Source: Novosphingobium sp. KA1
GTDB taxonomy: Bacteria; Pseudomonadota; Alphaproteobacteria; Sphingomonadales; Sphingomonadaceae
Direction: 5' to 3'
Assembly (NCBI RefSeq): GCF_017309955.1
Contig: NZ_CP021248.1
Location: 1,240,001-1,304,000, forward strand
Length of the DNA stretch: 64,000 nt
Of the stretch, positions 1 through 64,000 are shown piece by piece. A program made the position numbers and the translations under genes. The notes beneath the pieces were generated by a model that saw nothing but the letters and a program-made list of their open reading frames with translations, made no database searches and was not told the origin of the DNA. Numbering within the stretch: position 1 is the first letter of the stretch; the number at the start of each line of letters is the position of its first letter.

Positions 1-1
1 T

Positions 2-337
2 GCAGTGGGCCCCGAACATGCCGCGCGGCTTCATCCTGGTCTGAAGGCCAACGGCCATCTCGTGTGCATCCAGGGCCGGGTACCGGACTGGCCCAGTCCG
101 GCGTTTGGCCGTGCGCTTTCGCTACACGAAGTCGCGCTCGGCGCCCTTCACAAGCATGGCGATACCGCCGACTGGTCGATCCAGACCTCGGCGGGCGAAG
201 ATCTGTTCGCGCAGGTCGCAGCGAAGACCCTTGCGCCCGAGCCCCTTGTCCCCGGGCCCTTCGAGGACCTGCCGCGCCTGCTCGAAGCGCTGCGCAACCG
301 CGATTTCAGCGGCAAGCCCGTGATCGGGCTCGCCTGA
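2..337 (+). CDS. Zinc-type alcohol dehydrogenase / quinone oxidoreductase, C-terminal part
   Basis: The gene enters from the left edge in an open frame, so its start lies outside the window. The visible ~110 residues look like the end of the Rossmann domain and the closing segment of a medium-chain dehydrogenase/reductase: a run resembling NGHLVCIQGR (the last strand of the NAD(P)-binding fold) followed by an ending of the type seen in NADPH:quinone reductases, LRNRDFSGKPVIGLA. No zinc or cofactor motif is in view, so the substrate cannot be told. It ends 25 bases before the next gene on the same strand, an Old Yellow Enzyme homologue, and the two may be co-transcribed. Confidence 0.6.
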   Translation, partial: AVGPEHAARLHPGLKANGHLVCIQGRVPDWPSPAFGRALSLHEVALGALHKHGDTADWSIQTSAGEDLFAQVAAKTLAPEPLVPGPFEDLPRLLEALRNRDFSGKPVIGLA

Positions 338-362
338 ACCAAGTTCCACAAAAGAGGATACG

Positions 363-1481
363 ATGCCCGCACTTTTCACCCCCTTTACACTCAAGGACGT
401 GACCCTTCGCAACCGCATCGGCGTACCGCCGATGTGCCAGTACAGCGCGCGCGACGGCTACGTCAGCGAGTGGCACCTTCCCCACTACGCCGACATCGCG
501 CGGGGCGGTGCGGGCCTCGTCATCGTCGAGGCAACTGCCGTCTCGCCCGAAGGCCGCATCACGCCGGGATGCACGGGCCTGTGGCAGGATGGACAGGTCG
601 AGGGCATGGCCAGTATCGCCCATGCCATTGCCGCGGGCGGAGCCGTGCCCGGCATCCAGATCGGCCATGCCGGACGCAAGGCCAGTGCCAACAAGCCCTG
701 GGAAGGCGACGACCACATCCCCAACGACCAGCCCGGTGGCTGGCAGACGATATCGCCTTCGGCCCTGGCCTTCGGTGGCGGTCTGCCCAAGGTGCCGAGC
801 GAAATGACGCTGGACGATATCGCGCGCGTGAAGCGGGATTTCGTCGCGGCCGCAATCCGCGCGCGCGACGCCGGCTTCAAGTGGCTCGAACTGCACTTTG
901 CGCACGGGTACCTCGCGCAGAGCTTCTTCTCGGTCCACGCCAACACGCGCACCGACGCCTATGGCGGTGACGTCACGGCGCGCAGCCGCTTCCTGATCGA
1001 GACCTTGCAGGCCGTGCGCGAAGTCTGGCCCGAGAACCTGCCACTCACCGCACGTTTCGGCGTCATCGAGTTCGATGGACGCGACGAAGAGACGCTTGCG
1101 GAGGCGATTGGCCTCGTGAAGACCTTCAAGAACGAAGGGCTCGACTTCCTGAGCGTCAGCATGGGCTTCTCGACGATTGAAGCCAACGTGCCCTGGGCCC
1201 CAGCCTTCATGGCACCGATCGCCAAGCGCGTGCGCGACGAGACCGGGCTTGCCGTCGGCACGGCCTGGGGCATGGACATTCCGCAAGACGCCGAGAAGGC
1301 CATTGCCGAACAGCAGATGGACGTCGTCTTCGCCGCGCGCGCGCACCTTGCCAATCCGCATTACCCGTTCCGCGTGGCCCGCGAACTCGGGCTATCCGCA
1401 GCGGGAAGCGTGTTGCCCGACCAATATGCCTATTGGCTGCGCCGCTATCCCGGCCCCCAAAATGGTCCGGTGATCGACTGA
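363..1481 (+). CDS. NADH:flavin oxidoreductase, Old Yellow Enzyme family (YqjM-like)
   Basis: A 372-residue FMN-dependent ene-reductase of the Old Yellow Enzyme family. The N-terminus LFTPFTLKDVTLRNRIGVPP followed by MCQYSA is the classic YqjM/thermophilic-type start, with the Cys that tunes the flavin. The substrate-binding HxxH-type segment is ELHFAHGYLAQSF near residue 180. The C-terminal end carries a phosphate-binding stretch and the ARAHLANPHYPF run typical of the subfamily. Such enzymes reduce activated C=C bonds with NAD(P)H in the cytosol. An AAGAGGA ribosome site precedes ATG 363. It follows the alcohol dehydrogenase end closely. A LysR gene lies about 640 bases downstream with an SRPBCC gene between. 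The native substrate is not known. Confidence 0.88.
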   Translation: MPALFTPFTLKDVTLRNRIGVPPMCQYSARDGYVSEWHLPHYADIARGGAGLVIVEATAVSPEGRITPGCTGLWQDGQVEGMASIAHAIAAGGAVPGIQIGHAGRKASANKPWEGDDHIPNDQPGGWQTISPSALAFGGGLPKVPSEMTLDDIARVKRDFVAAAIRARDAGFKWLELHFAHGYLAQSFFSVHANTRTDAYGGDVTARSRFLIETLQAVREVWPENLPLTARFGVIEFDGRDEETLAEAIGLVKTFKNEGLDFLSVSMGFSTIEANVPWAPAFMAPIAKRVRDETGLAVGTAWGMDIPQDAEKAIAEQQMDVVFAARAHLANPHYPFRVARELGLSAAGSVLPDQYAYWLRRYPGPQNGPVID

Positions 1482-1518
1482 GGCCAGGCAGGTCAAGCTC
1501 CCAGCCTCAGTCGAACTT

Positions 1519-2028
1519 TCAAGCCGCTGCGCCGCGCGCAGCGGCAACCAGCCCATCAAGCCAATCCTGATGGCCGTTGATCATCGGATTCGGGCGCACA
1601 AGGGCAAGCTCCTTCGCTGGCTCCCCGTTTTGCGTTTCCTGTGTGAGAATGCGCAGGCGTTGCCCGGAAAGCTCCTCGACTAGCCAGGCATGGTGCACGT
1701 CAAGCCGATGTTCATCCTCACCCGACCACCCATGCCAGGCAATACGCGCAGGCTGGCCTTCGACAGGAGGCACACATTCCACCACCTCGGCATCGACCGG
1801 GAATCCGAAGGTCTTGAAAAAGAAGCGGTCGCCCAGTTCGAGCGCGGGGCCCTTGTCCCCATGGATCGCGATGTCCGAGCTGTTGGCGTAATAGCCCGGC
1901 CAACGCGCCGCCTCGACCAGGAAAGGCCAGATGTCGGCAACCGCAAGATCCCGGACGATAACCTCGTTCGAACAGAAATTGTCGCTAAAACCAGGAACAT
2001 AGCCCGCGGGCCACTGGATTTCGCCCAT
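1519..2028 (-). CDS. SRPBCC-fold protein (START/polyketide cyclase-like)
   Basis: About 169 residues with the pattern of the SRPBCC hydrophobic-ligand-binding fold: an N-terminal strand (EVIVRDLAVADIWPFLVEAA), a central block around GDRFFFKTFGFPVDAEVVEC, and a C-terminal helix. I take ATG 2028 as the start because AGGAG lies six bases upstream; an upstream in-frame ATG at 2052 has no such site. The protein is cytosolic with no signal peptide. It is divergent from the LysR gene at 2119, with only 90 bases between them, so it is the natural target of that regulator. Family members bind or transform small hydrophobic molecules; the ligand here is unknown. Confidence 0.72.
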   Translation of the reverse strand: MGEIQWPAGYVPGFSDNFCSNEVIVRDLAVADIWPFLVEAARWPGYYANSSDIAIHGDKGPALELGDRFFFKTFGFPVDAEVVECVPPVEGQPARIAWHGWSGEDEHRLDVHHAWLVEELSGQRLRILTQETQNGEPAKELALVRPNPMINGHQDWLDGLVAAARGAAA

Positions 2029-2118
2029 ATCGTACTCCTGCATGAGTGGCAAACCTGAGCACAGGATATAGGCGGGCGCTTGATATAGATAAAATCACAT
2101 CCCAATATTCCTACCATC

Positions 2119-3030
2119 ATGAAAATTGATATCAAGAACACCGACCTCAATCTCCTGAAGGCCTTCAATGCCCTTCTGGACACGCGCTCCGTTACGCGGG
2201 CGGGCGAGCGGCTTGGCCTGACCCAACCGGCCGTAAGCGGCATGCTCAACCGGCTTCGCGAGACGTTCGATGATCCGCTGTTCGTTCGCGCCCAGCGCGG
2301 GGTTCTGCCCACACCTCGAGCCGAAGCTCTCGCGGAACCGCTTCGGCGCGCGCTCGGCGAAATCGAGGCCTTGCTGCAACCCGATGCCTTCGATCCCGCG
2401 ACGGCGGAGCGGACCATCGGCATCGCCGCGACCGATTACGCACAGCAGGTCGTACTTCTCCCATTCCTGAGCGCCTTGCGCACGAGCGCGCCGGGCATCC
2501 GGATTGCAATCCGGCACGTTGCGATGGAGACGCTGGCGCTCGATATGGAGCAGGGCAAGACCGACCTCGCGCTCGTCACCCCGCAGATGGCGCCCGAGAA
2601 CCTGCGTGCGCGCCACCTGTTCGAGGAACACTATACCTGCGTCCTGCGCCGTGATCATCCGGCAGCGGGGCAGGCTATGGACCTCGATACGTTCTGTGCC
2701 TTGGACCACGCCCTGATGTCGCACGACGGCACTCGGTTCCAGGGTGCGACCGATCATGCCTTGGCGGCCCTCAACCGCACGAGGCGGGTCATCATGACGG
2801 CCCCCAACTTTGGTCTGGTCCTCGATCTGGTACGCACATCCAACGCCTGTGCATTACTTCCCGCCCGCTTGGTAAAAGGTCAGAAAGGTCTGCATCTTCA
2901 GGAGCCCCCTTTGCCGGTACCCGGCTTTACGAAGATTCTGGTCTGGCACGAACGGACCCACCACGATTCCGCAATGGCCTGGCTGCGCCAGCAGCTAGCG
3001 AAGAGCGTAAAAAGCGCACGCGACAACTAG
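2119..3030 (+). CDS. LysR-family transcriptional regulator
   Basis: A 303-residue LysR-type regulator. The winged helix-turn-helix covers roughly residues 8-65 (NLLKAFNALLDTRSVTRAGE, then LGLTQPAVSGMLNRLRETF), followed by the PBP2-type effector domain. The NLLKAFNALL start resembles the NodD/PcpR/LinR branch, which often controls aromatic or xenobiotic genes. It is divergent from the SRPBCC gene, and the AT-rich gap 2053-2118 is the likely shared control region. It ends at 3030 with a convergent hydrolase gene beyond. The effector cannot be named from sequence. Confidence 0.88.
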   Translation: MKIDIKNTDLNLLKAFNALLDTRSVTRAGERLGLTQPAVSGMLNRLRETFDDPLFVRAQRGVLPTPRAEALAEPLRRALGEIEALLQPDAFDPATAERTIGIAATDYAQQVVLLPFLSALRTSAPGIRIAIRHVAMETLALDMEQGKTDLALVTPQMAPENLRARHLFEEHYTCVLRRDHPAAGQAMDLDTFCALDHALMSHDGTRFQGATDHALAALNRTRRVIMTAPNFGLVLDLVRTSNACALLPARLVKGQKGLHLQEPPLPVPGFTKILVWHERTHHDSAMAWLRQQLAKSVKSARDN

Positions 3031-3159
3031 ATCTTGACGCTGAGTACGACCCCTCCCGGTCACTCAGCGCTCCAGTTTCGCTCCCCAGCAACGGACCGGC
3101 AGCTTTCCCATCGCCCTTCCGAGAGGATGCCGTGAAGAGACTTCCCGGTCTCGGGCACT

Positions 3160-4104
3160 TCACTGGTCAGGGGCTGTCTTTCTGGTCAGGAATCCCTGCA
3201 TAGAAAGCCACGCGGTGAATTCGTCTAGCACGAGCGTTGTCGTGGTGTTTGGCTTTCCGAGCCCGAAACCATGGCCTCCCTGCTGGTAGCCATGAATTTC
3301 GACAGGCCGCTTGGCTGCGAGCCAGGCCTGCGCAATTGGAAAGCCCATCGAGGGAAACAGGGGGTCGTCGAGAGCGATTGCATCGAACATCGGCGATGCG
3401 TCTGCCGGAACGTCGATCTTTGCCTGCGGGCCATAGATGTACCCGAAGAAAGCAGGGCGTTCGCCCGACTTCGCGGCAAGGACGGTCTGGAGCGAGGTCA
3501 TGGCGCCTGCCGAAAAACCGATCATGCCGACGCGGGCGGGGTCGACGCCCCATTTGGCGGCATGTTCGCGCACCATCTTCAGAGCGGCAAGGCCATCTTC
3601 AGTCGCTTGCGGATTGGTGAGCACCGGTTGCTTGGTCGGATCGGGAATGCCCTCCATCATCTTGGTCCAAACATATTTCCCGGCTTCGGCTTCATCCTTG
3701 GGGGTTGGCAACAGGCGATATTTCAGAACGAACGCGGCAATACCGCGATCTGCAAGGGCCTGAGCTACATCCCAGCCCTCGTGCGACATGGAAAGCGCCA
3801 TGAAAGCGCCGCCGGGCGCCACGATCACAGCGGCGCCGGTCGCTTTGGCGGGATCGGGAAGAATCGGGGTCAAGGTGGGCCGCGTGACATTGCGAACCGC
3901 ATAGTCCTTACCGAAGTATCGGGCCCAGTTCTCGTTGTCGGCAGATCCTGGCGTCTGGGCGCCATAGAGCGGGAGGGCGCCCGTCTCGACCGGCGCGCTT
4001 GCCGGAGCGGGTGCAGGATAGTCGGCAGGCTGCGCAGCAGCACTCCCTGCTGCTGCTACGCATGCTGTTGCCATAACAAAATATGCGGATTTACCAGTTG
4101 CCAT
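3160..4104 (-). CDS. Secreted alpha/beta-hydrolase (esterase-like)
   Basis: About 314 residues starting at ATG 4104, which has an AGGGGAG site just upstream; an earlier in-frame start at 4161 would add an unlikely leader before the signal peptide. The N-terminus is a signal peptide (ATACVAAAGSAAAQ cleavage region), so the protein is periplasmic or outside. The oxyanion block VAPGGAFMAL, nucleophile elbow GFSAGAM and a final GGHGFGLG supply the Ser-His parts of the triad. The layout matches acetylxylan-esterase-like BD-FAE/dienelactone-type hydrolases and resembles the esterase at 35896-36885, so it may be a carbohydrate or plant ester esterase. It stands alone, convergent with the LysR gene. 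Confidence 0.78.
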   Translation of the reverse strand: MATGKSAYFVMATACVAAAGSAAAQPADYPAPAPASAPVETGALPLYGAQTPGSADNENWARYFGKDYAVRNVTRPTLTPILPDPAKATGAAVIVAPGGAFMALSMSHEGWDVAQALADRGIAAFVLKYRLLPTPKDEAEAGKYVWTKMMEGIPDPTKQPVLTNPQATEDGLAALKMVREHAAKWGVDPARVGMIGFSAGAMTSLQTVLAAKSGERPAFFGYIYGPQAKIDVPADASPMFDAIALDDPLFPSMGFPIAQAWLAAKRPVEIHGYQQGGHGFGLGKPNTTTTLVLDEFTAWLSMQGFLTRKTAPDQ

Positions 4105-4440
4105 CCACCATCTCCCCTGTTGTTGGGAAGGTGAATGACATCTACAAACGTAAAGGGTCAAATAGGCTTATTTTGCAATCCCATAGTAATTTCCTATACC
4201 TCCGTGCTGGCCGGCAGTGACAACCACTGCATCGTGAAACCAAGCCAGGCATCAGCAAGCTACGACGCGGCGGAGCTGCATTGTAGATTTCCCTGCTCAT
4301 TCCCCATTAACTATTCGGGGGCGCCATATGAAGAACCGACCCATCGCTGGCGTTCAGCAGTCGACTTCTGCATCACAGGTCCGGCCGGTCCGTCATGGTA
4401 TGCGGCCCGGGTCTCGTGCCCATTTCGGGGCGCGACCGGG
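4105..4440. other. Intergenic stretch without a supported gene
   Basis: The 336 bases between the hydrolase start and the end of the next LysR gene hold no convincing coding sequence; the open frame here has no recognisable protein character. Bases 4140-4200 are AT-rich compared with the surroundings and probably contain the hydrolase promoter on the minus strand. I see no strong hairpin or operator. Confidence 0.5.
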
Positions 4441-5316
4441 TCAGCGCTTCGAGGCCAGCTTTTCCCTCAGGAATTCGATGAAACGCTGAGTTTTGGCTGG
4501 AAGTAGGCGGGTCTCGGTCAGGGCGTAGACGGACATGGGTTTGCCCTGCCATTCAGGCAGGATGCGTCGCAGTTGGCCGGAGCCAAGCTCGTCCGCCACG
4601 ATTTCCTCGGGAACGAGGATTACGCCAATGCCCAGGGTGCTTAGCCGCTTGATCATGCCGACATTGTTGAGGTGAAAGCGTCCGCCCACGGGGACCTCGC
4701 ATCGGCTGTCGCCACGGGTGAGCGTCCAGCGCCCCTCGCGGATCATGCCCATGCAATCGTGCTGCTCGAGGTCTTCCGGACTGATCGGCACGCCGCGCTG
4801 CGCGAGATACGAAGGTGCGGCATAGAGGTGCGGCACCAGCCGGGCCAGCGGCCGTGCGATGAGGTGGGAATCCGCAGGCTCTCCCATGCGGATGACGATG
4901 TCGAAGCGTTCGCTTACGAGGTCGATGTGGCGCGGTGTCAGGTCGATGTCAAAGCTGATACCGGGGTATAGCTGCGAGAATTCTGCGATGAGCGGCGCCA
5001 GGTATGTCACCGCGAAGTCCACCGGCAGCGAAGCGCGCAGCACCCCTGTCGGCTGTGCCAGCATGTCGCTCAGTTCGAGATGCGCGAGACGCGCTTCCTC
5101 GACGATGCGCTTGCTGCGCTCGAAGTAGACCAGGCCCGCCTCGGTGAGCTCGATCCGACGCGTCGTGCGGTGGAGGAGCCTGAGGCCGAGAGCCTTTTCC
5201 AACATGCCGATGCGACGCGAGACCGTCGAGTTGGGCATGCCTAATACTTCGGCAGCGCCGCGAAAGCTCCTTGCCTTCACCACTTCGACGAAGAGCGCCA
5301 TGTCGTCGAGATGCAT
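4441..5316 (-). CDS. LysR-family transcriptional regulator (AaeR/DmlR-like)
   Basis: A 291-residue LysR regulator. ATG 5316 is preferred to the GTG immediately before it. The N-terminal helix-turn-helix reads DDMALFVEVVKARSFRGAAE, then LGMPNSTVSRRIGMLEKALG, typical of the CrgA/AaeR/DmlR subgroup. The rest is the effector domain, with the LPVDFAVTYLAPLIAEF start. It is divergent from the second Old Yellow Enzyme gene, with about 108 bases between starts, and members of this subgroup commonly control a divergent oxidoreductase. The natural inference is that it senses an electrophilic substrate and controls that reductase. Confidence 0.88.
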   Translation of the reverse strand: MHLDDMALFVEVVKARSFRGAAEVLGMPNSTVSRRIGMLEKALGLRLLHRTTRRIELTEAGLVYFERSKRIVEEARLAHLELSDMLAQPTGVLRASLPVDFAVTYLAPLIAEFSQLYPGISFDIDLTPRHIDLVSERFDIVIRMGEPADSHLIARPLARLVPHLYAAPSYLAQRGVPISPEDLEQHDCMGMIREGRWTLTRGDSRCEVPVGGRFHLNNVGMIKRLSTLGIGVILVPEEIVADELGSGQLRRILPEWQGKPMSVYALTETRLLPAKTQRFIEFLREKLASKR

Positions 5317-5424
5317 CACCCAATTGCTCCATCAGTGGATCAATGTTCTCCAGTTTGCCGCCTTTATCCCGATCGTTCGCAGGGCGATAGTGCGCTCAAC
5401 TCATCCCCCCAACGGAGAAACCCC
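5317..5424. promoter_or_regulatory. Divergent control region, LysR / ene-reductase
   Basis: This gap separates two divergent starts. It holds the inverted repeat ATTG-N14-CAAT at 5323-5344, which fits a LysR box (T-N11-A core with longer dyad). A GGAG ribosome site at 5414-5417 sets the GTG start at 5425. The operator assignment is inferred from position and symmetry only. Confidence 0.4.
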
Positions 5425-6486
5425 GTGAGCACCCTCTTCGAACCCGTCCGTGTCGGCCGCTATGCCCTGCCCAACCGCCTCGTCATGGCTCCGATGACGC
5501 GCAGCCGCGCCAACCTCGACGGAACCCCAGGTCCGCTTGCCGCCGACTACTATGCGCAGCGGGCCAGCATCGGCCTCATCGTGACCGAAGGCACCCAGCC
5601 CTCCGACGACGGGCAGGGCTACATGACGACCCCCGGCATCTACACGGACGGACATGTCGCGGCCTGGCGCGCGACCACCGAAGCCGTCCACGCCAAGGGG
5701 GGGCACATCTTCATCCAGCTGATGCACGCTGGCCGCATGTCGCATCCGGACAACACGCCGCACCACCGCCAGGGTGTCGCCCCGTCCGCGATCGCGCCGG
5801 GCGCGCAGATGTTCACGCCGACGGGCCTTCAGGACGCGCCGACACCGCGCGCGCTTTCGACCGATGAAGTGGCCACAACGGTTACTGACTTCGCGCACGC
5901 GGCGCGCTCTGCGATCGAGGCAGGGGCCGACGGGGTGGAGATTCATGGCGCCAATGCCTATCTTATCCAGCAGTTCCTCGCCCCCAGCGCCAACCAGCGC
6001 ACCGACCGCTACGGCGGCTCGCTCGAGAACCGGGCGCGCTTTGCCATCGAGGTGGCGCGCGCCATTTCCGATGCGATCGGCGCCGACCGCACCGGCATCC
6101 GCCTGTCGCCCGGCACTCCGCTCTGGGGCATCGTAAAGGGGCCTGAGGGGCCGGACCTCTATCGTCATCTCGTCGCCGAGCTCGACAATCTGGGGCTCGC
6201 CTATCTCCACATCATGGACCAGGGTGACGAGGCGCTTCTCGTCGATATCCGCAAGCTGTGGAGCGGCATCCTGATCGTCAACCGCCCGGGGCGCCCACGC
6301 GCCGAGATCGGCGGGGATCTGGCGACCGGCCTTGCGGACCTTGAATCCTATGGACAGATGGTGCTCGCCAATCCCGACTTCGTGGCTCGCCTCGAGGCCG
6401 ACGCTCCTTTCAACGAGGCTGATCGGATGAGCTACTTTGGCGGCACCGAGACGGGCTACACCGATTATCCGGCACTTATCGCCTGA
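5425..6486 (+). CDS. Alkene reductase, Old Yellow Enzyme family (NemA/OYE-like)
   Basis: A 353-residue FMN enzyme of the classical OYE branch, distinct from the YqjM-like copy at 363. The start is the GTG at 5425, with GGAG 8 bases upstream and a family-typical N-terminus STLFEPVRVGRYALPNRLVM followed by APMTRSRA. The active-site stretch GVEIHGANAYLIQQFLAPSA and the RTDRYGGSLENRARF block are diagnostic of N-ethylmaleimide, glycerol-trinitrate and 2-cyclohexenone reductases. It reduces activated alkenes or nitro esters with NAD(P)H in the cytosol. It is divergent from a LysR regulator that probably controls it. The physiological substrate is unknown. Confidence 0.92.
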   Translation: MSTLFEPVRVGRYALPNRLVMAPMTRSRANLDGTPGPLAADYYAQRASIGLIVTEGTQPSDDGQGYMTTPGIYTDGHVAAWRATTEAVHAKGGHIFIQLMHAGRMSHPDNTPHHRQGVAPSAIAPGAQMFTPTGLQDAPTPRALSTDEVATTVTDFAHAARSAIEAGADGVEIHGANAYLIQQFLAPSANQRTDRYGGSLENRARFAIEVARAISDAIGADRTGIRLSPGTPLWGIVKGPEGPDLYRHLVAELDNLGLAYLHIMDQGDEALLVDIRKLWSGILIVNRPGRPRAEIGGDLATGLADLESYGQMVLANPDFVARLEADAPFNEADRMSYFGGTETGYTDYPALIA

Positions 6487-6596
6487 GGGAGGCTCGCGAT
6501 GCCTGCGCCCCTTGCCGTGCAACACTTCAACCATGGCCAGCACTTTCGCGCTGAGGTGTTGTGCGGCGAGGATCGCGTCCTTCATCGGGGTCTATC

Positions 6597-6875
6597 ATGC
6601 CTGCATGGATCGTGGCGCTCGAACGTTTCACCGGCGCCAATGCCGCCATGCTGCTGATCGATCACCAGGTCGGCACGATGAAATGGGTGAGCTCGCTTCC
6701 TGTCGAGGAAATGAAGCGCAACGCGCTCATGCTCGCCAAGACGGCTCGTATCCTCCATGCTCGTGGTGCTCACCTCGAGCATGGAGGAATACGCGCGGGG
6801 GCCCTTCTGCCGGCGCTGCAGGGGGGGGCAAATGGGGGCTATCGTGACCTCGAGGAATTTGCCCACGCCGCCTAG
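6597..6875 (+). pseudogene. Isochorismatase-family hydrolase, frameshifted and truncated
   Basis: The reading frame starting at ATG 6597 gives a good isochorismatase-like N-terminus (ALERFTGANAAMLLIDHQVG, then EEMKRNALMLAKTARIL). The match leaves this frame near 6757, continues in the +1 frame as MLVVLTSSMEEYARGP, then returns to the first frame as LLPALQ near 6800. That makes two nearly compensating indels. After about 90 residues the frame ends, while the family is usually near 200 residues, and the catalytic Cys region is missing. The gene is therefore broken and truncated. The family cleaves small amides and vinyl ethers; no function is expected here. Confidence 0.7.
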
Positions 6876-6924
6876 TCTCGCGACATCAGGAATCGAGCTG
6901 GACTGGAGCAAGCTCCCTATGCTC

Positions 6925-6957
6925 TTGATGGCATCGAGAATAGAACATAATAAGAAC
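6925..6957 (+). promoter_or_regulatory. SOS promoter with LexA box for imuA-imuB-dnaE2
   Basis: GAAC-N7-GAAC at 6943-6957 is the reverse complement of the alphaproteobacterial LexA box GTTC-N7-GTTC. It overlaps a good promoter: TTGATG at 6925-6930, 17 bases, then TAATAA at 6948-6953. LexA bound here would block the -10. The predicted transcription start near 6959-6960 falls on the ATG of imuA, so the mRNA may be leaderless. The box is visible in the sequence; LexA control is known for this cassette in alphaproteobacteria. Confidence 0.82.
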
Positions 6958-6959
6958 GA

Positions 6960-7748
6960 ATGCGAATCGTCGATGCCCTCTCTATGTCTGCAGCCTTGGG
7001 CGAGGTTAAGCCTTGGGCGAGTCGCATAGCCTCGTTGGACGAGGCGTTGGGGGGAGGGCTTGGCTATGGGCAGGTCCACGAAATCTACGCAGCCGAGCCG
7101 GACGATGCCAGTTCGACCGCGGGGTTCGCGATGGCCGTCGCCATGGGCATGTGTATGCGAGCGGACCGGCCGAAACAGTCGGTGCTCTGGTTGCGGGAGC
7201 GGCGCTGGCTCAAGTCTGCGGGTTTTCTACAGGCCAATGGCTGGGCCGAACTGGGTGGTGCACCCGAGCAGGGGCTGGTGGGTGTCGTTCCCGATACGCT
7301 TTCGCTGCTGCGCGCCGCAGCCGAGGCTCTGCATTGCGGCAGGCTGGGGGCCGTTGTCCTCGAAGGCTGGGGGAAAATGCCCGCGCTTGACCTGACGGCC
7401 AGTCGCAGGCTGGTGCTGGCTGCGGAGAAATCGGGCGTGCCCCTGCTCCTGCTGCGTATCGATGCCACGCCTTCGGCCAGTGCCGCGCGAACGCGTTGGC
7501 AGGTGGCATCCGCGCCTTCGCGCGCCCTTCCGGGCCATGCCCCGGGCCTGCCGACATTCGACTTGACCCTGTTACGCCAGCGCTCCGGCCCTTCCGGCCT
7601 GCACTGGCGTCTGGAGTGGGACCGTGATCGACACAATTTCCGTGAAGCGCCGCTATCTGGCGCTGTGGTTTCCGTTCCTCTCGACCGACCGCTGGCGGAT
7701 CAGGAAAATGCGCCGCAGTGGACTGGTGGGGGGCGTCACGCAGCCTGA
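6960..7748 (+). CDS. imuA: ImuA, RecA-like accessory protein of the mutasome
   Basis: A 262-residue RecA/SulA-like protein. The N-terminal part (ASLDEALGGGLGYGQVHEIY) matches ImuA, and it lies immediately ahead of imuB and dnaE2. ImuA helps the SOS-induced translesion synthesis complex act on damaged DNA in the cytosol. ATG 6960 lies two bases after the LexA box with no room for a ribosome site, implying leaderless translation; the alternative start is ATG 6984, which also lacks a clear Shine-Dalgarno. The 3' end overlaps imuB by 125 bases if imuB starts at GTG 7624. No clean Walker A is visible, as is usual for ImuA. Confidence 0.88.
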   Translation: MRIVDALSMSAALGEVKPWASRIASLDEALGGGLGYGQVHEIYAAEPDDASSTAGFAMAVAMGMCMRADRPKQSVLWLRERRWLKSAGFLQANGWAELGGAPEQGLVGVVPDTLSLLRAAAEALHCGRLGAVVLEGWGKMPALDLTASRRLVLAAEKSGVPLLLLRIDATPSASAARTRWQVASAPSRALPGHAPGLPTFDLTLLRQRSGPSGLHWRLEWDRDRHNFREAPLSGAVVSVPLDRPLADQENAPQWTGGGRHAA

Positions 7749-9225
7749 GAGGGCGAGCGATGTGTCGCTGCCGCCGCTGGCGATGGTCGCCAAGGCCGGA
7801 GGCGCGCTCAGGCTTGCGGCGGTGGATGCCAGGGCACAGGCGCTGGGGGTTGCCCCGGGCATGACCCTGGCCGACGCCCGCGCCCTGGAGCCGGAACTTG
7901 TCATCACCGAAATGGATGAAGGTGCGGATCGCCAATGGCTTGACCGCCTGGCACGCGATTGCCTCGACTGGTCGCCGCGTGTCACATTGGCGGCCCCGGA
8001 TGGGATCACGCTCGATATCGCGGGCGTGGATCACCTCTTCGGTGGGGAAAACGGGCTGTGCGCGCAGATCGAGGCGGCGATGGCGGCCATCGGCATGACG
8101 CTGCGCCATGCCATTGCCTCTACCCCGCAAGCGGCACAGGCACTGGCGCGTCATGGCGCTCTGCCCATCCGTGACGAGCGCGCGGCGATCCGTGCGCTTC
8201 CAGTGCTGGCGCTGGGGCTCGATGCCAACTCCACGCTGGCGCTCAACCGCGCGGGGCTGAGGCAGATCGGCGATCTGGCAGCACGACCGTCAGCCACCAT
8301 CGCAGCCCGTTTCGGCGCAGGTGCGATCAGCGCACTTTACCGCCTGACCGGAGAGGAACAGACTCCGATCGACGTGCTGCGAGATCCCGAGCCGCTGCAT
8401 TTCGAGCGCCGTTTTGCCGAACCCATCGCGTTGCAGGCCACGATCGCGGCGGTGTTCATGGCGTTATTGCAGGAGGCCGCAACCGTCTTGGCCGAACGCG
8501 ATCTGGGGGGGCGCCGTTTCGTGCTGACGCTGTATCGCAGCGATGGAGCCCGCCATCGTCTGGCTATCGAGACGGGGAGAGCAACCCGTGATCCCACGCT
8601 GGTGCTGCGTCTGCTCGACGAGCGGATCGCCAGCCTTGCCGACCCGCTCGATCCCGGCTTTGGCTATGATCGCATCGGGCTCTTTCTGCCCGCGACCGAC
8701 CCTTTGCCAGCCAGCCAGCCGAGCCTTGAAGGCAGGGAAAAGGATGAGGCGGAGCTGGCAGAGCTGATCGAGCGGCTCAGCACGCGACTGGGGTCGGACT
8801 GTCTGCAGCGCCTTATTCCGCGCGATAGCCATTTGCCGGAACAGGCGCAGCTGGCCCTGCCGGCAATGGATGCACGCGCGCCGGTTCCCTGGCCGCGCCC
8901 GCCCGAGGGCGAGCCGCCGATGCGTCCGCTGTTCCTGTTCGCCCCGCCCCAGCGCGTCGAAGTGCTGGCCGAAGTGCCCGATGGTCCACCCCACCGCTTT
9001 CGCTGGCGGCGCAAGCTGCACGAGGTGCGGCTTTATGAAGGGCCAGAGCGGATCGCCAACGAATGGTGGCGCCACAAGGGCGGGGAATGTGCAGGCCAGG
9101 GTGGCCTGACCCGCGATTATTACCGGGTCGAGGATGTTCAGGGACGACGGTACTGGATATTCCGGCACGGGCTCTACGACGAGAAGCCCGATCCGCAGTG
9201 GTACATGCATGGGCTGTTCGCATGA
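7624..9225 (+). CDS. imuB: ImuB, catalytically inactive Y-family polymerase homologue
   Basis: A 533-residue Y-family protein beginning RRYLALWFPFLSTDR, the ImuB signature start. ImuB lacks the acidic catalytic residues of DinB/UmuC and works as the hub that tethers ImuA and DnaE2 to the beta clamp; I see no Y-family catalytic acidic motif in the palm region. A conserved ImuB segment (HRFRWRRKLHEVRLYEGPER, then IANEWWRH) lies near residue 460-490, and the C-terminal tail reads YRVEDVQGRRYWIFRHG. GTG 7624 gives a long overlap with imuA; the stop overlaps the dnaE2 start as ATGA, which indicates translational coupling. Confidence 0.9.
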   Translation: MIDTISVKRRYLALWFPFLSTDRWRIRKMRRSGLVGGVTQPERASDVSLPPLAMVAKAGGALRLAAVDARAQALGVAPGMTLADARALEPELVITEMDEGADRQWLDRLARDCLDWSPRVTLAAPDGITLDIAGVDHLFGGENGLCAQIEAAMAAIGMTLRHAIASTPQAAQALARHGALPIRDERAAIRALPVLALGLDANSTLALNRAGLRQIGDLAARPSATIAARFGAGAISALYRLTGEEQTPIDVLRDPEPLHFERRFAEPIALQATIAAVFMALLQEAATVLAERDLGGRRFVLTLYRSDGARHRLAIETGRATRDPTLVLRLLDERIASLADPLDPGFGYDRIGLFLPATDPLPASQPSLEGREKDEAELAELIERLSTRLGSDCLQRLIPRDSHLPEQAQLALPAMDARAPVPWPRPPEGEPPMRPLFLFAPPQRVEVLAEVPDGPPHRFRWRRKLHEVRLYEGPERIANEWWRHKGGECAGQGGLTRDYYRVEDVQGRRYWIFRHGLYDEKPDPQWYMHGLFA

Positions 9226-12200
9226 GGGGAACTGCTTCCGCTCAGGGCGGCTTGCCTTTCGCGGAGCTGCTGGCTGCCAGCAACTACAGCTTTCTGCGCG
9301 GTGCTTCGCATCCGGGGGAAATGCTGGTGCGGGCGTGGAAACTCGGGATGGCTGGCATCGGCATTGCCGATCGCAATACCGTGGCTGGAGTGGTTCGTGC
9401 GCATGTCGCCTGGCGCGAGATCGGCGATGCCGCGAGCGGCTTCAGGCTGGTCGTGGGGGCAAGACTGGTGTTCTCGCCCGATCCCGACGATGGACACACG
9501 CCGCCCGACATCGTCGCCTATCCGATGACGCGGCATGGCTGGGGGCGGCTGACCCGCCTGCTCACGCTTGGCAACCGGCGCGCCAGCAAGGGTGAATGCA
9601 CGCTCCACTTGCACGACCTGCTGGATCACGCGCAAGATCTTGCCCTGATCGTCACCCATCCGGACCGGGTGACGCTGCGCGCCCTGCGCGATGCGTGTCC
9701 GGGGCGGGTCTGGCTGGCAGCGACAATGCCGCGCGCCGGTGCCGACGCGCGCAGGCTGGCCGAGCTGCGAGCCATCTCCGCCGCACTCAAGGTGCCGCTG
9801 ATCGCCACCAACGATGCGCTTTATGCCGATGCCGACGCCCGCCCCTTGCAGGACATCCTCACTTGTATCCGTGAGGCCGCGACCATCAATACGGCAGGCA
9901 GGCGTCTGGCCGCCAATGCCGAAAGGCACCTTAAGCCACCTGCCGAAATGGCGCGCCTGTTCCGCGCCTGCCCGGAGGCCATCGCTGCCACGGCAGACCT
10001 CCTCAGCCGGATTTCCTTCACGCTCGACGACCTGCGCTATGAATATCCGCATGAACCCGTGCCGGAAGGATGGGAGCCTCAAGGCTGGCTGGAGCAGCTC
10101 GCCCAAGAAGGTGGGCGTGCCTTGTTTCCCGGCGGTCTGCCCGAAAGCTACCGCACCGTGCTGGCCGAGGAGTTCAGGCTGATCCGCCAGCGCGGCTATG
10201 CCTGCTATTTCCTCACCGTACATGACATCGTGCGCCATGCCCGCAGCCTCGATCCGCCGATCCTGTGCCAGGGGCGCGGCAGCGCGGCCAATTCGCTGGT
10301 CTGCTTTTTCCTGGGTATCACCTCGGTCGATCCGGTGCGCGAGAAGCTCCTGTTTTCGCGCTTCCTGTCCGAAGAGCGCGACGAGCCCCCCGACATCGAC
10401 GTCGATTTCGAGCATGAGCGGCGCGAGGAAATCATGCAGTACGTCTATGCCCGCTATGGGCGTGAGCGTGCGGGCATCGCTGCCACCGTCATCCACTACC
10501 GCCCGCGCAGCACCTTGCGCGAAGTGGGCAAGGCGCTGGGGCTGAGCGAAGATGTGACGGCACGGTTATCCTCCACGATCTGGGGAAACTGGGGCGATGA
10601 CGTCCCCGAAAGCCGCGTGGCGGAGGCCGGGTTCGATATCGGCAATCCGCAGATCGCACGCCTCAAGACACTGGTCGACCGGCTGCTGGGCTTTCCCCGT
10701 CACCTGTCGCAGCATGTCGGCGGTTTCGTGCTCACTGAAGGGCGGCTCGACGAACTGGTGCCGATCCACAATGCCGCCATGCCGGACCGCACCTTCATCG
10801 AGTGGGACAAGGACGATATCGACGCGCTTGGTTTGATGAAGGTCGACGTGCTCGCGCTCGGCATGCTGACCTGCATCCGCAAGAGCTTCGATCTGATGCG
10901 GCAGCATGGCCTCGGCGATCTGGCCCTCGCCACGGTTCCGCTTGAAGACGCCCAAACCTACCGGATGCTGCAACGCGCGGACAGCATCGGCACCTTTCAG
11001 GTCGAAAGCCGCGCACAGATGGCCATGCTGCCGCGCATGCAGCCGAAAGAGCTCTACGATCTGGTGATCCAGGTGGCGATCGTGCGACCGGGGCCGATCC
11101 AGGGCGGGATGGTCCATCCCTACCTGCGCCGCCGCAACGGGGAGGAGAAAGTCATCTTCCCTCGCCCCGCACCGCCGCACGATCCCGATGAACTGCGCGA
11201 GGTGCTGGGCAAGACGCTGGGCGTCCCGCTGTTTCAGGAGCAGGCGATGAAACTGGCCATCGTTGCCGCCGGGTTCACCCCGGCGCAGGCCGATGGCCTG
11301 CGCCGGGCCATGGCAACCTTCCGCAATCGCGGCACGGTCGATCATTATCGCGACCTGTTGGTCGGCGGCATGACAAGGCGCGGCTATACGCAGGACTTCG
11401 CCGAACGCTGCTTCGAGCAGATCCGCGGCTTCGGCGAATATGGCTTTCCCGAAAGCCATGCGCAGGCCTTTGCCTGGCTGGCTTATGTCTCCTCATGGCT
11501 CAAGTGCCATCACCCAGCGGTGTTCGCCGCTGCCCTGCTCAACAGCCAGCCCATGGGTTTCTACGCCCCGGCGCAACTCGTGCGCGATGCCCGCGATCAC
11601 GGGGTCGAGGTGCGCTCCATCGATGTCAACGCCAGCGAATGGGACTGCACGCTCGAACGCAGTGAGGGCCAAGATGGAAAGCTGTCGCTGCGCCTCGGCT
11701 TTTCCCGCCTCGACGGATTTCGTCCACAGTGGGCGGAGGCGATCGTGGCGGCGCGGCAATCCTGCCGCTTCGTCTCGATGGAAGATCTGGCGGCCCGCGG
11801 CGATCTTCCTCCAGCCGCCCTGCGCAAACTGGCAGACGCGGATGCCTTGGGTTCGCTCGGCCTCACCCGGCGCGAGGCCTTGTGGGACGCGCGGCGCACG
11901 CCGCCTGCACAGCTTCCGCTCTTCGCCGCCACACAGGCGCCTGAACTGGGCAAAGAGCCGGATGCGGACCTGCCCGCTATGACCCATGCCGAGGAGATCG
12001 TGGCCGATTATCAGACCACCCGGCTCTCCTTGAAGGGCCATCCGATGCAATTCCTGCGCGAAGCACTTGACCGCGAAGGCGTGACACGCTGCGCGGAGGC
12101 GAACCGCGCCAAAGACGGTCGCAAGCTGCGCGTGGCGGGCGTGGTGCTGATCCGCCAGCGCCCCGGCAAGGGCAATGCGGTGTTCATCACCATCGAGGAC

Positions 12201-12506
12201 GAGACCGCTATCGTCAACGCGCTGCTGTGGTCGCGCGAGATGGAAAAGCAGCGCCGCGCCGTGATGGCGGCAAGGCTGATGGTGATCGAGGGGGAAATCC
12301 AGCACAGCAAGGAAGGCGTTGTCCACCTCATGGCCAGCCGGATCGTCGACCGCAGCGCAATGCTGCACGCCCTCGACGATCACACGCACGCTATGGCAAT
12401 CACGGCTTCTGCCGGCGACGAAATCCATCGCCCGCAAGCCCCTCGCGAACTTCGCAAGCACCCGCGCGATGTCCGCATCCTCCCAAAGTCGCGGGATTTC
12501 CATTGA
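9222..12506 (+). CDS. dnaE2: Error-prone DNA polymerase DnaE2
   Basis: A 1094-residue C-family polymerase starting at ATG 9222, which overlaps the imuB stop by four bases. The N-terminal PHP domain begins FAELLAASNYSFLRGASHPG. The palm carries the catalytic triad region PPDIDVDFEHERREEIMQYV, and a later block (FQVESRAQMAMLPRMQPKEL) is typical of DnaE polymerases. The C-terminal OB-fold region includes RKLRVAGVVLIRQRPGKGNA. DnaE2 carries out mutagenic lesion bypass after SOS induction and depends on ImuA and ImuB. The length is right for DnaE2 and shorter than replicative DnaE1. An inverted repeat 44 bases after the stop may end transcription. Confidence 0.95.
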   Translation: MRGTASAQGGLPFAELLAASNYSFLRGASHPGEMLVRAWKLGMAGIGIADRNTVAGVVRAHVAWREIGDAASGFRLVVGARLVFSPDPDDGHTPPDIVAYPMTRHGWGRLTRLLTLGNRRASKGECTLHLHDLLDHAQDLALIVTHPDRVTLRALRDACPGRVWLAATMPRAGADARRLAELRAISAALKVPLIATNDALYADADARPLQDILTCIREAATINTAGRRLAANAERHLKPPAEMARLFRACPEAIAATADLLSRISFTLDDLRYEYPHEPVPEGWEPQGWLEQLAQEGGRALFPGGLPESYRTVLAEEFRLIRQRGYACYFLTVHDIVRHARSLDPPILCQGRGSAANSLVCFFLGITSVDPVREKLLFSRFLSEERDEPPDIDVDFEHERREEIMQYVYARYGRERAGIAATVIHYRPRSTLREVGKALGLSEDVTARLSSTIWGNWGDDVPESRVAEAGFDIGNPQIARLKTLVDRLLGFPRHLSQHVGGFVLTEGRLDELVPIHNAAMPDRTFIEWDKDDIDALGLMKVDVLALGMLTCIRKSFDLMRQHGLGDLALATVPLEDAQTYRMLQRADSIGTFQVESRAQMAMLPRMQPKELYDLVIQVAIVRPGPIQGGMVHPYLRRRNGEEKVIFPRPAPPHDPDELREVLGKTLGVPLFQEQAMKLAIVAAGFTPAQADGLRRAMATFRNRGTVDHYRDLLVGGMTRRGYTQDFAERCFEQIRGFGEYGFPESHAQAFAWLAYVSSWLKCHHPAVFAAALLNSQPMGFYAPAQLVRDARDHGVEVRSIDVNASEWDCTLERSEGQDGKLSLRLGFSRLDGFRPQWAEAIVAARQSCRFVSMEDLAARGDLPPAALRKLADADALGSLGLTRREALWDARRTPPAQLPLFAATQAPELGKEPDADLPAMTHAEEIVADYQTTRLSLKGHPMQFLREALDREGVTRCAEANRAKDGRKLRVAGVVLIRQRPGKGNAVFITIEDETAIVNALLWSREMEKQRRAVMAARLMVIEGEIQHSKEGVVHLMASRIVDRSAMLHALDDHTHAMAITASAGDEIHRPQAPRELRKHPRDVRILPKSRDFH

Positions 12507-12549
12507 GGCCGGGCAAAGGCCGCATGGTAGTGAATAGCAGTTACAGGAG

Positions 12550-12579
12550 CCTGGCTCCTCGCGCCGGCAAGGAGCCAGG
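12550..12579 (+). terminator. Hairpin after the dnaE2 operon
   Basis: CCTGGCTCC at 12550-12558 pairs with GGAGCCAGG at 12571-12579, a perfect 9-base stem with a 12-base loop. There is no following T-run, so it may be a weak or Rho-assisted terminator, or an mRNA-end stabiliser. It lies between dnaE2 and the convergent integrase remnant. Confidence 0.45.
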
Positions 12580-12584
12580 TAATC

Positions 12585-12879
12585 TCAGATTTCGGTGCCC
12601 TCTGCCAACGTCAGGGCATCCTCCACATCCACTCCGAGGTATCTGACCGTGCTTTCGATCTTCGTGTGCCCCAGCAAGATTTGGACCGCACGGAGATTTC
12701 CAGTCGCCTTGCAGATGATCGATGCCTTGGTTCGGCGCAGAGAATGGATGCCAGAATCCTCGCAGGGCAAACCGATGGCCAAATCAAAGAGGGCACGGTC
12801 CCGGATCCGCCCATGCTGGTCGAGAAAGAAACGGATCGTCCATATCTGACGGGGCTTTGGCGCTCGCGAGCAGCGGGAT
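12585..12879 (-). pseudogene. Tyrosine recombinase (XerC-like integrase), internally deleted
   Basis: The minus-strand open frame (no ATG; stop upstream at 12879) reads RAPKPRQIWTIRFFLDQHGR, then IRDRALFDLAI, which is the start of the core of a small phage-type integrase common in sphingomonads. It passes directly into GIHSLRRTKASIICKATGNL and LLGHTKIESTVRYLGVDVED, the end of the same family. From known members, roughly 100 residues between DLAI and the HSLRRT motif are missing, removing the first catalytic Arg and the Lys. The H-x-x-R, the LLGH histidine and the nucleophile Tyr in TVRYLG remain. It is an in-frame deletion remnant and cannot be active. Confidence 0.8.
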
Positions 12880-13105
12880 CAAATTCTGATAATCCCATGA
12901 CACTTCTCCTGTGGCCCTGACGGCCATAGATAGAACGCTTCAGACAAGGTCGACCCGTTCCAACCGGCGTTATCCGAGGTCACGTAAGAAGCCCCCCATC
13001 CGTCTGAACACCGCTTGACGGTTGGTCCGAAGGAAGATCAACCCAAGGCGGCAGTGGATCGGTTGGAGGCCGGCGACTCACGCCGCGGACCTCCAACCAA
13101 CCAGG

Positions 13106-13891
13106 TCAGAACTGGGCTTCCTCGACTTTCGGCTTGCGCTTATCGATCTCGAACTGCAGCCGCTCATCAAGCGCCGTTTGGCGCGCCTCATCCTCGTCCT
13201 CAAGACGGATGAACTTGCGCTCCAGGTCGACCTCCATGTTCGCCTGCTCCGTCAGCGGGTGGCACTCGGAGTTGTTCGCCGTGCACCACTTGAGGGATGA
13301 GCCTTCATCGATGCTGGCGGTATCCCCATACTTCCGAAGGATCTGGGCACGAAACGCGTCTTGCGTCATATCCATGCTGTTCATCTGATATTCGATGCGA
13401 TGAACTCTCGGCCCCTCCGGGAGCGCGAGGAACTCAACGGAGAGCTCTTGCTGATTCTTGCCACTGGCATTGATGTAGAGGGGAACGTTGATCCGGGTGA
13501 GGTTCGGTCCCATCGAAACCATCCTCCTGACCTCGGTATCGAAGCTGTTCTGCTCGCCAACGTTCTTGATCGTGTAGCCGGCGGCCGCGATCGCCTTCTT
13601 GGCCTGGTCCGGCGTCATGCCCAGCCGGACTCCCGCAATGTCAAAATTACGAGGGTCAGACACATCGGCGGGATCGAGGGGGCCATTTGCCGTCTCGAAC
13701 ACCAATGGCGCGGACATCGACGCGACGTCTTTCCTGAGGCGGCTTTGAACTGATGCCTCGCCAAAGGCGCCGATGATCGCGCCGAGGGCATTTGCGGCAT
13801 CGGACGCGGATTGCGCGAGTGCGGACTGCGACGGTGCAACCATGGCAAGCGCAGTGGTCGCGACCACGGACTTCATCCGTATGCCCATCAT
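13106..13891 (-). CDS. Secreted protein of unknown function
   Basis: A 261-residue protein with an N-terminal signal peptide (MKSVVATTALAMVAPSQSAL followed by AQ; the Met at residue 6 is an alternative start). The mature part includes FDIAGVRLGMTPDQAKKAIA, a short pattern often found in exported bacterial proteins that bind ligands through a repeated helix after GV.LGMT. The C-terminal 60 residues are highly charged and probably form a long helix or coiled coil. Two Cys (WCTANNSECHP) may form a disulfide. It is coupled to the upstream lipoprotein gene by a TGATG stop-start overlap, so the two form one operon. I do not recognise a function. Confidence 0.72.
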   Translation of the reverse strand: MMGIRMKSVVATTALAMVAPSQSALAQSASDAANALGAIIGAFGEASVQSRLRKDVASMSAPLVFETANGPLDPADVSDPRNFDIAGVRLGMTPDQAKKAIAAAGYTIKNVGEQNSFDTEVRRMVSMGPNLTRINVPLYINASGKNQQELSVEFLALPEGPRVHRIEYQMNSMDMTQDAFRAQILRKYGDTASIDEGSSLKWCTANNSECHPLTEQANMEVDLERKFIRLEDEDEARQTALDERLQFEIDKRKPKVEEAQF

Positions 13892-14583
13892 CAGCGCCCC
13901 ATCTCTCGAGCAACGCCGTTCATGGTAGCGCCTTGCTCGCTGCCATATGTCTCGCTGTACGGACCGGGACGGACAGGTGCCGGATCATGATACGGCATCA
14001 CGCCGAAGTCGCCGTTGTCTCGCATGCGCGCCGCGCGGGTAACGCCTTGCTTGGTCGTTGCGTAGATCTGGATCGGGGGCAGTGCTTGATCGCCGATCGC
14101 AAAGCCTTCGACGACGGCGACCTGAGGACCGCAAGCCTGGCCTTCGATCGGCTTGCCATCGACCAGGCGCAGACGTGCAGAGACAGTCGTTGATTTGCCA
14201 GTCAGCTTGTCGCTCCTGTTCGCGTGGAACACAAAGCGATTGGGGCCGTCGGCTTCCCAACCGAAGTCTTGTCCCCCGTTGGCCATGAGCGTCGTGAAAT
14301 CGCCGACACGGGCATATCCGTTCAGCACGAGGCCACCGGTGGGAAAGGCAGAGAGAACGCAGCTGTCGAGGAAGCCGTCATCAGGCTCGTTGGCAGCGTA
14401 CTGCGCGCCGTCTACCGGCTGCTCATCTGGCACCTGAGGGCTATCCACGCTGGCCGTGGTATCGACCGCCTCGGACGCCGCTTCGCTGGTTGCCGATGCT
14501 TCAGGTGCCGGCTTCCCGCCACTGCAGGCCGAAAGCAGAATGATGGCCGCAGCAGTCGCCGCTGCGCCCGAAATCGACTTCAT
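13891..14583 (-). CDS. Putative lipoprotein of unknown function
   Basis: A 230-residue protein with a lipoprotein signal peptide ending in the lipobox LLSAC at about residues 16-20, then a low-complexity linker rich in Ala, Ser, Glu and Pro (to about residue 65) typical of surface or periplasmic tethers. The globular rest has two Cys (DSCVLSAF and GQACGPQ) that could be oxidised. The gene is first in a two-gene operon with the secreted protein at 13106-13891. The pair probably acts together in the envelope, but nothing in the sequence names a substrate. Confidence 0.7.
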   Translation of the reverse strand: MKSISGAAATAAAIILLSACSGGKPAPEASATSEAASEAVDTTASVDSPQVPDEQPVDGAQYAANEPDDGFLDSCVLSAFPTGGLVLNGYARVGDFTTLMANGGQDFGWEADGPNRFVFHANRSDKLTGKSTTVSARLRLVDGKPIEGQACGPQVAVVEGFAIGDQALPPIQIYATTKQGVTRAARMRDNGDFGVMPYHDPAPVRPGPYSETYGSEQGATMNGVAREMGR

Positions 14584-15037
14584 GGAACCCCCTATTGAAA
14601 AGTCTCAGGCCCATGTCTGACATGCCCCAGAGGGCCACGACCTATTCAGTGCGATTGTAAAAATAGCGTTACAATGCAGTGGGTTCTTTTGGCGGCAGGT
14701 ACTCTGCATCGCCGCTCATGGCAGCATTTCGTGAGGTCCGGACGACGGGGCGGCGCTGATCTTCACCGACATCTCCAAGGCGCTCGAGCTCGAAGGGCCG
14801 CACGCTCTTCGACGAGCGCGAACGCAAGCTGTTCGGTCTTTCCGATAGCGACGACCTGCATATCGACCGGCTCCTGGTGCTTGTCCATGAACAGGACCGC
14901 GAGCGCATGACACGGGCTGGACCGCCTCATCCAGATAAACGATCACCCGGCCGCCCATCGGCAGCATCCTGTGAATGGTCGAGGGAAAGTGGGCGGATGC
15001 CGCGAAATTCGCGTTTCACGAATTTCCAGACTGCTTC
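14584..15037. other. Intergenic region with degenerate coding traces
   Basis: No intact gene. On the plus strand, about 14755-14905, two adjoining frames give protein-like text: IFTDISKALELEG, then after a frame change TLFDERERKLFGLSDSDDL and HIDRLLVLVHEQDRERM. On the minus strand, 14925-14967 reads MLPMGGRVIVYLDEA. These look like pieces of decayed genes, but I do not recognise the families. An IS66 TnpB-like origin for the minus piece was considered and not supported. Bases 14605-14670 are AT-rich and may hold the promoter of the lipoprotein operon. Confidence 0.45.
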
Positions 15038-16462
15038 TTAGCCGATCAGGAATGCCGCACGGTAGCGGAACCCGTCGGGGCGAAAGTCGAGTTCCGGCGG
15101 TTCGGCGCCGGAAGGGAGCAGGTTGCGCAGCAGCATCGTGCCGACGCCGGCGGGGCCGACGGGCGTGTCGGTGGGTCGGCAACCGGTCTCCAGCCACTCG
15201 AACAACAGCCTCGACGCGCCGCCTGCGGTGTCCGGCGACCATGTCAGCGTCACCTGCCCCTCGCGGCCGAGGGCGCCGTGAAGCACGGCATTGGTCGCCA
15301 GTTCGTTGAGGATCAGGGCCAGCGAACCGGTCATCTGGGCAGGAATGAAAACATCCGGCCCGTCGAGCGCGATGCGGGAAATCTCGTCTCGTGCCGAAGA
15401 GCGGGCGATCACCTTCTCCGCCAGTTGCCCCAGCGCCACCGGCTCCCAGTCCTGGCTCGCAAGGATTTCGTGCGCGGCCGCCATCGCGTGCAACCGCCCG
15501 ACAAAGGCCGTGCTCGCCTTGCCGGCCCCCGGCAGCGACCGGAATGTCTGCCGGGCAATGCCCTGGATCACGGCCAGGTTGTTCTTGACCCGGTGGTTCA
15601 GCTCTTCGATCAGCTCCCGCTGACGTTCGCGCGCCCTGGCTTGCAGGGAAACGTCATGCCCCTGCACGAAGACGCCCGACGAGGTGCCGTCCGGGGCGAG
15701 AATGGGCTGGCAGATGACGTCCACGCGGCGCTGCGCGTCCGCGGCCTGCGGATCGGCGTGAAGATCGAAGGGAATGTTCTCGCCGATGTAGGGAAGCCGG
15801 GTGCGCAGGACCTCGTCGATCTGCCCCGCGAACGGCGTCGCCGCGTCAGCGGGCAGGACGTCCGACAATCGCTGGCCGACCGGATTGGCGATGCCGAACA
15901 TTTCGCGAAAGGCCTGGTTCGCGACGATGAAACGATGGTCCCGCCCGTCGAGGATGGCAATGAAACCGGGTGCCTGGTCGAAGACTTCCTTGAGCCACTC
16001 CGCCTCGCGGGCAAGATCGAAGTACCTCGCCTGCACCGCCTTGGCGCGGCCGACCAGACCGGCCTCGTCACGCAGCTTGCGCAGGCCATGTAACTCGGTC
16101 ACGTCGACGGTGTGCTGGAGGATGAATTCCACATCGCCGTCGCTGCCGAGCTGCGGGGTATGGGTCGCGCTCCAGTAGCGCTGTTCCATCACGCCGTCCG
16201 GCCGCGCGATGTCGTAGCGGATATGGGCAATTTCATCGAGGCTGCCGGTGTGCAGGACCCGGTCCAGCGACGAGCGCAGCAACTTGTAGCTGTCGGAGGA
16301 TTCCTCGCTCGGGAAGGCATCGAACAGATAGCGGCCGACCAGATCGGTCCGCTCCCGCATCGTCGCGCGCAGGTAGGCATCATTCATCCAGGCGATCGTC
16401 AGATCGCGGTCCACCACGATGTAGGGATTCGGTGAACGGGACAGGAGCGTTTCGAAATCCAT
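15038..16462 (-). CDS. PAS-PAS sensor histidine kinase, HWE family
   Basis: A 474-residue soluble kinase. PAS domain one covers about residues 5-125 (RSPNPYIVVDRDLTIAWMND), and PAS two about 155-275 (FDQAPGFIAILDGRDHRFIV). The kinase core begins with ELNHRVKNNLAVIQGIARQT, where H290 is the phosphorylation site. The LNELATNAVLHGAL N-box and the FEWLETG stretch, which carries the W-x-E, identify the HWE/HisKA_2 type used in alphaproteobacterial general stress and light or redox sensing. There are no membrane segments, so the signal is cytosolic. No partner response regulator is adjacent; these kinases often feed single-domain or PhyR-type regulators elsewhere. Confidence 0.9.
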   Translation of the reverse strand: MDFETLLSRSPNPYIVVDRDLTIAWMNDAYLRATMRERTDLVGRYLFDAFPSEESSDSYKLLRSSLDRVLHTGSLDEIAHIRYDIARPDGVMEQRYWSATHTPQLGSDGDVEFILQHTVDVTELHGLRKLRDEAGLVGRAKAVQARYFDLAREAEWLKEVFDQAPGFIAILDGRDHRFIVANQAFREMFGIANPVGQRLSDVLPADAATPFAGQIDEVLRTRLPYIGENIPFDLHADPQAADAQRRVDVICQPILAPDGTSSGVFVQGHDVSLQARARERQRELIEELNHRVKNNLAVIQGIARQTFRSLPGAGKASTAFVGRLHAMAAAHEILASQDWEPVALGQLAEKVIARSSARDEISRIALDGPDVFIPAQMTGSLALILNELATNAVLHGALGREGQVTLTWSPDTAGGASRLLFEWLETGCRPTDTPVGPAGVGTMLLRNLLPSGAEPPELDFRPDGFRYRAAFLIG

Positions 16463-16954
16463 GAAGCTATAATTCCGCCAAACGCATCGAGTTCAAGCCG
16501 GAGACCCGGTTTCTTTCGCGGGCAAAGACCAGCCGCGCCACCAGCCGTTCACCGCGGTGCAACGCGGCGACTGCGGGAAGTGCCCCCGCGAAAGCTCGCC
16601 CGCAGAGATACCGGCACCATCGCTAGGCCTTACTGTTTCGATTGCAAGAGCAAACGTTTGGCAAGGCATCAACGATCGAAACCCATCATCCTGACGCGGT
16701 CCGTTGCCGGTGAGCCGCCGTCGGCACGGGGCAATGACACGCAGCCGCTCCCCCTGTCCATACCGATAGCAGGTCTGCCCCGCCATTCCACGCCGTGGAC
16801 ACATTGTCATGTCGGTGCCGCATCCGGCCGCCCGGCGATGTCCAGCGCGATCGCAGCGGCATGGTTAGCCTAGACGCCCGCCCGCCAAACCGATATGTGG
16901 GATGCAATATTATAATTTGGATCAAGGCGATCCAACGCCCGGAGGATGTACGAA
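16463..16954. promoter_or_regulatory. Divergent intergenic region with nested palindromes before PL11
   Basis: This gap lies between the kinase start and the lyase start. It contains GTTTCGAT at 16635-16642 and its exact complement ATCGAAAC at 16675-16682, enclosing the perfect palindrome CAAACGTTTG at 16651-16660. A TATAAT box at 16911-16916 is a good -10 for the lyase, though the -35 is weak, suggesting an activator. GGAGG at 16941-16945 serves ATG 16955. No gene is seen in it. Confidence 0.5.
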
Positions 16955-18898
16955 ATGGCGGCACCGATCCGCACGTTTGCGCCCCTGCTCGGCCTTGTGG
17001 CCATCCAGCCGATCCTCCCGCAAGCCGCAAGCGCACAGCCCGCCCTCGCGCGCGTTGCCGATGAGCGCAGCCCGGCGGAACGGCTGGATCGCGGCGCGGT
17101 CGCCGTTCCGGCCCAGACCTCCGGCATCCTCGTGGACTGGCGGCTGCTTGCCAGCGATCCGAAAGATGCGCGTTTCCGCGTGCTGCGCGACGGCAAGCCG
17201 GTCCATGTCACCCGCCCCGGCGCGGCGACGGCGTTCGTGGATGTGAAGGGCACACCGCAAAGCACTTATGCGGTGGAACGCATCGGCGATCGTGCCGGTC
17301 CGCAGCCTGCGATGTCGTGGACCAGCGGTTACCTCTCGATCCCGCTGGTTCCGCCCGCCGACGGCGTTACGCCGGCGGGGGAAGCCTATTCCTACACCGC
17401 CAACGATGCCGGCGCAGGCGATCTCGACGGCGACGGGCAGTACGAGATCGTGCTCAAGTGGGATCCCACCAACAGCCACGACAATGCCCACACCGGCTAT
17501 ACCGGCGACGTCTTCCTAGACGCGTACAAGCTTGACGGCACAAGGCTCTGGCGCATCGACCTGGGGCGCAACATCCGCGCGGGCGCCCACTATACGCAGT
17601 TCCTCGTCTTCGATTTCGACGGCGACGGCCGCGCCGAAGTCGCAATGAAAACCGCCGATGGCACACTCGACGGCGCCGGCAAAGTGATCGGCGATCCCGC
17701 GGCGGACTGGCGCAGCAGCGGCGGTGAAGTGCCGCAGCAGGACCGCACCGGCGCCAAGGTCCTCGCCGACGGCACCAAGGTCGCCCCGATGCAGGGACGC
17801 ATCGTCAAGGGGCCGGAGTACCTCACCGTCTTCGAGGGCCTGACCGGCAAGGCGCTCGCCACCGCACCGTATGATCCGCCGCGCTATCCCGGCGGCAATC
17901 CCACACCCGAACAACTCGCCGCCGCATGGGGGGACGGCTACGCCAATCGCTCCGACCGCTATCTCGCCGGGGTCGCCTACCTCGACGGGCGCTTGCCCAG
18001 CATGGTCTTCGGACGCGGCTACTACGCCCGCACCGCCGTCGCCGCGTGGGACTGGCGCGGCGGCAAGCTGACCCGCCGGTGGCTGTTCGACAGTTCCAGC
18101 CCCGGCAACGCCGACTATGCCGGTCGCGGCAACCACCAGCTATCGGTCGCCGATGTCGACGGCGATGGCCGTGACGAGGTGATCTACGGCTCGATGGCGC
18201 TCGACGACGACGGCAAGGGCCTGTGGACCCGGCCGCTGTTCCACGGCGACACCATGCATGTGGGTGACCTTGACCCCGCCCGCCCCGGCCTCGAAAAGTT
18301 CGGCGTCTTCGAGGATATCCGCCGCAACGGCGGAATCGGTTCGGCGCTGCTCGATGCGCGCAGCGGCGACGTGCTGTGGACCACCCCCGCCCGCGAAGAC
18401 ACCGGGCGCGGCCTCTCCGCCGATATCGATCCGCGCCATTACGGCGAGGAGTTCTGGGCCTCCAATTCCGACCGCCTGCTGGACACCCGGGGCCAGCCGA
18501 TCGGCCCGCGTCCGCGCCAGACCAACTTCGCGATCTGGTGGGACGGCGACCTGCTGCGCGAATTGCTGGACGGTACGACGATCTCCAAGTGGGACTGGGA
18601 GCGCGGCGTCGCGACGCCGCTGCTGGCCCCGGAAGGACTCGCCGCGAACAACGGCACCAAGGCGACACCCGCGCTCCAGGCCGACCTTATCGGCGACTGG
18701 CGCGAGGAAGTGATCTGGCGCCGCGCCGACAACCGGGAACTGCGCATCTACACCACGCCCTACCCGACCGCGCATCGTTTCGTCACGCTGATGCAGGACC
18801 CGGTCTACCGGGCGGGCGTGGCCTGGCAGAACACCGCCTACAACCAGCCGCCGCACACCGGCTTCTACCTCGGCGCGCCGCCGCCCGGCGGCAAGTGA
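16955..18898 (+). CDS. Rhamnogalacturonan lyase, polysaccharide lyase family 11
   Basis: About 647 residues with a signal peptide ending near AASAQ, so it acts in the periplasm or outside. The N-terminal domain ends at the segment GYLSIPLVPPADGVTPAGEA. An eight-bladed beta-propeller follows, with repeated calcium-binding D-x-D-G-D-G motifs (AGDLDGDGQYEIVLKW, FDFDGDGRAEVAMKTADG, VADVDGDGRDEVIYGS). This layout is characteristic of YesW/YesX-type PL11 enzymes, which cleave the alpha-1,4 bond between rhamnose and galacturonate in rhamnogalacturonan I by beta-elimination. ATG 16955 is chosen because GGAGG directly abuts the earlier ATG 16946. The gene opens the pectin locus and converges on the LacI gene. 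Confidence 0.9.
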   Translation: MAAPIRTFAPLLGLVAIQPILPQAASAQPALARVADERSPAERLDRGAVAVPAQTSGILVDWRLLASDPKDARFRVLRDGKPVHVTRPGAATAFVDVKGTPQSTYAVERIGDRAGPQPAMSWTSGYLSIPLVPPADGVTPAGEAYSYTANDAGAGDLDGDGQYEIVLKWDPTNSHDNAHTGYTGDVFLDAYKLDGTRLWRIDLGRNIRAGAHYTQFLVFDFDGDGRAEVAMKTADGTLDGAGKVIGDPAADWRSSGGEVPQQDRTGAKVLADGTKVAPMQGRIVKGPEYLTVFEGLTGKALATAPYDPPRYPGGNPTPEQLAAAWGDGYANRSDRYLAGVAYLDGRLPSMVFGRGYYARTAVAAWDWRGGKLTRRWLFDSSSPGNADYAGRGNHQLSVADVDGDGRDEVIYGSMALDDDGKGLWTRPLFHGDTMHVGDLDPARPGLEKFGVFEDIRRNGGIGSALLDARSGDVLWTTPAREDTGRGLSADIDPRHYGEEFWASNSDRLLDTRGQPIGPRPRQTNFAIWWDGDLLRELLDGTTISKWDWERGVATPLLAPEGLAANNGTKATPALQADLIGDWREEVIWRRADNRELRIYTTPYPTAHRFVTLMQDPVYRAGVAWQNTAYNQPPHTGFYLGAPPPGGK

Positions 18899-18986
18899 GC
18901 CTGACCGCCGCAGCAATGGCTACGCCCGGATCATCGGGCTGGCGCCGCTCTCACAGCGCCCTTTCGGACATTTTCCGAACAGACGC

Positions 18987-20042
18987 TCAGCGGGGAAACA
19001 ACGGGCCGGTGCTTCCCCGCAGCACCAGTTCATGCGCGAGCCTGAACTGGAAGTCCGCCCCGGCCGCCCTTCCCTCGCGGCGGAAACGGGGGTCGGCCAG
19101 GATGTCCACCGCCGCCTTGGCCATCTCCGCCTTGGGTTGCCGCACGGTCGTGATCTGCGGCCAGGCGGTGCGCGACGAGGGGGCATCGTCGAACCCGCAG
19201 ACCGAGAGGCGCTCGGGCACCGGAATCCCGCATTTCATCGCCGCAATCAGGACTCCAAGCGCCATGTCGTCGTTCGAGGCAAAGATCGCGCTCGGCGGCT
19301 CGGGCAGGGTCACCAGGCTTTCGCCAAGCTCCATCCCCGCGCGCGAGGTGAAATCGCCGCGCACGACCAGCCGCTCGTCGACCGCGCCCCCCGCTCCGGC
19401 CCCCGCCCCGACCCCCGCCCCGGCCATCGCCGCCCGGAACCCCTCCTCGCGCCGGACCGAGGCACTGTGCGTCACCGGCCCCTGGATAAACGCGATGGCG
19501 CGGTGCCCCAGGCCCAGCAGGTGCTCCGTCATCTCCCGCGCCGCGAGGCGGTCGTCCATGCGCACCGTTCCCACCCCGGGCGGCGCCGCGCTCGGCGCCA
19601 CCAGCACGGTCGGCACGGCTGCCTCGGCAAAGATCGCCATCAATTCGGGATCGTCGCAGATCGGCGGCGCCACGATCGCGCCGTCCAGCCGCAGCGCCGC
19701 GATGCCGGCCCGCACTTCGTCGGCCCATCCCCGGACCGACAGGTCGACCGGTTCCACCACCAGGTGATAGCTGCGCGAACGGCAGCCGATCAGCGCCCCG
19801 TGCTGGATGTCCGCCGCATACCCCGACACCGGATCGTCGATGAACAGCCCGAGCAGATAGGACCGCGAACTCGACAGGCTGCGGGCAAAGGCGTTGGGGC
19901 GATAGTCCAGCTCGGCAACCACCCGCTGCACCGCCTCGCGCAGTTCCGCGCGCACGTGCGCCTCGCCATTGATGACACGCGACACCGTCTTGGGCGAGAC
20001 ACCGGCGCGGGCCGCGACATCCTTGATCGTGACAACACTCAT
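18987..20042 (-). CDS. LacI-family transcriptional repressor
   Basis: A 351-residue LacI-type regulator starting at ATG 20042 (TIKDVAARAGVSPKTVSRVI, then NGEAHVR), followed by a periplasmic-binding-like effector domain. It overlaps the upstream carrier gene by four bases (ATGA), so the two are translationally coupled. The paired operator at 21380-21417, ahead of both this operon and the divergent receptor operon, is its obvious target; repression relieved by a pectin-derived sugar is the expected logic. The effector domain carries an odd Gly/Ala run (MAGAGVGAGAGAGGA, about residues 224-238), encoded by a near-repetitive stretch that could slip. Confidence 0.92.
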   Translation of the reverse strand: MSVVTIKDVAARAGVSPKTVSRVINGEAHVRAELREAVQRVVAELDYRPNAFARSLSSSRSYLLGLFIDDPVSGYAADIQHGALIGCRSRSYHLVVEPVDLSVRGWADEVRAGIAALRLDGAIVAPPICDDPELMAIFAEAAVPTVLVAPSAAPPGVGTVRMDDRLAAREMTEHLLGLGHRAIAFIQGPVTHSASVRREEGFRAAMAGAGVGAGAGAGGAVDERLVVRGDFTSRAGMELGESLVTLPEPPSAIFASNDDMALGVLIAAMKCGIPVPERLSVCGFDDAPSSRTAWPQITTVRQPKAEMAKAAVDILADPRFRREGRAAGADFQFRLAHELVLRGSTGPLFPR

Positions 20043-21304
20043 GCCGACATCTTTCCTGGCCGCAGACACATCGCCGCAAACAGCGCGACCCCGGCATAGC
20101 AGAGCGCGGGCAGCAGCAAGGCCGGCAGGAGGCCGATGGCATCCGCCGCCGCCCCGGTCAACAACGGCACGATCGCGCCGCCCACCACGGCCATGCACAG
20201 CCACATCGACGCGAGCGGCGCGTCGGCCGCATCGGCGGGCATCGCCAGGGCGTAGATCGTGGGATACATGATCGCGTTGCACAGGCCGATGGCGATGAGC
20301 GCCGCAGCCCCCGCCGCGCCGGGAAGTCCAGCCGCCGCCGCTGCCAGAACGCCCGCCGCCACCGCCGCAACGAGCAGCAGCCGCGCCTCGGCGATCCGTG
20401 TCATCAGCCAGGCTCCGGCAAAACGCCCGGCCATGGCCCCCGCCCAGTAGAAGCTGACCAGCCGCCCGGCGCTCACCGGCGACAGGCCCAGTCGTTCGGG
20501 CAGCATCAGCACGTTAGTCATCAGTGTGCCGACCGTCACTTCCGCGCCGACGTAGACAAAGATGGCAAAGATGCCCCAGCACAGCCGGCGGTCCCGCAGC
20601 ACCGCAAGGATCCGCCGGAGGCGGTTATCGGCCCGCGTCCCGCCCCCAGCGTCCTCCCGCGCCAGCAAGCGGCGATGACGCAGGTAGACTACCGCGAGAA
20701 CCGCCAGAACCGCGCCGGTCGCCACGAACGGCAAGGCCGCGGCCGTGTCCCGCCCCTCTCCCCGGTGAACGTCGGCGAGCAGGAACGGCGCGCTCACCAG
20801 CGGGCCGAGCACCGTTCCCAGCGAATTGAAACCTTGCAGCAGATTGAGCCGGAACGCGGAGCGGCGCGACGGCCCGATCACGGTGACGACGGTATTCGAC
20901 GCGATCTGCAACACCGTCTGCCCCGAGGACAGCAGCAACAGGGCGCCGAGAATGAGCGCGAAGTCCCGCAGGCCCTGCGCCGCCGCCAAGGCCAGGCAGC
21001 CCGCCGCCATCACCGCCAGCCCCGAGGCGATCGCCCGCATGTAGCCGATTCGCACGACGGCGAGCGCGGCGGGCAGCGCAAAGAGCAGGTAGCTGGCATG
21101 AAACGCGAACTGGACCAGCAGCACCTTGCCGTAGTCCAGCGCCAGAACCGACTTGAGCTGCGGCACCAGCAGGCTGACCGAAGCGCTCAGGAAACCGCCG
21201 ATGAAAAACACCCCGACCGAGAGCGCCAGCAGCCGCCGGACCACGGATTCGGCGGTGTCCGAAGCCGTCGCCGGGATCGTGCTGGAAGAGGCGGCACAAG
21301 ACAT
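20039..21304 (-). CDS. Sugar MFS transporter, FucP/GluP type
   Basis: A 421-residue inner-membrane protein with about twelve hydrophobic segments. The start of the transport domain (FFIGGFLSASVSLLVPQLKS), the pair LVQFAFHASYLLFALPAALA, and SRRSAFRLNLLQGFNSLGTV match proton-coupled fucose/glucose/galactose permeases. In sphingomonad and Xanthomonas-type receptor loci such carriers bring the released sugar across the inner membrane. Here the likely cargo is a monosaccharide from rhamnogalacturonan or its arabinan or galactan side chains; the exact sugar is not readable. It shares an operon with the LacI repressor and a control region with the divergent TonB receptor. Confidence 0.85.
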   Translation of the reverse strand: MSCAASSSTIPATASDTAESVVRRLLALSVGVFFIGGFLSASVSLLVPQLKSVLALDYGKVLLVQFAFHASYLLFALPAALAVVRIGYMRAIASGLAVMAAGCLALAAAQGLRDFALILGALLLLSSGQTVLQIASNTVVTVIGPSRRSAFRLNLLQGFNSLGTVLGPLVSAPFLLADVHRGEGRDTAAALPFVATGAVLAVLAVVYLRHRRLLAREDAGGGTRADNRLRRILAVLRDRRLCWGIFAIFVYVGAEVTVGTLMTNVLMLPERLGLSPVSAGRLVSFYWAGAMAGRFAGAWLMTRIAEARLLLVAAVAAGVLAAAAAGLPGAAGAAALIAIGLCNAIMYPTIYALAMPADAADAPLASMWLCMAVVGGAIVPLLTGAAADAIGLLPALLLPALCYAGVALFAAMCLRPGKMSA

Positions 21305-21379
21305 CGTGCAGACCTATGGCACCGCTCCAGAGATGGCAAATCGCAAGATCGACAAAATCGACACGGCGAGCCGCCAAAC

Positions 21380-21417
21380 TGACAACGATGTCAGAATGAC
21401 GGTTGACATCGTTGTCA
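21380..21417. promoter_or_regulatory. Paired LacI-type operator between sugar carrier and TonB receptor
   Basis: TGACAACGATGTCA at 21380-21393 and TGACATCGTTGTCA at 21404-21417 are exact reverse complements, each also a TGACA-N4-TGTCA palindrome with a CG centre as in LacI-family operators. Their centres are 24 bases apart. The right copy overlaps a TTGACA -35 candidate (21403-21408) for the receptor gene. Binding of the adjacent LacI protein is inferred. Confidence 0.75.
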
Positions 21418-21467
21418 GGATCGGGTCATTGCAGCCTCACAAAGTAGAAACACATTGGGAGGATTTC

Positions 21468-23933
21468 ATGACGAGGCACGATCTCGTCGCGGGCACGGCG
21501 CTCGCGGCTTGTCTTTTTTCCGTATCCGCAGCGCACGCCCAAGAGGCAGCTGTACCGCAGGCAGCCGTACCGCCGGTAGCCGCGCCGGTGACCGTTTCCG
21601 ACGGCGACATCATCGTCACCGCCACGCGCCGCGAAACCACCCTGCAGTCCACGCCGATCGCCATCTCGGCCTTCAGCCAGGACACCCTGACCAAGAACGG
21701 CGTGAAGGACGTGACCGACCTTGCGCGTTTCGTGCCCTCGCTCCAGTTCAACCAGCAGGGTGACCAGTCCGCCGTGCTGCTGACGCTGCGCGGCATCGGC
21801 AACGACAGCGCCTATACCGAAGTGGCCGACCCGGAAGTCGCCATCTATGTCGACGGCATCTACTCCCCGCGTTCGCAGGGCGCCTCGGTGCTGATGTACG
21901 ACATGGAACGCGTCGAAGTGCTGCGAGGGCCGCAGGGCACGCTGTTCGGCCGCAACGCCACCGTCGGCGCGCTCAGCCTGATCTCGGCCAAGCCCAGACT
22001 CGGCGTATTCGAGGGCAATGTCGAAGTCACCGCGGGCAATTACGACCGGTTCGGCGTGCGCGGCGCGATCAACATCCCGGTCACCGACACGCTGGCCTTC
22101 CGCGTTGCCTTCGTCAGCGACCGGCATGACGGTTATGCCGACTATCAGCCCGCGCCCGATGTCGCCGGCATCAACAAGTCCGCCTTTGTCACCTCGGGCA
22201 AGAAGTACTACGCCGCCGACCAGCGCTCGGGCCGCGTCTCGATGCTCTGGCAGCCGGGCGAGCGCTTTTCCTGGAACCTCTCCGGCGAAGCCTTCTGGGA
22301 CGACGGCGCTCCGGTGATCGGCCTGCTCCAGACCCCGCGCGCGGGCACCAGACGCTGGTCGACGCTCAGCGATACCGCGCCCGATACCGACCGTTACTCG
22401 GTGGCGGTCCGCAGTACCATGAACTATGACGTCACCGACGGCATCCAGCTCAGCTACATCGCCGGCTGGTCCCGCATCGGCGGCAGCACCCGCACCGATG
22501 CCGACGCCGGCGCGCTCCCGCCAACCGGGGAAGTGGACGCCAGCGGCAACGACCTGCCGCTCGGCGCCTTCAACGAGAACGCCACGGTCTGGTCGCGCTA
22601 CGACTTCCAGAGCCACGAGCTCCAGCTCAAGTCCTCGGGCGACAATGCCATCGACTGGATCCTGGGCGCCTACTACAGCCACGAAAAGAACAAGATCCGC
22701 TTCGATATCGACCAGCGCAACGGCTACCGCGACGGCACCTTCAGCTGGGCGGGCAGCTTCATCCAGGCCGATCGCCAGATCGACAGCCGCGCCGCCTTCG
22801 GCCAGGCCGTGTGGCATGCCGCCGACTGGCTGCGCGTGACCGGCGGCCTGCGCTACACTTCGGACAAGAAGAAGGACGTCGGCGGCCGCAACGTCATGTT
22901 CGACCATTGCCCCGACACCCTGCCCGCCGACGCCTGCCAGGGCGGCATCTTCGGCGCCTATCCGGGTGCGACGGCCGCCGAACTGGTCGACCTGCTGCCC
23001 GGCTACGCGATCTCCAGCAACGATGTGAAAGGCAAGTGGGACAAGCTGACCTACCTTGCCCGCGTCGATGCCGACATCGCCGCCGACACGCTGGGTTACG
23101 CCAGCATCTCGACCGGCTTCAAGTCGGGCAACATCCAGGACAATGCGGGCCTCACCGATCCGGAAACCCTGACCAACTACGAAGTCGGCCTCAAGACCCG
23201 CATGTTCGACCGCCGCCTGACGCTGAACCTGGCCGCCTACTATTCCGACTTCAAGGGATACCAGGTGAACCAGGCGGTCACTTTCCGCGACGATGAAGGC
23301 AACGTCATCCGCAGCCAGATGATCACCCAGAACGCCAAGGGCGCGAAGGCTTACGGCCTGGAAGCGGAAATGAGCGCGGCGCTGACCGGCAACGACCGCC
23401 TGAACCTTTCCGCCACCCTGCAGAAGACCCGGCTGGAGGATCTCGAAAGCGTCGACGGCCGCCTCTACGACGGCAGCAAGCAGTCCTCGATCGTGCAGCT
23501 GAGGGGCAACGAACTGGCCCATGCCCCGCGCTTCTCGGCAACGGCAAGCTACGAGCATGACTTCGTGCTGGCGAGCGGCGCCCGGATCACCCCGCGCGTC
23601 ACCACCCACTACGAGACACGCAGCTGGCTGAGCTACTTCAACGGCGATGCCAATCCCTTCGTGAATGCCAACGATCCGGACGACAACATGCCCGATCGCG
23701 GCACCAACGGCACCTCGTGGGACAAGCAGAAGGCCTACTTCCGCTCCGACGCCTCGATCCGCTTCACCACGGCGGACGACAAGTACACGGTCGAGGCCTT
23801 TGTCCAGAACATCGAGAACGGGCACATCCGCACCGGTGCCGGCGCCTTTGGCGCGCCGCGCTACGATCCGGTGTTCCTCTCGAACCTGCAGCCGCCGCGG
23901 ACCTGGGGCCTGCGCGCCCGCGCCAGCTTCTGA
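21468..23933 (+). CDS. TonB-dependent receptor
   Basis: An 821-residue outer-membrane receptor starting at ATG 21468, with GGGAGGA just upstream; the longer open frame upstream is not coding. A signal peptide ends at about AAHAQ. The plug has a TonB-box-like DGDIIVTATRRET and the motif MERVEVLRGPQGTLFGRNAT, followed by a beta-barrel closing with LRARASF. It imports a ligand at the expense of TonB energy. It leads an operon with the halogenase-like protein and the GH3 enzyme, and the LacI-type operator pair lies just upstream, so an oligosaccharide from rhamnogalacturonan or its side chains is the likely ligand. Confidence 0.93.
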   Translation: MTRHDLVAGTALAACLFSVSAAHAQEAAVPQAAVPPVAAPVTVSDGDIIVTATRRETTLQSTPIAISAFSQDTLTKNGVKDVTDLARFVPSLQFNQQGDQSAVLLTLRGIGNDSAYTEVADPEVAIYVDGIYSPRSQGASVLMYDMERVEVLRGPQGTLFGRNATVGALSLISAKPRLGVFEGNVEVTAGNYDRFGVRGAINIPVTDTLAFRVAFVSDRHDGYADYQPAPDVAGINKSAFVTSGKKYYAADQRSGRVSMLWQPGERFSWNLSGEAFWDDGAPVIGLLQTPRAGTRRWSTLSDTAPDTDRYSVAVRSTMNYDVTDGIQLSYIAGWSRIGGSTRTDADAGALPPTGEVDASGNDLPLGAFNENATVWSRYDFQSHELQLKSSGDNAIDWILGAYYSHEKNKIRFDIDQRNGYRDGTFSWAGSFIQADRQIDSRAAFGQAVWHAADWLRVTGGLRYTSDKKKDVGGRNVMFDHCPDTLPADACQGGIFGAYPGATAAELVDLLPGYAISSNDVKGKWDKLTYLARVDADIAADTLGYASISTGFKSGNIQDNAGLTDPETLTNYEVGLKTRMFDRRLTLNLAAYYSDFKGYQVNQAVTFRDDEGNVIRSQMITQNAKGAKAYGLEAEMSAALTGNDRLNLSATLQKTRLEDLESVDGRLYDGSKQSSIVQLRGNELAHAPRFSATASYEHDFVLASGARITPRVTTHYETRSWLSYFNGDANPFVNANDPDDNMPDRGTNGTSWDKQKAYFRSDASIRFTTADDKYTVEAFVQNIENGHIRTGAGAFGAPRYDPVFLSNLQPPRTWGLRARASF

Positions 23934-23956
23934 CCGGCCACTGAAAGGACAGGACC

Positions 23957-25513
23957 ATGACGAGCGACGATCCCTCTTCCGGTCGCATCGTCATCCTGGG
24001 CGGCGGCACGGCCGGATGGCTGGCCGCCGCCTACCTTGCCCGCACGCTGGGGATGCGCGACGTCGTGCTGGTGGAATCCAGCCGGATCGGCATCATCGGC
24101 GTGGGCGAGGGCACGTTTCCCACCATCCGCACCACGCTGGCGGGCCTTGGCATCGGCGAGGCGGAATTCCTCACCCGCGCCGATGCCACGTTCAAGCAGG
24201 GCGTGCTGTTCGAAGGCTGGGCCACGGGTGCCGACAGCTATTTCCACCCCTTCAACATGCCGGTGGGCGGCGAGGACGAGGCGCTGCTGCCGCACTGGAT
24301 CGCCGCCGCCGAGGACCCCGCCCGCCCGTCATGGGCCGATGCGGTGACCGTGCAGGAACGGCTGATCCGCGCGGGCCGTGCGCCCAAGCGGCCCGGCGAT
24401 CCCGATTTCTCGGGGCCGATGAACTACGCCTACCACTTCGACGCGGCCCGCTTTGCCGACTATCTGCGCGACATTTCCATCGCCGCCGGCGTCACCCGGA
24501 TCGAGGGCACGGTGGCAAGCGCCGAACGCGCGCCCGATGGCGACATCGCGGCGCTGATGCTGACGGACGGCCGCCGCGTCGCAGGCGGGTTCTTCCTCGA
24601 TTGCTCCGGCTTTTCCGCCCTGCTCATCGGCAGGACGCTCGGCGCCGGGTTCACCTCCTGCGCGGACTACCTGTTCAACGACCGGGCACTGGCCCTGCAA
24701 CTGCCCTACGATTGCCCGGACGCCCCCGTGCGCCCCTATACGCTGGCGACCGCGCATGACGCGGGCTGGACCTGGGACATCGGCCTCAGCGAGCGGCGCG
24801 GCATCGGCTATGTCTATTCCAGCCGCCACTGCTCGGACGAGGAAGCGGAGGCGACCTTGCGCCGCTACCTCGGCCCCCAGGGCGCCGCCCTCGCCCCGCG
24901 CCCGCTTCGTTTCGAGACCGGCTACCGCGAAACCCAGTGGATCGGCAACTGCGTGGCGCTGGGCCTGTCCGCCGGGTTCTTCGAGCCGCTGGAATCGACC
25001 GGCATCATGCTGATCGAGGCGGCGCTGAAGATGATCGGCGACTTCCTCGTTCCCGCCGACCGGACCGCCCGGGAGGCCGCCGCCCGCAGCTTCAACCGGC
25101 TCATGGCGGCGCGGTTCGAGCGCATCGTCACCTTCCTCAAGCTGCACTACTGCATCACCCGCCGCACCGACACCGCCTACTGGCGCGACAATGCCGATCC
25201 CGCCTCGATCCCAGAGAACCTGCGGGACATGCTCTTGCAGTGGCGCCGCCGTCCACCTTCCCGGTTCGATTTTGTCGTCGACCTCGAGACCTTCCTGCCG
25301 CCAAGCTACCACTACATCCTCTACGGCATGGGTTTCGAGACCCGGCTTGCGGCGGGCGAGCGCCATTATCCCGGTGACCGAGAAGCCCGCGAGGCCTTTG
25401 CCCGCGTCCGCGCCGCGCAGACCGGCGCGCTTGGCGCCCTGCCCGACCACCGCAGCCTGCTGAACCACTATCACGCCCGCACGGGCACCGCTCCAGCCAA
25501 GGTTTCCCGATGA
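23957..25513 (+). CDS. Tryptophan-halogenase-family flavoprotein (PF04820-like)
   Basis: A 518-residue FAD protein. The dinucleotide-binding motif GGGTAGW lies at 15-21. Lys80 (ATFKQGV) aligns with the catalytic lysine of PrnA (K79), and Glu346 in FFEPLESTGI matches the conserved glutamate (E346). The signature WxWxIP is present as WTWDIG (271-276), with Gly for Pro. The key residues suggest catalysis remains possible. Genes of this family recur beside TonB receptors in glycan loci of alpha- and gammaproteobacteria, but their role there is unsettled; halogenation of a plant phenolic or indole, or a non-halogenating oxidation, are options. Its stop overlaps the GH3 start (ATGA). No flavin reductase is nearby. 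Confidence 0.88.
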   Translation: MTSDDPSSGRIVILGGGTAGWLAAAYLARTLGMRDVVLVESSRIGIIGVGEGTFPTIRTTLAGLGIGEAEFLTRADATFKQGVLFEGWATGADSYFHPFNMPVGGEDEALLPHWIAAAEDPARPSWADAVTVQERLIRAGRAPKRPGDPDFSGPMNYAYHFDAARFADYLRDISIAAGVTRIEGTVASAERAPDGDIAALMLTDGRRVAGGFFLDCSGFSALLIGRTLGAGFTSCADYLFNDRALALQLPYDCPDAPVRPYTLATAHDAGWTWDIGLSERRGIGYVYSSRHCSDEEAEATLRRYLGPQGAALAPRPLRFETGYRETQWIGNCVALGLSAGFFEPLESTGIMLIEAALKMIGDFLVPADRTAREAAARSFNRLMAARFERIVTFLKLHYCITRRTDTAYWRDNADPASIPENLRDMLLQWRRRPPSRFDFVVDLETFLPPSYHYILYGMGFETRLAAGERHYPGDREAREAFARVRAAQTGALGALPDHRSLLNHYHARTGTAPAKVSR

Positions 25514-27780
25514 CTTCGAAGATTGCCGCCCTGCTGACCGCCCTCACCCTCGGCACCGGCCTGACCGCCCCGGTGCAGGCCCAGACACCCGTCCAGACGA
25601 CCGCCAGCCAGTCGGCGGAATCCCGCGCCGAAGCACTGGTCAAGGCGATGACGCTGGACGAAAAGCTGCAACTGATCCACGGCTACTTCCCGCCGCTGGC
25701 GAAACCGGTGCCGCCGATCGCCATGATCCCGTCGGCCGGGCACATCCCCGGCATCCCCCGCCTCGGCATCCCCACCTTGCGCGAGAGCGACGCCAGCCTC
25801 GGCGTCGCCAACCAGATCGAGCAGCGCAAGGGCGACGTCGCCACCGCGCTGCCCGCCAGCATCGCCACCGCCGCCACCTTCAACCCCCGCCTCGCCTACC
25901 AGGGCGGGGCGATGATCGGTGCGGAAGCGCGCGCCAAGACGTTCAACGTGCTGCTGGCAGGCGGCGTCAACCTCACCCGCGACCCCTGGAACGGGCGCAA
26001 TTTCGAATATCTCGGCGAAGACCCGCTGCTCGCGGGGATCATGGTGGGCGCCCATATCAAGGGCGTACAGAGCAACCACATCGTCTCCACCATCAAGCAT
26101 TTCGCGCTCAATTCGCAGGAGACCGGCCGCACCGTGCTCGACGCCCGCATCGATCCGGCGGCGCTGCGCGAAAGCGACCTTCTGGCCTTCGAGATCGGCA
26201 TCGAGCAGGGCCAGCCCGGCTCGGTCATGTGCGCCTACAACAAGGTGAACGGCGACTATGCCTGCGAGAACGACTGGCTGCTCAACCACGTGCTGAAGCG
26301 GGCCTGGGGCTACAAGGGCTGGGTCATGTCCGACTGGGGCGCGGTCCATTCGACCGAGAAGGCCGCGATCAACGGGCTGGACCAGGATTCCGGGCAGGAA
26401 CTGGACGACCGCATGTTCTTCGACGACCGCTTTGCCGAGGCGGTAAAGGCGGGGCGCATTCCGATGAGCCGCCTCGACGACATGGTCCGGCGCATCCTGT
26501 TCGGCGTGATCGACAGCGGACTGATGGACGATCCGGTGCCCGAAACCCCGCAGCCGATCGACTATGCCGCCCATGCCGAGGTCGCCCAGCGCGCCGCCGA
26601 GGAGGGCATCGTGCTGCTCAGGAACGAAGGCGACCTGCTGCCGCTGGCGCGCAGCGCAAAACGGATCGTGCTGATCGGCGCCCATGCCGATGTCGGCGTG
26701 CTGTCCGGCGGCGGCTCGTCGCAAGTCCGCTCGGTCGGCGGCGCGCCGGTGGAGATCCCGCTCACCAAAGGCGCCGCCGCCTCCTTCGCGCGGATCACCT
26801 GGCACGCCTCCTCGCCGCTCAAGGCCATCAAGGCGCTCGCCCCCGGTGCCACGGTTGTCTACCTCGACGGCAGCGATCCCAAGGCCGCGGCACAGGCAGC
26901 CCGCGGCGCGGACATCGCCATGGTCTTCGCCTGGGCCTGGCGCACCGAAGCGCAGGACCCCGAAAGCATGGCCCTGCCGGACAACCAGGATGCGCTCATC
27001 GAAGCGGTCGCCGCCGCCAACCGCAAGACGCTGGTGGTCCTGGAAACCGGCGGCCCGGTGCTGATGCCCTGGGCAAGCCGCGTCCCAGCGATCCTGCAGG
27101 CCTGGTATCCCGGCCAGCGCGGCGGCGAGGCGATCGCCAATATCCTGTTCGGCAAGGTCGATCCCTCCGGCCGCCTGCCGATCACCTTCCCCGCCAGCGC
27201 CGCGCAGGCGCCCCGCCCCGAGCCGCTCGGGCTTGCCGAACTGCGCGCCGCCGACGCACGCCGCGACGCCGGTGACAAGACCGTCTACGGCATGAGCGGC
27301 GGCGTCGCGCCCTTCTCGGCCGACTACCGCGAGGGCGCCGATGTCGGCTATCGCTGGTATGCGGCGCGGAACCAGCAACCGCTGTTCCCGTTCGGCTTCG
27401 GCCTCTCCTATACCCGTTTCGGCTATGCCAATCTCAAGGTCACCGACGGCACCCGGCTGACGGTCGAATTCGATGTCACCAACAGCGGACAGCGCGAAGG
27501 CGCCGACGTGCCGCAGCTCTATGTCGAGGCGGCCAGTGCCGCCGGCACCCGCGCCTACCGCCTTTCCGGTTTCGAGAAAGTCCGCCTGGCCCCGGGCGAG
27601 ACCCGCCACGTGACGCTCACGGTCGATCCGCGCGTCATCGCCCGGTTCCAGCGAACCGGCAACGGCACCGAAAGCTGGAGCGTGGATGCCGGGGCCTATC
27701 CGCTGCGGATCGGCCATTTCGCCGGCGATGCCGCGCTGAGCGGGACCGCCCGCCTCGATGCCCTTAGCGTAAAACCGTAA
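25510..27780 (+). CDS. Glycoside hydrolase family 3 (beta-glycosidase)
   Basis: A 756-residue GH3 enzyme with a signal peptide (cleavage near APVQAQ), so periplasmic or extracellular. The TIM-barrel includes the TIKHFALNSQE block at about 194-204 and the nucleophile Asp275 in GWVMSDWGAV. The (alpha/beta) sandwich carries the acid/base region, and a C-terminal fibronectin-III-like domain ends the protein (LAPGETRHVTLTVDPR). GH3 members remove terminal beta-linked glucose, xylose or related sugars; in this locus it probably trims side-chain residues. It is translationally coupled to the halogenase gene. The exact linkage cannot be told. Confidence 0.92.
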   Translation: MTSKIAALLTALTLGTGLTAPVQAQTPVQTTASQSAESRAEALVKAMTLDEKLQLIHGYFPPLAKPVPPIAMIPSAGHIPGIPRLGIPTLRESDASLGVANQIEQRKGDVATALPASIATAATFNPRLAYQGGAMIGAEARAKTFNVLLAGGVNLTRDPWNGRNFEYLGEDPLLAGIMVGAHIKGVQSNHIVSTIKHFALNSQETGRTVLDARIDPAALRESDLLAFEIGIEQGQPGSVMCAYNKVNGDYACENDWLLNHVLKRAWGYKGWVMSDWGAVHSTEKAAINGLDQDSGQELDDRMFFDDRFAEAVKAGRIPMSRLDDMVRRILFGVIDSGLMDDPVPETPQPIDYAAHAEVAQRAAEEGIVLLRNEGDLLPLARSAKRIVLIGAHADVGVLSGGGSSQVRSVGGAPVEIPLTKGAAASFARITWHASSPLKAIKALAPGATVVYLDGSDPKAAAQAARGADIAMVFAWAWRTEAQDPESMALPDNQDALIEAVAAANRKTLVVLETGGPVLMPWASRVPAILQAWYPGQRGGEAIANILFGKVDPSGRLPITFPASAAQAPRPEPLGLAELRAADARRDAGDKTVYGMSGGVAPFSADYREGADVGYRWYAARNQQPLFPFGFGLSYTRFGYANLKVTDGTRLTVEFDVTNSGQREGADVPQLYVEAASAAGTRAYRLSGFEKVRLAPGETRHVTLTVDPRVIARFQRTGNGTESWSVDAGAYPLRIGHFAGDAALSGTARLDALSVKP

Positions 27781-27794
27781 CACCGACCTGCGTG

Positions 27795-27825
27795 GGGCTT
27801 GACGTATCGCAGGTTGGTCAAGCCC
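27795..27825. terminator. Hairpin shared by convergent GH3 and aldehyde dehydrogenase genes
   Basis: GGGCTTGAC at 27795-27803 pairs perfectly with GTCAAGCCC at 27817-27825 (loop 13 bases). It overlaps the stop codon of the minus-strand gene and lies 15 bases after the GH3 stop, so it can end both transcripts. There is no T-run. Confidence 0.45.
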
Positions 27826-29314
27826 GCGCGGCGGGTGCCTCTGCCCGGATGCCGCCGAGCGCCACGTACTTCATCTCGAGGTACTCCTCGATGCCGACCG
27901 CCGCCCCCTCGCGCCCGAGGCCGGATGCCTTGACGCCGCCGAACGGCGCCACCTCAGTGGAGATCAGCCCCTCGTTGACGCCCACCATGCCGAACTCCAG
28001 CCCTTCCACCACGCGGAAGATGCGCCCCATGTCGCGCGCGCAGACATAGGCGGCAAGGCCGAAGGGCGTATCGTTGGCCAGCGCCACCGCCTCCTCCTCC
28101 GCGGCGAAACGGAACAGCGGGGCGACCGGACCGAAGGTTTCCTCGGCAAATATCGTCGCGTCGCGCGGCACCTCTTTCAGCACCGTCGGCGCGAAGAACG
28201 TGCCGCCAAGCGCATGACGATGCCCGCCGCAAGCAAGCTGCGCGCCGCGCGCCAGAGCGTCGCCGACATGCTCCTCCACTTTGGCGACCGCCGCCGCGTC
28301 GATCAGCGGGCCGATCGCGCTGCCGGGCACGGTTCCGGGGGCAACGACGAGCCTGGCGGTCTCGGCAGCCAGCCGCTCGGCAAAGGCGTCGTAGATGCCG
28401 TCCTGCACGAGAAACCGGTTGGCGCCGATGCAGGACTGGCCGCTGTTGCGGAACTTCGCCATCATCGCCGCCGCCACCGCCGTCTCGAGATCGGCATCGT
28501 CGAACACGATGAACGGCGCATTGCCGCCCAGTTCCATGCTGGCCCGCTTGATGCCCGGCGCGCACTGCGCCAGCAGCAGCGCACCGATCTCGGTCGACCC
28601 GGTGAACGAGAGCTTGCGCACCGCCGGATTGGCCGTCAGTTCGCCGCCGATCGCCCCGGCCGCCCCGGTGACGACATTGCAGACCCCGGCCGGCAGCCCG
28701 GCGCGCTCGGCCAGCACGCCGAGCGCCAGCGCGGTCAGCGGCGTCTGGCTCGCGGGCTTGATCACCCCGGTGCAGCCCGCCGCCCAGCCGGGAGCGGCCT
28801 TGCGGGTGATCATGGCCGCCGGGAAATTCCACGGCGTGATCGCGGCAAAGACCCCGACCGGCACCTTCTGCACCAGGATCCGGCGCCCTTCGAGGTTCTG
28901 CGGAATGATCTCGCCATCCACGCGCTTGGCTTCCTCGGCGAACCATTCCGCAAAACTGGCGGCATAGAGCACCTCGCCGCGCGCCTCGGCCAGCGGCTTG
29001 CCCTGTTCCGAGGTGATCAGCAGGGCCAGGTCGTCCGCGTGGCGCAGCATCAGTTCGAAGAAGCGGCGCAGGATCACGCTGCGCTGCTTGGCGAGCATCG
29101 CCCGCCAGGCAGGAAGCGCCTGCCCTGCCGCTGCCACCGCGCGCCGGGTTTCCGCCGCCCCGGCTTTCGGGACACGCGCGATGAGTTCGCCATTGGCGGG
29201 ATTGCGGACATCGATGGTCTCGCCGCTGTCGGCGGGCAGCCAGGCGCCGCCGATCAGCATCGCCTGGCGCAGCAGATCGGGATCGGCCAGCGGCAAGGTT
29301 ACGGGTTGTTCCAT
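27818..29314 (-). CDS. NAD(P)-dependent aldehyde dehydrogenase (semialdehyde type)
   Basis: A 498-residue ALDH starting at ATG 29314, with AAGGA upstream. The catalytic glutamate block is ASMELGGNAPFIV and the nucleophilic cysteine lies in FRNSGQSCIGANRF; the C-terminal part has FGGVKASGLGREG. The sequence resembles succinate-semialdehyde and 2-oxoglutarate-semialdehyde dehydrogenases, so in this locus it may oxidise 2-oxoglutarate semialdehyde made by KdgD (44583-45512), or a product of the DHDPS-family lyase just upstream. It is the last gene of the minus-strand operon cyclodeaminase-lyase-ALDH, separated from the lyase by 11 bases. The protein is cytosolic. Confidence 0.93.
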   Translation of the reverse strand: MEQPVTLPLADPDLLRQAMLIGGAWLPADSGETIDVRNPANGELIARVPKAGAAETRRAVAAAGQALPAWRAMLAKQRSVILRRFFELMLRHADDLALLITSEQGKPLAEARGEVLYAASFAEWFAEEAKRVDGEIIPQNLEGRRILVQKVPVGVFAAITPWNFPAAMITRKAAPGWAAGCTGVIKPASQTPLTALALGVLAERAGLPAGVCNVVTGAAGAIGGELTANPAVRKLSFTGSTEIGALLLAQCAPGIKRASMELGGNAPFIVFDDADLETAVAAAMMAKFRNSGQSCIGANRFLVQDGIYDAFAERLAAETARLVVAPGTVPGSAIGPLIDAAAVAKVEEHVGDALARGAQLACGGHRHALGGTFFAPTVLKEVPRDATIFAEETFGPVAPLFRFAAEEEAVALANDTPFGLAAYVCARDMGRIFRVVEGLEFGMVGVNEGLISTEVAPFGGVKASGLGREGAAVGIEEYLEMKYVALGGIRAEAPAARA

Positions 29315-29325
29315 GGCGCGTCCTT

Positions 29326-30336
29326 TCAGGCGGGGTTGCGACCGACAAAAAACAGCGCGTCGGCATCGGGGGTGGGATCGAGCCCGGCCGCTTCCTGGCC
29401 GCGCCGCAGCGCCGCCATGTCGCGCTGGTAGACCCGGGCGGTGGGATGGCGCAGCGGGCCGCCGTTGTAGCCCTGCAGCCAGCCCTCGTACTTCCACAAC
29501 AAGCGGTTGATCAGGCCGCCTCCGGCCTGCGGCACGCTGGCGAACGCCTTGCGGGCAGGATCGATGCGGTGAAATTCCGCCGTCGCCTCGTCGAAGCGGC
29601 GCTCGCGGATCATGTCGAACACGCGCGGCAGTACCGGCCCGAAAAAGGCCGAGAAATTGGTACCGCAGAAGGGCACGTCGATCAGCTGGGCGAGCGGGAT
29701 GAATTCGTGCTCCATCGGGAAGGAGATCACCACCTCGTCCTGAAAGGCGCGGTGCACCTCGATCGGTCCCATGATATGCGGCATGCCGCCCTCGGCCTTG
29801 ATCGCCACGACATTGGGGCAATCGTCGACAAGGCGGCGCAGGAGATCGACCGGCATGTCGATCGGGCTGAACCGGCCAAAACCCCAGGTCGGGATCGGGA
29901 ACAGCATCACGGCAAGGTCGGTCGCGTCGCAGAACGCCTTGGTATAGGCGTAGACCTCTTCCAGCGACTGGGGGTAAAAGCAGGGCGGATAACCGAGCAG
30001 GACAAGCTCCGCCCCCGCCTCCGCGGCAAGCCGCGCGGCGACGATGTTGTCCTCCAGCGTGTTGAACACCGCGTGGTGGACCACGAAGATCCGTCCCGCC
30101 GCCTGCTCCACCATCACCTCGACGAAACGCCGGTACTCTTCCATCGACATCACCACTTCGGAACAGGCAAGCGCCCCCACGAAGCCGTGCGCGATCGTTG
30201 TCTCGACATCGTGGCGGGCAGCCTGTTCGTTGAGGGCGGTGCAATCGCCGGTCACGGTCGGGATCACGACATTGGCGACCCCCAGCATCTTCTCGCGCGC
30301 CCAGGCACGGGCTTCGGACTTGGTGTAGACGGGCAT
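29326..30336 (-). CDS. DHDPS/NAL-superfamily lyase, divergent
   Basis: A 336-residue (beta/alpha)8 protein of the dihydrodipicolinate synthase superfamily. The Schiff-base lysine is Lys180 in NVVAIKAEGG. The catalytic tyrosine usually found in a YN-x-P motif is replaced: the segment reads VMLFPIPTWGF, with Phe146. The protein is longer than ordinary DapA or HypD (about 295-305). It therefore probably forms the imine but uses other proton relays. It sits between an ornithine-cyclodeaminase-like gene and an ALDH, a trio also seen in hydroxyproline and sugar-acid catabolism. A role as an aldolase or dehydratase on a deoxy-keto acid (from rhamnose, uronate or hydroxyproline) is inference. Confidence 0.75.
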   Translation of the reverse strand: MPVYTKSEARAWAREKMLGVANVVIPTVTGDCTALNEQAARHDVETTIAHGFVGALACSEVVMSMEEYRRFVEVMVEQAAGRIFVVHHAVFNTLEDNIVAARLAAEAGAELVLLGYPPCFYPQSLEEVYAYTKAFCDATDLAVMLFPIPTWGFGRFSPIDMPVDLLRRLVDDCPNVVAIKAEGGMPHIMGPIEVHRAFQDEVVISFPMEHEFIPLAQLIDVPFCGTNFSAFFGPVLPRVFDMIRERRFDEATAEFHRIDPARKAFASVPQAGGGLINRLLWKYEGWLQGYNGGPLRHPTARVYQRDMAALRRGQEAAGLDPTPDADALFFVGRNPA

Positions 30337-30374
30337 GCTGCGAACTCTCCGAAGGTTTTAGAGAACTGGGGCGA

Positions 30375-31379
30375 TCACTTGCCTTTCGAAACGGGACGGA
30401 TCGGTGCTGGAATGGTCGAACCGATCCCGAGCCGCCGGGCCCGCGCGGCGCACATCCCGGCCACGGCGAGGTCCTGGATCGCCGCGCCCACCGACTTGTA
30501 GAGCATGATCTGGCGCGCATCGCCGCGCCCGGGGTGCCGGCCGCCGACCACCTCCGCGAGGGACACCAGCTTGTCGGCAAAGGCCACGCCTTCGCTGCGT
30601 GCGGCGATCATGTCGCCGGTGTCATGGGCGACTTCCTCGACCATGTCGGCAACGATGAGGTCGGCGCGCGCAACCGCCACGGAATCGATCTCGCGCTGCT
30701 CGGGCAGCGTCGAGCCGATCGAGACAACGGTCATGCCCGGGCGCAGCCAGCGGCCGAGCAGTGTCGGCGTCTCGTCGCGCGACCGCGCCGCGCAGATCAC
30801 GAGATCGCTGGCCGCAACCGCCGCTTCGGCACTGGCGGCTGCCGTCACCGCGATGCCCGTTTCCGCCATGGCCGCACAGAACGCGGCCCGGCTGGCTTCG
30901 CTCGGGCTGAAGACCAGCACCTGTGCGAGCGGTCCCGACTGTGCCAGCGCCTCGAGATGGGTCCGCGCCTCGAAGCCGGAACCGATCACCGCCACGCGCG
31001 GCCGTGACTGGGCAAGCAGCCGCCGCGCGGCCAGCGCCGACGTGGCCGCCGTGCGAAAGCCGGTGATGGCATTGCCGTCGAGCAAGGCATCGAGCGCCAT
31101 CGTCTGCCCGTCGAACAGCGAAATGAGGTAGGACGCCGCCCCGGCCGCGGGCGAGGCGGCGATCAGCTTGGCTCCCATGACCGCCTGCCCCGGCATGATC
31201 CCGGTCAGCGAACGCAGCCACACCCCTTCTCCACGCGCCATTGTCCTCGGCGGAAACCCCGCCTCCGCCAAGGGCGCTGCATAAGCCGCGCCAAGCGCCG
31301 CCACCGCCCCGGCCCAATCGAAGACCGACCTCACCTCGTCATCCGACAGGACCAGGGTCTCGTACAATTCGCGCTGCAT
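30375..31379 (-). CDS. Ornithine cyclodeaminase / mu-crystallin family protein
   Basis: A 334-residue protein starting at ATG 31379 (GGGAGAGGG site upstream); the longer start at 31442 is unlikely. The Rossmann motif is RVAVIGSGFEARTHLEAL, and other family blocks are MGAKLIAASPA and QIMLYKSVGAAIQDLAVAGM. Members include ornithine cyclodeaminase, alanine dehydrogenase and delta1-pyrroline-2-carboxylate or ketimine reductases. It is first in an operon with the divergent DHDPS-family lyase and the ALDH, and is divergent from a GntR regulator. Together these suggest imine or amino-acid catabolism, perhaps hydroxyproline from plant wall glycoproteins, but the substrate is open. Confidence 0.85.
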   Translation of the reverse strand: MQRELYETLVLSDDEVRSVFDWAGAVAALGAAYAAPLAEAGFPPRTMARGEGVWLRSLTGIMPGQAVMGAKLIAASPAAGAASYLISLFDGQTMALDALLDGNAITGFRTAATSALAARRLLAQSRPRVAVIGSGFEARTHLEALAQSGPLAQVLVFSPSEASRAAFCAAMAETGIAVTAAASAEAAVAASDLVICAARSRDETPTLLGRWLRPGMTVVSIGSTLPEQREIDSVAVARADLIVADMVEEVAHDTGDMIAARSEGVAFADKLVSLAEVVGGRHPGRGDARQIMLYKSVGAAIQDLAVAGMCAARARRLGIGSTIPAPIRPVSKGK

Positions 31380-31427
31380 GATGCCCTCTCCCGGCCCTGC
31401 GTAACTTTTGCGGCGATTAAGTTCACT

Positions 31428-31454
31428 ATTGACGCATGTCAATCTGATTATTGA
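31428..31454. promoter_or_regulatory. Overlapping palindromes between cyclodeaminase and GntR genes
   Basis: ATTGAC-GCAT-GTCAAT (31428-31443) is a perfect dyad, and TCAAT-N6-ATTGA (31439-31454) overlaps it, sharing the TCAAT. They lie between divergent starts at 31379 and 31510. Similar symmetry recurs downstream of the GntR gene at 32224-32239. They are candidate GntR binding sites by position and symmetry. Confidence 0.55.
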
Positions 31455-31509
31455 TTTGCTATCCTCAGCTGTCCGGCATTGTGGTACCTCGGCCGCAAAG
31501 GAGCTTTCC

Positions 31510-32166
31510 GTGTCCGATCAAGACCTAGTCCGGCTGCGCGCCCTGCTCGACGAGACCATCGAGCGCGGCGAGGAGCGCCTGCCGCCCGAAACGCGTCTGA
31601 GCGAGGAACTCGGCGTAACCCGCGGCCGCCTGCGAACCTTGCTCAAGCACCTCGAGAGCGAGGGCGCGATCTGGCGCCATGTCGGCAAGGGCACGTTCAT
31701 CGGCCAGCGGCAGTTCATCGAACCCCTCGCCGTGGCGGCGAACTTCAGCGTCGACGATATCCTGCATGCACGCGGCGTGCTCGAACCGCAGCTGGCGGCC
31801 GAAGCGGCCATCCACGCCGTGCCCGAAGATCTCGCCGCGATGGACGCATGCCTGGCCGAAATGGCACTGTCACACTCGATGCTGCAGTGGAAACGGCTGG
31901 ACGAAAAGCTGCACCGCACGATCGCGCAGGCCACCCACAACGTCCTGCTGGTGACGCTTTACGATACGCTCCGCGCCCAGATGAAGTTCACGCTCGATCG
32001 GCGGATCGACCAGGTTTTCGGGGCGGAACCCGGCCCGAAGGAAAACACCGACAACGAGCACCACAAGGTCGTCGAGGCGATCCGGAAGCACGACCCGCAA
32101 GCGGCCGAAACCGCCATGCGCGAGCACTTGCGGGCACTGCGCGCCAAGCTGTTCGGATTACGCTGA
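31510..32166 (+). CDS. GntR-family regulator, FCD (FadR) subfamily
   Basis: A 218-residue regulator beginning at GTG 31510 with AAAGGAG seven bases upstream; earlier in-frame starts lack a ribosome site. The winged helix-turn-helix covers residues 15-65 (LPPETRLSEELGVTRGRLRT). The C-terminal FCD domain includes the metal- or ligand-binding arrangement around LDEKLHRTIAQATHN and DNEHHKVVEAIRKHD. Such regulators bind organic acids such as uronates and sugar acids. It lies between the cyclodeaminase operon (divergent) and the PL26 lyase, and palindromes occur on both sides, so it probably controls both. Confidence 0.9.
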   Translation: MSDQDLVRLRALLDETIERGEERLPPETRLSEELGVTRGRLRTLLKHLESEGAIWRHVGKGTFIGQRQFIEPLAVAANFSVDDILHARGVLEPQLAAEAAIHAVPEDLAAMDACLAEMALSHSMLQWKRLDEKLHRTIAQATHNVLLVTLYDTLRAQMKFTLDRRIDQVFGAEPGPKENTDNEHHKVVEAIRKHDPQAAETAMREHLRALRAKLFGLR

Positions 32167-32223
32167 AAGGATTGGCACGCGCCGCGCACCTGCTCCAACG
32201 CTTCGCATGGCAAAATTGAGTGC

Positions 32224-32239
32224 ATCAATACAAATTGAT
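32224..32239. promoter_or_regulatory. Perfect dyad upstream of the PL26 lyase
   Basis: ATCAAT-ACAA-ATTGAT is a 16-base perfect inverted repeat in the 246-base gap between the GntR gene and the lyase. Its TCAAT/ATTGA core matches the palindromes at 31428-31454. It is a likely second operator of the GntR protein. The rest of this gap shows no gene. Confidence 0.5.
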
Positions 32240-32412
32240 TTGCATGGCACTCCTCCTTCCGAAGGCAATCGCGGCAAGACCTGCCGGAACACGTGCGCAA
32301 CGGATCCCGCCGCGCCGCATGGGGCACTTTTTTCTTTCGCTAGCGGTTGACGATAAAGACCACATGATGAAATACCATCCCACATAAGACATCGCTCAAA
32401 ATGGGAGAGAGC

Positions 32413-35190
32413 ATGAGCAAGCTGGTCTGGAGCCGCCGCGAGATGTTGGCGCAAAGTCTGGCGACCTCGGCCGTCGTCTCGTCGATGGCGCTCACCGCCG
32501 GGCAGGCCAAGGCCGCTCCCGCAGGCGCACAGGAACCGCTGGGTTCCGGCATCGCGCCGGGCGACGACGTGGTATGGCTCGATGGCGGCACGCCCTCCGC
32601 CCACGAAGGCCAGTCATGGGGCCAGCCCTGGCCGCGCGGCACCCGGTTCGACAGGCGCGGTTACGTTCTCGAAGGCGCAGGCGGCGCCCGCGAGGCGCTG
32701 CAGACATGGCCGATGGCCTGGTGGCCCGACGGCTCGATCAAGTGGACCGGGCACGCGGCCGCCGCCAACGGCGCCCGCGCCGGTTCCCTGCGCGTCGCGC
32801 CCGGCAGCGCCCGGCCCGCGCAGACGCTATCCCTGCGCGAGGCAGGCGATGCCATCACCGTCACCGTGGGGCAGACCGTCTGGACGGTCGGCCGTTCGGG
32901 CGAGGCGCTGATCCGCTCCGCGAACGTCGGTTCGGCGCAAGTACTGCAATCGGTGCGCCTGCTCGCCAGCGCGCAGGACCGCGCCGACGACGAGGACGGC
33001 GCCCCCGGGTTGACCCGCTGGACCAGCAGCATCGACAGCGCGACGGTCGAACAGAGCGGCCCGATCCGCGCCGTCATCAAGCTCGACGGCCGCCATCGCG
33101 GTGAGGCGAGCGACAGTGCGGGCGACTGGATGCCCTTCTGCGTCCGCCTCTACTTCCACGCCGGATCGGACAGCGTGCGGCTGGTCCACTCGATGATCTT
33201 CGACGGCGACCCGACCACACGTTTCATTCGCGGACTGGGCCTGGAGGGCGGCGTGCCGATGCGCGGCGCGCTGCATGACCGCCACGTCCGTTTCGCGGGC
33301 GAGAATGGCGGCCTCTGGGGCGAGGCGGTGCGCCCGCTGACCGGCCTGCGCCGCGATCCCGGCAAGGCTTTCCGCGACGCACAAGTGGCGGGCGAGGCCG
33401 TCCCTCCACTCGACCAGATGGGCGCGGCGGTGCGCCAGAACCTCGAATATATCCCGGCTTGGGGCGATTTCCGCCTGCGCCAACCCAATTCGGACGGTTT
33501 TACCATCGTCAAGCGCACCCGGCCGGGCTGCGGCTGGGTAGACGTCGACACCGCCGGGCGCGCACCGGGGCTGGGTTATGTCGGCAGCCCTTCGGGCGGG
33601 GTCGCCTTCGGCATGCACGACTTCTGGCAGCGCTGCCCGGTCGGCCTCGACATCGCCGATGCTGCCAGGGACACCGCGCGCTTCACGATCTGGTACCACG
33701 CCCCCGATGCCCCGGCGATGGACCTGCGCTTCTATCACGACGTCATGGGCATGGAGAGTTACGAGGCGCAGAACCGCGGCCTCGACGTGACGTATGAGGA
33801 TTATGAACCCGGCTGGGGCGATGCCTCCGGGATCGCGCGGACCACCGAATTCCGCATCTGGGCGCTGCCCGCCACGCCGCCGCGCGAACGACTGGCGCAC
33901 ATGGGCAAGGGCCTTGCCACCCCGCCGCGCCTCGTCCCCAATGTCGCGCGGGTCCACGCGGCCGGGCTGTTCGGGCCGTGGAGCCCGATCGCCGCGGGCG
34001 GGGCGCTGCGCGGCAAGATCGAGGCGCGCGCGAAACAGGAACTCGATTTCTACATCGGGCAAGTCGAGCAGCGGCGCTGGTACGGCTTCTGGAACTACGG
34101 CGACGTCATGCACAGCTATGACAACGACCGGCACGTGTGGCGCTACGACATCGGCGGTTTCGCCTGGGACAACAGCGAACTGTCGACCGACATGTGGCTG
34201 TGGTACGGCTTCCTGCGCACGGGCCGCGCCGACGTGTTCCGGCTTGCCGAGGCGATGACCCGCCACACGGGCGAGGTCGACGTCTACCATGCCGGCCGCT
34301 TCAAGGGCCTGGGCACCCGCCACGGCGTGCAGCACTGGGCGGACAGTTCGAAGCAGCCGCGCATCTCCAACGCCGCCTATCGCCGTTTCTACTATTACCT
34401 CACCACCGACGAGCGCTGCGGCGACCTGATGCGCGCCCTGGTGGACAGCGATCATGCGCTCAAGACCGTCGACATCGGCCGCAAGGTGCTGCACCGGGCC
34501 GAACCGCTCGCCGGAACCGGCGCGGTGGTGGCCGACCAGCCGCTGCCCGAGGGCCAGATCTTCATGCAGTTCGGCACCGTCTGGGGCTCGCTGCTGGGCG
34601 CCTGGCTGACCGAGTGGGAGCGCACGCGCGACACCCGCTGGCGCGACCGCATCGTGGCCGGAATGCGCTCCATCGCCGCGTTGCCCAAGGGCTGGCTGGC
34701 GGGCGGCGGCGCGTTCGATCTCGCCTCCGGCCGCTTCGTGGGGGGCGGCAAGGAGGTCAACATGAGCCACCTCAACGGCGTGTTCGGCGTGTTCGAGATC
34801 ACCGCCGAACTGCTGGAACTCGTGGACGAACCGGCCTTCCGCAAGACCTGGCTGGAATACTGCGAGCTCTACAACGCCCCCGAGGCGGAGTTCCGCGCCC
34901 GCACCGGCGCATCGGGCAAGGGCCGCGCGCTGGCGCAGGCGCATTCGCGCTACACCGCCTATGCCGGGGTGCAACTCGGCAAGCCGGAACTGGTCCGGCG
35001 TGCCTGGGGCGAATTCTTCGGCGCGGGCGACCGCGAAGGCCGCGACCAGTCGCGCGGGGCACACAAGGTCACCGGGGCCGCGGTGCTCAAGCCGGTGGAC
35101 GAGATCGCCGAAGTTTCCACCAACGACGCCGCGCAGTGGGGCATCGCCGCCGCCGTGAACCTGACACTGATCGGGGATGCGCTGGAGTGA
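32413..35190 (+). CDS. Exo-rhamnogalacturonan lyase family protein (PL26-like)
   Basis: A 925-residue exported protein. The N-terminus SRREMLAQSLATSAVVSSMA is a twin-arginine (Tat) type signal, so it is folded before export to the periplasm. ATG 32413 has GGGAGAG just upstream; ATG 32401 in frame is less well placed. The protein starts with a beta-rich (RIFT-barrel-like) domain carrying LQTWPMAWWPDGSIKWTGHA and continues into an alpha/alpha-barrel-like part with RRWYGFWNYGDVMHSYDNDR and GTRHGVQHWADSS, resembling the three-domain exo-acting enzyme PcRGLX. Such enzymes release unsaturated galacturonyl-rhamnose from rhamnogalacturonan I ends. It overlaps the next gene (GTGA). Confidence 0.8.
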   Translation: MSKLVWSRREMLAQSLATSAVVSSMALTAGQAKAAPAGAQEPLGSGIAPGDDVVWLDGGTPSAHEGQSWGQPWPRGTRFDRRGYVLEGAGGAREALQTWPMAWWPDGSIKWTGHAAAANGARAGSLRVAPGSARPAQTLSLREAGDAITVTVGQTVWTVGRSGEALIRSANVGSAQVLQSVRLLASAQDRADDEDGAPGLTRWTSSIDSATVEQSGPIRAVIKLDGRHRGEASDSAGDWMPFCVRLYFHAGSDSVRLVHSMIFDGDPTTRFIRGLGLEGGVPMRGALHDRHVRFAGENGGLWGEAVRPLTGLRRDPGKAFRDAQVAGEAVPPLDQMGAAVRQNLEYIPAWGDFRLRQPNSDGFTIVKRTRPGCGWVDVDTAGRAPGLGYVGSPSGGVAFGMHDFWQRCPVGLDIADAARDTARFTIWYHAPDAPAMDLRFYHDVMGMESYEAQNRGLDVTYEDYEPGWGDASGIARTTEFRIWALPATPPRERLAHMGKGLATPPRLVPNVARVHAAGLFGPWSPIAAGGALRGKIEARAKQELDFYIGQVEQRRWYGFWNYGDVMHSYDNDRHVWRYDIGGFAWDNSELSTDMWLWYGFLRTGRADVFRLAEAMTRHTGEVDVYHAGRFKGLGTRHGVQHWADSSKQPRISNAAYRRFYYYLTTDERCGDLMRALVDSDHALKTVDIGRKVLHRAEPLAGTGAVVADQPLPEGQIFMQFGTVWGSLLGAWLTEWERTRDTRWRDRIVAGMRSIAALPKGWLAGGGAFDLASGRFVGGGKEVNMSHLNGVFGVFEITAELLELVDEPAFRKTWLEYCELYNAPEAEFRARTGASGKGRALAQAHSRYTAYAGVQLGKPELVRRAWGEFFGAGDREGRDQSRGAHKVTGAAVLKPVDEIAEVSTNDAAQWGIAAAVNLTLIGDALE

Positions 35191-35864
35191 AACGCCTCGC
35201 CGCCGTCCTGTTGCTTGGGCTTCTGTCGGCGGCGGCGCCGCCGCAAACGGACGGCTTCCGCCACGGCCTGTCCCACTGGCGGGTCGAGGCGGAAGCGCCC
35301 TCGCGCGTCACCGTGCGGGACGGGGTGATGGACATCGATACGCCCGAAGGTATCTCGGTCTGGTGGGGCGAGGAACTGCGCGCGCCCGTCGCCATCGAAT
35401 ACGAGGTCATGGCGGTGTCGGCGGGCGGGCCGAACGATGCGGTGAGCGACGCCAACGCCTTCTGGATGGCCTCCGACCCGGCGGCGCCGGACGGATCGCC
35501 CCTCTCCCGCCCGCGCAGCGGGGCCTTTGCCGACTACGACACGCTCAGGACCTATTACCTGGGCATCGGCGGCAATCGCAACACCACTACGCGAATGCGC
35601 CGCTACGTAGGGGAACCGGGCAATCGTCCGCTGCTGCCCGAGCACGACCGGGCGGATCCGGCGGCGCTATTGGTGGCCAATCGCTGGGTGCCGGTGCGGC
35701 TTGCCACCGATGGCGGGACGGTGACGGTGGACTTCGGCGGCAAGCGGCTGTTCACGATGACCGACGCCGCGCCCTACCGCCGGGGCTGGTTCGCCTTGCG
35801 CACAACCAAAAGCCACCTGCGCATCCGCAATTTCCGCATCGTGCCGCTGGGGACAAAGCGCTGA
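35187..35864 (+). CDS. Secreted DUF6250-like beta-sandwich protein
   Basis: A 225-residue protein starting at GTG 35187, which overlaps the PL26 stop by four bases, so the two are translationally coupled. It has a short signal peptide (AAVLLLGLLSAAAPPQ) and a jelly-roll-like body with ISVWWGEELRAPVAIEYEVM, YYLGIGGNRNTTTRMRRYVG and a closing RGWFALRTTKSHLRIRNFRI. These features match small exported proteins found beside rhamnogalacturonan and other pectin lyases (DUF6250 and YesU/DUF1961-like), thought to bind or cleave glycan; I assign no activity. A weak hairpin (CCGCT-CGGA-AGCGG, 35869-35882) follows. Confidence 0.7.
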   Translation: MKRLAAVLLLGLLSAAAPPQTDGFRHGLSHWRVEAEAPSRVTVRDGVMDIDTPEGISVWWGEELRAPVAIEYEVMAVSAGGPNDAVSDANAFWMASDPAAPDGSPLSRPRSGAFADYDTLRTYYLGIGGNRNTTTRMRRYVGEPGNRPLLPEHDRADPAALLVANRWVPVRLATDGGTVTVDFGGKRLFTMTDAAPYRRGWFALRTTKSHLRIRNFRIVPLGTKR

Positions 35865-35895
35865 GAGACCGCTCGGAAGCGGCCTCCAGTGCCGG

Positions 35896-36885
35896 TCACG
35901 CTCCCTCGGACGGGATCTTCAAGCCATGGCGCGCCGCGAAGCGGGCAAAACGCGTCAGCCACAGGCCCGCGCGGCCGTCCGGCTCGAACAGCGGCGCGCC
36001 GTGGCCGCCCTTCTCGATCACATAAAGCTCAGACGGAATTTTTGCGGCCCGGCATCCCTCGAACATGGCAAGGCTGTTGCCGCAATCGACCACGGTATCG
36101 TCCGCCGCATGACCAAGCAGGATCGGCGGGGTCGCGGCGGGCACATCGAGTTGCAGCGAATAGCGCCGCGACAGGTCCTCGCCCGGGTTCGGCCCCAGCA
36201 GTTCGCTGCGCGACTGGCCATGGGCGAGCGGCGGCATCATGCTGACGACCGGGAAGAACATGCCCGCCACCAAAGGCCGCGCATCCTGCGCATCGGCGGC
36301 GTCCACCGGATCGTAGACTTTGGCCGCAAAGCGCGTGGCAATGCTGCCGCAGAGGTGTCCGCCCGCCGAAAAGCCGATGGTCGCCACATTGGCCGGATCG
36401 ACGCGCCACTTCGCGGCGTTGGCGCGGATCAGCCGCATCGCGCGCTGGGCGTCCTGCAAAGGCGTGTCCGGCCCGCCCGACCAGCCGTCATGCGGCAACC
36501 GGTAGAGCAGTTCGAAGGCCGTCACCCCCTGCGATGCGAACCAGCGCGAGATCGCGGACGGCTTTGTGCCCATCGCCACCCGCGCATAACCGCCGCCGGG
36601 AAACATCAGCACCGCCGCCCCGGTGGGCTTGGTCGCCGGGCAGACCGTCAGCATCGGCGTCGCCACGTGCGGCCAGGCAAAATCGTCGGGATTGTTCTTG
36701 TTGGAGCGCAGCACCCGCTCCTCCTTCACACCGCCCTTGGGCAGCCCCGGCGGCGATCCCGGCCAGATCGGGAAACGCTCGAACGCAGGGCCTTCGCCCG
36801 CCTGCGCCAGCGCGCGGGCCGGAAGCAGCGGGGCTGCGGCCAGCGCGCCCAGCGAGGTCAGGAACAGGCGGCGGTCATTCGGCAT
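35896..36885 (-). CDS. Tat-exported alpha/beta-hydrolase (acetylesterase-like)
   Basis: A 329-residue hydrolase with a Tat-like signal (NDRRLFLTSLGALAAAPLLP). The oxyanion block is MFPGGGYARVAMG, the nucleophile elbow GFSAGGHLCGS, the acid HAADDTVVDCGNS and the base KGGHGAPLF, giving a complete Ser-Asp-His triad. This is the BD-FAE/acetylxylan-esterase-like type. In a rhamnogalacturonan locus the likely job is removal of O-acetyl groups from galacturonate or side chains so that lyases can act. It is last in a minus-strand operon GH51-GH43-esterase and convergent with the DUF6250-like gene. Confidence 0.85.
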   Translation of the reverse strand: MPNDRRLFLTSLGALAAAPLLPARALAQAGEGPAFERFPIWPGSPPGLPKGGVKEERVLRSNKNNPDDFAWPHVATPMLTVCPATKPTGAAVLMFPGGGYARVAMGTKPSAISRWFASQGVTAFELLYRLPHDGWSGGPDTPLQDAQRAMRLIRANAAKWRVDPANVATIGFSAGGHLCGSIATRFAAKVYDPVDAADAQDARPLVAGMFFPVVSMMPPLAHGQSRSELLGPNPGEDLSRRYSLQLDVPAATPPILLGHAADDTVVDCGNSLAMFEGCRAAKIPSELYVIEKGGHGAPLFEPDGRAGLWLTRFARFAARHGLKIPSEGA

Positions 36886-36953
36886 GGGGCACTCTCCCGG
36901 TAATGGCTTGGATGCGGGGCGTGAAGGCGCGGATGAAGCGGTAGTTTTCCGGC

Positions 36954-38117
36954 TCAGGGCGCGGCAAAATGCCGCTCCAGCCGGTCGGCTTCCGCCGGGG
37001 TGATGGGCATGACCGCACCGTGCTTGGGCCCGGCGAAATTGGTCGCCTTCATCGGCGATCCCGGTTCGTTGAACCGGCCGAGATTGCGGAAATGCTTGAA
37101 GTCGCTGGTTTCGGAAAAGCCCATGTTGTTGGGTTTCGCACCGAACACGTCATACATCAGCACATACGTATCCGTTCCCGAGCGGCGCCACAGGTTGGGC
37201 GCCTCGGTGCCCACCGTCTCGGGATCGACGGGAGTGGGATCAAACGCATAGCCGCCGTTGATCCTGTCCGAAACCGCCTGCCGGAGATGGCCGGGCCGCT
37301 CGTGCGCGACGTAGAACAAGTGGAACTTGCCGCCGATGCGGGTGATGTCGCCGTCGATCGACCCGACGTTCGGCTTCGGATAGGCAAACAGGGCCTGCGG
37401 CGGCCGGGTCAGCGTGGTGAAGGCATCGTCGGCATAGGAATAGACCATGTGTTCGGTCCCGGCGCCGTCCCGCGTGGTGTAATAGACCATCATCTTGCGG
37501 GCCTTGGGGTCGTAGATCGTCTCCGGCGCCCAGGCCGCGCTCAGATTGGCGGTTTCGGGGAACAGCCGGTCGACATGGACGATGGCATGGGTCCACTGCA
37601 CCAGATCGCGCGACTTCATGAAGATCAGCGAGCGATTGTTGCCCCAGCCGTGGGTCGCCTTGGGACGTTCCCATTCGGTATCGCGCAGGCCCTCGCGCTG
37701 GGCGTAGATGTGCAGGTCGGTCATGCTAAGATAGAACGCGCCGTCCGGCCCGCGCACGATGTGCGGATCGCGAATGCCCTGCTGTTCGGCAATGCCGCGG
37801 CCGCTGAGCACCGGCTGGCCGCCGTTGACGTCGGTAAACGTGTAACCGTCGCGCGAGACGGCGATGTGCAGCGAATGGGTCTCGTCCCGGAAATAGACCA
37901 TGAGGTAGGCCGTGCGCGCGCGCTCCGGCGGCACCGGCGCCGCCTTCTGCCCGGCAAGGCTCGGCACGATCTCGAGCTGCCTCGCTGCGCCGGCAGCCGC
38001 GCCGGCAGCCGACCTGGCTGCGGCACCCCCGGCCGTGACCTGCGCCTCCCCGACCGCCGGCGCGCCGCAAAGCGCGGCCAATCCGGCGGCGACCAGCCCC
38101 ACAACCCTTGCCTTCAT
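36954..38117 (-). CDS. Glycoside hydrolase family 43-type protein
   Basis: A 387-residue protein starting at ATG 38117 (GAGAGGAC upstream). The signal peptide ends near GEAQ, followed by an Ala/Gly-rich linker. The five-bladed propeller has IRDPHIVRGPDGAFYLSMTD (base Asp), SIDGDITRIGGKFHLFYV (pKa-modulating Asp) and GTEAPNLWRRSGTDTYVLMY (acid Glu), the usual GH43 triad order. GH43 enzymes act on arabinan, arabinoxylan or galactan, so here the target is probably a rhamnogalacturonan side chain. It lies between GH51 and the esterase in one operon, with 35 bases to GH51. Confidence 0.85.
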   Translation of the reverse strand: MKARVVGLVAAGLAALCGAPAVGEAQVTAGGAAARSAAGAAAGAARQLEIVPSLAGQKAAPVPPERARTAYLMVYFRDETHSLHIAVSRDGYTFTDVNGGQPVLSGRGIAEQQGIRDPHIVRGPDGAFYLSMTDLHIYAQREGLRDTEWERPKATHGWGNNRSLIFMKSRDLVQWTHAIVHVDRLFPETANLSAAWAPETIYDPKARKMMVYYTTRDGAGTEHMVYSYADDAFTTLTRPPQALFAYPKPNVGSIDGDITRIGGKFHLFYVAHERPGHLRQAVSDRINGGYAFDPTPVDPETVGTEAPNLWRRSGTDTYVLMYDVFGAKPNNMGFSETSDFKHFRNLGRFNEPGSPMKATNFAGPKHGAVMPITPAEADRLERHFAAP

Positions 38118-38152
38118 GTCCTCTCTCCGCTTGCCCGGCCCTGCGCGGCCTT

Positions 38153-39811
38153 TCATTCGACTTCCAGCACGGTGACCGATTTCGACGGCAGCACCAGTTC
38201 CACCTCGCCGCCCGACAGGTGCACGGCCAACGGGCGCGGCACGAAGGGATCCGCCTTGTCGAAGGTGATCCGGGTATCGATGGCGTCCGCCGTCAGCACT
38301 TGCGCGCCCGCGCGGTGCCAGCGGCCACCCGCCAGATGGATCCGCAGGCGGTTCGCCCTTGCCGGGTCGAGATTGGCGATGGTGACGTGCAGCCTGCCGC
38401 CGGCATCGCGCGAGGCGGACAGGTCGATGCCGGCAAGCCGCACATCGCCATGGACGTAGTCCGGCGTCTCGACCTGCACGGGCAGCGCCGTGGCCCCCTG
38501 ATGGACCTTGTACATGTCGAAGACATGGTAGGTCGGGGTGACGACCATCGCGCTCCCGCGCGTCAGGACCAGCGACTGGATCACGTTCACCATCTGCGCG
38601 AGGTTGGCCATCCTGACCCGGTCGGCGTGACGGTTGAAGATGTTGAGGCTCTTGGCCGCGATCAGCGCATCGCGCAGGGTACTTTCGAGATAGAGCTGGG
38701 AAGGCGCATCCTTCTCGCTTTCGAACCACCCGCCCCACTCGTCCACCGCCAGCGCGACACGCCTGCCCGGATCGTAGCGGTCCATGATCTCGGCATGACG
38801 GCGGATCAGTTCGTCGGTAAGCGCGACCCGGGCCAGCGCCGCCGCCCAGCCGCTCTCGTCAAACCCTACGTTGCGGCCCTTGGCGTGCCAGTCGTTGCCT
38901 GCAAACGTGTAGAAATGCAGCGACAGCCCCCACATCAAGGGCGTGTCGCCGGTGAGGCCAAGCGGCGTCGGTTTCGGCCGCCACAGCATGGCCTGCGCCA
39001 TCACCCGCTCGGTCCAGGCATAGTCGTCGGTATCGGCGCCGACGGCGATCAGCCTTGCCCGCGCGCCCGAATAGGTGCGCAGGAAGGCCGCGTAGTGGCG
39101 GAATGCCGCCGCGTACGTGTCGGCGCTCATGTTGCCGCCGCAGCCCCAGCTTTCGTTGCCCACGCCGATGTAGGGCACCTGCCAGGGCGCGGGGTGACCG
39201 TTGGCCGCCCGCTCCTGCCCGGGCGCACTGTCCTGCGGGGCCGTCATGTAGCGCAGCCAGTCATCCGCCTCCCGCACGCTGCCGCTGCCAAGGTTGACCG
39301 AGACAAACGCGCTCGCCCCGATCTGGCCGAGGAAGTCCATGAATTCGTGGGTGCCGAAGGCGTTGGTCTCGGGCGTCCGGCCCCATGCGGAATTGATCCC
39401 GCGCGGCCGCTTGTCCGCCGCCCCGATGCCGTCGCGCCAATGGTAGCCATCGGCAAAACAGCCGCCCGGCCAGCGGATGACCGGCACCCTGACCCGCCGC
39501 AGCGCGGCAACGACGTCGGAGCGGATGCCGCGCAGGTTGGGGATCGGCGAATCCGGCCCGACCCAGATGCCCTCGTAGACGCCGCGCCCGAGATGCTCGA
39601 CGAACTGGCCGTAGATGTTCGGATCGATGGTGGGGCCGCCAGCTTCTACGGATACGGTCGCGCGCGACTGGAGCGTGGTGCGCGCGCCCGAAGCGGACCT
39701 TGCCCCGCCATCGCTTCCGGCGCTGGTCCCGGCACTGGCGGGAGACGTCATGCCGCTCGCCGCCAGCAGCAGCGCAAGCCCGCAGGCCAGGCTCCGGCGC
39801 GATCGAGACAT
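38153..39811 (-). CDS. Alpha-L-arabinofuranosidase, family GH51
   Basis: A 552-residue GH51 enzyme. The acid/base Glu220 lies in YIGVGNESWGCGG and the nucleophile Glu358 in LAVDEWGGWFE; the N-terminal part has IYGQFVEHLGRGVYEGIWVG and VIRWPGGCFADGYHW, diagnostic of the family. A signal peptide (residues 1-27) makes it exported, whereas many GH51 enzymes are cytosolic. It releases L-arabinose from arabinan or arabinogalactan side chains. It is the first gene of the GH51-GH43-esterase operon; the MITE-like element begins 12 bases upstream of its start codon, so that element may carry or disrupt its promoter. Confidence 0.94.
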   Translation of the reverse strand: MSRSRRSLACGLALLLAASGMTSPASAGTSAGSDGGARSASGARTTLQSRATVSVEAGGPTIDPNIYGQFVEHLGRGVYEGIWVGPDSPIPNLRGIRSDVVAALRRVRVPVIRWPGGCFADGYHWRDGIGAADKRPRGINSAWGRTPETNAFGTHEFMDFLGQIGASAFVSVNLGSGSVREADDWLRYMTAPQDSAPGQERAANGHPAPWQVPYIGVGNESWGCGGNMSADTYAAAFRHYAAFLRTYSGARARLIAVGADTDDYAWTERVMAQAMLWRPKPTPLGLTGDTPLMWGLSLHFYTFAGNDWHAKGRNVGFDESGWAAALARVALTDELIRRHAEIMDRYDPGRRVALAVDEWGGWFESEKDAPSQLYLESTLRDALIAAKSLNIFNRHADRVRMANLAQMVNVIQSLVLTRGSAMVVTPTYHVFDMYKVHQGATALPVQVETPDYVHGDVRLAGIDLSASRDAGGRLHVTIANLDPARANRLRIHLAGGRWHRAGAQVLTADAIDTRITFDKADPFVPRPLAVHLSGGEVELVLPSKSVTVLEVE

Positions 39812-39822
39812 CTCCCCTCCTT

Positions 39823-40092
39823 TTAGGCCGTAAACTCATAAATGGCGCCATCGAGGCGCCCAAATGGCGAACAGTTCGGTCCGAAGTGACTGCCGGGCGG
39901 GCTGGTTGCCCGTCCAAGGTCGCTTCGGTTCGAAATGGAAGCCATTTGGGCGTCCCTTCGGGATTTGACCAAAATGGTCCATCGCTGCGTCAGGAAGCCT
40001 TGAAATATGGACATATTCCTTCGCCTTCCTTCCTGGCGCTGAACCATTTTGCTTCAAACCTCGATGACGCCGTTTATGAGTTTACGGCCTAA
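39823..40092. mobile_element. MITE-like element with 34-base terminal inverted repeats
   Basis: A 270-base segment bounded by inverted repeats at 39823-39856 and 40059-40092 that match at 32 of 34 positions, beginning TTAGGCCGTAAACTCATAAA. It has no transposase. Small open frames on both strands end in the same YEFTA residues because of the repeats. It lies between the divergent-facing ends of GH51 (start) and TonB receptor (end). The parent transposon was not identified. A flanking duplication is unclear (TTA/TAA at most). Confidence 0.75.
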
Positions 40093-40185
40093 TTGTCGGA
40101 CTAGAGATGATGCCTCATTTCGCACCCGTCAACCACATTTCGGGACGAAAGGTCATATTTCGGGTTGATAAGGGAGCCGGTAGCC

Positions 40186-40221
40186 AGACGGTCTGGATGG
40201 CGTCCTCCATCCAGACCGTCT
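40186..40221 (-). terminator. Long perfect hairpin after the second TonB receptor gene
   Basis: AGACGGTCTGGATGG (40186-40200) pairs with CCATCCAGACCGTCT (40207-40221), a perfect 15-base stem with a six-base loop, starting 12 bases past the receptor stop. A TTT follows on the plus strand, and AAA precedes the stem on the minus strand; the minus transcript lacks a U-tract. It is a probable terminator or 3' stabiliser. Confidence 0.7.
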
Positions 40222-40232
40222 TTATCCGGCCG

Positions 40233-43016
40233 TCACATCGTGAAGCGCACGCCGACACGGAACGTGCGGCCGATCGCGTCGAAGTCCGAGATGCCCGAAG
40301 GACCGTTGGCCACATAGGGATTGATCAGCTGGTTGAAGACGTTGGTGACGCTCAGATAGGCCTCCCAGTCGTGATCGACCGGCAGCTTTGCCGAAATCCG
40401 GGTATCGAACAGCACCTGTCCGGCAAAATGGCGCTGCGGCAGATCGCTGACGAGCGTGCTCTTGTCATAGGCGCCGCCACCGATGAAACGCGCCTGGTTA
40501 AACAGCGAGACCGCGCCGATGCGCAAGTCCGCCTGCCCGGTCAGGCGCCAGTGCGGCGCGGTGCCGATCTGGCCAGCACGGTCGATCGCCGCGACGCCCG
40601 GCGAGCTTTGCTCGTACTTGTCGATATAGTTGCCCAGCAGGCGCGCGGAGATCGCCGCGTCCTTGGCCAGCCAGGGCAGGTTCGAACGGTACCCCGCCTC
40701 GAAGTCGATGCCGCGCGTATTGAACGAGGCCAGGTTCTGGGTGACGATGTCGATCTGCGTCAGCACGCCATTGGCATCGCGGCTGATGAGCGCACAGGCC
40801 GAGGCGCTGCCGTTGTAGCAATCGTCCATTTCCTGCTGGTACGAAAGCGAGGCGATCGCATCGCGGATCCGGATGTCGTAGTAGTCCGCCGAGACGTTGA
40901 AGCCCGGCAGGAACGAGGGCGAATAGACCGCACCGAAGGTCAGCGTATTGGCCACTTCCGGACGCAGGTCGGGATTGCCGCGCACCACCGAGCGGACGTT
41001 GGTCGCGGTCGTATTGGTGAACGGATCGTAGACCTGCGGCTGATAGCTGGTGGTGCCGCGCTGGAACAGCTCGTAGAGGCTGGGTGCGCGGATGTCGCGC
41101 GAACGGGTGACGCGCAGGCGCAGGTCGTCGTAGAGCTGCCAGGTCAGGCCGGCCTTCCACGTCGTCACCGCGCCGCTGGTGCTGTAATCGGTACGGCGGA
41201 CCGCGCCGTTGAAGTCCAGCGCCCGGATCAGCGGCAGGTCCTTCAGCAGCGGCACGTCGAGTTCGAGGAAGGCTTCCTTGACGTTGTACTTGCCGCTCTG
41301 CGCCTTGGCATTGCCGACGCGGTAGGCGCCTTCGGCATTGGTGATCGGGTTATACGCTTCCGACAAGGGATCGACGACCTGGTTGAAGCTCTGGCGGCGG
41401 TATTCGACACCGGCGGCAAAGCCCAGATCGCCTGCCCAGAGCGTAACCGGAGCCCCCGCGATCGAGGCGGCGGCGACGAATTCCTTGAATTTCTGATCGG
41501 CGGTATTGGTACCGGTCACGTAGTTCAGGGCGTCGCTGGACACGGTATTGGTGCCGAAGACATTGACCGGAACACAGCCGTTGCCCGGATTGGCCAGCGA
41601 GGAACGGCAGACGATGGCGCCGCTGGAAGGATCGACCACGGCATCGGCGGCATTGACGTAATTCGCCTGGATAAGATCGTGGTGGAGCGCCAGATTGCGC
41701 TCGTTGCGCGCGGCTTCGGCATAGACGTTCCACTTGAGCCCGCCCAGTACGTTGCCTTCCGCGCCAAGCACGCCGCGTATGGTCTCGTTGGCGACTTTCA
41801 CGCGGGTGCGCGGCAGGTCGTCGTCATAGCGGCCCATGGTCACGGTGGTGACGCCCGCCTCGTCCATCATTTCGGCCAGCGCGTCCGGCAGATAGGCGTT
41901 ATCGCGCGAGAGCGTGAGCGCCGTGGTGCCAAGCTGGTTCGAGTAGGAGCCGACCTGGTACGCGTTCCGGGTCTTGCCGTAATTGCCCTCGGCAAAGACG
42001 GTGAAGCTGTCGCTCACATCGAAGGCGAGGCGCGAATAGACGATCTTCTTGTCCAGCCCCGCGATCAGCGGCGCGAACTGCGGGCGCGGGCCATCGCCGC
42101 CGACCATCGTCGAGCTCGTGACGCTCGTGCCGTAGTTGAATGCGACCGGGTTGCCGCTGGCATCGAACGTCGTGCCCTTCAGCGGGCCGCTGGTGATGAG
42201 GCCGCCGAAGTTCGCATTGGCCACACGCACGTCGCAGGCGAAATCGCGCTTGGTGGCAGACCCCGAAGGCAGCGAGATCGGCTGGCAGCTCTTCTGCGAG
42301 AACGGACGCGCCAGGCGGTCATCCACGCCCGCATTGCGGAAGTATTCACCGCTGATCAGGAAATGCGCACGGTCGTCGGCAAAACGCGCGCCATAGGCAA
42401 GCTCGATCTTCTGCTCGTCGTTGTCGCCGTAGGTCGTGATGCCGCTTTGGATGTTGCCGGTGAGGCCGGTGAACTTCTTGTTGATGATGAAGTTCACCAC
42501 GCCGCCCACCGCGTCGGAGCCATAGGCCGCCGAGGCGCCGCCGGTCACCACTTCCACGCGCTCGACCAGCGCCTGGGGGAACATGTTGGTGTCCACCTGC
42601 CCGCTGCCGTCGCTGGGAATGAAGCGGCGGCCGTCGAACAGGGTCAGCGTGCGGGTGGTGCCGAGGTTACGCAAGTTGAGATAGGCGCCGCCCTGCCCGC
42701 TGGAGGTCTGCGCACCGCGCGGGCCTGCCGAGGACGAGAGCGCCGGAAGCTGCTTGAGCGCTTCGCCCAGCGTGGTGGGGGCCGCGGCATTGAGCTGCGC
42801 CGCGCTTGTCACCGTCACCGGCGTCGGGCGGTTGAAGCCGGACAGCGGAATGCGGCTGCCGGTCACCACGATATCTTCGGTGGTGACGGAAGCCCCGGAA
42901 TCCTGCGCATCTGCAGCGGCAGTAGCAGCAGGCGCCGCATCCTGCGCCATCGCTGCCGTGTGGCTGAACAGAGCGAGCGCCGACACCCCGCCAAGGACGG
43001 TAAACCGCTTCATCAT
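40233..43016 (-). CDS. TonB-dependent receptor (oligosaccharide type)
   Basis: A 927-residue outer-membrane receptor. ATG 43016 (or 43013) follows GGAGGGGAG; the track-like TTG further upstream is not needed. The signal peptide ends near TAAMAQ. The TonB-box-like segment is TTEDIVVTGSRIPLSG; the plug includes RVEVVTGGASAAYGSDAVGG, and the barrel ends with TFRVGVRFTM. The long Asn/Gly-rich loops and ALVERVEVVTGG plug motif are typical of the large SusC-like sphingomonad receptors used for glycans. It differs clearly from the receptor at 21468. It follows the mannonate-dehydratase-like gene by 64 bases and probably shares its promoter. Confidence 0.92.
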   Translation of the reverse strand: MMKRFTVLGGVSALALFSHTAAMAQDAAPAATAAADAQDSGASVTTEDIVVTGSRIPLSGFNRPTPVTVTSAAQLNAAAPTTLGEALKQLPALSSSAGPRGAQTSSGQGGAYLNLRNLGTTRTLTLFDGRRFIPSDGSGQVDTNMFPQALVERVEVVTGGASAAYGSDAVGGVVNFIINKKFTGLTGNIQSGITTYGDNDEQKIELAYGARFADDRAHFLISGEYFRNAGVDDRLARPFSQKSCQPISLPSGSATKRDFACDVRVANANFGGLITSGPLKGTTFDASGNPVAFNYGTSVTSSTMVGGDGPRPQFAPLIAGLDKKIVYSRLAFDVSDSFTVFAEGNYGKTRNAYQVGSYSNQLGTTALTLSRDNAYLPDALAEMMDEAGVTTVTMGRYDDDLPRTRVKVANETIRGVLGAEGNVLGGLKWNVYAEAARNERNLALHHDLIQANYVNAADAVVDPSSGAIVCRSSLANPGNGCVPVNVFGTNTVSSDALNYVTGTNTADQKFKEFVAAASIAGAPVTLWAGDLGFAAGVEYRRQSFNQVVDPLSEAYNPITNAEGAYRVGNAKAQSGKYNVKEAFLELDVPLLKDLPLIRALDFNGAVRRTDYSTSGAVTTWKAGLTWQLYDDLRLRVTRSRDIRAPSLYELFQRGTTSYQPQVYDPFTNTTATNVRSVVRGNPDLRPEVANTLTFGAVYSPSFLPGFNVSADYYDIRIRDAIASLSYQQEMDDCYNGSASACALISRDANGVLTQIDIVTQNLASFNTRGIDFEAGYRSNLPWLAKDAAISARLLGNYIDKYEQSSPGVAAIDRAGQIGTAPHWRLTGQADLRIGAVSLFNQARFIGGGAYDKSTLVSDLPQRHFAGQVLFDTRISAKLPVDHDWEAYLSVTNVFNQLINPYVANGPSGISDFDAIGRTFRVGVRFTM

Positions 43017-43080
43017 CTTAGGAAAACTCCCCTCCAAAGGATCTTGTCTGGATCGCCCGCCGGGCGTCGTTCTTGTATTC

Positions 43081-44232
43081 TCAGGTCAAACGCTGGGCCG
43101 ATTGCAGCAGGCCGCGTATGTAGCCGTAGCAAAAGGCGAAATTCTCGGCCCGAGGCGTCCACACCGGCTTGCCGTCGACCACTTGCGGGTCGTCCATACC
43201 GGGCACGTGATCGGGCATGATCATGCCGTCGTAGCCGACTTCCGCATAAGTCTGGAGCGCGCGGACCATGTCGATGTCGCCCTCGTCCGGGAAACTCTCG
43301 TTGAAGCGGTCGCGGTGGCCCTGGATATTGCGGAAGTGGACGTTGAAGATCTTCTTGCGGCTGCCGAACCAGCGGATCACGTCGAAGATCTGGCTGGCCG
43401 GATCGGTCAGGTTCTCGCAGACCGATCCCTGGCAGAAATTGAGGCCGTGATAAGGGCTCTCGTTGATCTGGACGAGGCGCTGCAGCCCCTCGACCGTGCC
43501 CAGCACATTGGTCACCCCCTGATAGCCGCCGGGCGGGGTGCCGGGGTCTTGCGGGTGGCAGGCGATGCGCACCTTGGTCTCGTTGGCGACCGGCACGATG
43601 CGGTCGAGAAAATAGGTGATCCGCTCCCAGAACAGGTCGGCATCGACCACTCCGGCGCGGGTCAGCGGGGTTGCGGGTTTCGCTTTCGACAAGTCCCACG
43701 CGAAGTAATGCGAACCGCCGCGCCCCTCGGCAGGCGCGGTGCGCAGCACGCCGAGCAGGCTCATGTTGTACTTCACCGCCGGGATGCCCGCCGCCGCGCA
43801 GTTGCGCAGCGTGGTCGCGAAAGCCTCGATGTCGCGGTCGCGCTCGGCCCCGTCGCCCAGCATGATCGCAGGGTGCTTCTCGCGGTCGATGTGGGTCGAG
43901 GCCAGCAGGTCCGGCTCCAGCATGTCGAGGCTGAGGCCGTGGCGCTGCGCCATGTCGCGCAGGCGCAGGAGCTCATCGACGGTCGGATAGAGCCGCCCGT
44001 CCGCAACCGAGGCGCGGGCACAGATATTGGTGACGCCGAAACGCGCGAAATCGGCAAAGTGTGCCTCGCTGGAGGGCATGCTCTGGCAGCCGAGCTTCAT
44101 GAGATAGGGCTTGCGGCCCGAAGCGGCAGGCGCAACGGGCCTTGCGGAGCGCGCCGAGACCGCCTGAGCCCCACCGGCCAGCGTCAGCGATGCGCCCGCA
44201 CCGGCTGCCAGCATGAAGTTCCTGCGATCCAT
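43081..44232 (-). CDS. Tat-exported mannonate-dehydratase-like protein (UxuA family)
   Basis: A 383-residue TIM-barrel protein. ATG 44232 has GGGAG upstream. The N-terminus MDRRNFMLAAGAGASLTLAG is a clear Tat signal. The body carries the UxuA pattern: RIACHPQDPGTPPGGYQGV, GLNFCQGSVCENL (Cys267), NVHFRNIQGHRDRFNESF with DEGDIDM (His299), and MPDHVPGMDD (Asp341/His342), the divalent-metal ligands. UxuA dehydrates D-mannonate to 2-keto-3-deoxygluconate in the cytosol, so a periplasmic version is unusual and may act on another sugar acid. It is upstream of the TonB receptor gene and divergent from kdgD. Confidence 0.85.
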   Translation of the reverse strand: MDRRNFMLAAGAGASLTLAGGAQAVSARSARPVAPAASGRKPYLMKLGCQSMPSSEAHFADFARFGVTNICARASVADGRLYPTVDELLRLRDMAQRHGLSLDMLEPDLLASTHIDREKHPAIMLGDGAERDRDIEAFATTLRNCAAAGIPAVKYNMSLLGVLRTAPAEGRGGSHYFAWDLSKAKPATPLTRAGVVDADLFWERITYFLDRIVPVANETKVRIACHPQDPGTPPGGYQGVTNVLGTVEGLQRLVQINESPYHGLNFCQGSVCENLTDPASQIFDVIRWFGSRKKIFNVHFRNIQGHRDRFNESFPDEGDIDMVRALQTYAEVGYDGMIMPDHVPGMDDPQVVDGKPVWTPRAENFAFCYGYIRGLLQSAQRLT

Positions 44233-45512
<1,280 letters not shown>

Positions 45513-45574
45513 TCGCTCGATAGCGTGAGTGTCACAGGGTGACAGGCCAGATCGGATGGCCTAGTCGGTTGGCG

Positions 45575-46462
45575 ATGTTCGATCTCAGCCAATTGCGCTG
45601 CTTTGTCGCGGCCGCCGAGGAGCTTCATTTCGGCCGCGCCGCGCGGCGACTGAACATGACCCAGTCGCCGCTCAGCCGCCAGATCCAGCTGCTGGAGCGG
45701 ATCCTCGGCGTCACCCTGCTCGAAAGGACCAGCCGGCAGGTGCAACTGACTCCTGCCGGCAGCGCCTTCCTGATCGAATCCCGCCGTATCCTGCGCCTTG
45801 CCGAAGGCGCCGCGCTCGCCGCCCGGCGGATTGCCAAGGGCGATGCCGGGCGCGTGGTGATCGGCTTCACCGCCGCCTCGGGCTACGACCTGCTGCCGCG
45901 CATCGTCGCGCAGGCGCTGGCCAAGCTGCCCAACATCGAACTCGAACTGCGCGAGATGGTGACGTCGGAGCAGCTCGACGCGCTGCTGACGGGCCTGATC
46001 GACCTCGCCTTCGTGCGCCCGCCGATCGACCGCGCCGAGTTCGACCATGTGCTGATCCACCGCGAGCCGATGCTGGCCGCCCTGCCCTCCGGCGACCCGA
46101 GGCAGGCCAAGGCCGCGCTCGACCTTGCGGACTTCGACGAGAAGCCGCTCATCATGTACAGCCGGCAGGGCGCCGGGTATTTCCACGAGATGCTGGTGAA
46201 GCTGTTCGCGGAGGCCTCGGTCACGCCCAGCTATGTGCAGCATGTGACGCAGATCCACTCGATGCTCGGCCTCGTGCGCTCGGGCCTTGCCGCCGCCATC
46301 GTGCCGGAAGCCGCCAAGAGCCTGCACATGACCGACGTGCACTTGCGCACGATCCGCACGACGCCCGAGGCGCCGGCGGAACTGCTGCTGGCCTGGCACC
46401 GCGAGAACGAGAACCCCGCGCTCGACGTGATGCGCCAGCTCTGCTTCGAAACGCTGCTTTGA
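45575..46462 (+). CDS. LysR-family transcriptional regulator
   Basis: A 295-residue LysR regulator, start ATG 45575 (DLSQLRCFVAAAEELHFGRA), a later and better fit than the in-frame start at 45539. The DNA-binding domain has LNMTQSPLSRQIQLLERILG, typical of the BenM/CatR/CbbR-like branch. It follows kdgD by 62 bases on the same strand and precedes the hexuronate/glucarate-type carrier in the opposite orientation, so it probably controls sugar-acid genes. Its stop codon forms the first base of a strong terminator hairpin (46462-46484). Confidence 0.9.
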   Translation: MFDLSQLRCFVAAAEELHFGRAARRLNMTQSPLSRQIQLLERILGVTLLERTSRQVQLTPAGSAFLIESRRILRLAEGAALAARRIAKGDAGRVVIGFTAASGYDLLPRIVAQALAKLPNIELELREMVTSEQLDALLTGLIDLAFVRPPIDRAEFDHVLIHREPMLAALPSGDPRQAKAALDLADFDEKPLIMYSRQGAGYFHEMLVKLFAEASVTPSYVQHVTQIHSMLGLVRSGLAAAIVPEAAKSLHMTDVHLRTIRTTPEAPAELLLAWHRENENPALDVMRQLCFETLL

Positions 46463-46638
46463 AAATCCGCTGAAAGCGGATTTTGGCGGCACCGGCCCAC
46501 TCCCGTCCCGAAGAACACGAAAAGGTCCGGCGGACCTTTTCGCTGAGGGGGCCGACCACCCATCAGGATACACTCGTGGGTGGCCGGGTGGGGGAGTGGG
46601 CCGGTGCCGCTACGAAAATGCCCCTCAGGGGCATTTTC
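46462..46638. terminator. Nested cloverleaf of terminator hairpins between convergent genes
   Basis: Four hairpins are arranged around a long pair. Hairpin one: AAAATCCGCT (46462-46471) with AGCGGATTTT (46475-46484). Outer pair: GCGGCACCGGCCCACTCCC (46486-46504) with its exact complement at 46592-46610. Inside it are GAAAAGGTCCG (46519-46529) with CGGACCTTTTC (46531-46541), and CCACCCA (46556-46562) with TGGGTGG (46577-46583). Last: AAAATGCCCCT (46615-46625) with AGGGGCATTTT (46627-46637). The first and last serve as terminators for the LysR and the carrier genes. Confidence 0.8.
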
Positions 46639-46648
46639 CAAACAGGCT

Positions 46649-47995
46649 TCAATCCGCCAGAGTAACCCGGCGGATCGGCCCGGCAATCACCAGGAAAGCC
46701 ACGATCGTCAGCAGGCAGTGCAGGCCGACGAAGCCCAGCGCCCAGTCGAACGATCCGGTGGTCGCAACGATGTAGCCGATCACGATCGGCGTCACGATTC
46801 CGGCCATGTTGCCGAACATGTTGAACAGCCCATTGGCCACGCCCGACTGCTCACGCGGGGCCACGTCGGACATCACCGCCCAGCCGAGCGAGGCCACGCC
46901 CTTGCCGAAGAAGGCCAGCGCCATCAGCGCGATGACCTGCCACTGCGCCTCCACGAAAGCGCAGGCGATGATCGCACTCGCCATGACCATGCCGACCGTC
47001 AGCGGCCCTTTGCGGGCAATGTCGAGCGAGCCGGTCCGCTTGAGCAGCGCGTCCGAGGCATAACCGCCGACCAGTCCGCCCGCAAAGCCGCAGAGCGCCG
47101 GAACCGCGGCGGCAAAACCGGCCTCGACGATGTTCATGCCGCGTTCGCGCACGAGGTAGATCGGGAACCAGGTCACGAAGAAATAGGTCAGCACATTGAT
47201 GCAGTACTGGCCGAAATAGATCCCCGCGAGCATGCGGTTGGCGAGCAGGCGGCGCATGTCGCGCAGGCTCGGAGCACGCGCCGCGCGGCCGCCTTCGTCC
47301 ATATGGATCAGGCCGCCGCCCTGCTCGATCAGGTCGAGTTCGGCGCGGTTCACCGCCGGATGCTGGACGGGGCTGCGGATATAGCGCCAGAACGTGGCCG
47401 CTCCGGCAAGGCCGATCGCGCCCATCACCCAGAACACGCTGCGCCAGCCGAAGGAATGGACCAGCCAGCCCATCAGCGGGGCGAAGGCGACCAGCGAGAA
47501 ATACTGCGCGGAATTGAAGATGGCCGAGGCAGTCCCGCGCTCGCTGCTGGGGAACCAGGCGATCACCAGCCGCGCATTGCCCGGGAACGACGGCGCTTCC
47601 GCCGCGCCGACCAGCAGGCGCATGACAAACAGCATCGCAAAGACATGCAGCGCGAAAAGCCCGGCAAATCCCTGAAGCACGGTGAGCAGCGACCACGAAG
47701 CGATCGCGATGGTATAGACCTTGCGTGTTCCGAAGCGGTCGAGCAGCAGGCCAGCCGGGATCTGCGCCGCCACATAGGCCCATGCAAAGGCGGACAGGAT
47801 AAAGCCCGTCTGCACCGCATCGAGCCCCAGTTCGCGCGAGGCCTCGCTACCGGCGATGGAAAACGTGGAGCGGTCCGCGTAGTTGATCGTGGTGATCAGA
47901 AAGATCAGCGCAATGATCCGCTGACGCACCCAGGTGGGTTTTTCCGGCCGCTGCACATCCACCTCGGACGCGGCAATACTCTGCATTTCCTTCAC
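46649..47995 (-). CDS. MFS transporter, hexuronate/glucarate (ACS family) type
   Basis: A 448-residue, twelve-helix carrier. The first helix region IALIFLITTINYADRSTFSI, then the FILSAFAWAYVAAQIPAGLL block with LDRFGTRKVYT, and MRLLVGAAEAPSFPGNARLV match the anion:cation symporter family (ExuT, GudP, GarP) for hexuronates, glucarate or galactonate. GTG 47995 has GAGGGG upstream; ATG 47986 is the alternative. Placed beside kdgD and the UxuA-like gene, it probably imports galacturonate, unsaturated uronates or aldarates. It converges on the LysR gene with the cloverleaf between. Confidence 0.88.
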   Translation of the reverse strand: MKEMQSIAASEVDVQRPEKPTWVRQRIIALIFLITTINYADRSTFSIAGSEASRELGLDAVQTGFILSAFAWAYVAAQIPAGLLLDRFGTRKVYTIAIASWSLLTVLQGFAGLFALHVFAMLFVMRLLVGAAEAPSFPGNARLVIAWFPSSERGTASAIFNSAQYFSLVAFAPLMGWLVHSFGWRSVFWVMGAIGLAGAATFWRYIRSPVQHPAVNRAELDLIEQGGGLIHMDEGGRAARAPSLRDMRRLLANRMLAGIYFGQYCINVLTYFFVTWFPIYLVRERGMNIVEAGFAAAVPALCGFAGGLVGGYASDALLKRTGSLDIARKGPLTVGMVMASAIIACAFVEAQWQVIALMALAFFGKGVASLGWAVMSDVAPREQSGVANGLFNMFGNMAGIVTPIVIGYIVATTGSFDWALGFVGLHCLLTIVAFLVIAGPIRRVTLAD

Positions 47996-48092
47996 GCAAA
48001 CCCCTCTCCCGCCGGATTTGCAATCGTTTCCCGGTCAGGTGAGAGGGGCTAGGGAATGCGCGGCGGCAAGTCCATCGTGAATGCCGCAGCGA

Positions 48093-49322
48093 TCAAGCCA
48101 GAAATTGGCTGCACCCGCGAGGCTCCGGCAGAAGCAGCCGGAAAACCGTCAGATCGCTGCGATAGGTCGACAGCGTGCCGCCGTGGACTTGCGCGATCTG
48201 GCGCGCGAGGCTGAGGCCGATGCCGGTCCCATCCGCCTTGGTCGTATGAAACGCCCGGAACACATGCGCCGCGTCCTGCGGGGCGATGCCGTTGCCATTG
48301 TCCCGAACCTCCAGGCAGAGCCCGCGATCGGAGCGGCTCACGGCAAGGCCGATCCGGGCATGCTCGCCGCGATCGGCAAGGGCGGCTTCCACCGCATTCT
48401 GGATCAGCGCCCACAGCGCCTGGCTGATCTGGTCCCGGTCCATCGGCCAGCAAAGGCCCGGCGCGGCATCGACGCAGAACGCCACCTGCGGCCAGCGTCC
48501 GGCGAACAGGCGCGTGAGGTCCTCCAGCAACTGATCGAGCGCCACCGGGCGCAACTGCGGCGGCGGCAGACGGGCGAGAATGCGGTAGGCCTCGACAAAC
48601 CGCTGCAACCCTTCCGCCTGCCGGGCCAGCGTGCCGAGGATTTCGCGCAGCAGCGCCGTGTCGGGCGCGGGGCCATCGGGAGAGGGGCCGGCGGCAGCGG
48701 GGCCAGCAGCAGCAGGGCCAGCGATCGCGGCAACGCCGCTGTCCGCCAGCGACACGATCGGCGCCAGGCCGTTCAGAAGTTCGTGACCCAGGACCTGGAT
48801 CATCTCGGCGGTCGCGCGCGCCTCGGCGGCGTTTTCCTCCTGTTCGATGTCGATCAGGGCAACGACGGTGCGGCCTTCGGCGGGAAGCACCACCCGGTCC
48901 AGCCGCCAGTTGCGGCCCGCGTGGCGCCAGTGGCCGCAAGCGCCATCGGCAAGCGCGGCGGGCATCGGCAGAACCTTGTCATCCGTCGCGAAAAGACGCC
49001 GCGCCGCACGGTTGAGCGCGCGCGCCGCCTCCCCCTCGATGGCGAGCATCGGGGTCGGCGCCGCATCGAGCAGCAGGCGATGCAAGCCCGCCTCACCCGC
49101 CTCCGCATCGAGTTCCGCCGCCGCCGCTGGCACGTTGCCGCGCCCGGTCCGCCAGACCTGCAGCAGGATGATCCAGGCCGCGACCAGCCCAGCCCCGGTA
49201 AAGCTGCCCCACATCGCCCGGTGCCAGGCCTCGCAGGCCGCCACGCCGCTGAGGGCAAGCCCGATCCCGCTCACCAATGCCCGCCATCCCGGCGGGCCCT
49301 GCAGGAACGGCCTAGAGCCCAT
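48093..49322 (-). CDS. Membrane sensor histidine kinase (NtrY/PrsK-like)
   Basis: About 409 residues. ATG 49322 overlaps the regulator stop by 11 bases; a longer start at 49403 lies inside that gene. Two membrane helices at about residues 13-28 and 42-56 are followed by a PAS-like region and the H-box MIQVLGHELLNGLAPIVSL (His180). The ATP domain has an N-box QNAVEAAL, DNGNGIAPQDAAHVF, and GTGIGLSLARQIAQVHGG. A GPAAAGPAAAGPSPDGP linker interrupts the helical dimerisation domain. It is the partner of the response regulator ahead of it, and the pair faces an ABC efflux operon. Confidence 0.88.
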   Translation of the reverse strand: MGSRPFLQGPPGWRALVSGIGLALSGVAACEAWHRAMWGSFTGAGLVAAWIILLQVWRTGRGNVPAAAAELDAEAGEAGLHRLLLDAAPTPMLAIEGEAARALNRAARRLFATDDKVLPMPAALADGACGHWRHAGRNWRLDRVVLPAEGRTVVALIDIEQEENAAEARATAEMIQVLGHELLNGLAPIVSLADSGVAAIAGPAAAGPAAAGPSPDGPAPDTALLREILGTLARQAEGLQRFVEAYRILARLPPPQLRPVALDQLLEDLTRLFAGRWPQVAFCVDAAPGLCWPMDRDQISQALWALIQNAVEAALADRGEHARIGLAVSRSDRGLCLEVRDNGNGIAPQDAAHVFRAFHTTKADGTGIGLSLARQIAQVHGGTLSTYRSDLTVFRLLLPEPRGCSQFLA

Positions 49323-50607
49323 GGCGCGCCATGCGGCGATAGAGCGCACCCCGGCTGAGCCCCAGCGCGGCGGCAGCGTGGGTGACGTTGTGGCGATGCT
49401 CACGCAAGGCGGCCTCGATCATCGCCCGTTCGGCATCGGTCAGGTCGAAACTGGCGTCGGCGCCTTCGGCAAGCCGCGGCGCCGCCAGTGTGGCCGGTGC
49501 GGCCAGTGCGGCTGCATCGATGGTCCCGTCCTCGGCCAGCAGCACCGCCCGCTCGACCGCCAGCGCCAGGCCGCGCACCTCGTCGTCCCAGCATGTCGCG
49601 GCGATCGCCGCTTCCGCCGCCGCCGTCAGCCGGGGGGACGGACGCGCGAAACGCTCCGCGGCAAGGCGCGCAAAATGGCGCGCCAGCAGCACGGCGTCGC
49701 CTTCCCGCTGCGCAAGCGGGGGGACCGCGATCTCGACCGTCGCGATCCGCCGCCGCATGGCCGGGGTCAAGCCGCCGAGGTCGTCGACGATGGCGATGCA
49801 GCGCAGCTGCGGCGGCAGGCGGTCGAGCAGGCGGGCCTGTTCCACTTCGTCCAGCCGGTCGGGATGGCGCAGGATCACCGTTCCCGGCCCCTGCGGCAGA
49901 CCGGCCCAGGCGCTCCCGTCGCGCAGGTCGATCCGCGCCGCCTCGCCACCGCCATGCGCCGAGGCGGCATGGAGCGCCAGCGCGGTGAGCATGCGCCCAC
50001 TGCCAGAGGGCCCGGTCACGGTCACCCCGGCCGGTGTCGGCGCGACCCGCCGGACCAGATCGCGCAGGCCTTGCATCACCGCGCTTTCCCCCAGCAGCCC
50101 GACCGGACCGGCCGCGCCGGAACTGGAACTGGCGCCCCCGCCCGCTACCGCGCCTGCTCCCCCGCCTGCTACCGCCCCCGGCCCCACCGACGGTCCGCGC
50201 GCGATGGCGGCCTCCACTTTGGCCATGAGGTCGCCGTTGCGCCAGGGCTTCATCACGAAGTCCCGCGCCCCGGCCTGCATCGCCGCGACGGCGATACGGA
50301 TGCCGCTATGCGCGGTGATGACCAGCACGCATGCCCCCGGATCGTCCGCGATGATCCGCGTGAGCAGGGCCAGCCCCTCCTCCCCGCTCGACTGGCCGGG
50401 GGTGAAATTCATGTCGAGCAGGATCGCATCGAAGCGGCGGCCGGCGAGGCGCGACAACGCCTCTTCCGGCCCGCTGGCGGTCTCGATCCGGCGCCCCGCC
50501 ACGCGAAAGGCGATCTGCATGGCGCCCGCCACGGCAGGATTGTCATCGACCAGCAGGATCGCGCTGTCGCTTGACAGTCCCCCGGAGTGTCCATTTTCGG
50601 ACACCAT
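49312..50607 (-). CDS. NtrC-like response regulator with degenerate AAA+ domain
   Basis: About 431 residues from ATG 50607; a start at 50661 is possible but lacks a ribosome site and has a non-family leader. The receiver domain has AILLVDDNPAVAGAMQIAFR and the phospho-acceptor Asp in FDAILLDMNFTPGQSS. After a Gly/Ala linker comes an AAA-like domain that is broken: the Walker A is TGPSGSGRML, without the Lys, and no GAFTGA loop is present. The C-terminal Fis helix-turn-helix is intact (HNVTHAAAALGLSRGALYRR). It thus cannot activate sigma-54 promoters in the usual way and probably acts as a DNA-binding repressor or activator of the ABC operon. Confidence 0.85.
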   Translation of the reverse strand: MVSENGHSGGLSSDSAILLVDDNPAVAGAMQIAFRVAGRRIETASGPEEALSRLAGRRFDAILLDMNFTPGQSSGEEGLALLTRIIADDPGACVLVITAHSGIRIAVAAMQAGARDFVMKPWRNGDLMAKVEAAIARGPSVGPGAVAGGGAGAVAGGGASSSSGAAGPVGLLGESAVMQGLRDLVRRVAPTPAGVTVTGPSGSGRMLTALALHAASAHGGGEAARIDLRDGSAWAGLPQGPGTVILRHPDRLDEVEQARLLDRLPPQLRCIAIVDDLGGLTPAMRRRIATVEIAVPPLAQREGDAVLLARHFARLAAERFARPSPRLTAAAEAAIAATCWDDEVRGLALAVERAVLLAEDGTIDAAALAAPATLAAPRLAEGADASFDLTDAERAMIEAALREHRHNVTHAAAALGLSRGALYRRMARHGL

Positions 50608-50701
50608 GTCCGCCTGCGGACGGCCATCGGCGCTGCGCCCTTCAAAAAGTCCAGCATTCATCGATGTTTAGGCTTTCAAGCAGAGTTGAGGGACACTGTC
50701 C
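50587..50701. promoter_or_regulatory. Divergent control region of two-component pair and ABC efflux operon
   Basis: Two dyads with the same half-site flank this region: GTGTCC-N6-GGACAC at 50587-50604 (inside the first codons of the regulator) and GGACA-C-TGTCC at 50691-50701, just before the adaptor ATG. The Fis-type domain of the adjacent regulator is the obvious ligand. An operator beside each divergent start would allow control of both operons. Confidence 0.6.
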
Positions 50702-50703
50702 TC

Positions 50704-51999
50704 ATGATGACCGAACAGCCCGCACATGCAACTGTTTCCCCCGAGGCGGCGCCCGGCGCCCTGATGGACCGCAAGGTGGAACGCCGCCGCCCGCCGCTGT
50801 GGCGGCGGCCCATGGTGCTGGCGATCGCCGGGGGCGCGGTTGCCGCGGTCCTGCTGTGGCGCATGCTGCCGGCCAGCGGATCCACCGACATCGCCGCCGC
50901 CCAGATCGAGATCGGCACCGCGACCCGCGCGCCTTTTGCGGACTACCTGCCGGTGCGCGCGACGGTCGCTCCCAAAGTGACGACGCTGGTCGGGGTGCTC
51001 TCCGGCGGGCAGGTCGAGAAACTGCTGGTGCAGGACGGCGCCATGGTTTCGGCAGGCCAGCCGCTGGCCGTGCTCGCCAACCCCGAACTGCGGCTCGACG
51101 TGCTGACCCGCGAGGCGCAGATCGCCAGCCAGCTGGGCGGCGTGGCGGGCGAGAACCTGGGGATCGAGCGCAACCGCATCGACCGCGCCGGGCAGGTCGC
51201 CCAGGCCAATTACGACCTCATCCGGGCGCGCCGCGAACTCGCCATCCGCCAGCAGCTCTACGATCAGGGCTACCTCTCCGACGCGGGCGTGCGCAGCTAC
51301 GCCGAAGAGGCCGCCTACCAGCAGAAGCGGCTGGCCCAGCTGCAATCGGGCAGCACCCGCGAGGCCGGGATCACCGCCACCCAGGGCGCCCGCCTCAACG
51401 ACACCCGCGCGCGCCTTGAAAGCAATCTTGCCGCCGTGCGCGCCAGCCTCGATGCGCTGACGATCCGCGCGCCCATGGGCGGACGCCTCACCAACTTCAC
51501 GATCCAGCCCGGACAGGCGCTGAAACCGGGCGACCCGGCCGGGCAGGTCGACAGCGAAGGCTCCTGGAAGCTGACCGCCGATGTCGACGAATATTACCTG
51601 CGCCGCGTGGCTCCCGGCCAGAAGGCGGTGGCCGAAGGCGCGCGCCTGACCGTCTCGAAAGTGCTGCCCGCCGTGAAGGACGGGCGTTTCCGCGCCGAGC
51701 TGGACTTCGTCGGCGCCCCGCCTGCCGGGCTCAACCGGGGGCAGACGGTCGACATCCGCATCACCCTGGGCAGCACCGCCCCGGCACTGGTCGCCCCGGT
51801 CGGCGGCTGGCTGGAGGCAGGTGCCGGCACCTCGGTCTTCGTGCTCGACGCCGACGGTGCCCATGCCCGCCGCCGCACTGTGAAGACCGGCCGCCGCAAT
51901 CCCGAGCAGGTCGAGATCCTGTCCGGCCTCCAGCCGGGCGAGCGCATCGTCACATCCAACACCGCGTCGATCACCGGCGACATCCTCAATCTTCGGTAA
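50704..51999 (+). CDS. Periplasmic adaptor of ABC efflux (HlyD/MacA family)
   Basis: A 431-residue membrane-fusion protein. One N-terminal membrane helix (VLAIAGGAVAAVLLWRML, about residues 33-50) anchors it. Lipoyl-domain halves (SGGQVEKLLVQDGAMVSAGQ and IRAPMGGRLTNFTIQPGQAL) flank a helical hairpin, then a beta-barrel domain (DEYYLRRVAPGQKAVAEGAR). It bridges the inner-membrane transporter to TolC. It is first in an operon adaptor-ATPase-permease-TolC; the ATPase starts 14 bases after its stop. Two in-frame ATGs (50704, 50707) are equally placed. Confidence 0.9.
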   Translation: MMTEQPAHATVSPEAAPGALMDRKVERRRPPLWRRPMVLAIAGGAVAAVLLWRMLPASGSTDIAAAQIEIGTATRAPFADYLPVRATVAPKVTTLVGVLSGGQVEKLLVQDGAMVSAGQPLAVLANPELRLDVLTREAQIASQLGGVAGENLGIERNRIDRAGQVAQANYDLIRARRELAIRQQLYDQGYLSDAGVRSYAEEAAYQQKRLAQLQSGSTREAGITATQGARLNDTRARLESNLAAVRASLDALTIRAPMGGRLTNFTIQPGQALKPGDPAGQVDSEGSWKLTADVDEYYLRRVAPGQKAVAEGARLTVSKVLPAVKDGRFRAELDFVGAPPAGLNRGQTVDIRITLGSTAPALVAPVGGWLEAGAGTSVFVLDADGAHARRRTVKTGRRNPEQVEILSGLQPGERIVTSNTASITGDILNLR

Positions 52000-52013
52000 C
52001 AGGGAACATCCAC

Positions 52014-52691
52014 ATGATCCGACTGGAACAGATCCAGCGCCGCTACGTCTCGGACGAAGTCGAGACGACGGCCCTGCGCGACATCGACCTCGCGGTCGCC
52101 GCCGGCGAATTCCTGGCCGTGATGGGGCCCTCGGGCTGCGGCAAGTCCACCCTGCTCAACACGCTGGGCACCGTCGACCGCCCGACCTCGGGACGCTACC
52201 TGTTCGGCGACCAGGACCTGGCCGCGATGGGCGAGAAGGCGCTCGCCCGGTTTCGCGGGGCGATGCTCGGTTTCGTGTTCCAGAGCTTCAACCTGATCGA
52301 CGAGCTGACGATCGAGGAAAACGTCGCCCTCGGCCTTGCCTACCGGGCCAACGGCGGGGATCGCCGCGCCCGGGTCTCGCAGGCGATGGACAAAGTCGGC
52401 ATCGCCCACCGCGCCCGCCACTTCCCGCACCAGCTGTCGGGCGGCCAGCAGCAGCGCGCCGCGATCGCCCGCGCCATCGTCGGCGATCCGAAGCTGATCC
52501 TGGCCGACGAACCGACCGGCAATCTCGACACGGCCAACGGCGAGCAGGTGATGAACATCCTGCAGGCGCTCAACGAGGAAGGCGCCACCATCGTCATGGT
52601 CACCCACTCGCCAAGCCATGCCGACATGGCCCGGCGCCGCATCGACATGCTGGACGGGCGCATCGTCGCCTCGGCCATGCGCGCGATCTGA
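52014..52691 (+). CDS. ABC transporter ATP-binding protein (MacB/LolD type)
   Basis: A 225-residue ATPase with Walker [14 protein letters not shown]-loop [12 protein letters not shown], signature [15 protein letters not shown], Walker [13 protein letters not shown] and the switch His in [11 protein letters not shown]. It powers the FtsX/MacB-type permease encoded 11 bases downstream. The separate ATPase subunit (MacB fuses the two) is the usual arrangement for this class of operon, which exports peptides, toxins or lipids rather than importing. Confidence 0.95.
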
Positions 52692-52702
52692 AGGGGCCTG
52701 CC

Positions 52703-55123
52703 ATGAACCGCTTCGCGCTGCTTTCGCTCTACCGCTCGCTCACCCGCCACAAGCTCTATGCCGCGCTCAACGTCGGCGGGCTGGCGGTGGGCATCGCGGT
52801 GTTCCTGGTCCTCGGGCTCTATGCCCGGTTCGAGACCAGCTACGAGACATGGCTGCCCCGCCATGACCGCGTCTACGTGGCGCAGACCGTCTGGAACCTG
52901 CCGGAAAGCCCGTTCAACGGCGCCTATCCCTACACGATGGGCGGCCTGCTCGAACAGCTGCGCGAGGACTTTCCCGGGGTCGTCGGCACCCGCATCCGGG
53001 GCGGCCGGAACGGCGGCACGGTCATTCGCGGCGGGGTCGCCACATCGGCCGACGTCGCGCAGGTCGACGCCTCGTTCTTCGATGTCTTCGACCTGCCGAT
53101 GGTGCGCGGCAGCGGCAGCGCGCTGCGCCAGCCCGCCAACGTCCTCATCAGCGAGACGCTGGCGCGCCGGTATTTCGGCACCAGCGATCCCATCGGCCAG
53201 ACCCTGACCATCGCCGTGGACAAGGCCGTCAACTACCGCGTCGCCGGTGTCTTCCGCGACCTGCCCGCCAACAGCGACTTGCGGATTTCGCTGCTGGTGC
53301 CGCTGCCCGCCACGCCGCCCTCGGAGCAATGGTTCCACTGGGGCAGTTCCTCGCTCCAGACCTTCCTGCGCTTCGACACGCCCCAGGCCGCACGCGCGTT
53401 CGAGCAGAAGCTGCCGCCCTTCGTCGACCGGCGCGGCCTCGCCGACATGGGCAAGGATGCCTCCAAGATCCAGCAAATCACGCTGCTCCCGCTCACCCGG
53501 ATGCATCTGGAACCGGCCGGGTCGGCCAGCGCCAGCGCCAAGATCACCGTGGTGACGCTGGCCATCGTCGGCCTGCTCACCCTGCTGGTGGCGATCGTCA
53601 ACTACGTCAACCTGGCGACCGCGCGCGCCAACTTGCGCGCCCGCGAAGTGGCCATGCGCAAGGTCCTGGGCGCGGACCGGCGGGCCCTGGTGCGCCAGTT
53701 CCTCGGCGAGGCAGTGCTGACCGTGGGCATCGCCGCGCTGCTCGGCCTCATTCTCGCCGAACTCAGCCTGCCGCTGGTCAATGCGGCTGGCGGCCTCTCG
53801 CTGACCATCCCTTATGCGCTGGTGGTGCCCGCGCTGATGGTGCTGACGCTGGTCGTCGGCCTGCTGGCGGGCTTCTACCCGGCGCTGCTGCTCTCCCGCT
53901 ATCCGGCGGCCAGCGTGCTGGCCTCCGCCCGCTCGCCCGGCGGCGGGCGCGTCGGCACCCGCGTGCGCGAGGGACTGGTGGTGCTCCAGTTCGGCCTCGC
54001 CATCGCCTTCATGGTCGGCACCGCGGTGCTGGTCGCGCAGACCCGCCATGTCCGCCAGTCCGACCTCGGTTTCCAGCGCGAGGGGCTGATGCTGCTGCTC
54101 TCCACCCGCGACAGTCTGGTCGGCGCGGACCGGACCCGCATGATCGCCGCCGCGATCCGCGACCTGCCCTCGGTGCGCAGCGCCGCGATCGGCAACAATG
54201 CGGCGGGCGGCAGCGGCGAGGACAATGCCGACAACGTCCCTCTCCCCGGTGTTGCCGGTGACGGGCCGTCGCTGCGCTGGATCATCACCGGGCCCGATTT
54301 CTTCAAGGTCTACGGCGCCCGCGTCCTGGCCGGGCGCGTGTTCGACGCGGCGCACCGCGACGACGACGCACTGGCGCGCGACATGGCCAGCGGCATCAAC
54401 ATCGTGATCAACCGCCAGGCCGTGTCGACGCTGGGCTTCCGCTCGCCGCAGGAGGCGATCGGCAAGACCGTCGGCGGAAAGCGCCCGCGCACGATCATCG
54501 GCGTGGTCGAGGACATGCGCTTCTTTTCCCCGCGCCAGCCCAACAGCGCGACCTATTATGTCTATTACAGCCAGCCGGAGAAGGCCCTCACGGCGGTCGT
54601 CTCGATCCGCTACACCGGCGATCCGCGCGTGACGATGGATGCCCTGCGCACGATCTGGCAGCGCAGCGTGCCGCAAGTGCCGTTCGAGGCGGCGACCGCC
54701 GATACCCAGCTTACCAAGTTCTACGAGGCGGACGACCGGGCGACCCGGCTCTTCGCGATCGGCGCGGGGCTGGCGGTGCTGATCGGCTGCGTCGGGCTCT
54801 GGGGGCTGGCCTCGTACAATACCCAGATGCGGATCAAGGAAATCGGCATCCGCAAGACGCTGGGCGCCTCCTCGGCCGACATCGCAAGGCTGCTGGTCGG
54901 CCAGTTCCTGCGGCCGGTGCTGCTTGCCAATCTCGTGGCCTGGCCGCTGGCCTTTGTCGCCATGCGGACATGGCTGACCGGCTTCGACGACCGCGTGGCG
55001 CTCTCGCCGCTGTTCTTCATCGGCGGCAGCGTCCTGGCGACGGTGATCGCGGTGCTGACGGTGCTGGGGCAATCGCTGCGTGCCAGCCGCGCGGCTCCGG
55101 CCTGGGCGCTGCGCCATGAGTAG
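52703..55123 (+). CDS. ABC transporter permease, FtsX/MacB type, duplicated
   Basis: An 806-residue permease of the type with two MacB periplasmic-core and FtsX domains in tandem. The first membrane segment is VGGLAVGIAVFLVLGLYARF. The FtsX domains carry ARANLRAREVAMRKVLGADR near residue 310 and NTQMRIKEIGIRKTLGASSA near residue 710, the same motif repeated, which supports duplication. It works with the ATPase and the adaptor as a mechanotransmission-type efflux machine. Its stop overlaps the TolC start by eight bases. Confidence 0.92.
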   Translation: MNRFALLSLYRSLTRHKLYAALNVGGLAVGIAVFLVLGLYARFETSYETWLPRHDRVYVAQTVWNLPESPFNGAYPYTMGGLLEQLREDFPGVVGTRIRGGRNGGTVIRGGVATSADVAQVDASFFDVFDLPMVRGSGSALRQPANVLISETLARRYFGTSDPIGQTLTIAVDKAVNYRVAGVFRDLPANSDLRISLLVPLPATPPSEQWFHWGSSSLQTFLRFDTPQAARAFEQKLPPFVDRRGLADMGKDASKIQQITLLPLTRMHLEPAGSASASAKITVVTLAIVGLLTLLVAIVNYVNLATARANLRAREVAMRKVLGADRRALVRQFLGEAVLTVGIAALLGLILAELSLPLVNAAGGLSLTIPYALVVPALMVLTLVVGLLAGFYPALLLSRYPAASVLASARSPGGGRVGTRVREGLVVLQFGLAIAFMVGTAVLVAQTRHVRQSDLGFQREGLMLLLSTRDSLVGADRTRMIAAAIRDLPSVRSAAIGNNAAGGSGEDNADNVPLPGVAGDGPSLRWIITGPDFFKVYGARVLAGRVFDAAHRDDDALARDMASGINIVINRQAVSTLGFRSPQEAIGKTVGGKRPRTIIGVVEDMRFFSPRQPNSATYYVYYSQPEKALTAVVSIRYTGDPRVTMDALRTIWQRSVPQVPFEAATADTQLTKFYEADDRATRLFAIGAGLAVLIGCVGLWGLASYNTQMRIKEIGIRKTLGASSADIARLLVGQFLRPVLLANLVAWPLAFVAMRTWLTGFDDRVALSPLFFIGGSVLATVIAVLTVLGQSLRASRAAPAWALRHE

Positions 55124-56426
55124 GCGCACCCTGTCCTGCGGGGCGGCCCAGTGTGTGGCCCGGTGTGCGCCCCTGCTGCCCGCCCTGCTGCTCCTTTCGC
55201 CGTTCATCCCGCCGTTGATCCCACGGGCCTCGGCCGAGACCCTCGGCGAGGCCATCGCCGCGGCCTACGAGACCAACCCGCAACTGGCCGCCGCCCGCGC
55301 CCGGCAGGAAGCGCTTGCCGAGACGCCCGAGCAGGAACGCGCGCTGGCGCGGCCCACGCTGTCGGTCGAGGGCAATGGCGGGTACGACCGGCAGGGCTAC
55401 GGCAAGGCGGCCTCGCTCACCGCGAACCTCGCCCTGCCGATCTGGACCGGCGGCCGCGTGTCCTCGGCCCTGCGCGCGGCCAACGGCGACGTCGCCGCCG
55501 GCGAGCAGGCCCTGCGCGACAGCGAGGCCGCCATCCTGCAGGGCGTGGTCTCCGCCTATGCCGCGCTGCTCTACAACCAGCAGGCCGTGGAAGTCGCCCG
55601 CGTCGGCATCCAGCGGCTCGACACGCAAGTGGCCGAGACCCGCGCCCGCTACGACCTCGGACAGGCGACCCGCACCGACGTCGCGCAGCTCGAGGCGCAG
55701 CGCGCCACCGTCGTCGCCAACCTCGCCGATGCCGAAGGCGCGCTGGCCACGGCGGAGGCGACGTACCGCGCGGCGGTGGGGCACGACGCGGGCACGCTGG
55801 TGCCCGATGTGCCGCCGCCGGCGGCGCTACCGGCGAGCAGGGACGAGGCGCGGCGCGCGGCGGAAGCTGCCAATCCCGCCCTGCTCCAGCAACGCCTCGC
55901 GGTGGCCGCTTCGGCGGCGCGGATCGACCGGGCGCGGGCGGAAGGCGCCCCCTCGATCGATCTGGGCGGTGCGCTGGGGCGGGGCGAGCGCTGGACGGAC
56001 GGCAGGCTCGACGATTTCGAGAATGCCGCTTCGGTGGGGATCACACTGCGGGTCCCCCTGCTGACCGGCGGCCTCGTCGCGTCGCGGGTGCGCCAGGCGG
56101 AAGCGAACAACCGTGCCGAGCGGTTTCAGGCCGATGCCGCCGAGCGCGACGCCATGCGCGGCGCCGACACCGCCTGGGCCGCGCTGAATGCAGCCGGGGC
56201 GCGCCTGCGCGCCAACACCGAGGGGCTGGCCGCCGCCGACCTTGCGCTCAAGGGGGTGCGGGCGGAATATGCATTCGGCCTGCGTTCGACTGTCGACATC
56301 CTTGTCGCCGACCAGAGCCTGCGCGCCGCCCAGCTGGCCGTCGCCCTCGCGAAATCGGACGTCCTGGTGGCTGAGGCCGGCTTGCTGCGGGCAGTGGGAC
56401 GGCTGGGGCGCACGGCCTACGAGTAA
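55116..56426 (+). CDS. TolC-family outer-membrane efflux protein
   Basis: A 436-residue outer-membrane channel. ATG 55116 lies within the permease stop overlap (ATGAGTAG); the protein has a long signal peptide (to about ASAETL). TolC repeat motifs: LGEAIAAAYETNPQLAAARA at the start of the mature part, then YDLGQATRTDVAQLEAQRAT in the first repeat and EYAFGLRSTVDILVADQSLR in the second, the usual alpha-barrel helices. It provides the exit duct for the ABC pump. The mature length fits TolC. A BASS transporter converges on it 20 bases later. Confidence 0.93.
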   Translation: MSRRTLSCGAAQCVARCAPLLPALLLLSPFIPPLIPRASAETLGEAIAAAYETNPQLAAARARQEALAETPEQERALARPTLSVEGNGGYDRQGYGKAASLTANLALPIWTGGRVSSALRAANGDVAAGEQALRDSEAAILQGVVSAYAALLYNQQAVEVARVGIQRLDTQVAETRARYDLGQATRTDVAQLEAQRATVVANLADAEGALATAEATYRAAVGHDAGTLVPDVPPPAALPASRDEARRAAEAANPALLQQRLAVAASAARIDRARAEGAPSIDLGGALGRGERWTDGRLDDFENAASVGITLRVPLLTGGLVASRVRQAEANNRAERFQADAAERDAMRGADTAWAALNAAGARLRANTEGLAAADLALKGVRAEYAFGLRSTVDILVADQSLRAAQLAVALAKSDVLVAEAGLLRAVGRLGRTAYE

Positions 56427-56446
56427 TCCCCCAGCCTGCCACCCGC

Positions 56447-57448
56447 TCATGGTAGCCTGCGGGCGCCTTGCAAAGCGGAGTCCTGGCGCCGGCCGTAGCG
56501 CCGCGCCAGCCCCGCGCAGACGAACAGCTGGGCCTGATGGAACAGCATCAGCGGCAGCACGATCAGGCCCACGGCATGGCCGGGAAACAGGATCGCCGCC
56601 ATCGGGATGCCGCCCGCCATGCTCTTTTTCGATCCGCAGAACACGATGGCGATCTCGTCCTCCTTCGAGAAGGCCAGCGCCCGGCTGGCCCAGGTGGTGA
56701 CAAGCAGGACCAGTGCCAGAACCGCCAGGTCGATCAGCAGCACGAGCGCGATGCTGGCGGGCGAAAGCTGGTGCCAGATCCCGGCCACCATGCCCGCGCT
56801 GAAGGCGGCATAGACCACCACCAGCACCGATCCGCGATCGACGACCGCGGTCAGCAGCGCATGACGGGAGAGCCAGGCGCCGATCCACGGGCGCAGGGCC
56901 TGTCCCACCGCGAAGGGCAGCAGAATCTGCAGCGCGATGTCCTCCAGCGCCTGCAGCGAAAAGCCGCCGCTGGCCGCTGGCAGCAATTGCGAGACGAGGA
57001 TCGGCGTCAGGAACACGCCCAGCACGTTGGACAGCGAGGCGCTGCACAGCGCGCCGGGCACGTTGCCGCGCGCGATCGCGGTGAAGGCAATGGAGGATTG
57101 CACGGTCGAGGGCAGCAGGCAGAGGAACAGCAGCCCGGTGACGATATCGCCCGGCAGGTGGCCCCGCAGCAGCAGCGTCATGACGATGCCGATCAGCGGG
57201 AACAGCATGTAGGTGCTGGCAAAGATCAGCGCCTGCAACCGCCAGTGCGACAGTCCCGACCAGATCGCCTGCGGTTTCAGCCGCGCCCCGTAGAGCAGGA
57301 ACAGCAGGGCGACGGCAAGGTTGACCGCCCGGTCGACCACCCCGCTCGCCCGCCCCGTCGCAGGCATCAGCGCGGCAAGCGCAACGGTGCCGATCAGCAA
57401 GAGCAGGTAGGGATCGAGGCGGGAACGGATCGTCGTCAGCAGGGCCAT
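56447..57448 (-). CDS. Bile acid:sodium symporter family protein (BASS/SBF-like)
   Basis: A 333-residue, about ten-helix carrier, start ATG 57448. The conserved LLFLLYGARLKPQAIWSGLS, then FLCLLPSTVQSSIAFTAIAR and FCGSKKSMAGGIPMAAILFP blocks are typical of the PF13593 branch (YfeH/P7C3-like). The substrate (organic acids or sulfated molecules) is unknown. It is divergent from a LysR gene with 88 bases between starts, which points to that regulator as controller. Downstream it converges with the TolC gene. Confidence 0.88.
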   Translation of the reverse strand: MALLTTIRSRLDPYLLLLIGTVALAALMPATGRASGVVDRAVNLAVALLFLLYGARLKPQAIWSGLSHWRLQALIFASTYMLFPLIGIVMTLLLRGHLPGDIVTGLLFLCLLPSTVQSSIAFTAIARGNVPGALCSASLSNVLGVFLTPILVSQLLPAASGGFSLQALEDIALQILLPFAVGQALRPWIGAWLSRHALLTAVVDRGSVLVVVYAAFSAGMVAGIWHQLSPASIALVLLIDLAVLALVLLVTTWASRALAFSKEDEIAIVFCGSKKSMAGGIPMAAILFPGHAVGLIVLPLMLFHQAQLFVCAGLARRYGRRQDSALQGARRLP

Positions 57449-57536
57449 GGAAAGTCTCGTCTGGGAAGACGGCCCATCTGCGCTTGCGGGCAATGATCGA
57501 CAATCCCGATAGCCACGATAACACTTATCATGAATA

Positions 57537-58400
57537 ATGATGACCATGTCCGTTCCGAACCTCATTCCGGTCGATCTCCTCCAGGCCTTCGTGGCAGTGG
57601 TCGACGCCGGCAGCTTCACCCGCGCGGCGCGCGCGCTCGGCCTGCGCCAGTCGACCGTCAGCCAGCAGATCGGGCGTCTCGAAACGCTCGCCGGGCGGCG
57701 CTTGCTCGACCGCGACACGCACCGCATGGCGCTGACGCCCTCGGGCGAGCGGCTGCTGGACCAGGCCCGCGCGATCATCGATTCGCATGTCCGGCTGGGC
57801 CAGACCCTGTCCGAAGCGCCCCTGCGCGGGCGGCTGCGCCTCGGGGCCTCGGAGGACTTCGTGCTGTCCGCCCTGCCCGACGTGCTCGCCACGTTCGCGC
57901 GGCGCCATCCCGAGGTCGATCTGGAACTGAGCGGGGGCCTCAGCCACGACCTCTACGATGCCTTCGACGCCGGGCGGCTCGACGTCATTTTCGTCAAGCG
58001 CCGGGCCGGTGACCGGCGCGGCACGAGGGCATGGCAGGAGCCGATCCGCTGGATCGCGCATCCGGAATTTCACCTCGATGCCCATGCACCGCTGCCGCTG
58101 CTGCTCTACCCCCCGCCCAGCGTCACCCGCGCCAGGGCGCTGGAAACGCTGGAAGGCTGCGGGCGTGACTGGCGGATCGCCTTCACCAGCGCCAGCCTCG
58201 CCGGGCTCAGCGCGGCGGCACGCGCGGGGATCGGCATCATGCCCCATTCGGAACGGCTGATGCCGCGCGGGCTGGCGGTCGTCCCTGCGGGAGCCACCCT
58301 GCCTGCCCTGCCGGACGTCGAATTTGTCGTGATCGGGCCGGGGCCGGGCAATCCTGCCGCCGACGGCCTGATCGCGACGATGCTGCAATGGGCGGTGTAA
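57537..58400 (+). CDS. LysR-family transcriptional regulator
   Basis: A 287-residue LysR regulator (LIPVDLLQAFVAVVDAGSFT, then LGLRQSTVSQQIGRLETLAG). ATG 57537, 57540 or 57546 are all possible; none has a strong ribosome site. The region upstream is AT-rich with TTAT-N5-ATAA (about 57525-57537), a small dyad. It is divergent from the BASS carrier gene, its likely target. The effector is unknown. Confidence 0.88.
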   Translation: MMTMSVPNLIPVDLLQAFVAVVDAGSFTRAARALGLRQSTVSQQIGRLETLAGRRLLDRDTHRMALTPSGERLLDQARAIIDSHVRLGQTLSEAPLRGRLRLGASEDFVLSALPDVLATFARRHPEVDLELSGGLSHDLYDAFDAGRLDVIFVKRRAGDRRGTRAWQEPIRWIAHPEFHLDAHAPLPLLLYPPPSVTRARALETLEGCGRDWRIAFTSASLAGLSAAARAGIGIMPHSERLMPRGLAVVPAGATLPALPDVEFVVIGPGPGNPAADGLIATMLQWAV

Positions 58401-58535
58401 GGCAGCGATTGCCGCGACGCTGCGGGATAGCGGCGGCCGTGCAATGCGGTTGACCTTGGCGGCGCAGGCACTAGATCATGTGGAACGGGTGGGTAAGCGT
58501 CCCTCTAAGTGGGGCGAACGAACGGATTACGAACT

Positions 58536-59318
58536 ATGACGGCACAGCGCGAAGACAAGGCCGATGTCGAAGTGAAAGGCACGCAGACCTTGATGCGTGC
58601 GCTGGACATCATGGATGAGGTGATCGACGGGCCGATCCGCGCCGCCGATCTCGCCCGCAAGCTGGGCATGAGCAAGACCACCGCGCATCGCCTTGCCCAG
58701 GCGCTGAAATCGCGCGGCTATCTCTCGGTGACCAATGATGGCTTCGGGCTCGGCCCCAAGCTGCTCGAACTGGGCGTCATGGCCACCCAGCAGATCGACT
58801 ACGTGCGCGTGGCGCGTCCGTTCATGGAAAAGCTGTCGGAGGACACCGGCTTCTGCGTCTTCGTGGGCAAACGCGAGGGCGACTGGTCCCGCCACCTCGA
58901 CCGCGTGACCGGCCGCCAGCGCCTGCGCGTCGCCACCGCCCCGGGCGACCGCCGCCCGATCGCCGAGACGGGTCTTGGCAAGGCGCTGCTGCTCGATGAG
59001 CCGGAAGAGGTCTGGGAAGACCTCTACCGCCAGGCGAGCGGCGGCAAGGTTTCGGCCAGGGCGATGAAGGACTACGTGGCGCAGATGCGCGTGCACAAGG
59101 CGCGGGGCTATGTGCTGCACGACAGCGAACTGGGCGACGGCGTGCGTTCCATCGCCGCGCCGATCCGCGATGCCCGCCGCCAGATCTGCATCGCCCTCTC
59201 CATCGCCAGCGCCGCGCACTACCTGACCGACGACATCGTCGACGACCTCGCCGCCGCGATCGTCGCCACGGCGGGCGAGATCGGCGAGGCCGTCGGCTAC
59301 CGCGCGCCGCGGGGATGA
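58536..59318 (+). CDS. IclR-family transcriptional regulator
   Basis: A 260-residue regulator starting at ATG 58536 (GTG 58509 is a weaker choice). The winged helix-turn-helix is VKGTQTLMRALDIMDEVIDG, then LARKLGMSKTTAHRLAQALK, and the IclR effector domain follows (QRLRVATAPGDRRPIAETGL, GKALLL). IclR proteins such as KdgR sense sugar-acid intermediates, and the gene lies about 11 kb from the uronate genes, so a link is possible but not shown. A hairpin (CGGGCTT-GTTG-AAGCCCG, 59378-59395) follows. Confidence 0.9.
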   Translation: MTAQREDKADVEVKGTQTLMRALDIMDEVIDGPIRAADLARKLGMSKTTAHRLAQALKSRGYLSVTNDGFGLGPKLLELGVMATQQIDYVRVARPFMEKLSEDTGFCVFVGKREGDWSRHLDRVTGRQRLRVATAPGDRRPIAETGLGKALLLDEPEEVWEDLYRQASGGKVSARAMKDYVAQMRVHKARGYVLHDSELGDGVRSIAAPIRDARRQICIALSIASAAHYLTDDIVDDLAAAIVATAGEIGEAVGYRAPRG

Positions 59319-59746
59319 ACGGTCGGGGGCGGCGAACAGGAACGCCGCGTTTGCTGACCTCGCAATCCCGCGCAGGCCGGGCTTGTTGAAGCCCGCCGCA
59401 GCAACGCGCTGTGACAAGGCCGACCAGAGGATAGTCACGCCCCGCGTGCGGGCTTCGACAAGCTCAGCCTGAGCGGGGTTGGGTTAAAACACGGAGCGGC
59501 AGGACGCGTTCCGTGGCGGACGTTTGTTGAACATCGCAATTTTTCAGATAGCGGCCATTCTGAAATTCCATAAGCTGACCGGATGGAACATCGGTTCTTC
59601 GCTATCCCAGTTATCTCCCTTTGCCTTGCAGCTTGCGGGGGCTCGCCGTCAATCACTCGGATCGAGCTTAAGAGCCCGCGCCGAAAGTTGTTGAGCAATA
59701 CCAGCATGTTGTGATTCACGCCGTCCTGCGAGAGATGGAGTGATCA
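59319..59746. repeat. Gene-free region with REP-like palindrome
   Basis: No gene is supported. CCCCGC (59440-59445) and GCGGGG (59473-59478) close a REP-like palindrome containing GCTCAG-C-CTGAGC (59462-59474) and the string CTTCGACAAGCTCAGCCTGA, a repeat I recognise as frequent between genes in sphingomonad genomes. A second, unrelated hairpin lies at 59378-59395. Bases from about 59600 probably include the left end of the IS5-type element whose transposase starts at 59747. Confidence 0.5.
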
Positions 59747-59917
59747 ATGACATGGACTGGTATTGCCCGGCAGGAGCATAGCCGGAAAGGATTGCGCTAT
59801 TCCAGTGATATGACGGACCGTGAGTGGTCTTTGGCGGAGCCGTTCATCCCGCCGGCCAAGCGCGGAGGTCGTCGTCGGACGACAGACATGCGCGAGGTGG
59901 TGAATGCCTTGCTTTGA
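59747..59917 (+). pseudogene. IS5-family transposase, N-terminal fragment
   Basis: A 56-residue piece: RKGLRYSSDMTDREWSLAEP, then RRRTTDMREVVNALL, is the DNA-binding N-terminus of an IS5-type (IS427/ISL2-like) transposase. The frame is cut at about residue 56 by the IS3-family element, whose first three bases (TGA) supply the stop codon. The catalytic DDE domain is absent, and no matching 3' part is seen beyond the IS3 element, so the insertion was followed by loss of the rest. Confidence 0.8.
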
Positions 59918-59932
59918 GTAGCCCCTAGTTTT

Positions 59933-60808
59933 CTAGACGCCTTCTGCTCTCAAAATCTGCTGCCGTTCGAACTGGTTGGGTGACAACATCCCGTTCCTGA
60001 CCAGCTTGCGCACCGGGTTGTAGAACATCTCGATGTAATCGAACACGTCCTGCCGGGCTTCATCGCGTGTTTTGTAGGTGCGGCGCCGGATGCGCTCACG
60101 CTTGAGCGAGGAGAAGAAGCTCTCGGCGACGGCGTTGTCATGACAGTTGCCGCGCCGGCTCATCGAATGCTCAAGATTGTGAGCTCGGATGAAGGCCGCC
60201 CAGTCCATGCTGGTGAACTGGGAGCCCTGATCCGAGTGGATCAGCACCCGTTGCTTCGGCTTGCGCCGCCATACCGCCATGTGCAGCGCCTGCAGCACCG
60301 CATCGGTGGTCTGCCTGCTCTGCATCGACCAACCCACCACGCGGCGGGAATAGAGATCAATCACGACGGCCAGATAGGCGAAGCCCTCCAAGGTTCGGAT
60401 GGAGGTGATGTCTGTCACCCAGGCCTTATCAGGTGCGGCTACGTCGAACTTGCGATCCAGGGTGTTGTCGACCGCCAGGGACGGCTTGCCGCCATAGCTC
60501 CCCGGTCGGCGCTTGTAGCCGACCTGCGCCTTGATACCCGCCAGCCTGGTCAACCGGGCAACGCGGTTCGGACAGCAGGTCTCGCCCTGATCCAGCAGGT
60601 CGTCGTGCAGCTTGCGGTATCCATAGACCTTACCGCTGTCGTTCCAGGCTTGCCGGATCAACTCTGTCTGCCGAGCATCTTCCTGGGCCCGCGTGCTCAG
60701 TGGGCTCTTCTTCCAAGCATAGAAACCGCTGGGCTGGATGCGCAGGTACCGACACATAGACCGAACCCTGAACTGGTCACGATGCTCGGCGACAAATGCG
60801 TATCTCAC
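59933..60808 (-). CDS. IS3-family transposase OrfB (DDE catalytic part)
   Basis: A 291-residue integrase-core protein. Catalytic residues: D in KAWVTDITSIRTLEGFAYLA, D in LIHSDQGSQFTS, and E in NAVAESFFSSLKRER, the DDE triad with the usual spacing. The N-terminal HTH_21 region (RDQFRVRSMCRYLRIQPSGF) is present. Its start is GTG 60808; in IS3 elements it is normally made by -1 frameshifting from orfA. The slippery site upstream is now split by the IS110 insertion, so this open frame is probably silent or made only from internal starts. Confidence 0.92.
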   Translation of the reverse strand: MRYAFVAEHRDQFRVRSMCRYLRIQPSGFYAWKKSPLSTRAQEDARQTELIRQAWNDSGKVYGYRKLHDDLLDQGETCCPNRVARLTRLAGIKAQVGYKRRPGSYGGKPSLAVDNTLDRKFDVAAPDKAWVTDITSIRTLEGFAYLAVVIDLYSRRVVGWSMQSRQTTDAVLQALHMAVWRRKPKQRVLIHSDQGSQFTSMDWAAFIRAHNLEHSMSRRGNCHDNAVAESFFSSLKRERIRRRTYKTRDEARQDVFDYIEMFYNPVRKLVRNGMLSPNQFERQQILRAEGV

Positions 60809-60841
60809 TTTGCATCCCTGGCGAAATACGCGGTGGCTTTC

Positions 60842-62209
60842 CTAAGAAACAGCTGTCTCAGGCTCTGACGGCAGTTCCTGGAGCGAGAAGCCGAAGGCTT
60901 TCGCGCGGCGCTGGAGATTGCCGATTACCCGGCTGCGATACCGTTCTTCATATTGGGCTGCACCGGGGTCACTATACGCCATCCCGTGACGCAACGCGTT
61001 GTAGAACAACACGGCGAGCTTGCGCGCGGTGGCGGTCACAGCCTTGGCCTTTCCTGCCCTTGCAGACAGACGGCGGTAAAATGCACCGAGCGCGGTATCA
61101 GTCCGGCCTATCGTAGTTGCCGCAAGGCGCAGCAGCGCCGCCGCCCGGCTCGATGATCGGCGCGTTTTCGATGATAGCAGCTTGCCGCCCGATATCTTGT
61201 TGCCCGGCGCCAGGCACAGCCATGATGTAAAGTGCTTTGAGCTTGGCCACGCCGCAAGGTCAGTGCCGCACTCTCCGACCAGCTTGAGGGCCAGCGATGG
61301 TCCAATGCCGTGGATCTGGGTCAAGTCTACTCCCAGCACGCGATAGAGCGCAGAACGAACTTCAAAGTCCGGCGCGTTCACTTGTTTGGTCCTGGTCCGA
61401 ACCTTCGGCAAACGGGCAATGTCGTACCCGTCGCCGCCTTCTAGGTCCCGGAGCGCAATCTCCAGCTTTCGGTCGCACTCCACGATCTTGAGCTGGTAAA
61501 AGTCGAATAGCGCAAGCGATTGGCACAGCGCGAAGACGTGTTCATCGCGCCAGTTGCCGGTCAAGGCGGAACAGATTGTCTCGGTGCTGGCATGACATCG
61601 AACGTCACGCATCTGGGCAAGGGTGGCGGGGTTGCGCTCGCCGTCGGCGATGGCCCGGATAACACGCATGCCCGTGGCGCCGGTGATGTCGGAGACGACG
61701 TGGTGCAATTGCACATTCATCTCCATCAGCGCCTTCTGCATGTGCTGGATATGCGATGCCGCGTACTCGATCAGTCGCTCACGCTGCCGCATGTAGGCCC
61801 GCAACGTGGCGACCCCGGCTTTGGGGCGAAAACTGCCACGCAAGAGGCCGTAGCTGTGCAGCCGCTGAAGCCATGACGCATCATTCACATCGGTTTTGCG
61901 GCCGGGGACATTCTTTGCATACCGCGCATTGACGAGGATGACGTGGAACCCGTGCTCCTCCAGCACCTCGAAAGCCGGGATCCAGTAGACGCCGGTAGAC
62001 TCCATCGCCACGCTTGTGACGCCGCACGCTTTGAACCAGCGCGCCATGTCATGCAGGTCCCCGGTGAATGTGTTGAACGCGCGTACGGGCCGATCATCGG
62101 CGTCGGGATTGACCGCTGCCATGTGCATGGTCGATCCGATATCGATCGCCGCCGCGCCCGGCACAATCATCGGCATATCACCGACCTTCGCCGCTTTTGA
62201 TCTACTCAT
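60842..62209 (-). CDS. IS110-family transposase (DEDD/serine recombinase)
   Basis: A 455-residue recombinase from ATG 62209, with GGAGGAG seven bases upstream; the earlier in-frame start at 62275 lies in non-coding sequence. The RuvC-like N-terminal DEDD domain shows AIDIGSTMHMAAV (Asp), SVAMESTGVYWIPAFEVLEE (Glu) and GRKTDVNDASWLQRLHSYGL (Asp). The C-terminal transposase_20 domain has QIHGIGPSLALKLVGE and LAPGNKISGGKLLSS, with the candidate nucleophilic serine in KISGG. Such enzymes work with a bridge RNA. The stop lies within a few bases of the element edge, so the right end is very short. Confidence 0.92.
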   Translation of the reverse strand: MSRSKAAKVGDMPMIVPGAAAIDIGSTMHMAAVNPDADDRPVRAFNTFTGDLHDMARWFKACGVTSVAMESTGVYWIPAFEVLEEHGFHVILVNARYAKNVPGRKTDVNDASWLQRLHSYGLLRGSFRPKAGVATLRAYMRQRERLIEYAASHIQHMQKALMEMNVQLHHVVSDITGATGMRVIRAIADGERNPATLAQMRDVRCHASTETICSALTGNWRDEHVFALCQSLALFDFYQLKIVECDRKLEIALRDLEGGDGYDIARLPKVRTRTKQVNAPDFEVRSALYRVLGVDLTQIHGIGPSLALKLVGECGTDLAAWPSSKHFTSWLCLAPGNKISGGKLLSSKTRRSSSRAAALLRLAATTIGRTDTALGAFYRRLSARAGKAKAVTATARKLAVLFYNALRHGMAYSDPGAAQYEERYRSRVIGNLQRRAKAFGFSLQELPSEPETAVS

Positions 62210-62434
62210 TCCACAACTCCTCCAGAACGGGAGGGCATGGGCGATGCAAACCGTCATTTTCCTAACCGGGGTCACCGCTGTGCGATGCCACCACTCTCAA
62301 GTGCGCAACTGCCCACGGGCCACGTTTTTTAACGGGGTATCATGCCACCAATAAGCGAACGGCCGCGACCCTCCTGGCGAGCAGCATAGCACGACCCGTT
62401 TCTACCGCGCACAGGCGGGCTAAACCCGCGACCG
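62210..62434 (-). ncRNA. Candidate IS110 bridge RNA region
   Basis: About 225 non-coding bases between the transposase start and the element edge on the side of the 5' end of the gene, the position of the bridge RNA in IS110-group elements such as IS621. It contains a hairpin GCGGG-CTAAA-CCCGC (62415-62429) at its outer end and an extended -10-like TGCTATGCT on the minus strand. Guide loops and core bases were not assigned. The RNA is predicted from position and family, not seen as such. Confidence 0.5.
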
Positions 62435-62436
62435 TT

Positions 62437-62670
62437 TTTTAGGATGTCGCGCTCCTCGGTCACCCGGGCCAGCTCGCGCTTCAACTGGCGAATCTCGGCA
62501 TCCTTGCTGGCATCACCAGACACCACCTTCGCCAGTTGCCGCTTCCAGGCATACAGCGAATGCTGACTGACGCCGAGCCGCTCGGATACCTCCGCTACCG
62601 GGTACCCACGTTCGGTGATCTGGGCCACCGCATCGCGCTTGAACTCATCGCTGAAATTAGGCTTCCCCAT
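62437..62670 (-). pseudogene. IS3-family OrfA, truncated by IS110
   Basis: The N-terminal 78 residues of the IS3 regulatory/HTH protein: NFSDEFKRDAVAQITERGYP, then SERLGVSQHSLYAWKRQLAK and the leucine-zipper region LKRELARVTEERDILKN. ATG 62670 has GGAGA ten bases upstream. The frame then runs into the IS110 left end for about 35 non-homologous residues. The missing tail normally contains the A-rich frameshift window, which is the IS110 insertion point. Confidence 0.85.
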
Positions 62671-62729
62671 CGTCGTCTCCTGTCCTCAAAATTAGGATAG
62701 AAGCCGTCCAGAAATCTAGGGGCCACTCA

Positions 62730-63033
62730 CCTGCCCTTTCTCGCGATCCTGTGGTTTTGCCATGACCGACTGCAGCTATCGAGGCGATGGGCCGTCGTTC
62801 TCGGATGGCTTGGGGCCGCCATCTTTTTCAGTGCCATCCATTTGCCCACCTACCAGTGGAATTTCGTCCAGTGCTTCCTGGTCATCGGCACCGCGCGCGT
62901 TGCGCTGCTCACTGGCTACGTGGTGACAAAAAACACCTGGGTTTCCACCGCCGCGCACGTCCTGAACGACTGGATCTTCTTCACGGTCATCGCCACGCTC
63001 CAGAAAGCTGCGACGCTTCCGCTGCATGCATGA
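62730..63033 (+). pseudogene. CPBP-family intramembrane protease, C-terminal fragment
   Basis: The frame is open from the IS3 right end and has no start. It reads LPFLAILWFC, then FFSAIHLPTYQWNFVQCFLV (motif with the conserved His) and WVSTAAHVLNDWIFF (second conserved His-Asn region), typical of the C-terminal half of CAAX/CPBP glutamic endopeptidases. The EExxR motif and the first helices are missing. The gene was cut by the IS element or by a deletion next to it. Confidence 0.75.
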
Positions 63034-63204
63034 TTACCGATCGACAAGCGATTGCCCAAAGCCCTGCCATGGGATGGTGTGCTTGGGGAGAAGCGGCCGA
63101 TCCTGTCGCACCCCGAGGTCGAACGAAAATGAGGCTATGGCAGCCGGAATAGCAGACCTTCTGCATCTGGGGATGCAAAATCCACTGCTGAACGACCAGC
63201 AAGG

Positions 63205-63345
63205 GTCGACATCTACTACGGCGGCATCAAGGCCCCAATCTGGCATGGCACCGGCTCCCAGCGGGTGACCAGCAAGACCGCCTCGGCGGAGAACGTCACC
63301 GCCGCGGTGGATGCCGTGCTCGCCAAGTTCCCGCCCCCGGCGAAG
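63205..63345 (+). pseudogene. DUF4136-like lipoprotein, C-terminal fragment
   Basis: A short plus-strand run reads VDIYYGGIKAPIWHGTGSQR, then VTAAVDAVLAKFPPPAK, resembling the end of DUF4136 proteins (a tryptophan followed by G-T-G and a final KFPP). There is no start and the natural stop is missing; the frame runs on antisense to the next gene. It is a remnant, and the family call is tentative. The 170 bases between it and the CPBP fragment show no gene. Confidence 0.4.
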
Positions 63346-63354
63346 TTGCGCCGT

Positions 63355-64000
63355 TCAGAAGGCCTCGGCGATCCCGAGGTAGAGACCTTGCGACTTCCAG
63401 CCGACCGCGAGGTCCAGCCTGAGGTTGACGTTGGTCTGGCGCGAGGGGCGGAAACGCAGCCCGGCGCCGGCCGACGGCAGGAAGTTGCTCTCCCCGATCC
63501 GGCCCAGCGAAGGTGCGATGCCGCCGATCCCGGCGAAGGCGACCATCCCGAAGCGCCCCGCGAGGCGCCGCCGCCACTCGCCCTGCAGCGCCCAGCTCGC
63601 CCCGTCGCGATAGCGCCCCGAGGCATAGCCGCGCAGATCGCTCTTCTGGCCATAGAGGCACATCGCGTAGAACGGCGCGTCGGCGGCGGCGCACAGCCCC
63701 GCATGCAGCGCCCATGTCGTGCGTGGCCCGGTCGGTACGTAATAGCTGCTGCCTGCGGTCAGTTTGCTCATCCGGTAGTCGCTTCCCAGCACCCCCATGC
63801 CCAGCAGCCATTCCGCATGGGCATAGAGCCCTTGGCGCGGATTGAGCGTATCGTCGCGGGTGTCGAAGCTGACCGAGGGGCCAAGCAGGACGAGGGTGCC
63901 GTCGAGCTGGCGCTGCGAGGGCACGAGGTCCGCCAGTTGCCCGTCTTCCTCGGCAGGTTGCGCATCCATCTTCAGGAGAAGGCCGCGCGCGCCGGCATAG
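63355..64000 (-). CDS. Omp85/BamA-TamA-like outer-membrane barrel, C-terminal part
   Basis: The gene enters from the right edge; about 215 C-terminal residues are seen. VLLGPSVSFDTRDDTLNPRQ, with GLYAHAEWLLG, and QKSDLRGYASGRYRDGASWA (the conserved RGY region) match the barrel of the surface-antigen/BamA family, and the protein ends with the barrel-closing aromatic Phe (LYLGIAEAF). It is an outer-membrane protein, perhaps a TamA-like or uncharacterised Omp85 homologue. The POTRA part is outside the window. Confidence 0.8.
   Translation of the reverse strand, partial: YAGARGLLLKMDAQPAEEDGQLADLVPSQRQLDGTLVLLGPSVSFDTRDDTLNPRQGLYAHAEWLLGMGVLGSDYRMSKLTAGSSYYVPTGPRTTWALHAGLCAAADAPFYAMCLYGQKSDLRGYASGRYRDGASWALQGEWRRRLAGRFGMVAFAGIGGIAPSLGRIGESNFLPSAGAGLRFRPSRQTNVNLRLDLAVGWKSQGLYLGIAEAF

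Follow-up and report, generated by a model that had tools for sequence, protein, structure and literature searches.

RebH- and PrnA-type tryptophan halogenases work in a biosynthetic and not an uptake context, and QhpG acts on peptides. Halogenase-type genes also occur in carbohydrate TonB loci; to our knowledge, no job has been assigned to the halogenase-like genes beside TonB receptors. MibH acts on a lanthipeptide (PMC8269204). BrvH (probably of Brevundimonas sp. BAL3) brominates indole at a low activity, so that its natural substrate may be another compound, and the WxWxIP motif was suggested to guard against monooxygenase activity (PMC5945002). In an open-licence literature search, no paper was recognised as describing a unit of LacI and MFS genes divergent from TonB receptor, FDH and GH3 genes, and no statement was found that halogenase-type genes occur in carbohydrate TonB loci. 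A term search found no 'halogenase' in PMC1790865, on carbohydrate TonB loci, or in PMC7142613. A 'tryptophan halogenase' gene with one insertion is tabulated among the colony-morphology genes of a freshwater Sphingomonas (PMC11340318), a possible phenotype for the family.

The window, i.e., the whole stretch of 64,000 nucleotides of Novosphingobium sp. KA1 that was analyzed, belongs to a three-contig genome of 5.78 Mb and is located on a contig of 1.8 Mb. The genome contains five PF04820 matches, four of them above the cut-off. By identity of the flavoprotein in the window, the nearest named loci belong to Sphingomonas sp. IC081 chromosome C2 (97%) and Novosphingobium clariflavum (95%). The features of the locus are as follows.

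16946..18898, + strand: flanking PL11 rhamnogalacturonan lyase (RGL11), outside the conserved unit (Pfam)
18987..20042, - strand: LacI-family regulator (PF00356, PF13377)
20039..21304, - strand: MFS sugar transporter (GluP/FucP-like), divergent from the receptor (PF07690; TIGR01272 at 187.2 bits, below the cut-off of 202.55)
21380..21393, + strand: predicted LacI operator 1, TGACAACGATGTCA, kept in orthologues that have FDH and in those that lack it
21404..21417, + strand: predicted LacI operator 2, TGACATCGTTGTCA, conserved in orthologues
21468..23933, + strand: partner TonB-dependent receptor, 821 aa, Plug and beta-barrel (Pfam, NCBIfam)
23957..25513, + strand: halogenase-family flavoprotein (FDH-like, WxWDIG subfamily), 518 aa (ORF, PF04820, AlphaFold model)
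23996..24019, + strand: FAD-binding motif codons, residues 14-21, LGGGTAGW (sequence)
24194..24196, + strand: Lys80 codon, motif FKQG (invariant in 55 aligned sequences; K in 201/202)
24767..24787, + strand: WTWDIGL, residues 271-277, the subfamily version of WxWxIP (alignment)
24983..25006, + strand: EPLESTGI, residues 343-350, with Glu346 and the halide-loop T348-G349 (alignment)
25510..27780, + strand: GH3 glycosidase, probably of beta-glucosidase type (Pfam GH3 N, C and Fn3-like)
32401..35190, + strand: flanking PcRGLX-type (PL26-like) gene, outside the conserved unit (domain match)

The Pfam families RGL11 and PcRGLX correspond to PL11 and PL26-type, respectively. Elsewhere in the window, a DNA polymerase III alpha-type gene lies behind two smaller ORFs (9063-12506), which together we presume may form an imuA-imuB-dnaE2 mutagenesis cassette, and an IS110-family transposase was found at 60842-62275.

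The flavoprotein and its subfamily

The ORF at 23957-25513 starts with ATG, stops with TGA and encodes 518 aa. Its product matched PF04820 (Trp_halogenase) over the full length (residues 10-463) at 447.7 bits against a cut-off of 21, and by this curated score it is a member of the family. The AlphaFold model (pLDDT 88.6; best fold matches 2pyx and 9ltb) predicts a full-length Trp-halogenase fold. The codon-position GC of the gene (0.68/0.53/0.88) resembles that of its operon neighbours. A decayed or odd gene was ruled out by the intact frame, the typical codon signature and the invariant catalytic residues, and antisense ORFs, e.g., 24329-25474 on the - strand, were taken as GC-rich shadow frames. 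The N-terminus reads MTSDDPSSGRIVILGGGTAGW, with no signal peptide apparent by eye.

The Lys80 and Glu346 equivalents and the FAD motif reported in the earlier note were all present and, in an alignment of 55 sequences, invariant: Lys80, Glu346, W271, W273 and I275 did not vary, nor did G15-G17, T18, G20 and W21 of the FAD motif. Several class-defining features of halogenases were thus found, namely the GxGxxG motif (as GGGTAGW), both the catalytic Lys and Glu and, as a site predicted by alignment, the T-G halide-binding loop (EPLESTGI). The HPF segment (H97-P98-F99) is also kept, with H97 and F99 invariant in 39 sequences. The WxWxIP motif, a further feature of the class, is replaced by W271-x-W273-D-I-G276, and the protein is therefore called halogenase-like and is not filed as a proven halogenase. 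Residues 448-461 read PPSYHYILYGMGFE, unlike both Trp4 group motifs given in PMC8269204 as judged by eye, and a Trp4 motif contacting free tryptophan was not recognisable in this region. The top NCBIfam match was the QhpG model NF049967, at 43.6 against a cut-off of 240, which places the protein outside the QhpG-type equivalog. The retention of Lys80, Glu346, the halide loop and HPF, together with the lack of a recognisable free-tryptophan motif, suggests an active enzyme acting on an aromatic other than tryptophan.

RebH, PrnA, Thal, PyrH and AbeH share the fold and the Lys/Glu pair with the flavoprotein and differ from it in possessing both WxWxIP and the Trp4 motif for free tryptophan. The ESTG halide loop is common to the flavoprotein and the Trp 5-halogenase AbeH, and HPF or a related segment, part of the aromatic sandwich of Trp halogenases, is common to it and the RebH-type enzymes (PMC8269204). 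BrvH and Xcc4156 (Xanthomonas campestris) are WxWxIP halogenases of the same family and fold; their catalytic residues are kept, and BrvH likewise has no Trp4 motif. Unlike the flavoprotein, both have the Pro (WxWxIP in BrvH, PMC5945002; WMWRIP in Xcc4156), and they carry Ser or Asn where its halide loop has Gly (PMC5945002, PMC7336383). The non-Pro form was also found in 2pyx, 9ltb and 9lu2, the solved 'tryptophan halogenases' of Shewanella frigidimarina, Altererythrobacter sp. S1-5 and Pseudoalteromonas sp. L11-2, whose halide loops are EASA (2pyx and 9ltb) and EATG (9lu2), as opposed to ESTG. A literature search by the codes 9ltb and 9lu2 returned nothing relevant.

The motif was compared across 202 distinct family sequences (of 214) and three PDB chains, four further matches without the FAD pattern having been dropped beforehand. 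The catalytic Lys was conserved in 201 of the 202 sequences. The residue following W-x-W-x-I was G, A or S in 39/39 sequences scoring at least 560 bits and in 58/58 at 500-560 bits, so that Pro was absent from all 97 distinct sequences of at least 500 bits. IG and IA were mixed with IP in the 350-500 bit class (26 sequences), and IP prevailed below 350 bits (79 sequences). WTWDIG had thus been read correctly in the earlier note as standing in place of WxWxIP, but it is not unusual; since the non-Pro form is the norm at 500 bits and above, it marks a subfamily. The halide loop was ESTG in 37 and ESSG in 2 of the 39 top-scoring sequences. The occurrence of EASA in 13/26 sequences of the 350-500 bit class indicates that the loop can change, yet it is unchanged in the branch of the window.

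The five-gene unit and its predicted operators

The flavoprotein gene starts 23 bp after the end of the TonB receptor gene, and its stop overlaps the GH3 start by 4 bp (ATGA, CCCGATGAC), in agreement with the earlier note, which placed the halogenase homologue behind a TonB receptor and in translational coupling with a GH3 glycosidase. By eye, the ATGA junction recurs in at least 10 of 28 related junctions, mostly of Novosphingobium and Sphingobium, and many others have a short spacer. The N-terminus of the GH3 protein looks like a secretion signal by eye. Its 15 best PDB matches were named beta-glucosidase or the like, one of them simply GH3; it passed no NCBIfam cut-off, the top match being an exo-alpha-L-arabinopyranosidase model (411.9 against 1300).

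Conservation was assessed in 81 loci (80 genome_contigs loci plus the window), each with an FDH above 500 bits, in 59 of which the flanks extend for at least 8 kb in either direction. LacI, MFS, receptor, FDH and GH3 genes of the window types occurred together in 19/81 loci, all well flanked. The glycosidase near the FDH was GH1 only in 39 loci (36 beta- and 3 gammaproteobacterial), GH3 only in 25 (all alphaproteobacterial) and both in 2; neither was present in 15, some of them on short contigs. Two of two GH1 partners tested passed the beta-glucosidase cut-off TIGR03356, and GH9 was additionally present in at least two betaproteobacterial loci (both of those examined). The partner hydrolases of both families look like beta-glucosidases.

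The description of the surroundings as a rhamnogalacturonan locus held insofar as the PL11 and PL26-type genes are real and flank the unit; the operon itself is not specific to rhamnogalacturonan. PL11 or PL26 accompanied only 3 of the 19 five-gene loci and was absent from 16, and matches within 8 kb of the FDH were restricted to 3/81 loci (3/59 well flanked), i.e., the window and its two closest relatives (L143 and L144), where PL11 and PL26 flank the unit too. The five genes are also found on the Sphingobium yanoikuyae plasmid pKN1, without rhamnogalacturonan genes. Between the unit and the PL26 gene (27818-32166), ALDH, DHDPS-like and ornithine cyclodeaminase/mu-crystallin-like genes on the - strand and a divergent GntR regulator look like a separate catabolic operon, and a BD-FAE-type esterase is encoded close by (35896-36885).

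The two predicted operators are 14-bp palindromes between the MFS and receptor genes. The pair is kept in receptor orthologues with and without FDH, with one mismatch per site in L154/L157 and with the row of L266 misplaced at its anchor in that comparison. The 5.78 Mb genome has no exact copies other than those at 21380 and 21404. There were two single-mismatch copies, both on contig C1: one at C1:1573714, the other (G000:C1:1735900-1735913) in a paralogous receptor/FDH locus, about 0.2 kb upstream of its receptor ORF, which hints at a related LacI regulator there. Within the window, 10 matches with up to three mismatches were observed against 4.0 expected (largest of 100 shuffles, 9), comprising the two exact copies and eight with three mismatches. 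In the window, the 4 kb upstream of the PL11 gene and of the PL26 gene contained none of these matches, and no exact or single-mismatch copy was found near either. With a conserved link to rhamnogalacturonan lyases present in 3/59 loci and no operator shared with them, the operon was rejected as a rhamnogalacturonan utilisation locus. Among loci with divergent receptor and FDH genes, 21/43 have, by raw count, TGAAAWCGWTTTCA in or near the intergenic region; in those 21, 32 of 41 copies sit in or near the receptor-FDH intergenic region. The FDH therefore appears to be co-regulated with the receptor through the predicted operators even where gene order differs. The operon looks like a small, separately regulated sugar-uptake unit, apparently for beta-glucosides and not for the pectin polymer degraded by its neighbours. 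One locus (L061, G006:C2:251000-270000) has a close GH3 relative (66% identity) and one copy of the predicted operator next to SapC, Cupin_8, another type of receptor and an FDH of another branch, so that the glycosidase type of the window is paired there with another receptor/FDH set.

Receptors with and without the flavoprotein

Receptors were searched for in 61 relatives and 397 family genomes, the best two candidates per genome being scored in the latter. At a threshold of at least 61% identity, 24 distinct receptor orthologues were obtained; by coordinates, the FDH adjoins 14 of them and is missing beside 10, of which 8 keep a window-type GH3 nearby. In the 397 genomes, 13 FDHs reach at least 61% identity, and every one of them adjoins the receptor; with only 14/24 receptors accompanied by an FDH, the dependence is one-way. 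Two genomes with the receptor (G028 and G034) had no match to the window FDH at E<=0.001, and in six other FDH-less genomes, from the 397, absence means none at E<=1e-150. No FDH remnant was detected in four FDH-less loci (L246-L249), where the best tblastn hit was no better than E 0.25. On the receptor tree, FDH presence and absence require 5 changes, and well-supported branches force 3 of these. The receptors of G028, G034 and G363 are 84-85% identical to that of the window and lack the flavoprotein; two of the three still have GH3. GH3 relatives with an identity of 51% or more numbered 20 in the 61 genomes, and an FDH was found in the neighbourhood examined for 3 of them (window, G031 and G006), some contigs being short. 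Since the receptor-GH3 pair persists without the FDH, the pair is the core and the flavoprotein an add-on; by gene content, it is an optional part of the unit.

Among 87 distinct FDHs of the window branch (at least 500 bits), the TonB-dependent receptor within 3.5 kb was of the window type in 79 and of another type in 2, and none was found in 6, e.g., L037 (a 7-kb contig) and L150 (cut by the contig end). For the 109 lower-scoring FDHs, the corresponding numbers were 0, 85 and 24. SapC lay within 6 kb of 1/87 FDHs of at least 500 bits, 18/27 at 350-500 bits and 10/82 below 350 bits; for Cupin_8, the counts were 0/87, 13/27 and 12/82. The window branch was sampled mostly from genome_contigs and the others from Sphingomonadales relatives and plasmid records, so the association with receptor type should be read as a pattern and not as a rate. 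The SapC/Cupin_8 loci resemble the window in that an FDH-family gene adjoins a TonB receptor in a sugar-use locus; they differ in their lower-scoring FDHs (IG/IA or IP) and receptor type. The L066 receptor, from such a locus, matches TIGR01782, whereas that of the window has no match to this model at E<=0.001. PDB matches of the window receptor (siderophore, haem, colicin and pesticin receptors) cover the plug region only and hence say nothing about its ligand. Two or more tandem FDH-family genes lie near one receptor in other branches (L045, L055, L059, L067, L076 and others), which suggests paralogues with different substrates.

Residues were compared at 25 conserved W/Y columns in 40 receptors, 30 with FDH and 10 without, and no aromatic position followed FDH absence in all 10 FDH-less rows. 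Four of these (L246, L247, L265 and L249) showed no change, and L248 showed one, Y463F. In the FDH-less clade L266-L270, W427F and Y723F occurred in 5/5 and W261, W297 and W397 were changed to F/Y in some; conserved Trp was replaced by Phe or Tyr at W261, W297, W397 and W427 in 12/35 cells, as against 4 W changes in the 30 FDH-linked rows, 7 of which had any W/Y change. Overall, 19/250 conserved W/Y cells were changed in FDH-less and 11/755 in FDH-linked rows; for other conserved columns, the values were 83/2740 and 93/8251. The Trp pattern of clade L266-L270 is as compatible with a new ligand as with release from Trp modification and, being confined to one clade, is not independent evidence for receptor modification.

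Possible roles of the flavoprotein

Our leading, though tentative, reading is that the flavoprotein is an optional add-on to a self-contained uptake unit for beta-glucosides, probably under LacI control, and acts on a small electron-rich aromatic. The composition and conservation of the unit, the operator pair, the GH3/GH1 split, the absence of FDH from some loci and the retained Lys80, Glu346 and ESTG are read directly from the sequences; from them we infer the enzyme mechanism and substrate. Since no signal sequence is visible, the protein is expected in the cytosol and so should not act on an extracellular polysaccharide, which favours a small imported or released aromatic. It would stay in the cytosol and receive FADH2 from a general flavin reductase; the C4a-hydroperoxyflavin would form and, with halide, give HOX, which would be passed to Lys80; Lys80 would then halogenate the small electron-rich aromatic, bound close to the conserved H97-P98-F99. 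Candidates for this aromatic are the aglycone of a beta-glucoside that comes in through the partner receptor and a compound entering alongside. The reaction would be secondary, serving detoxification or the tagging of an aglycone for another pathway, and unneeded for obtaining the sugar. The occurrence of the five-gene set without PL11/PL26 in 16/19 loci and the TIGR03356 results count for the beta-glucoside unit. Against it count the arabinopyranosidase match of the GH3, which passed no cut-off, the 15/81 loci with neither GH1 nor GH3, and GH9, which points to cello-oligosaccharides over aryl glucosides. By Pfam, the five genes also include no aromatic-catabolism enzyme and no flavin reductase, and related FDH branches accompany receptors in loci for a range of glycans, where an aglycone is less obvious.

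The missing WxWxIP Pro counts against halogenation as such, and a non-halogenating role, raised in the earlier note, is conceivable. In the same uptake setting, the flavoprotein may instead be a flavin monooxygenase that hydroxylates the aromatic, a reading we hold to be rather unlikely but worth considering, as the motif suggested to block monooxygenase activity (PMC5945002) lacks its Pro in 97/97 sequences of at least 500 bits. Lys80, Glu346 and ESTG, however, are kept as expected for halogenation and would not be needed for hydroxylation, and the halide loop, although mutable elsewhere in the family, is retained in this branch.

Modification of the receptor is a live but weaker rival to the small-aromatic reading. 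By analogy with QhpG and MibH on peptides, the flavoprotein could oxidise or halogenate Trp of its partner receptor in the cytosol before export, which we regard as unlikely. The pairing of the FDH branch with one receptor family (79/87 against 0/109), the Trp replacements in the five-row clade and the QhpG model as top NCBIfam match, albeit far below its cut-off, speak for it. Nevertheless, receptors persist in G028 and G034 without any FDH match at E<=0.001, Trp is unchanged in the other five receptors that lack an FDH, and a changed sugar ligand could equally explain the single clade. More doubtful is a maturase that halogenates or hydroxylates receptor Trp before export and so tunes the aromatic sugar-binding surface; if true, it would explain both the branch/family pairing and the change of Trp to Phe/Tyr in one FDH-less clade.

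The earlier proposal of an aromatic on pectin side chains as target within a rhamnogalacturonan system is favoured by the PL11 and PL26 genes that flank the unit in the window, L143 and L144, and by the nearby BD-FAE-type esterase, but 56 of 59 well-flanked related loci are without PL11/PL26, no exact or single-mismatch operator lies near these genes and the partner enzymes resemble beta-glucosidases, so we abandon it as highly improbable. A redox or ligand sensor without catalytic turnover would suit an optional gene that travels with a regulator, but is hardly credible given that Lys80 and Glu346 are invariant in the 55 aligned sequences.

Loss of the Pro in WxWxIP characterises a subfamily that is large and coherent; it reflects neither an error in the sequence nor decay of the enzyme. 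The FDH-less relatives G028, G034 and G363 are ready-made comparisons for finding the job of the flavoprotein. Being small, with its own predicted operator and natural FDH-less relatives, the unit is a good place to settle the role of halogenase-like genes beside TonB receptors.
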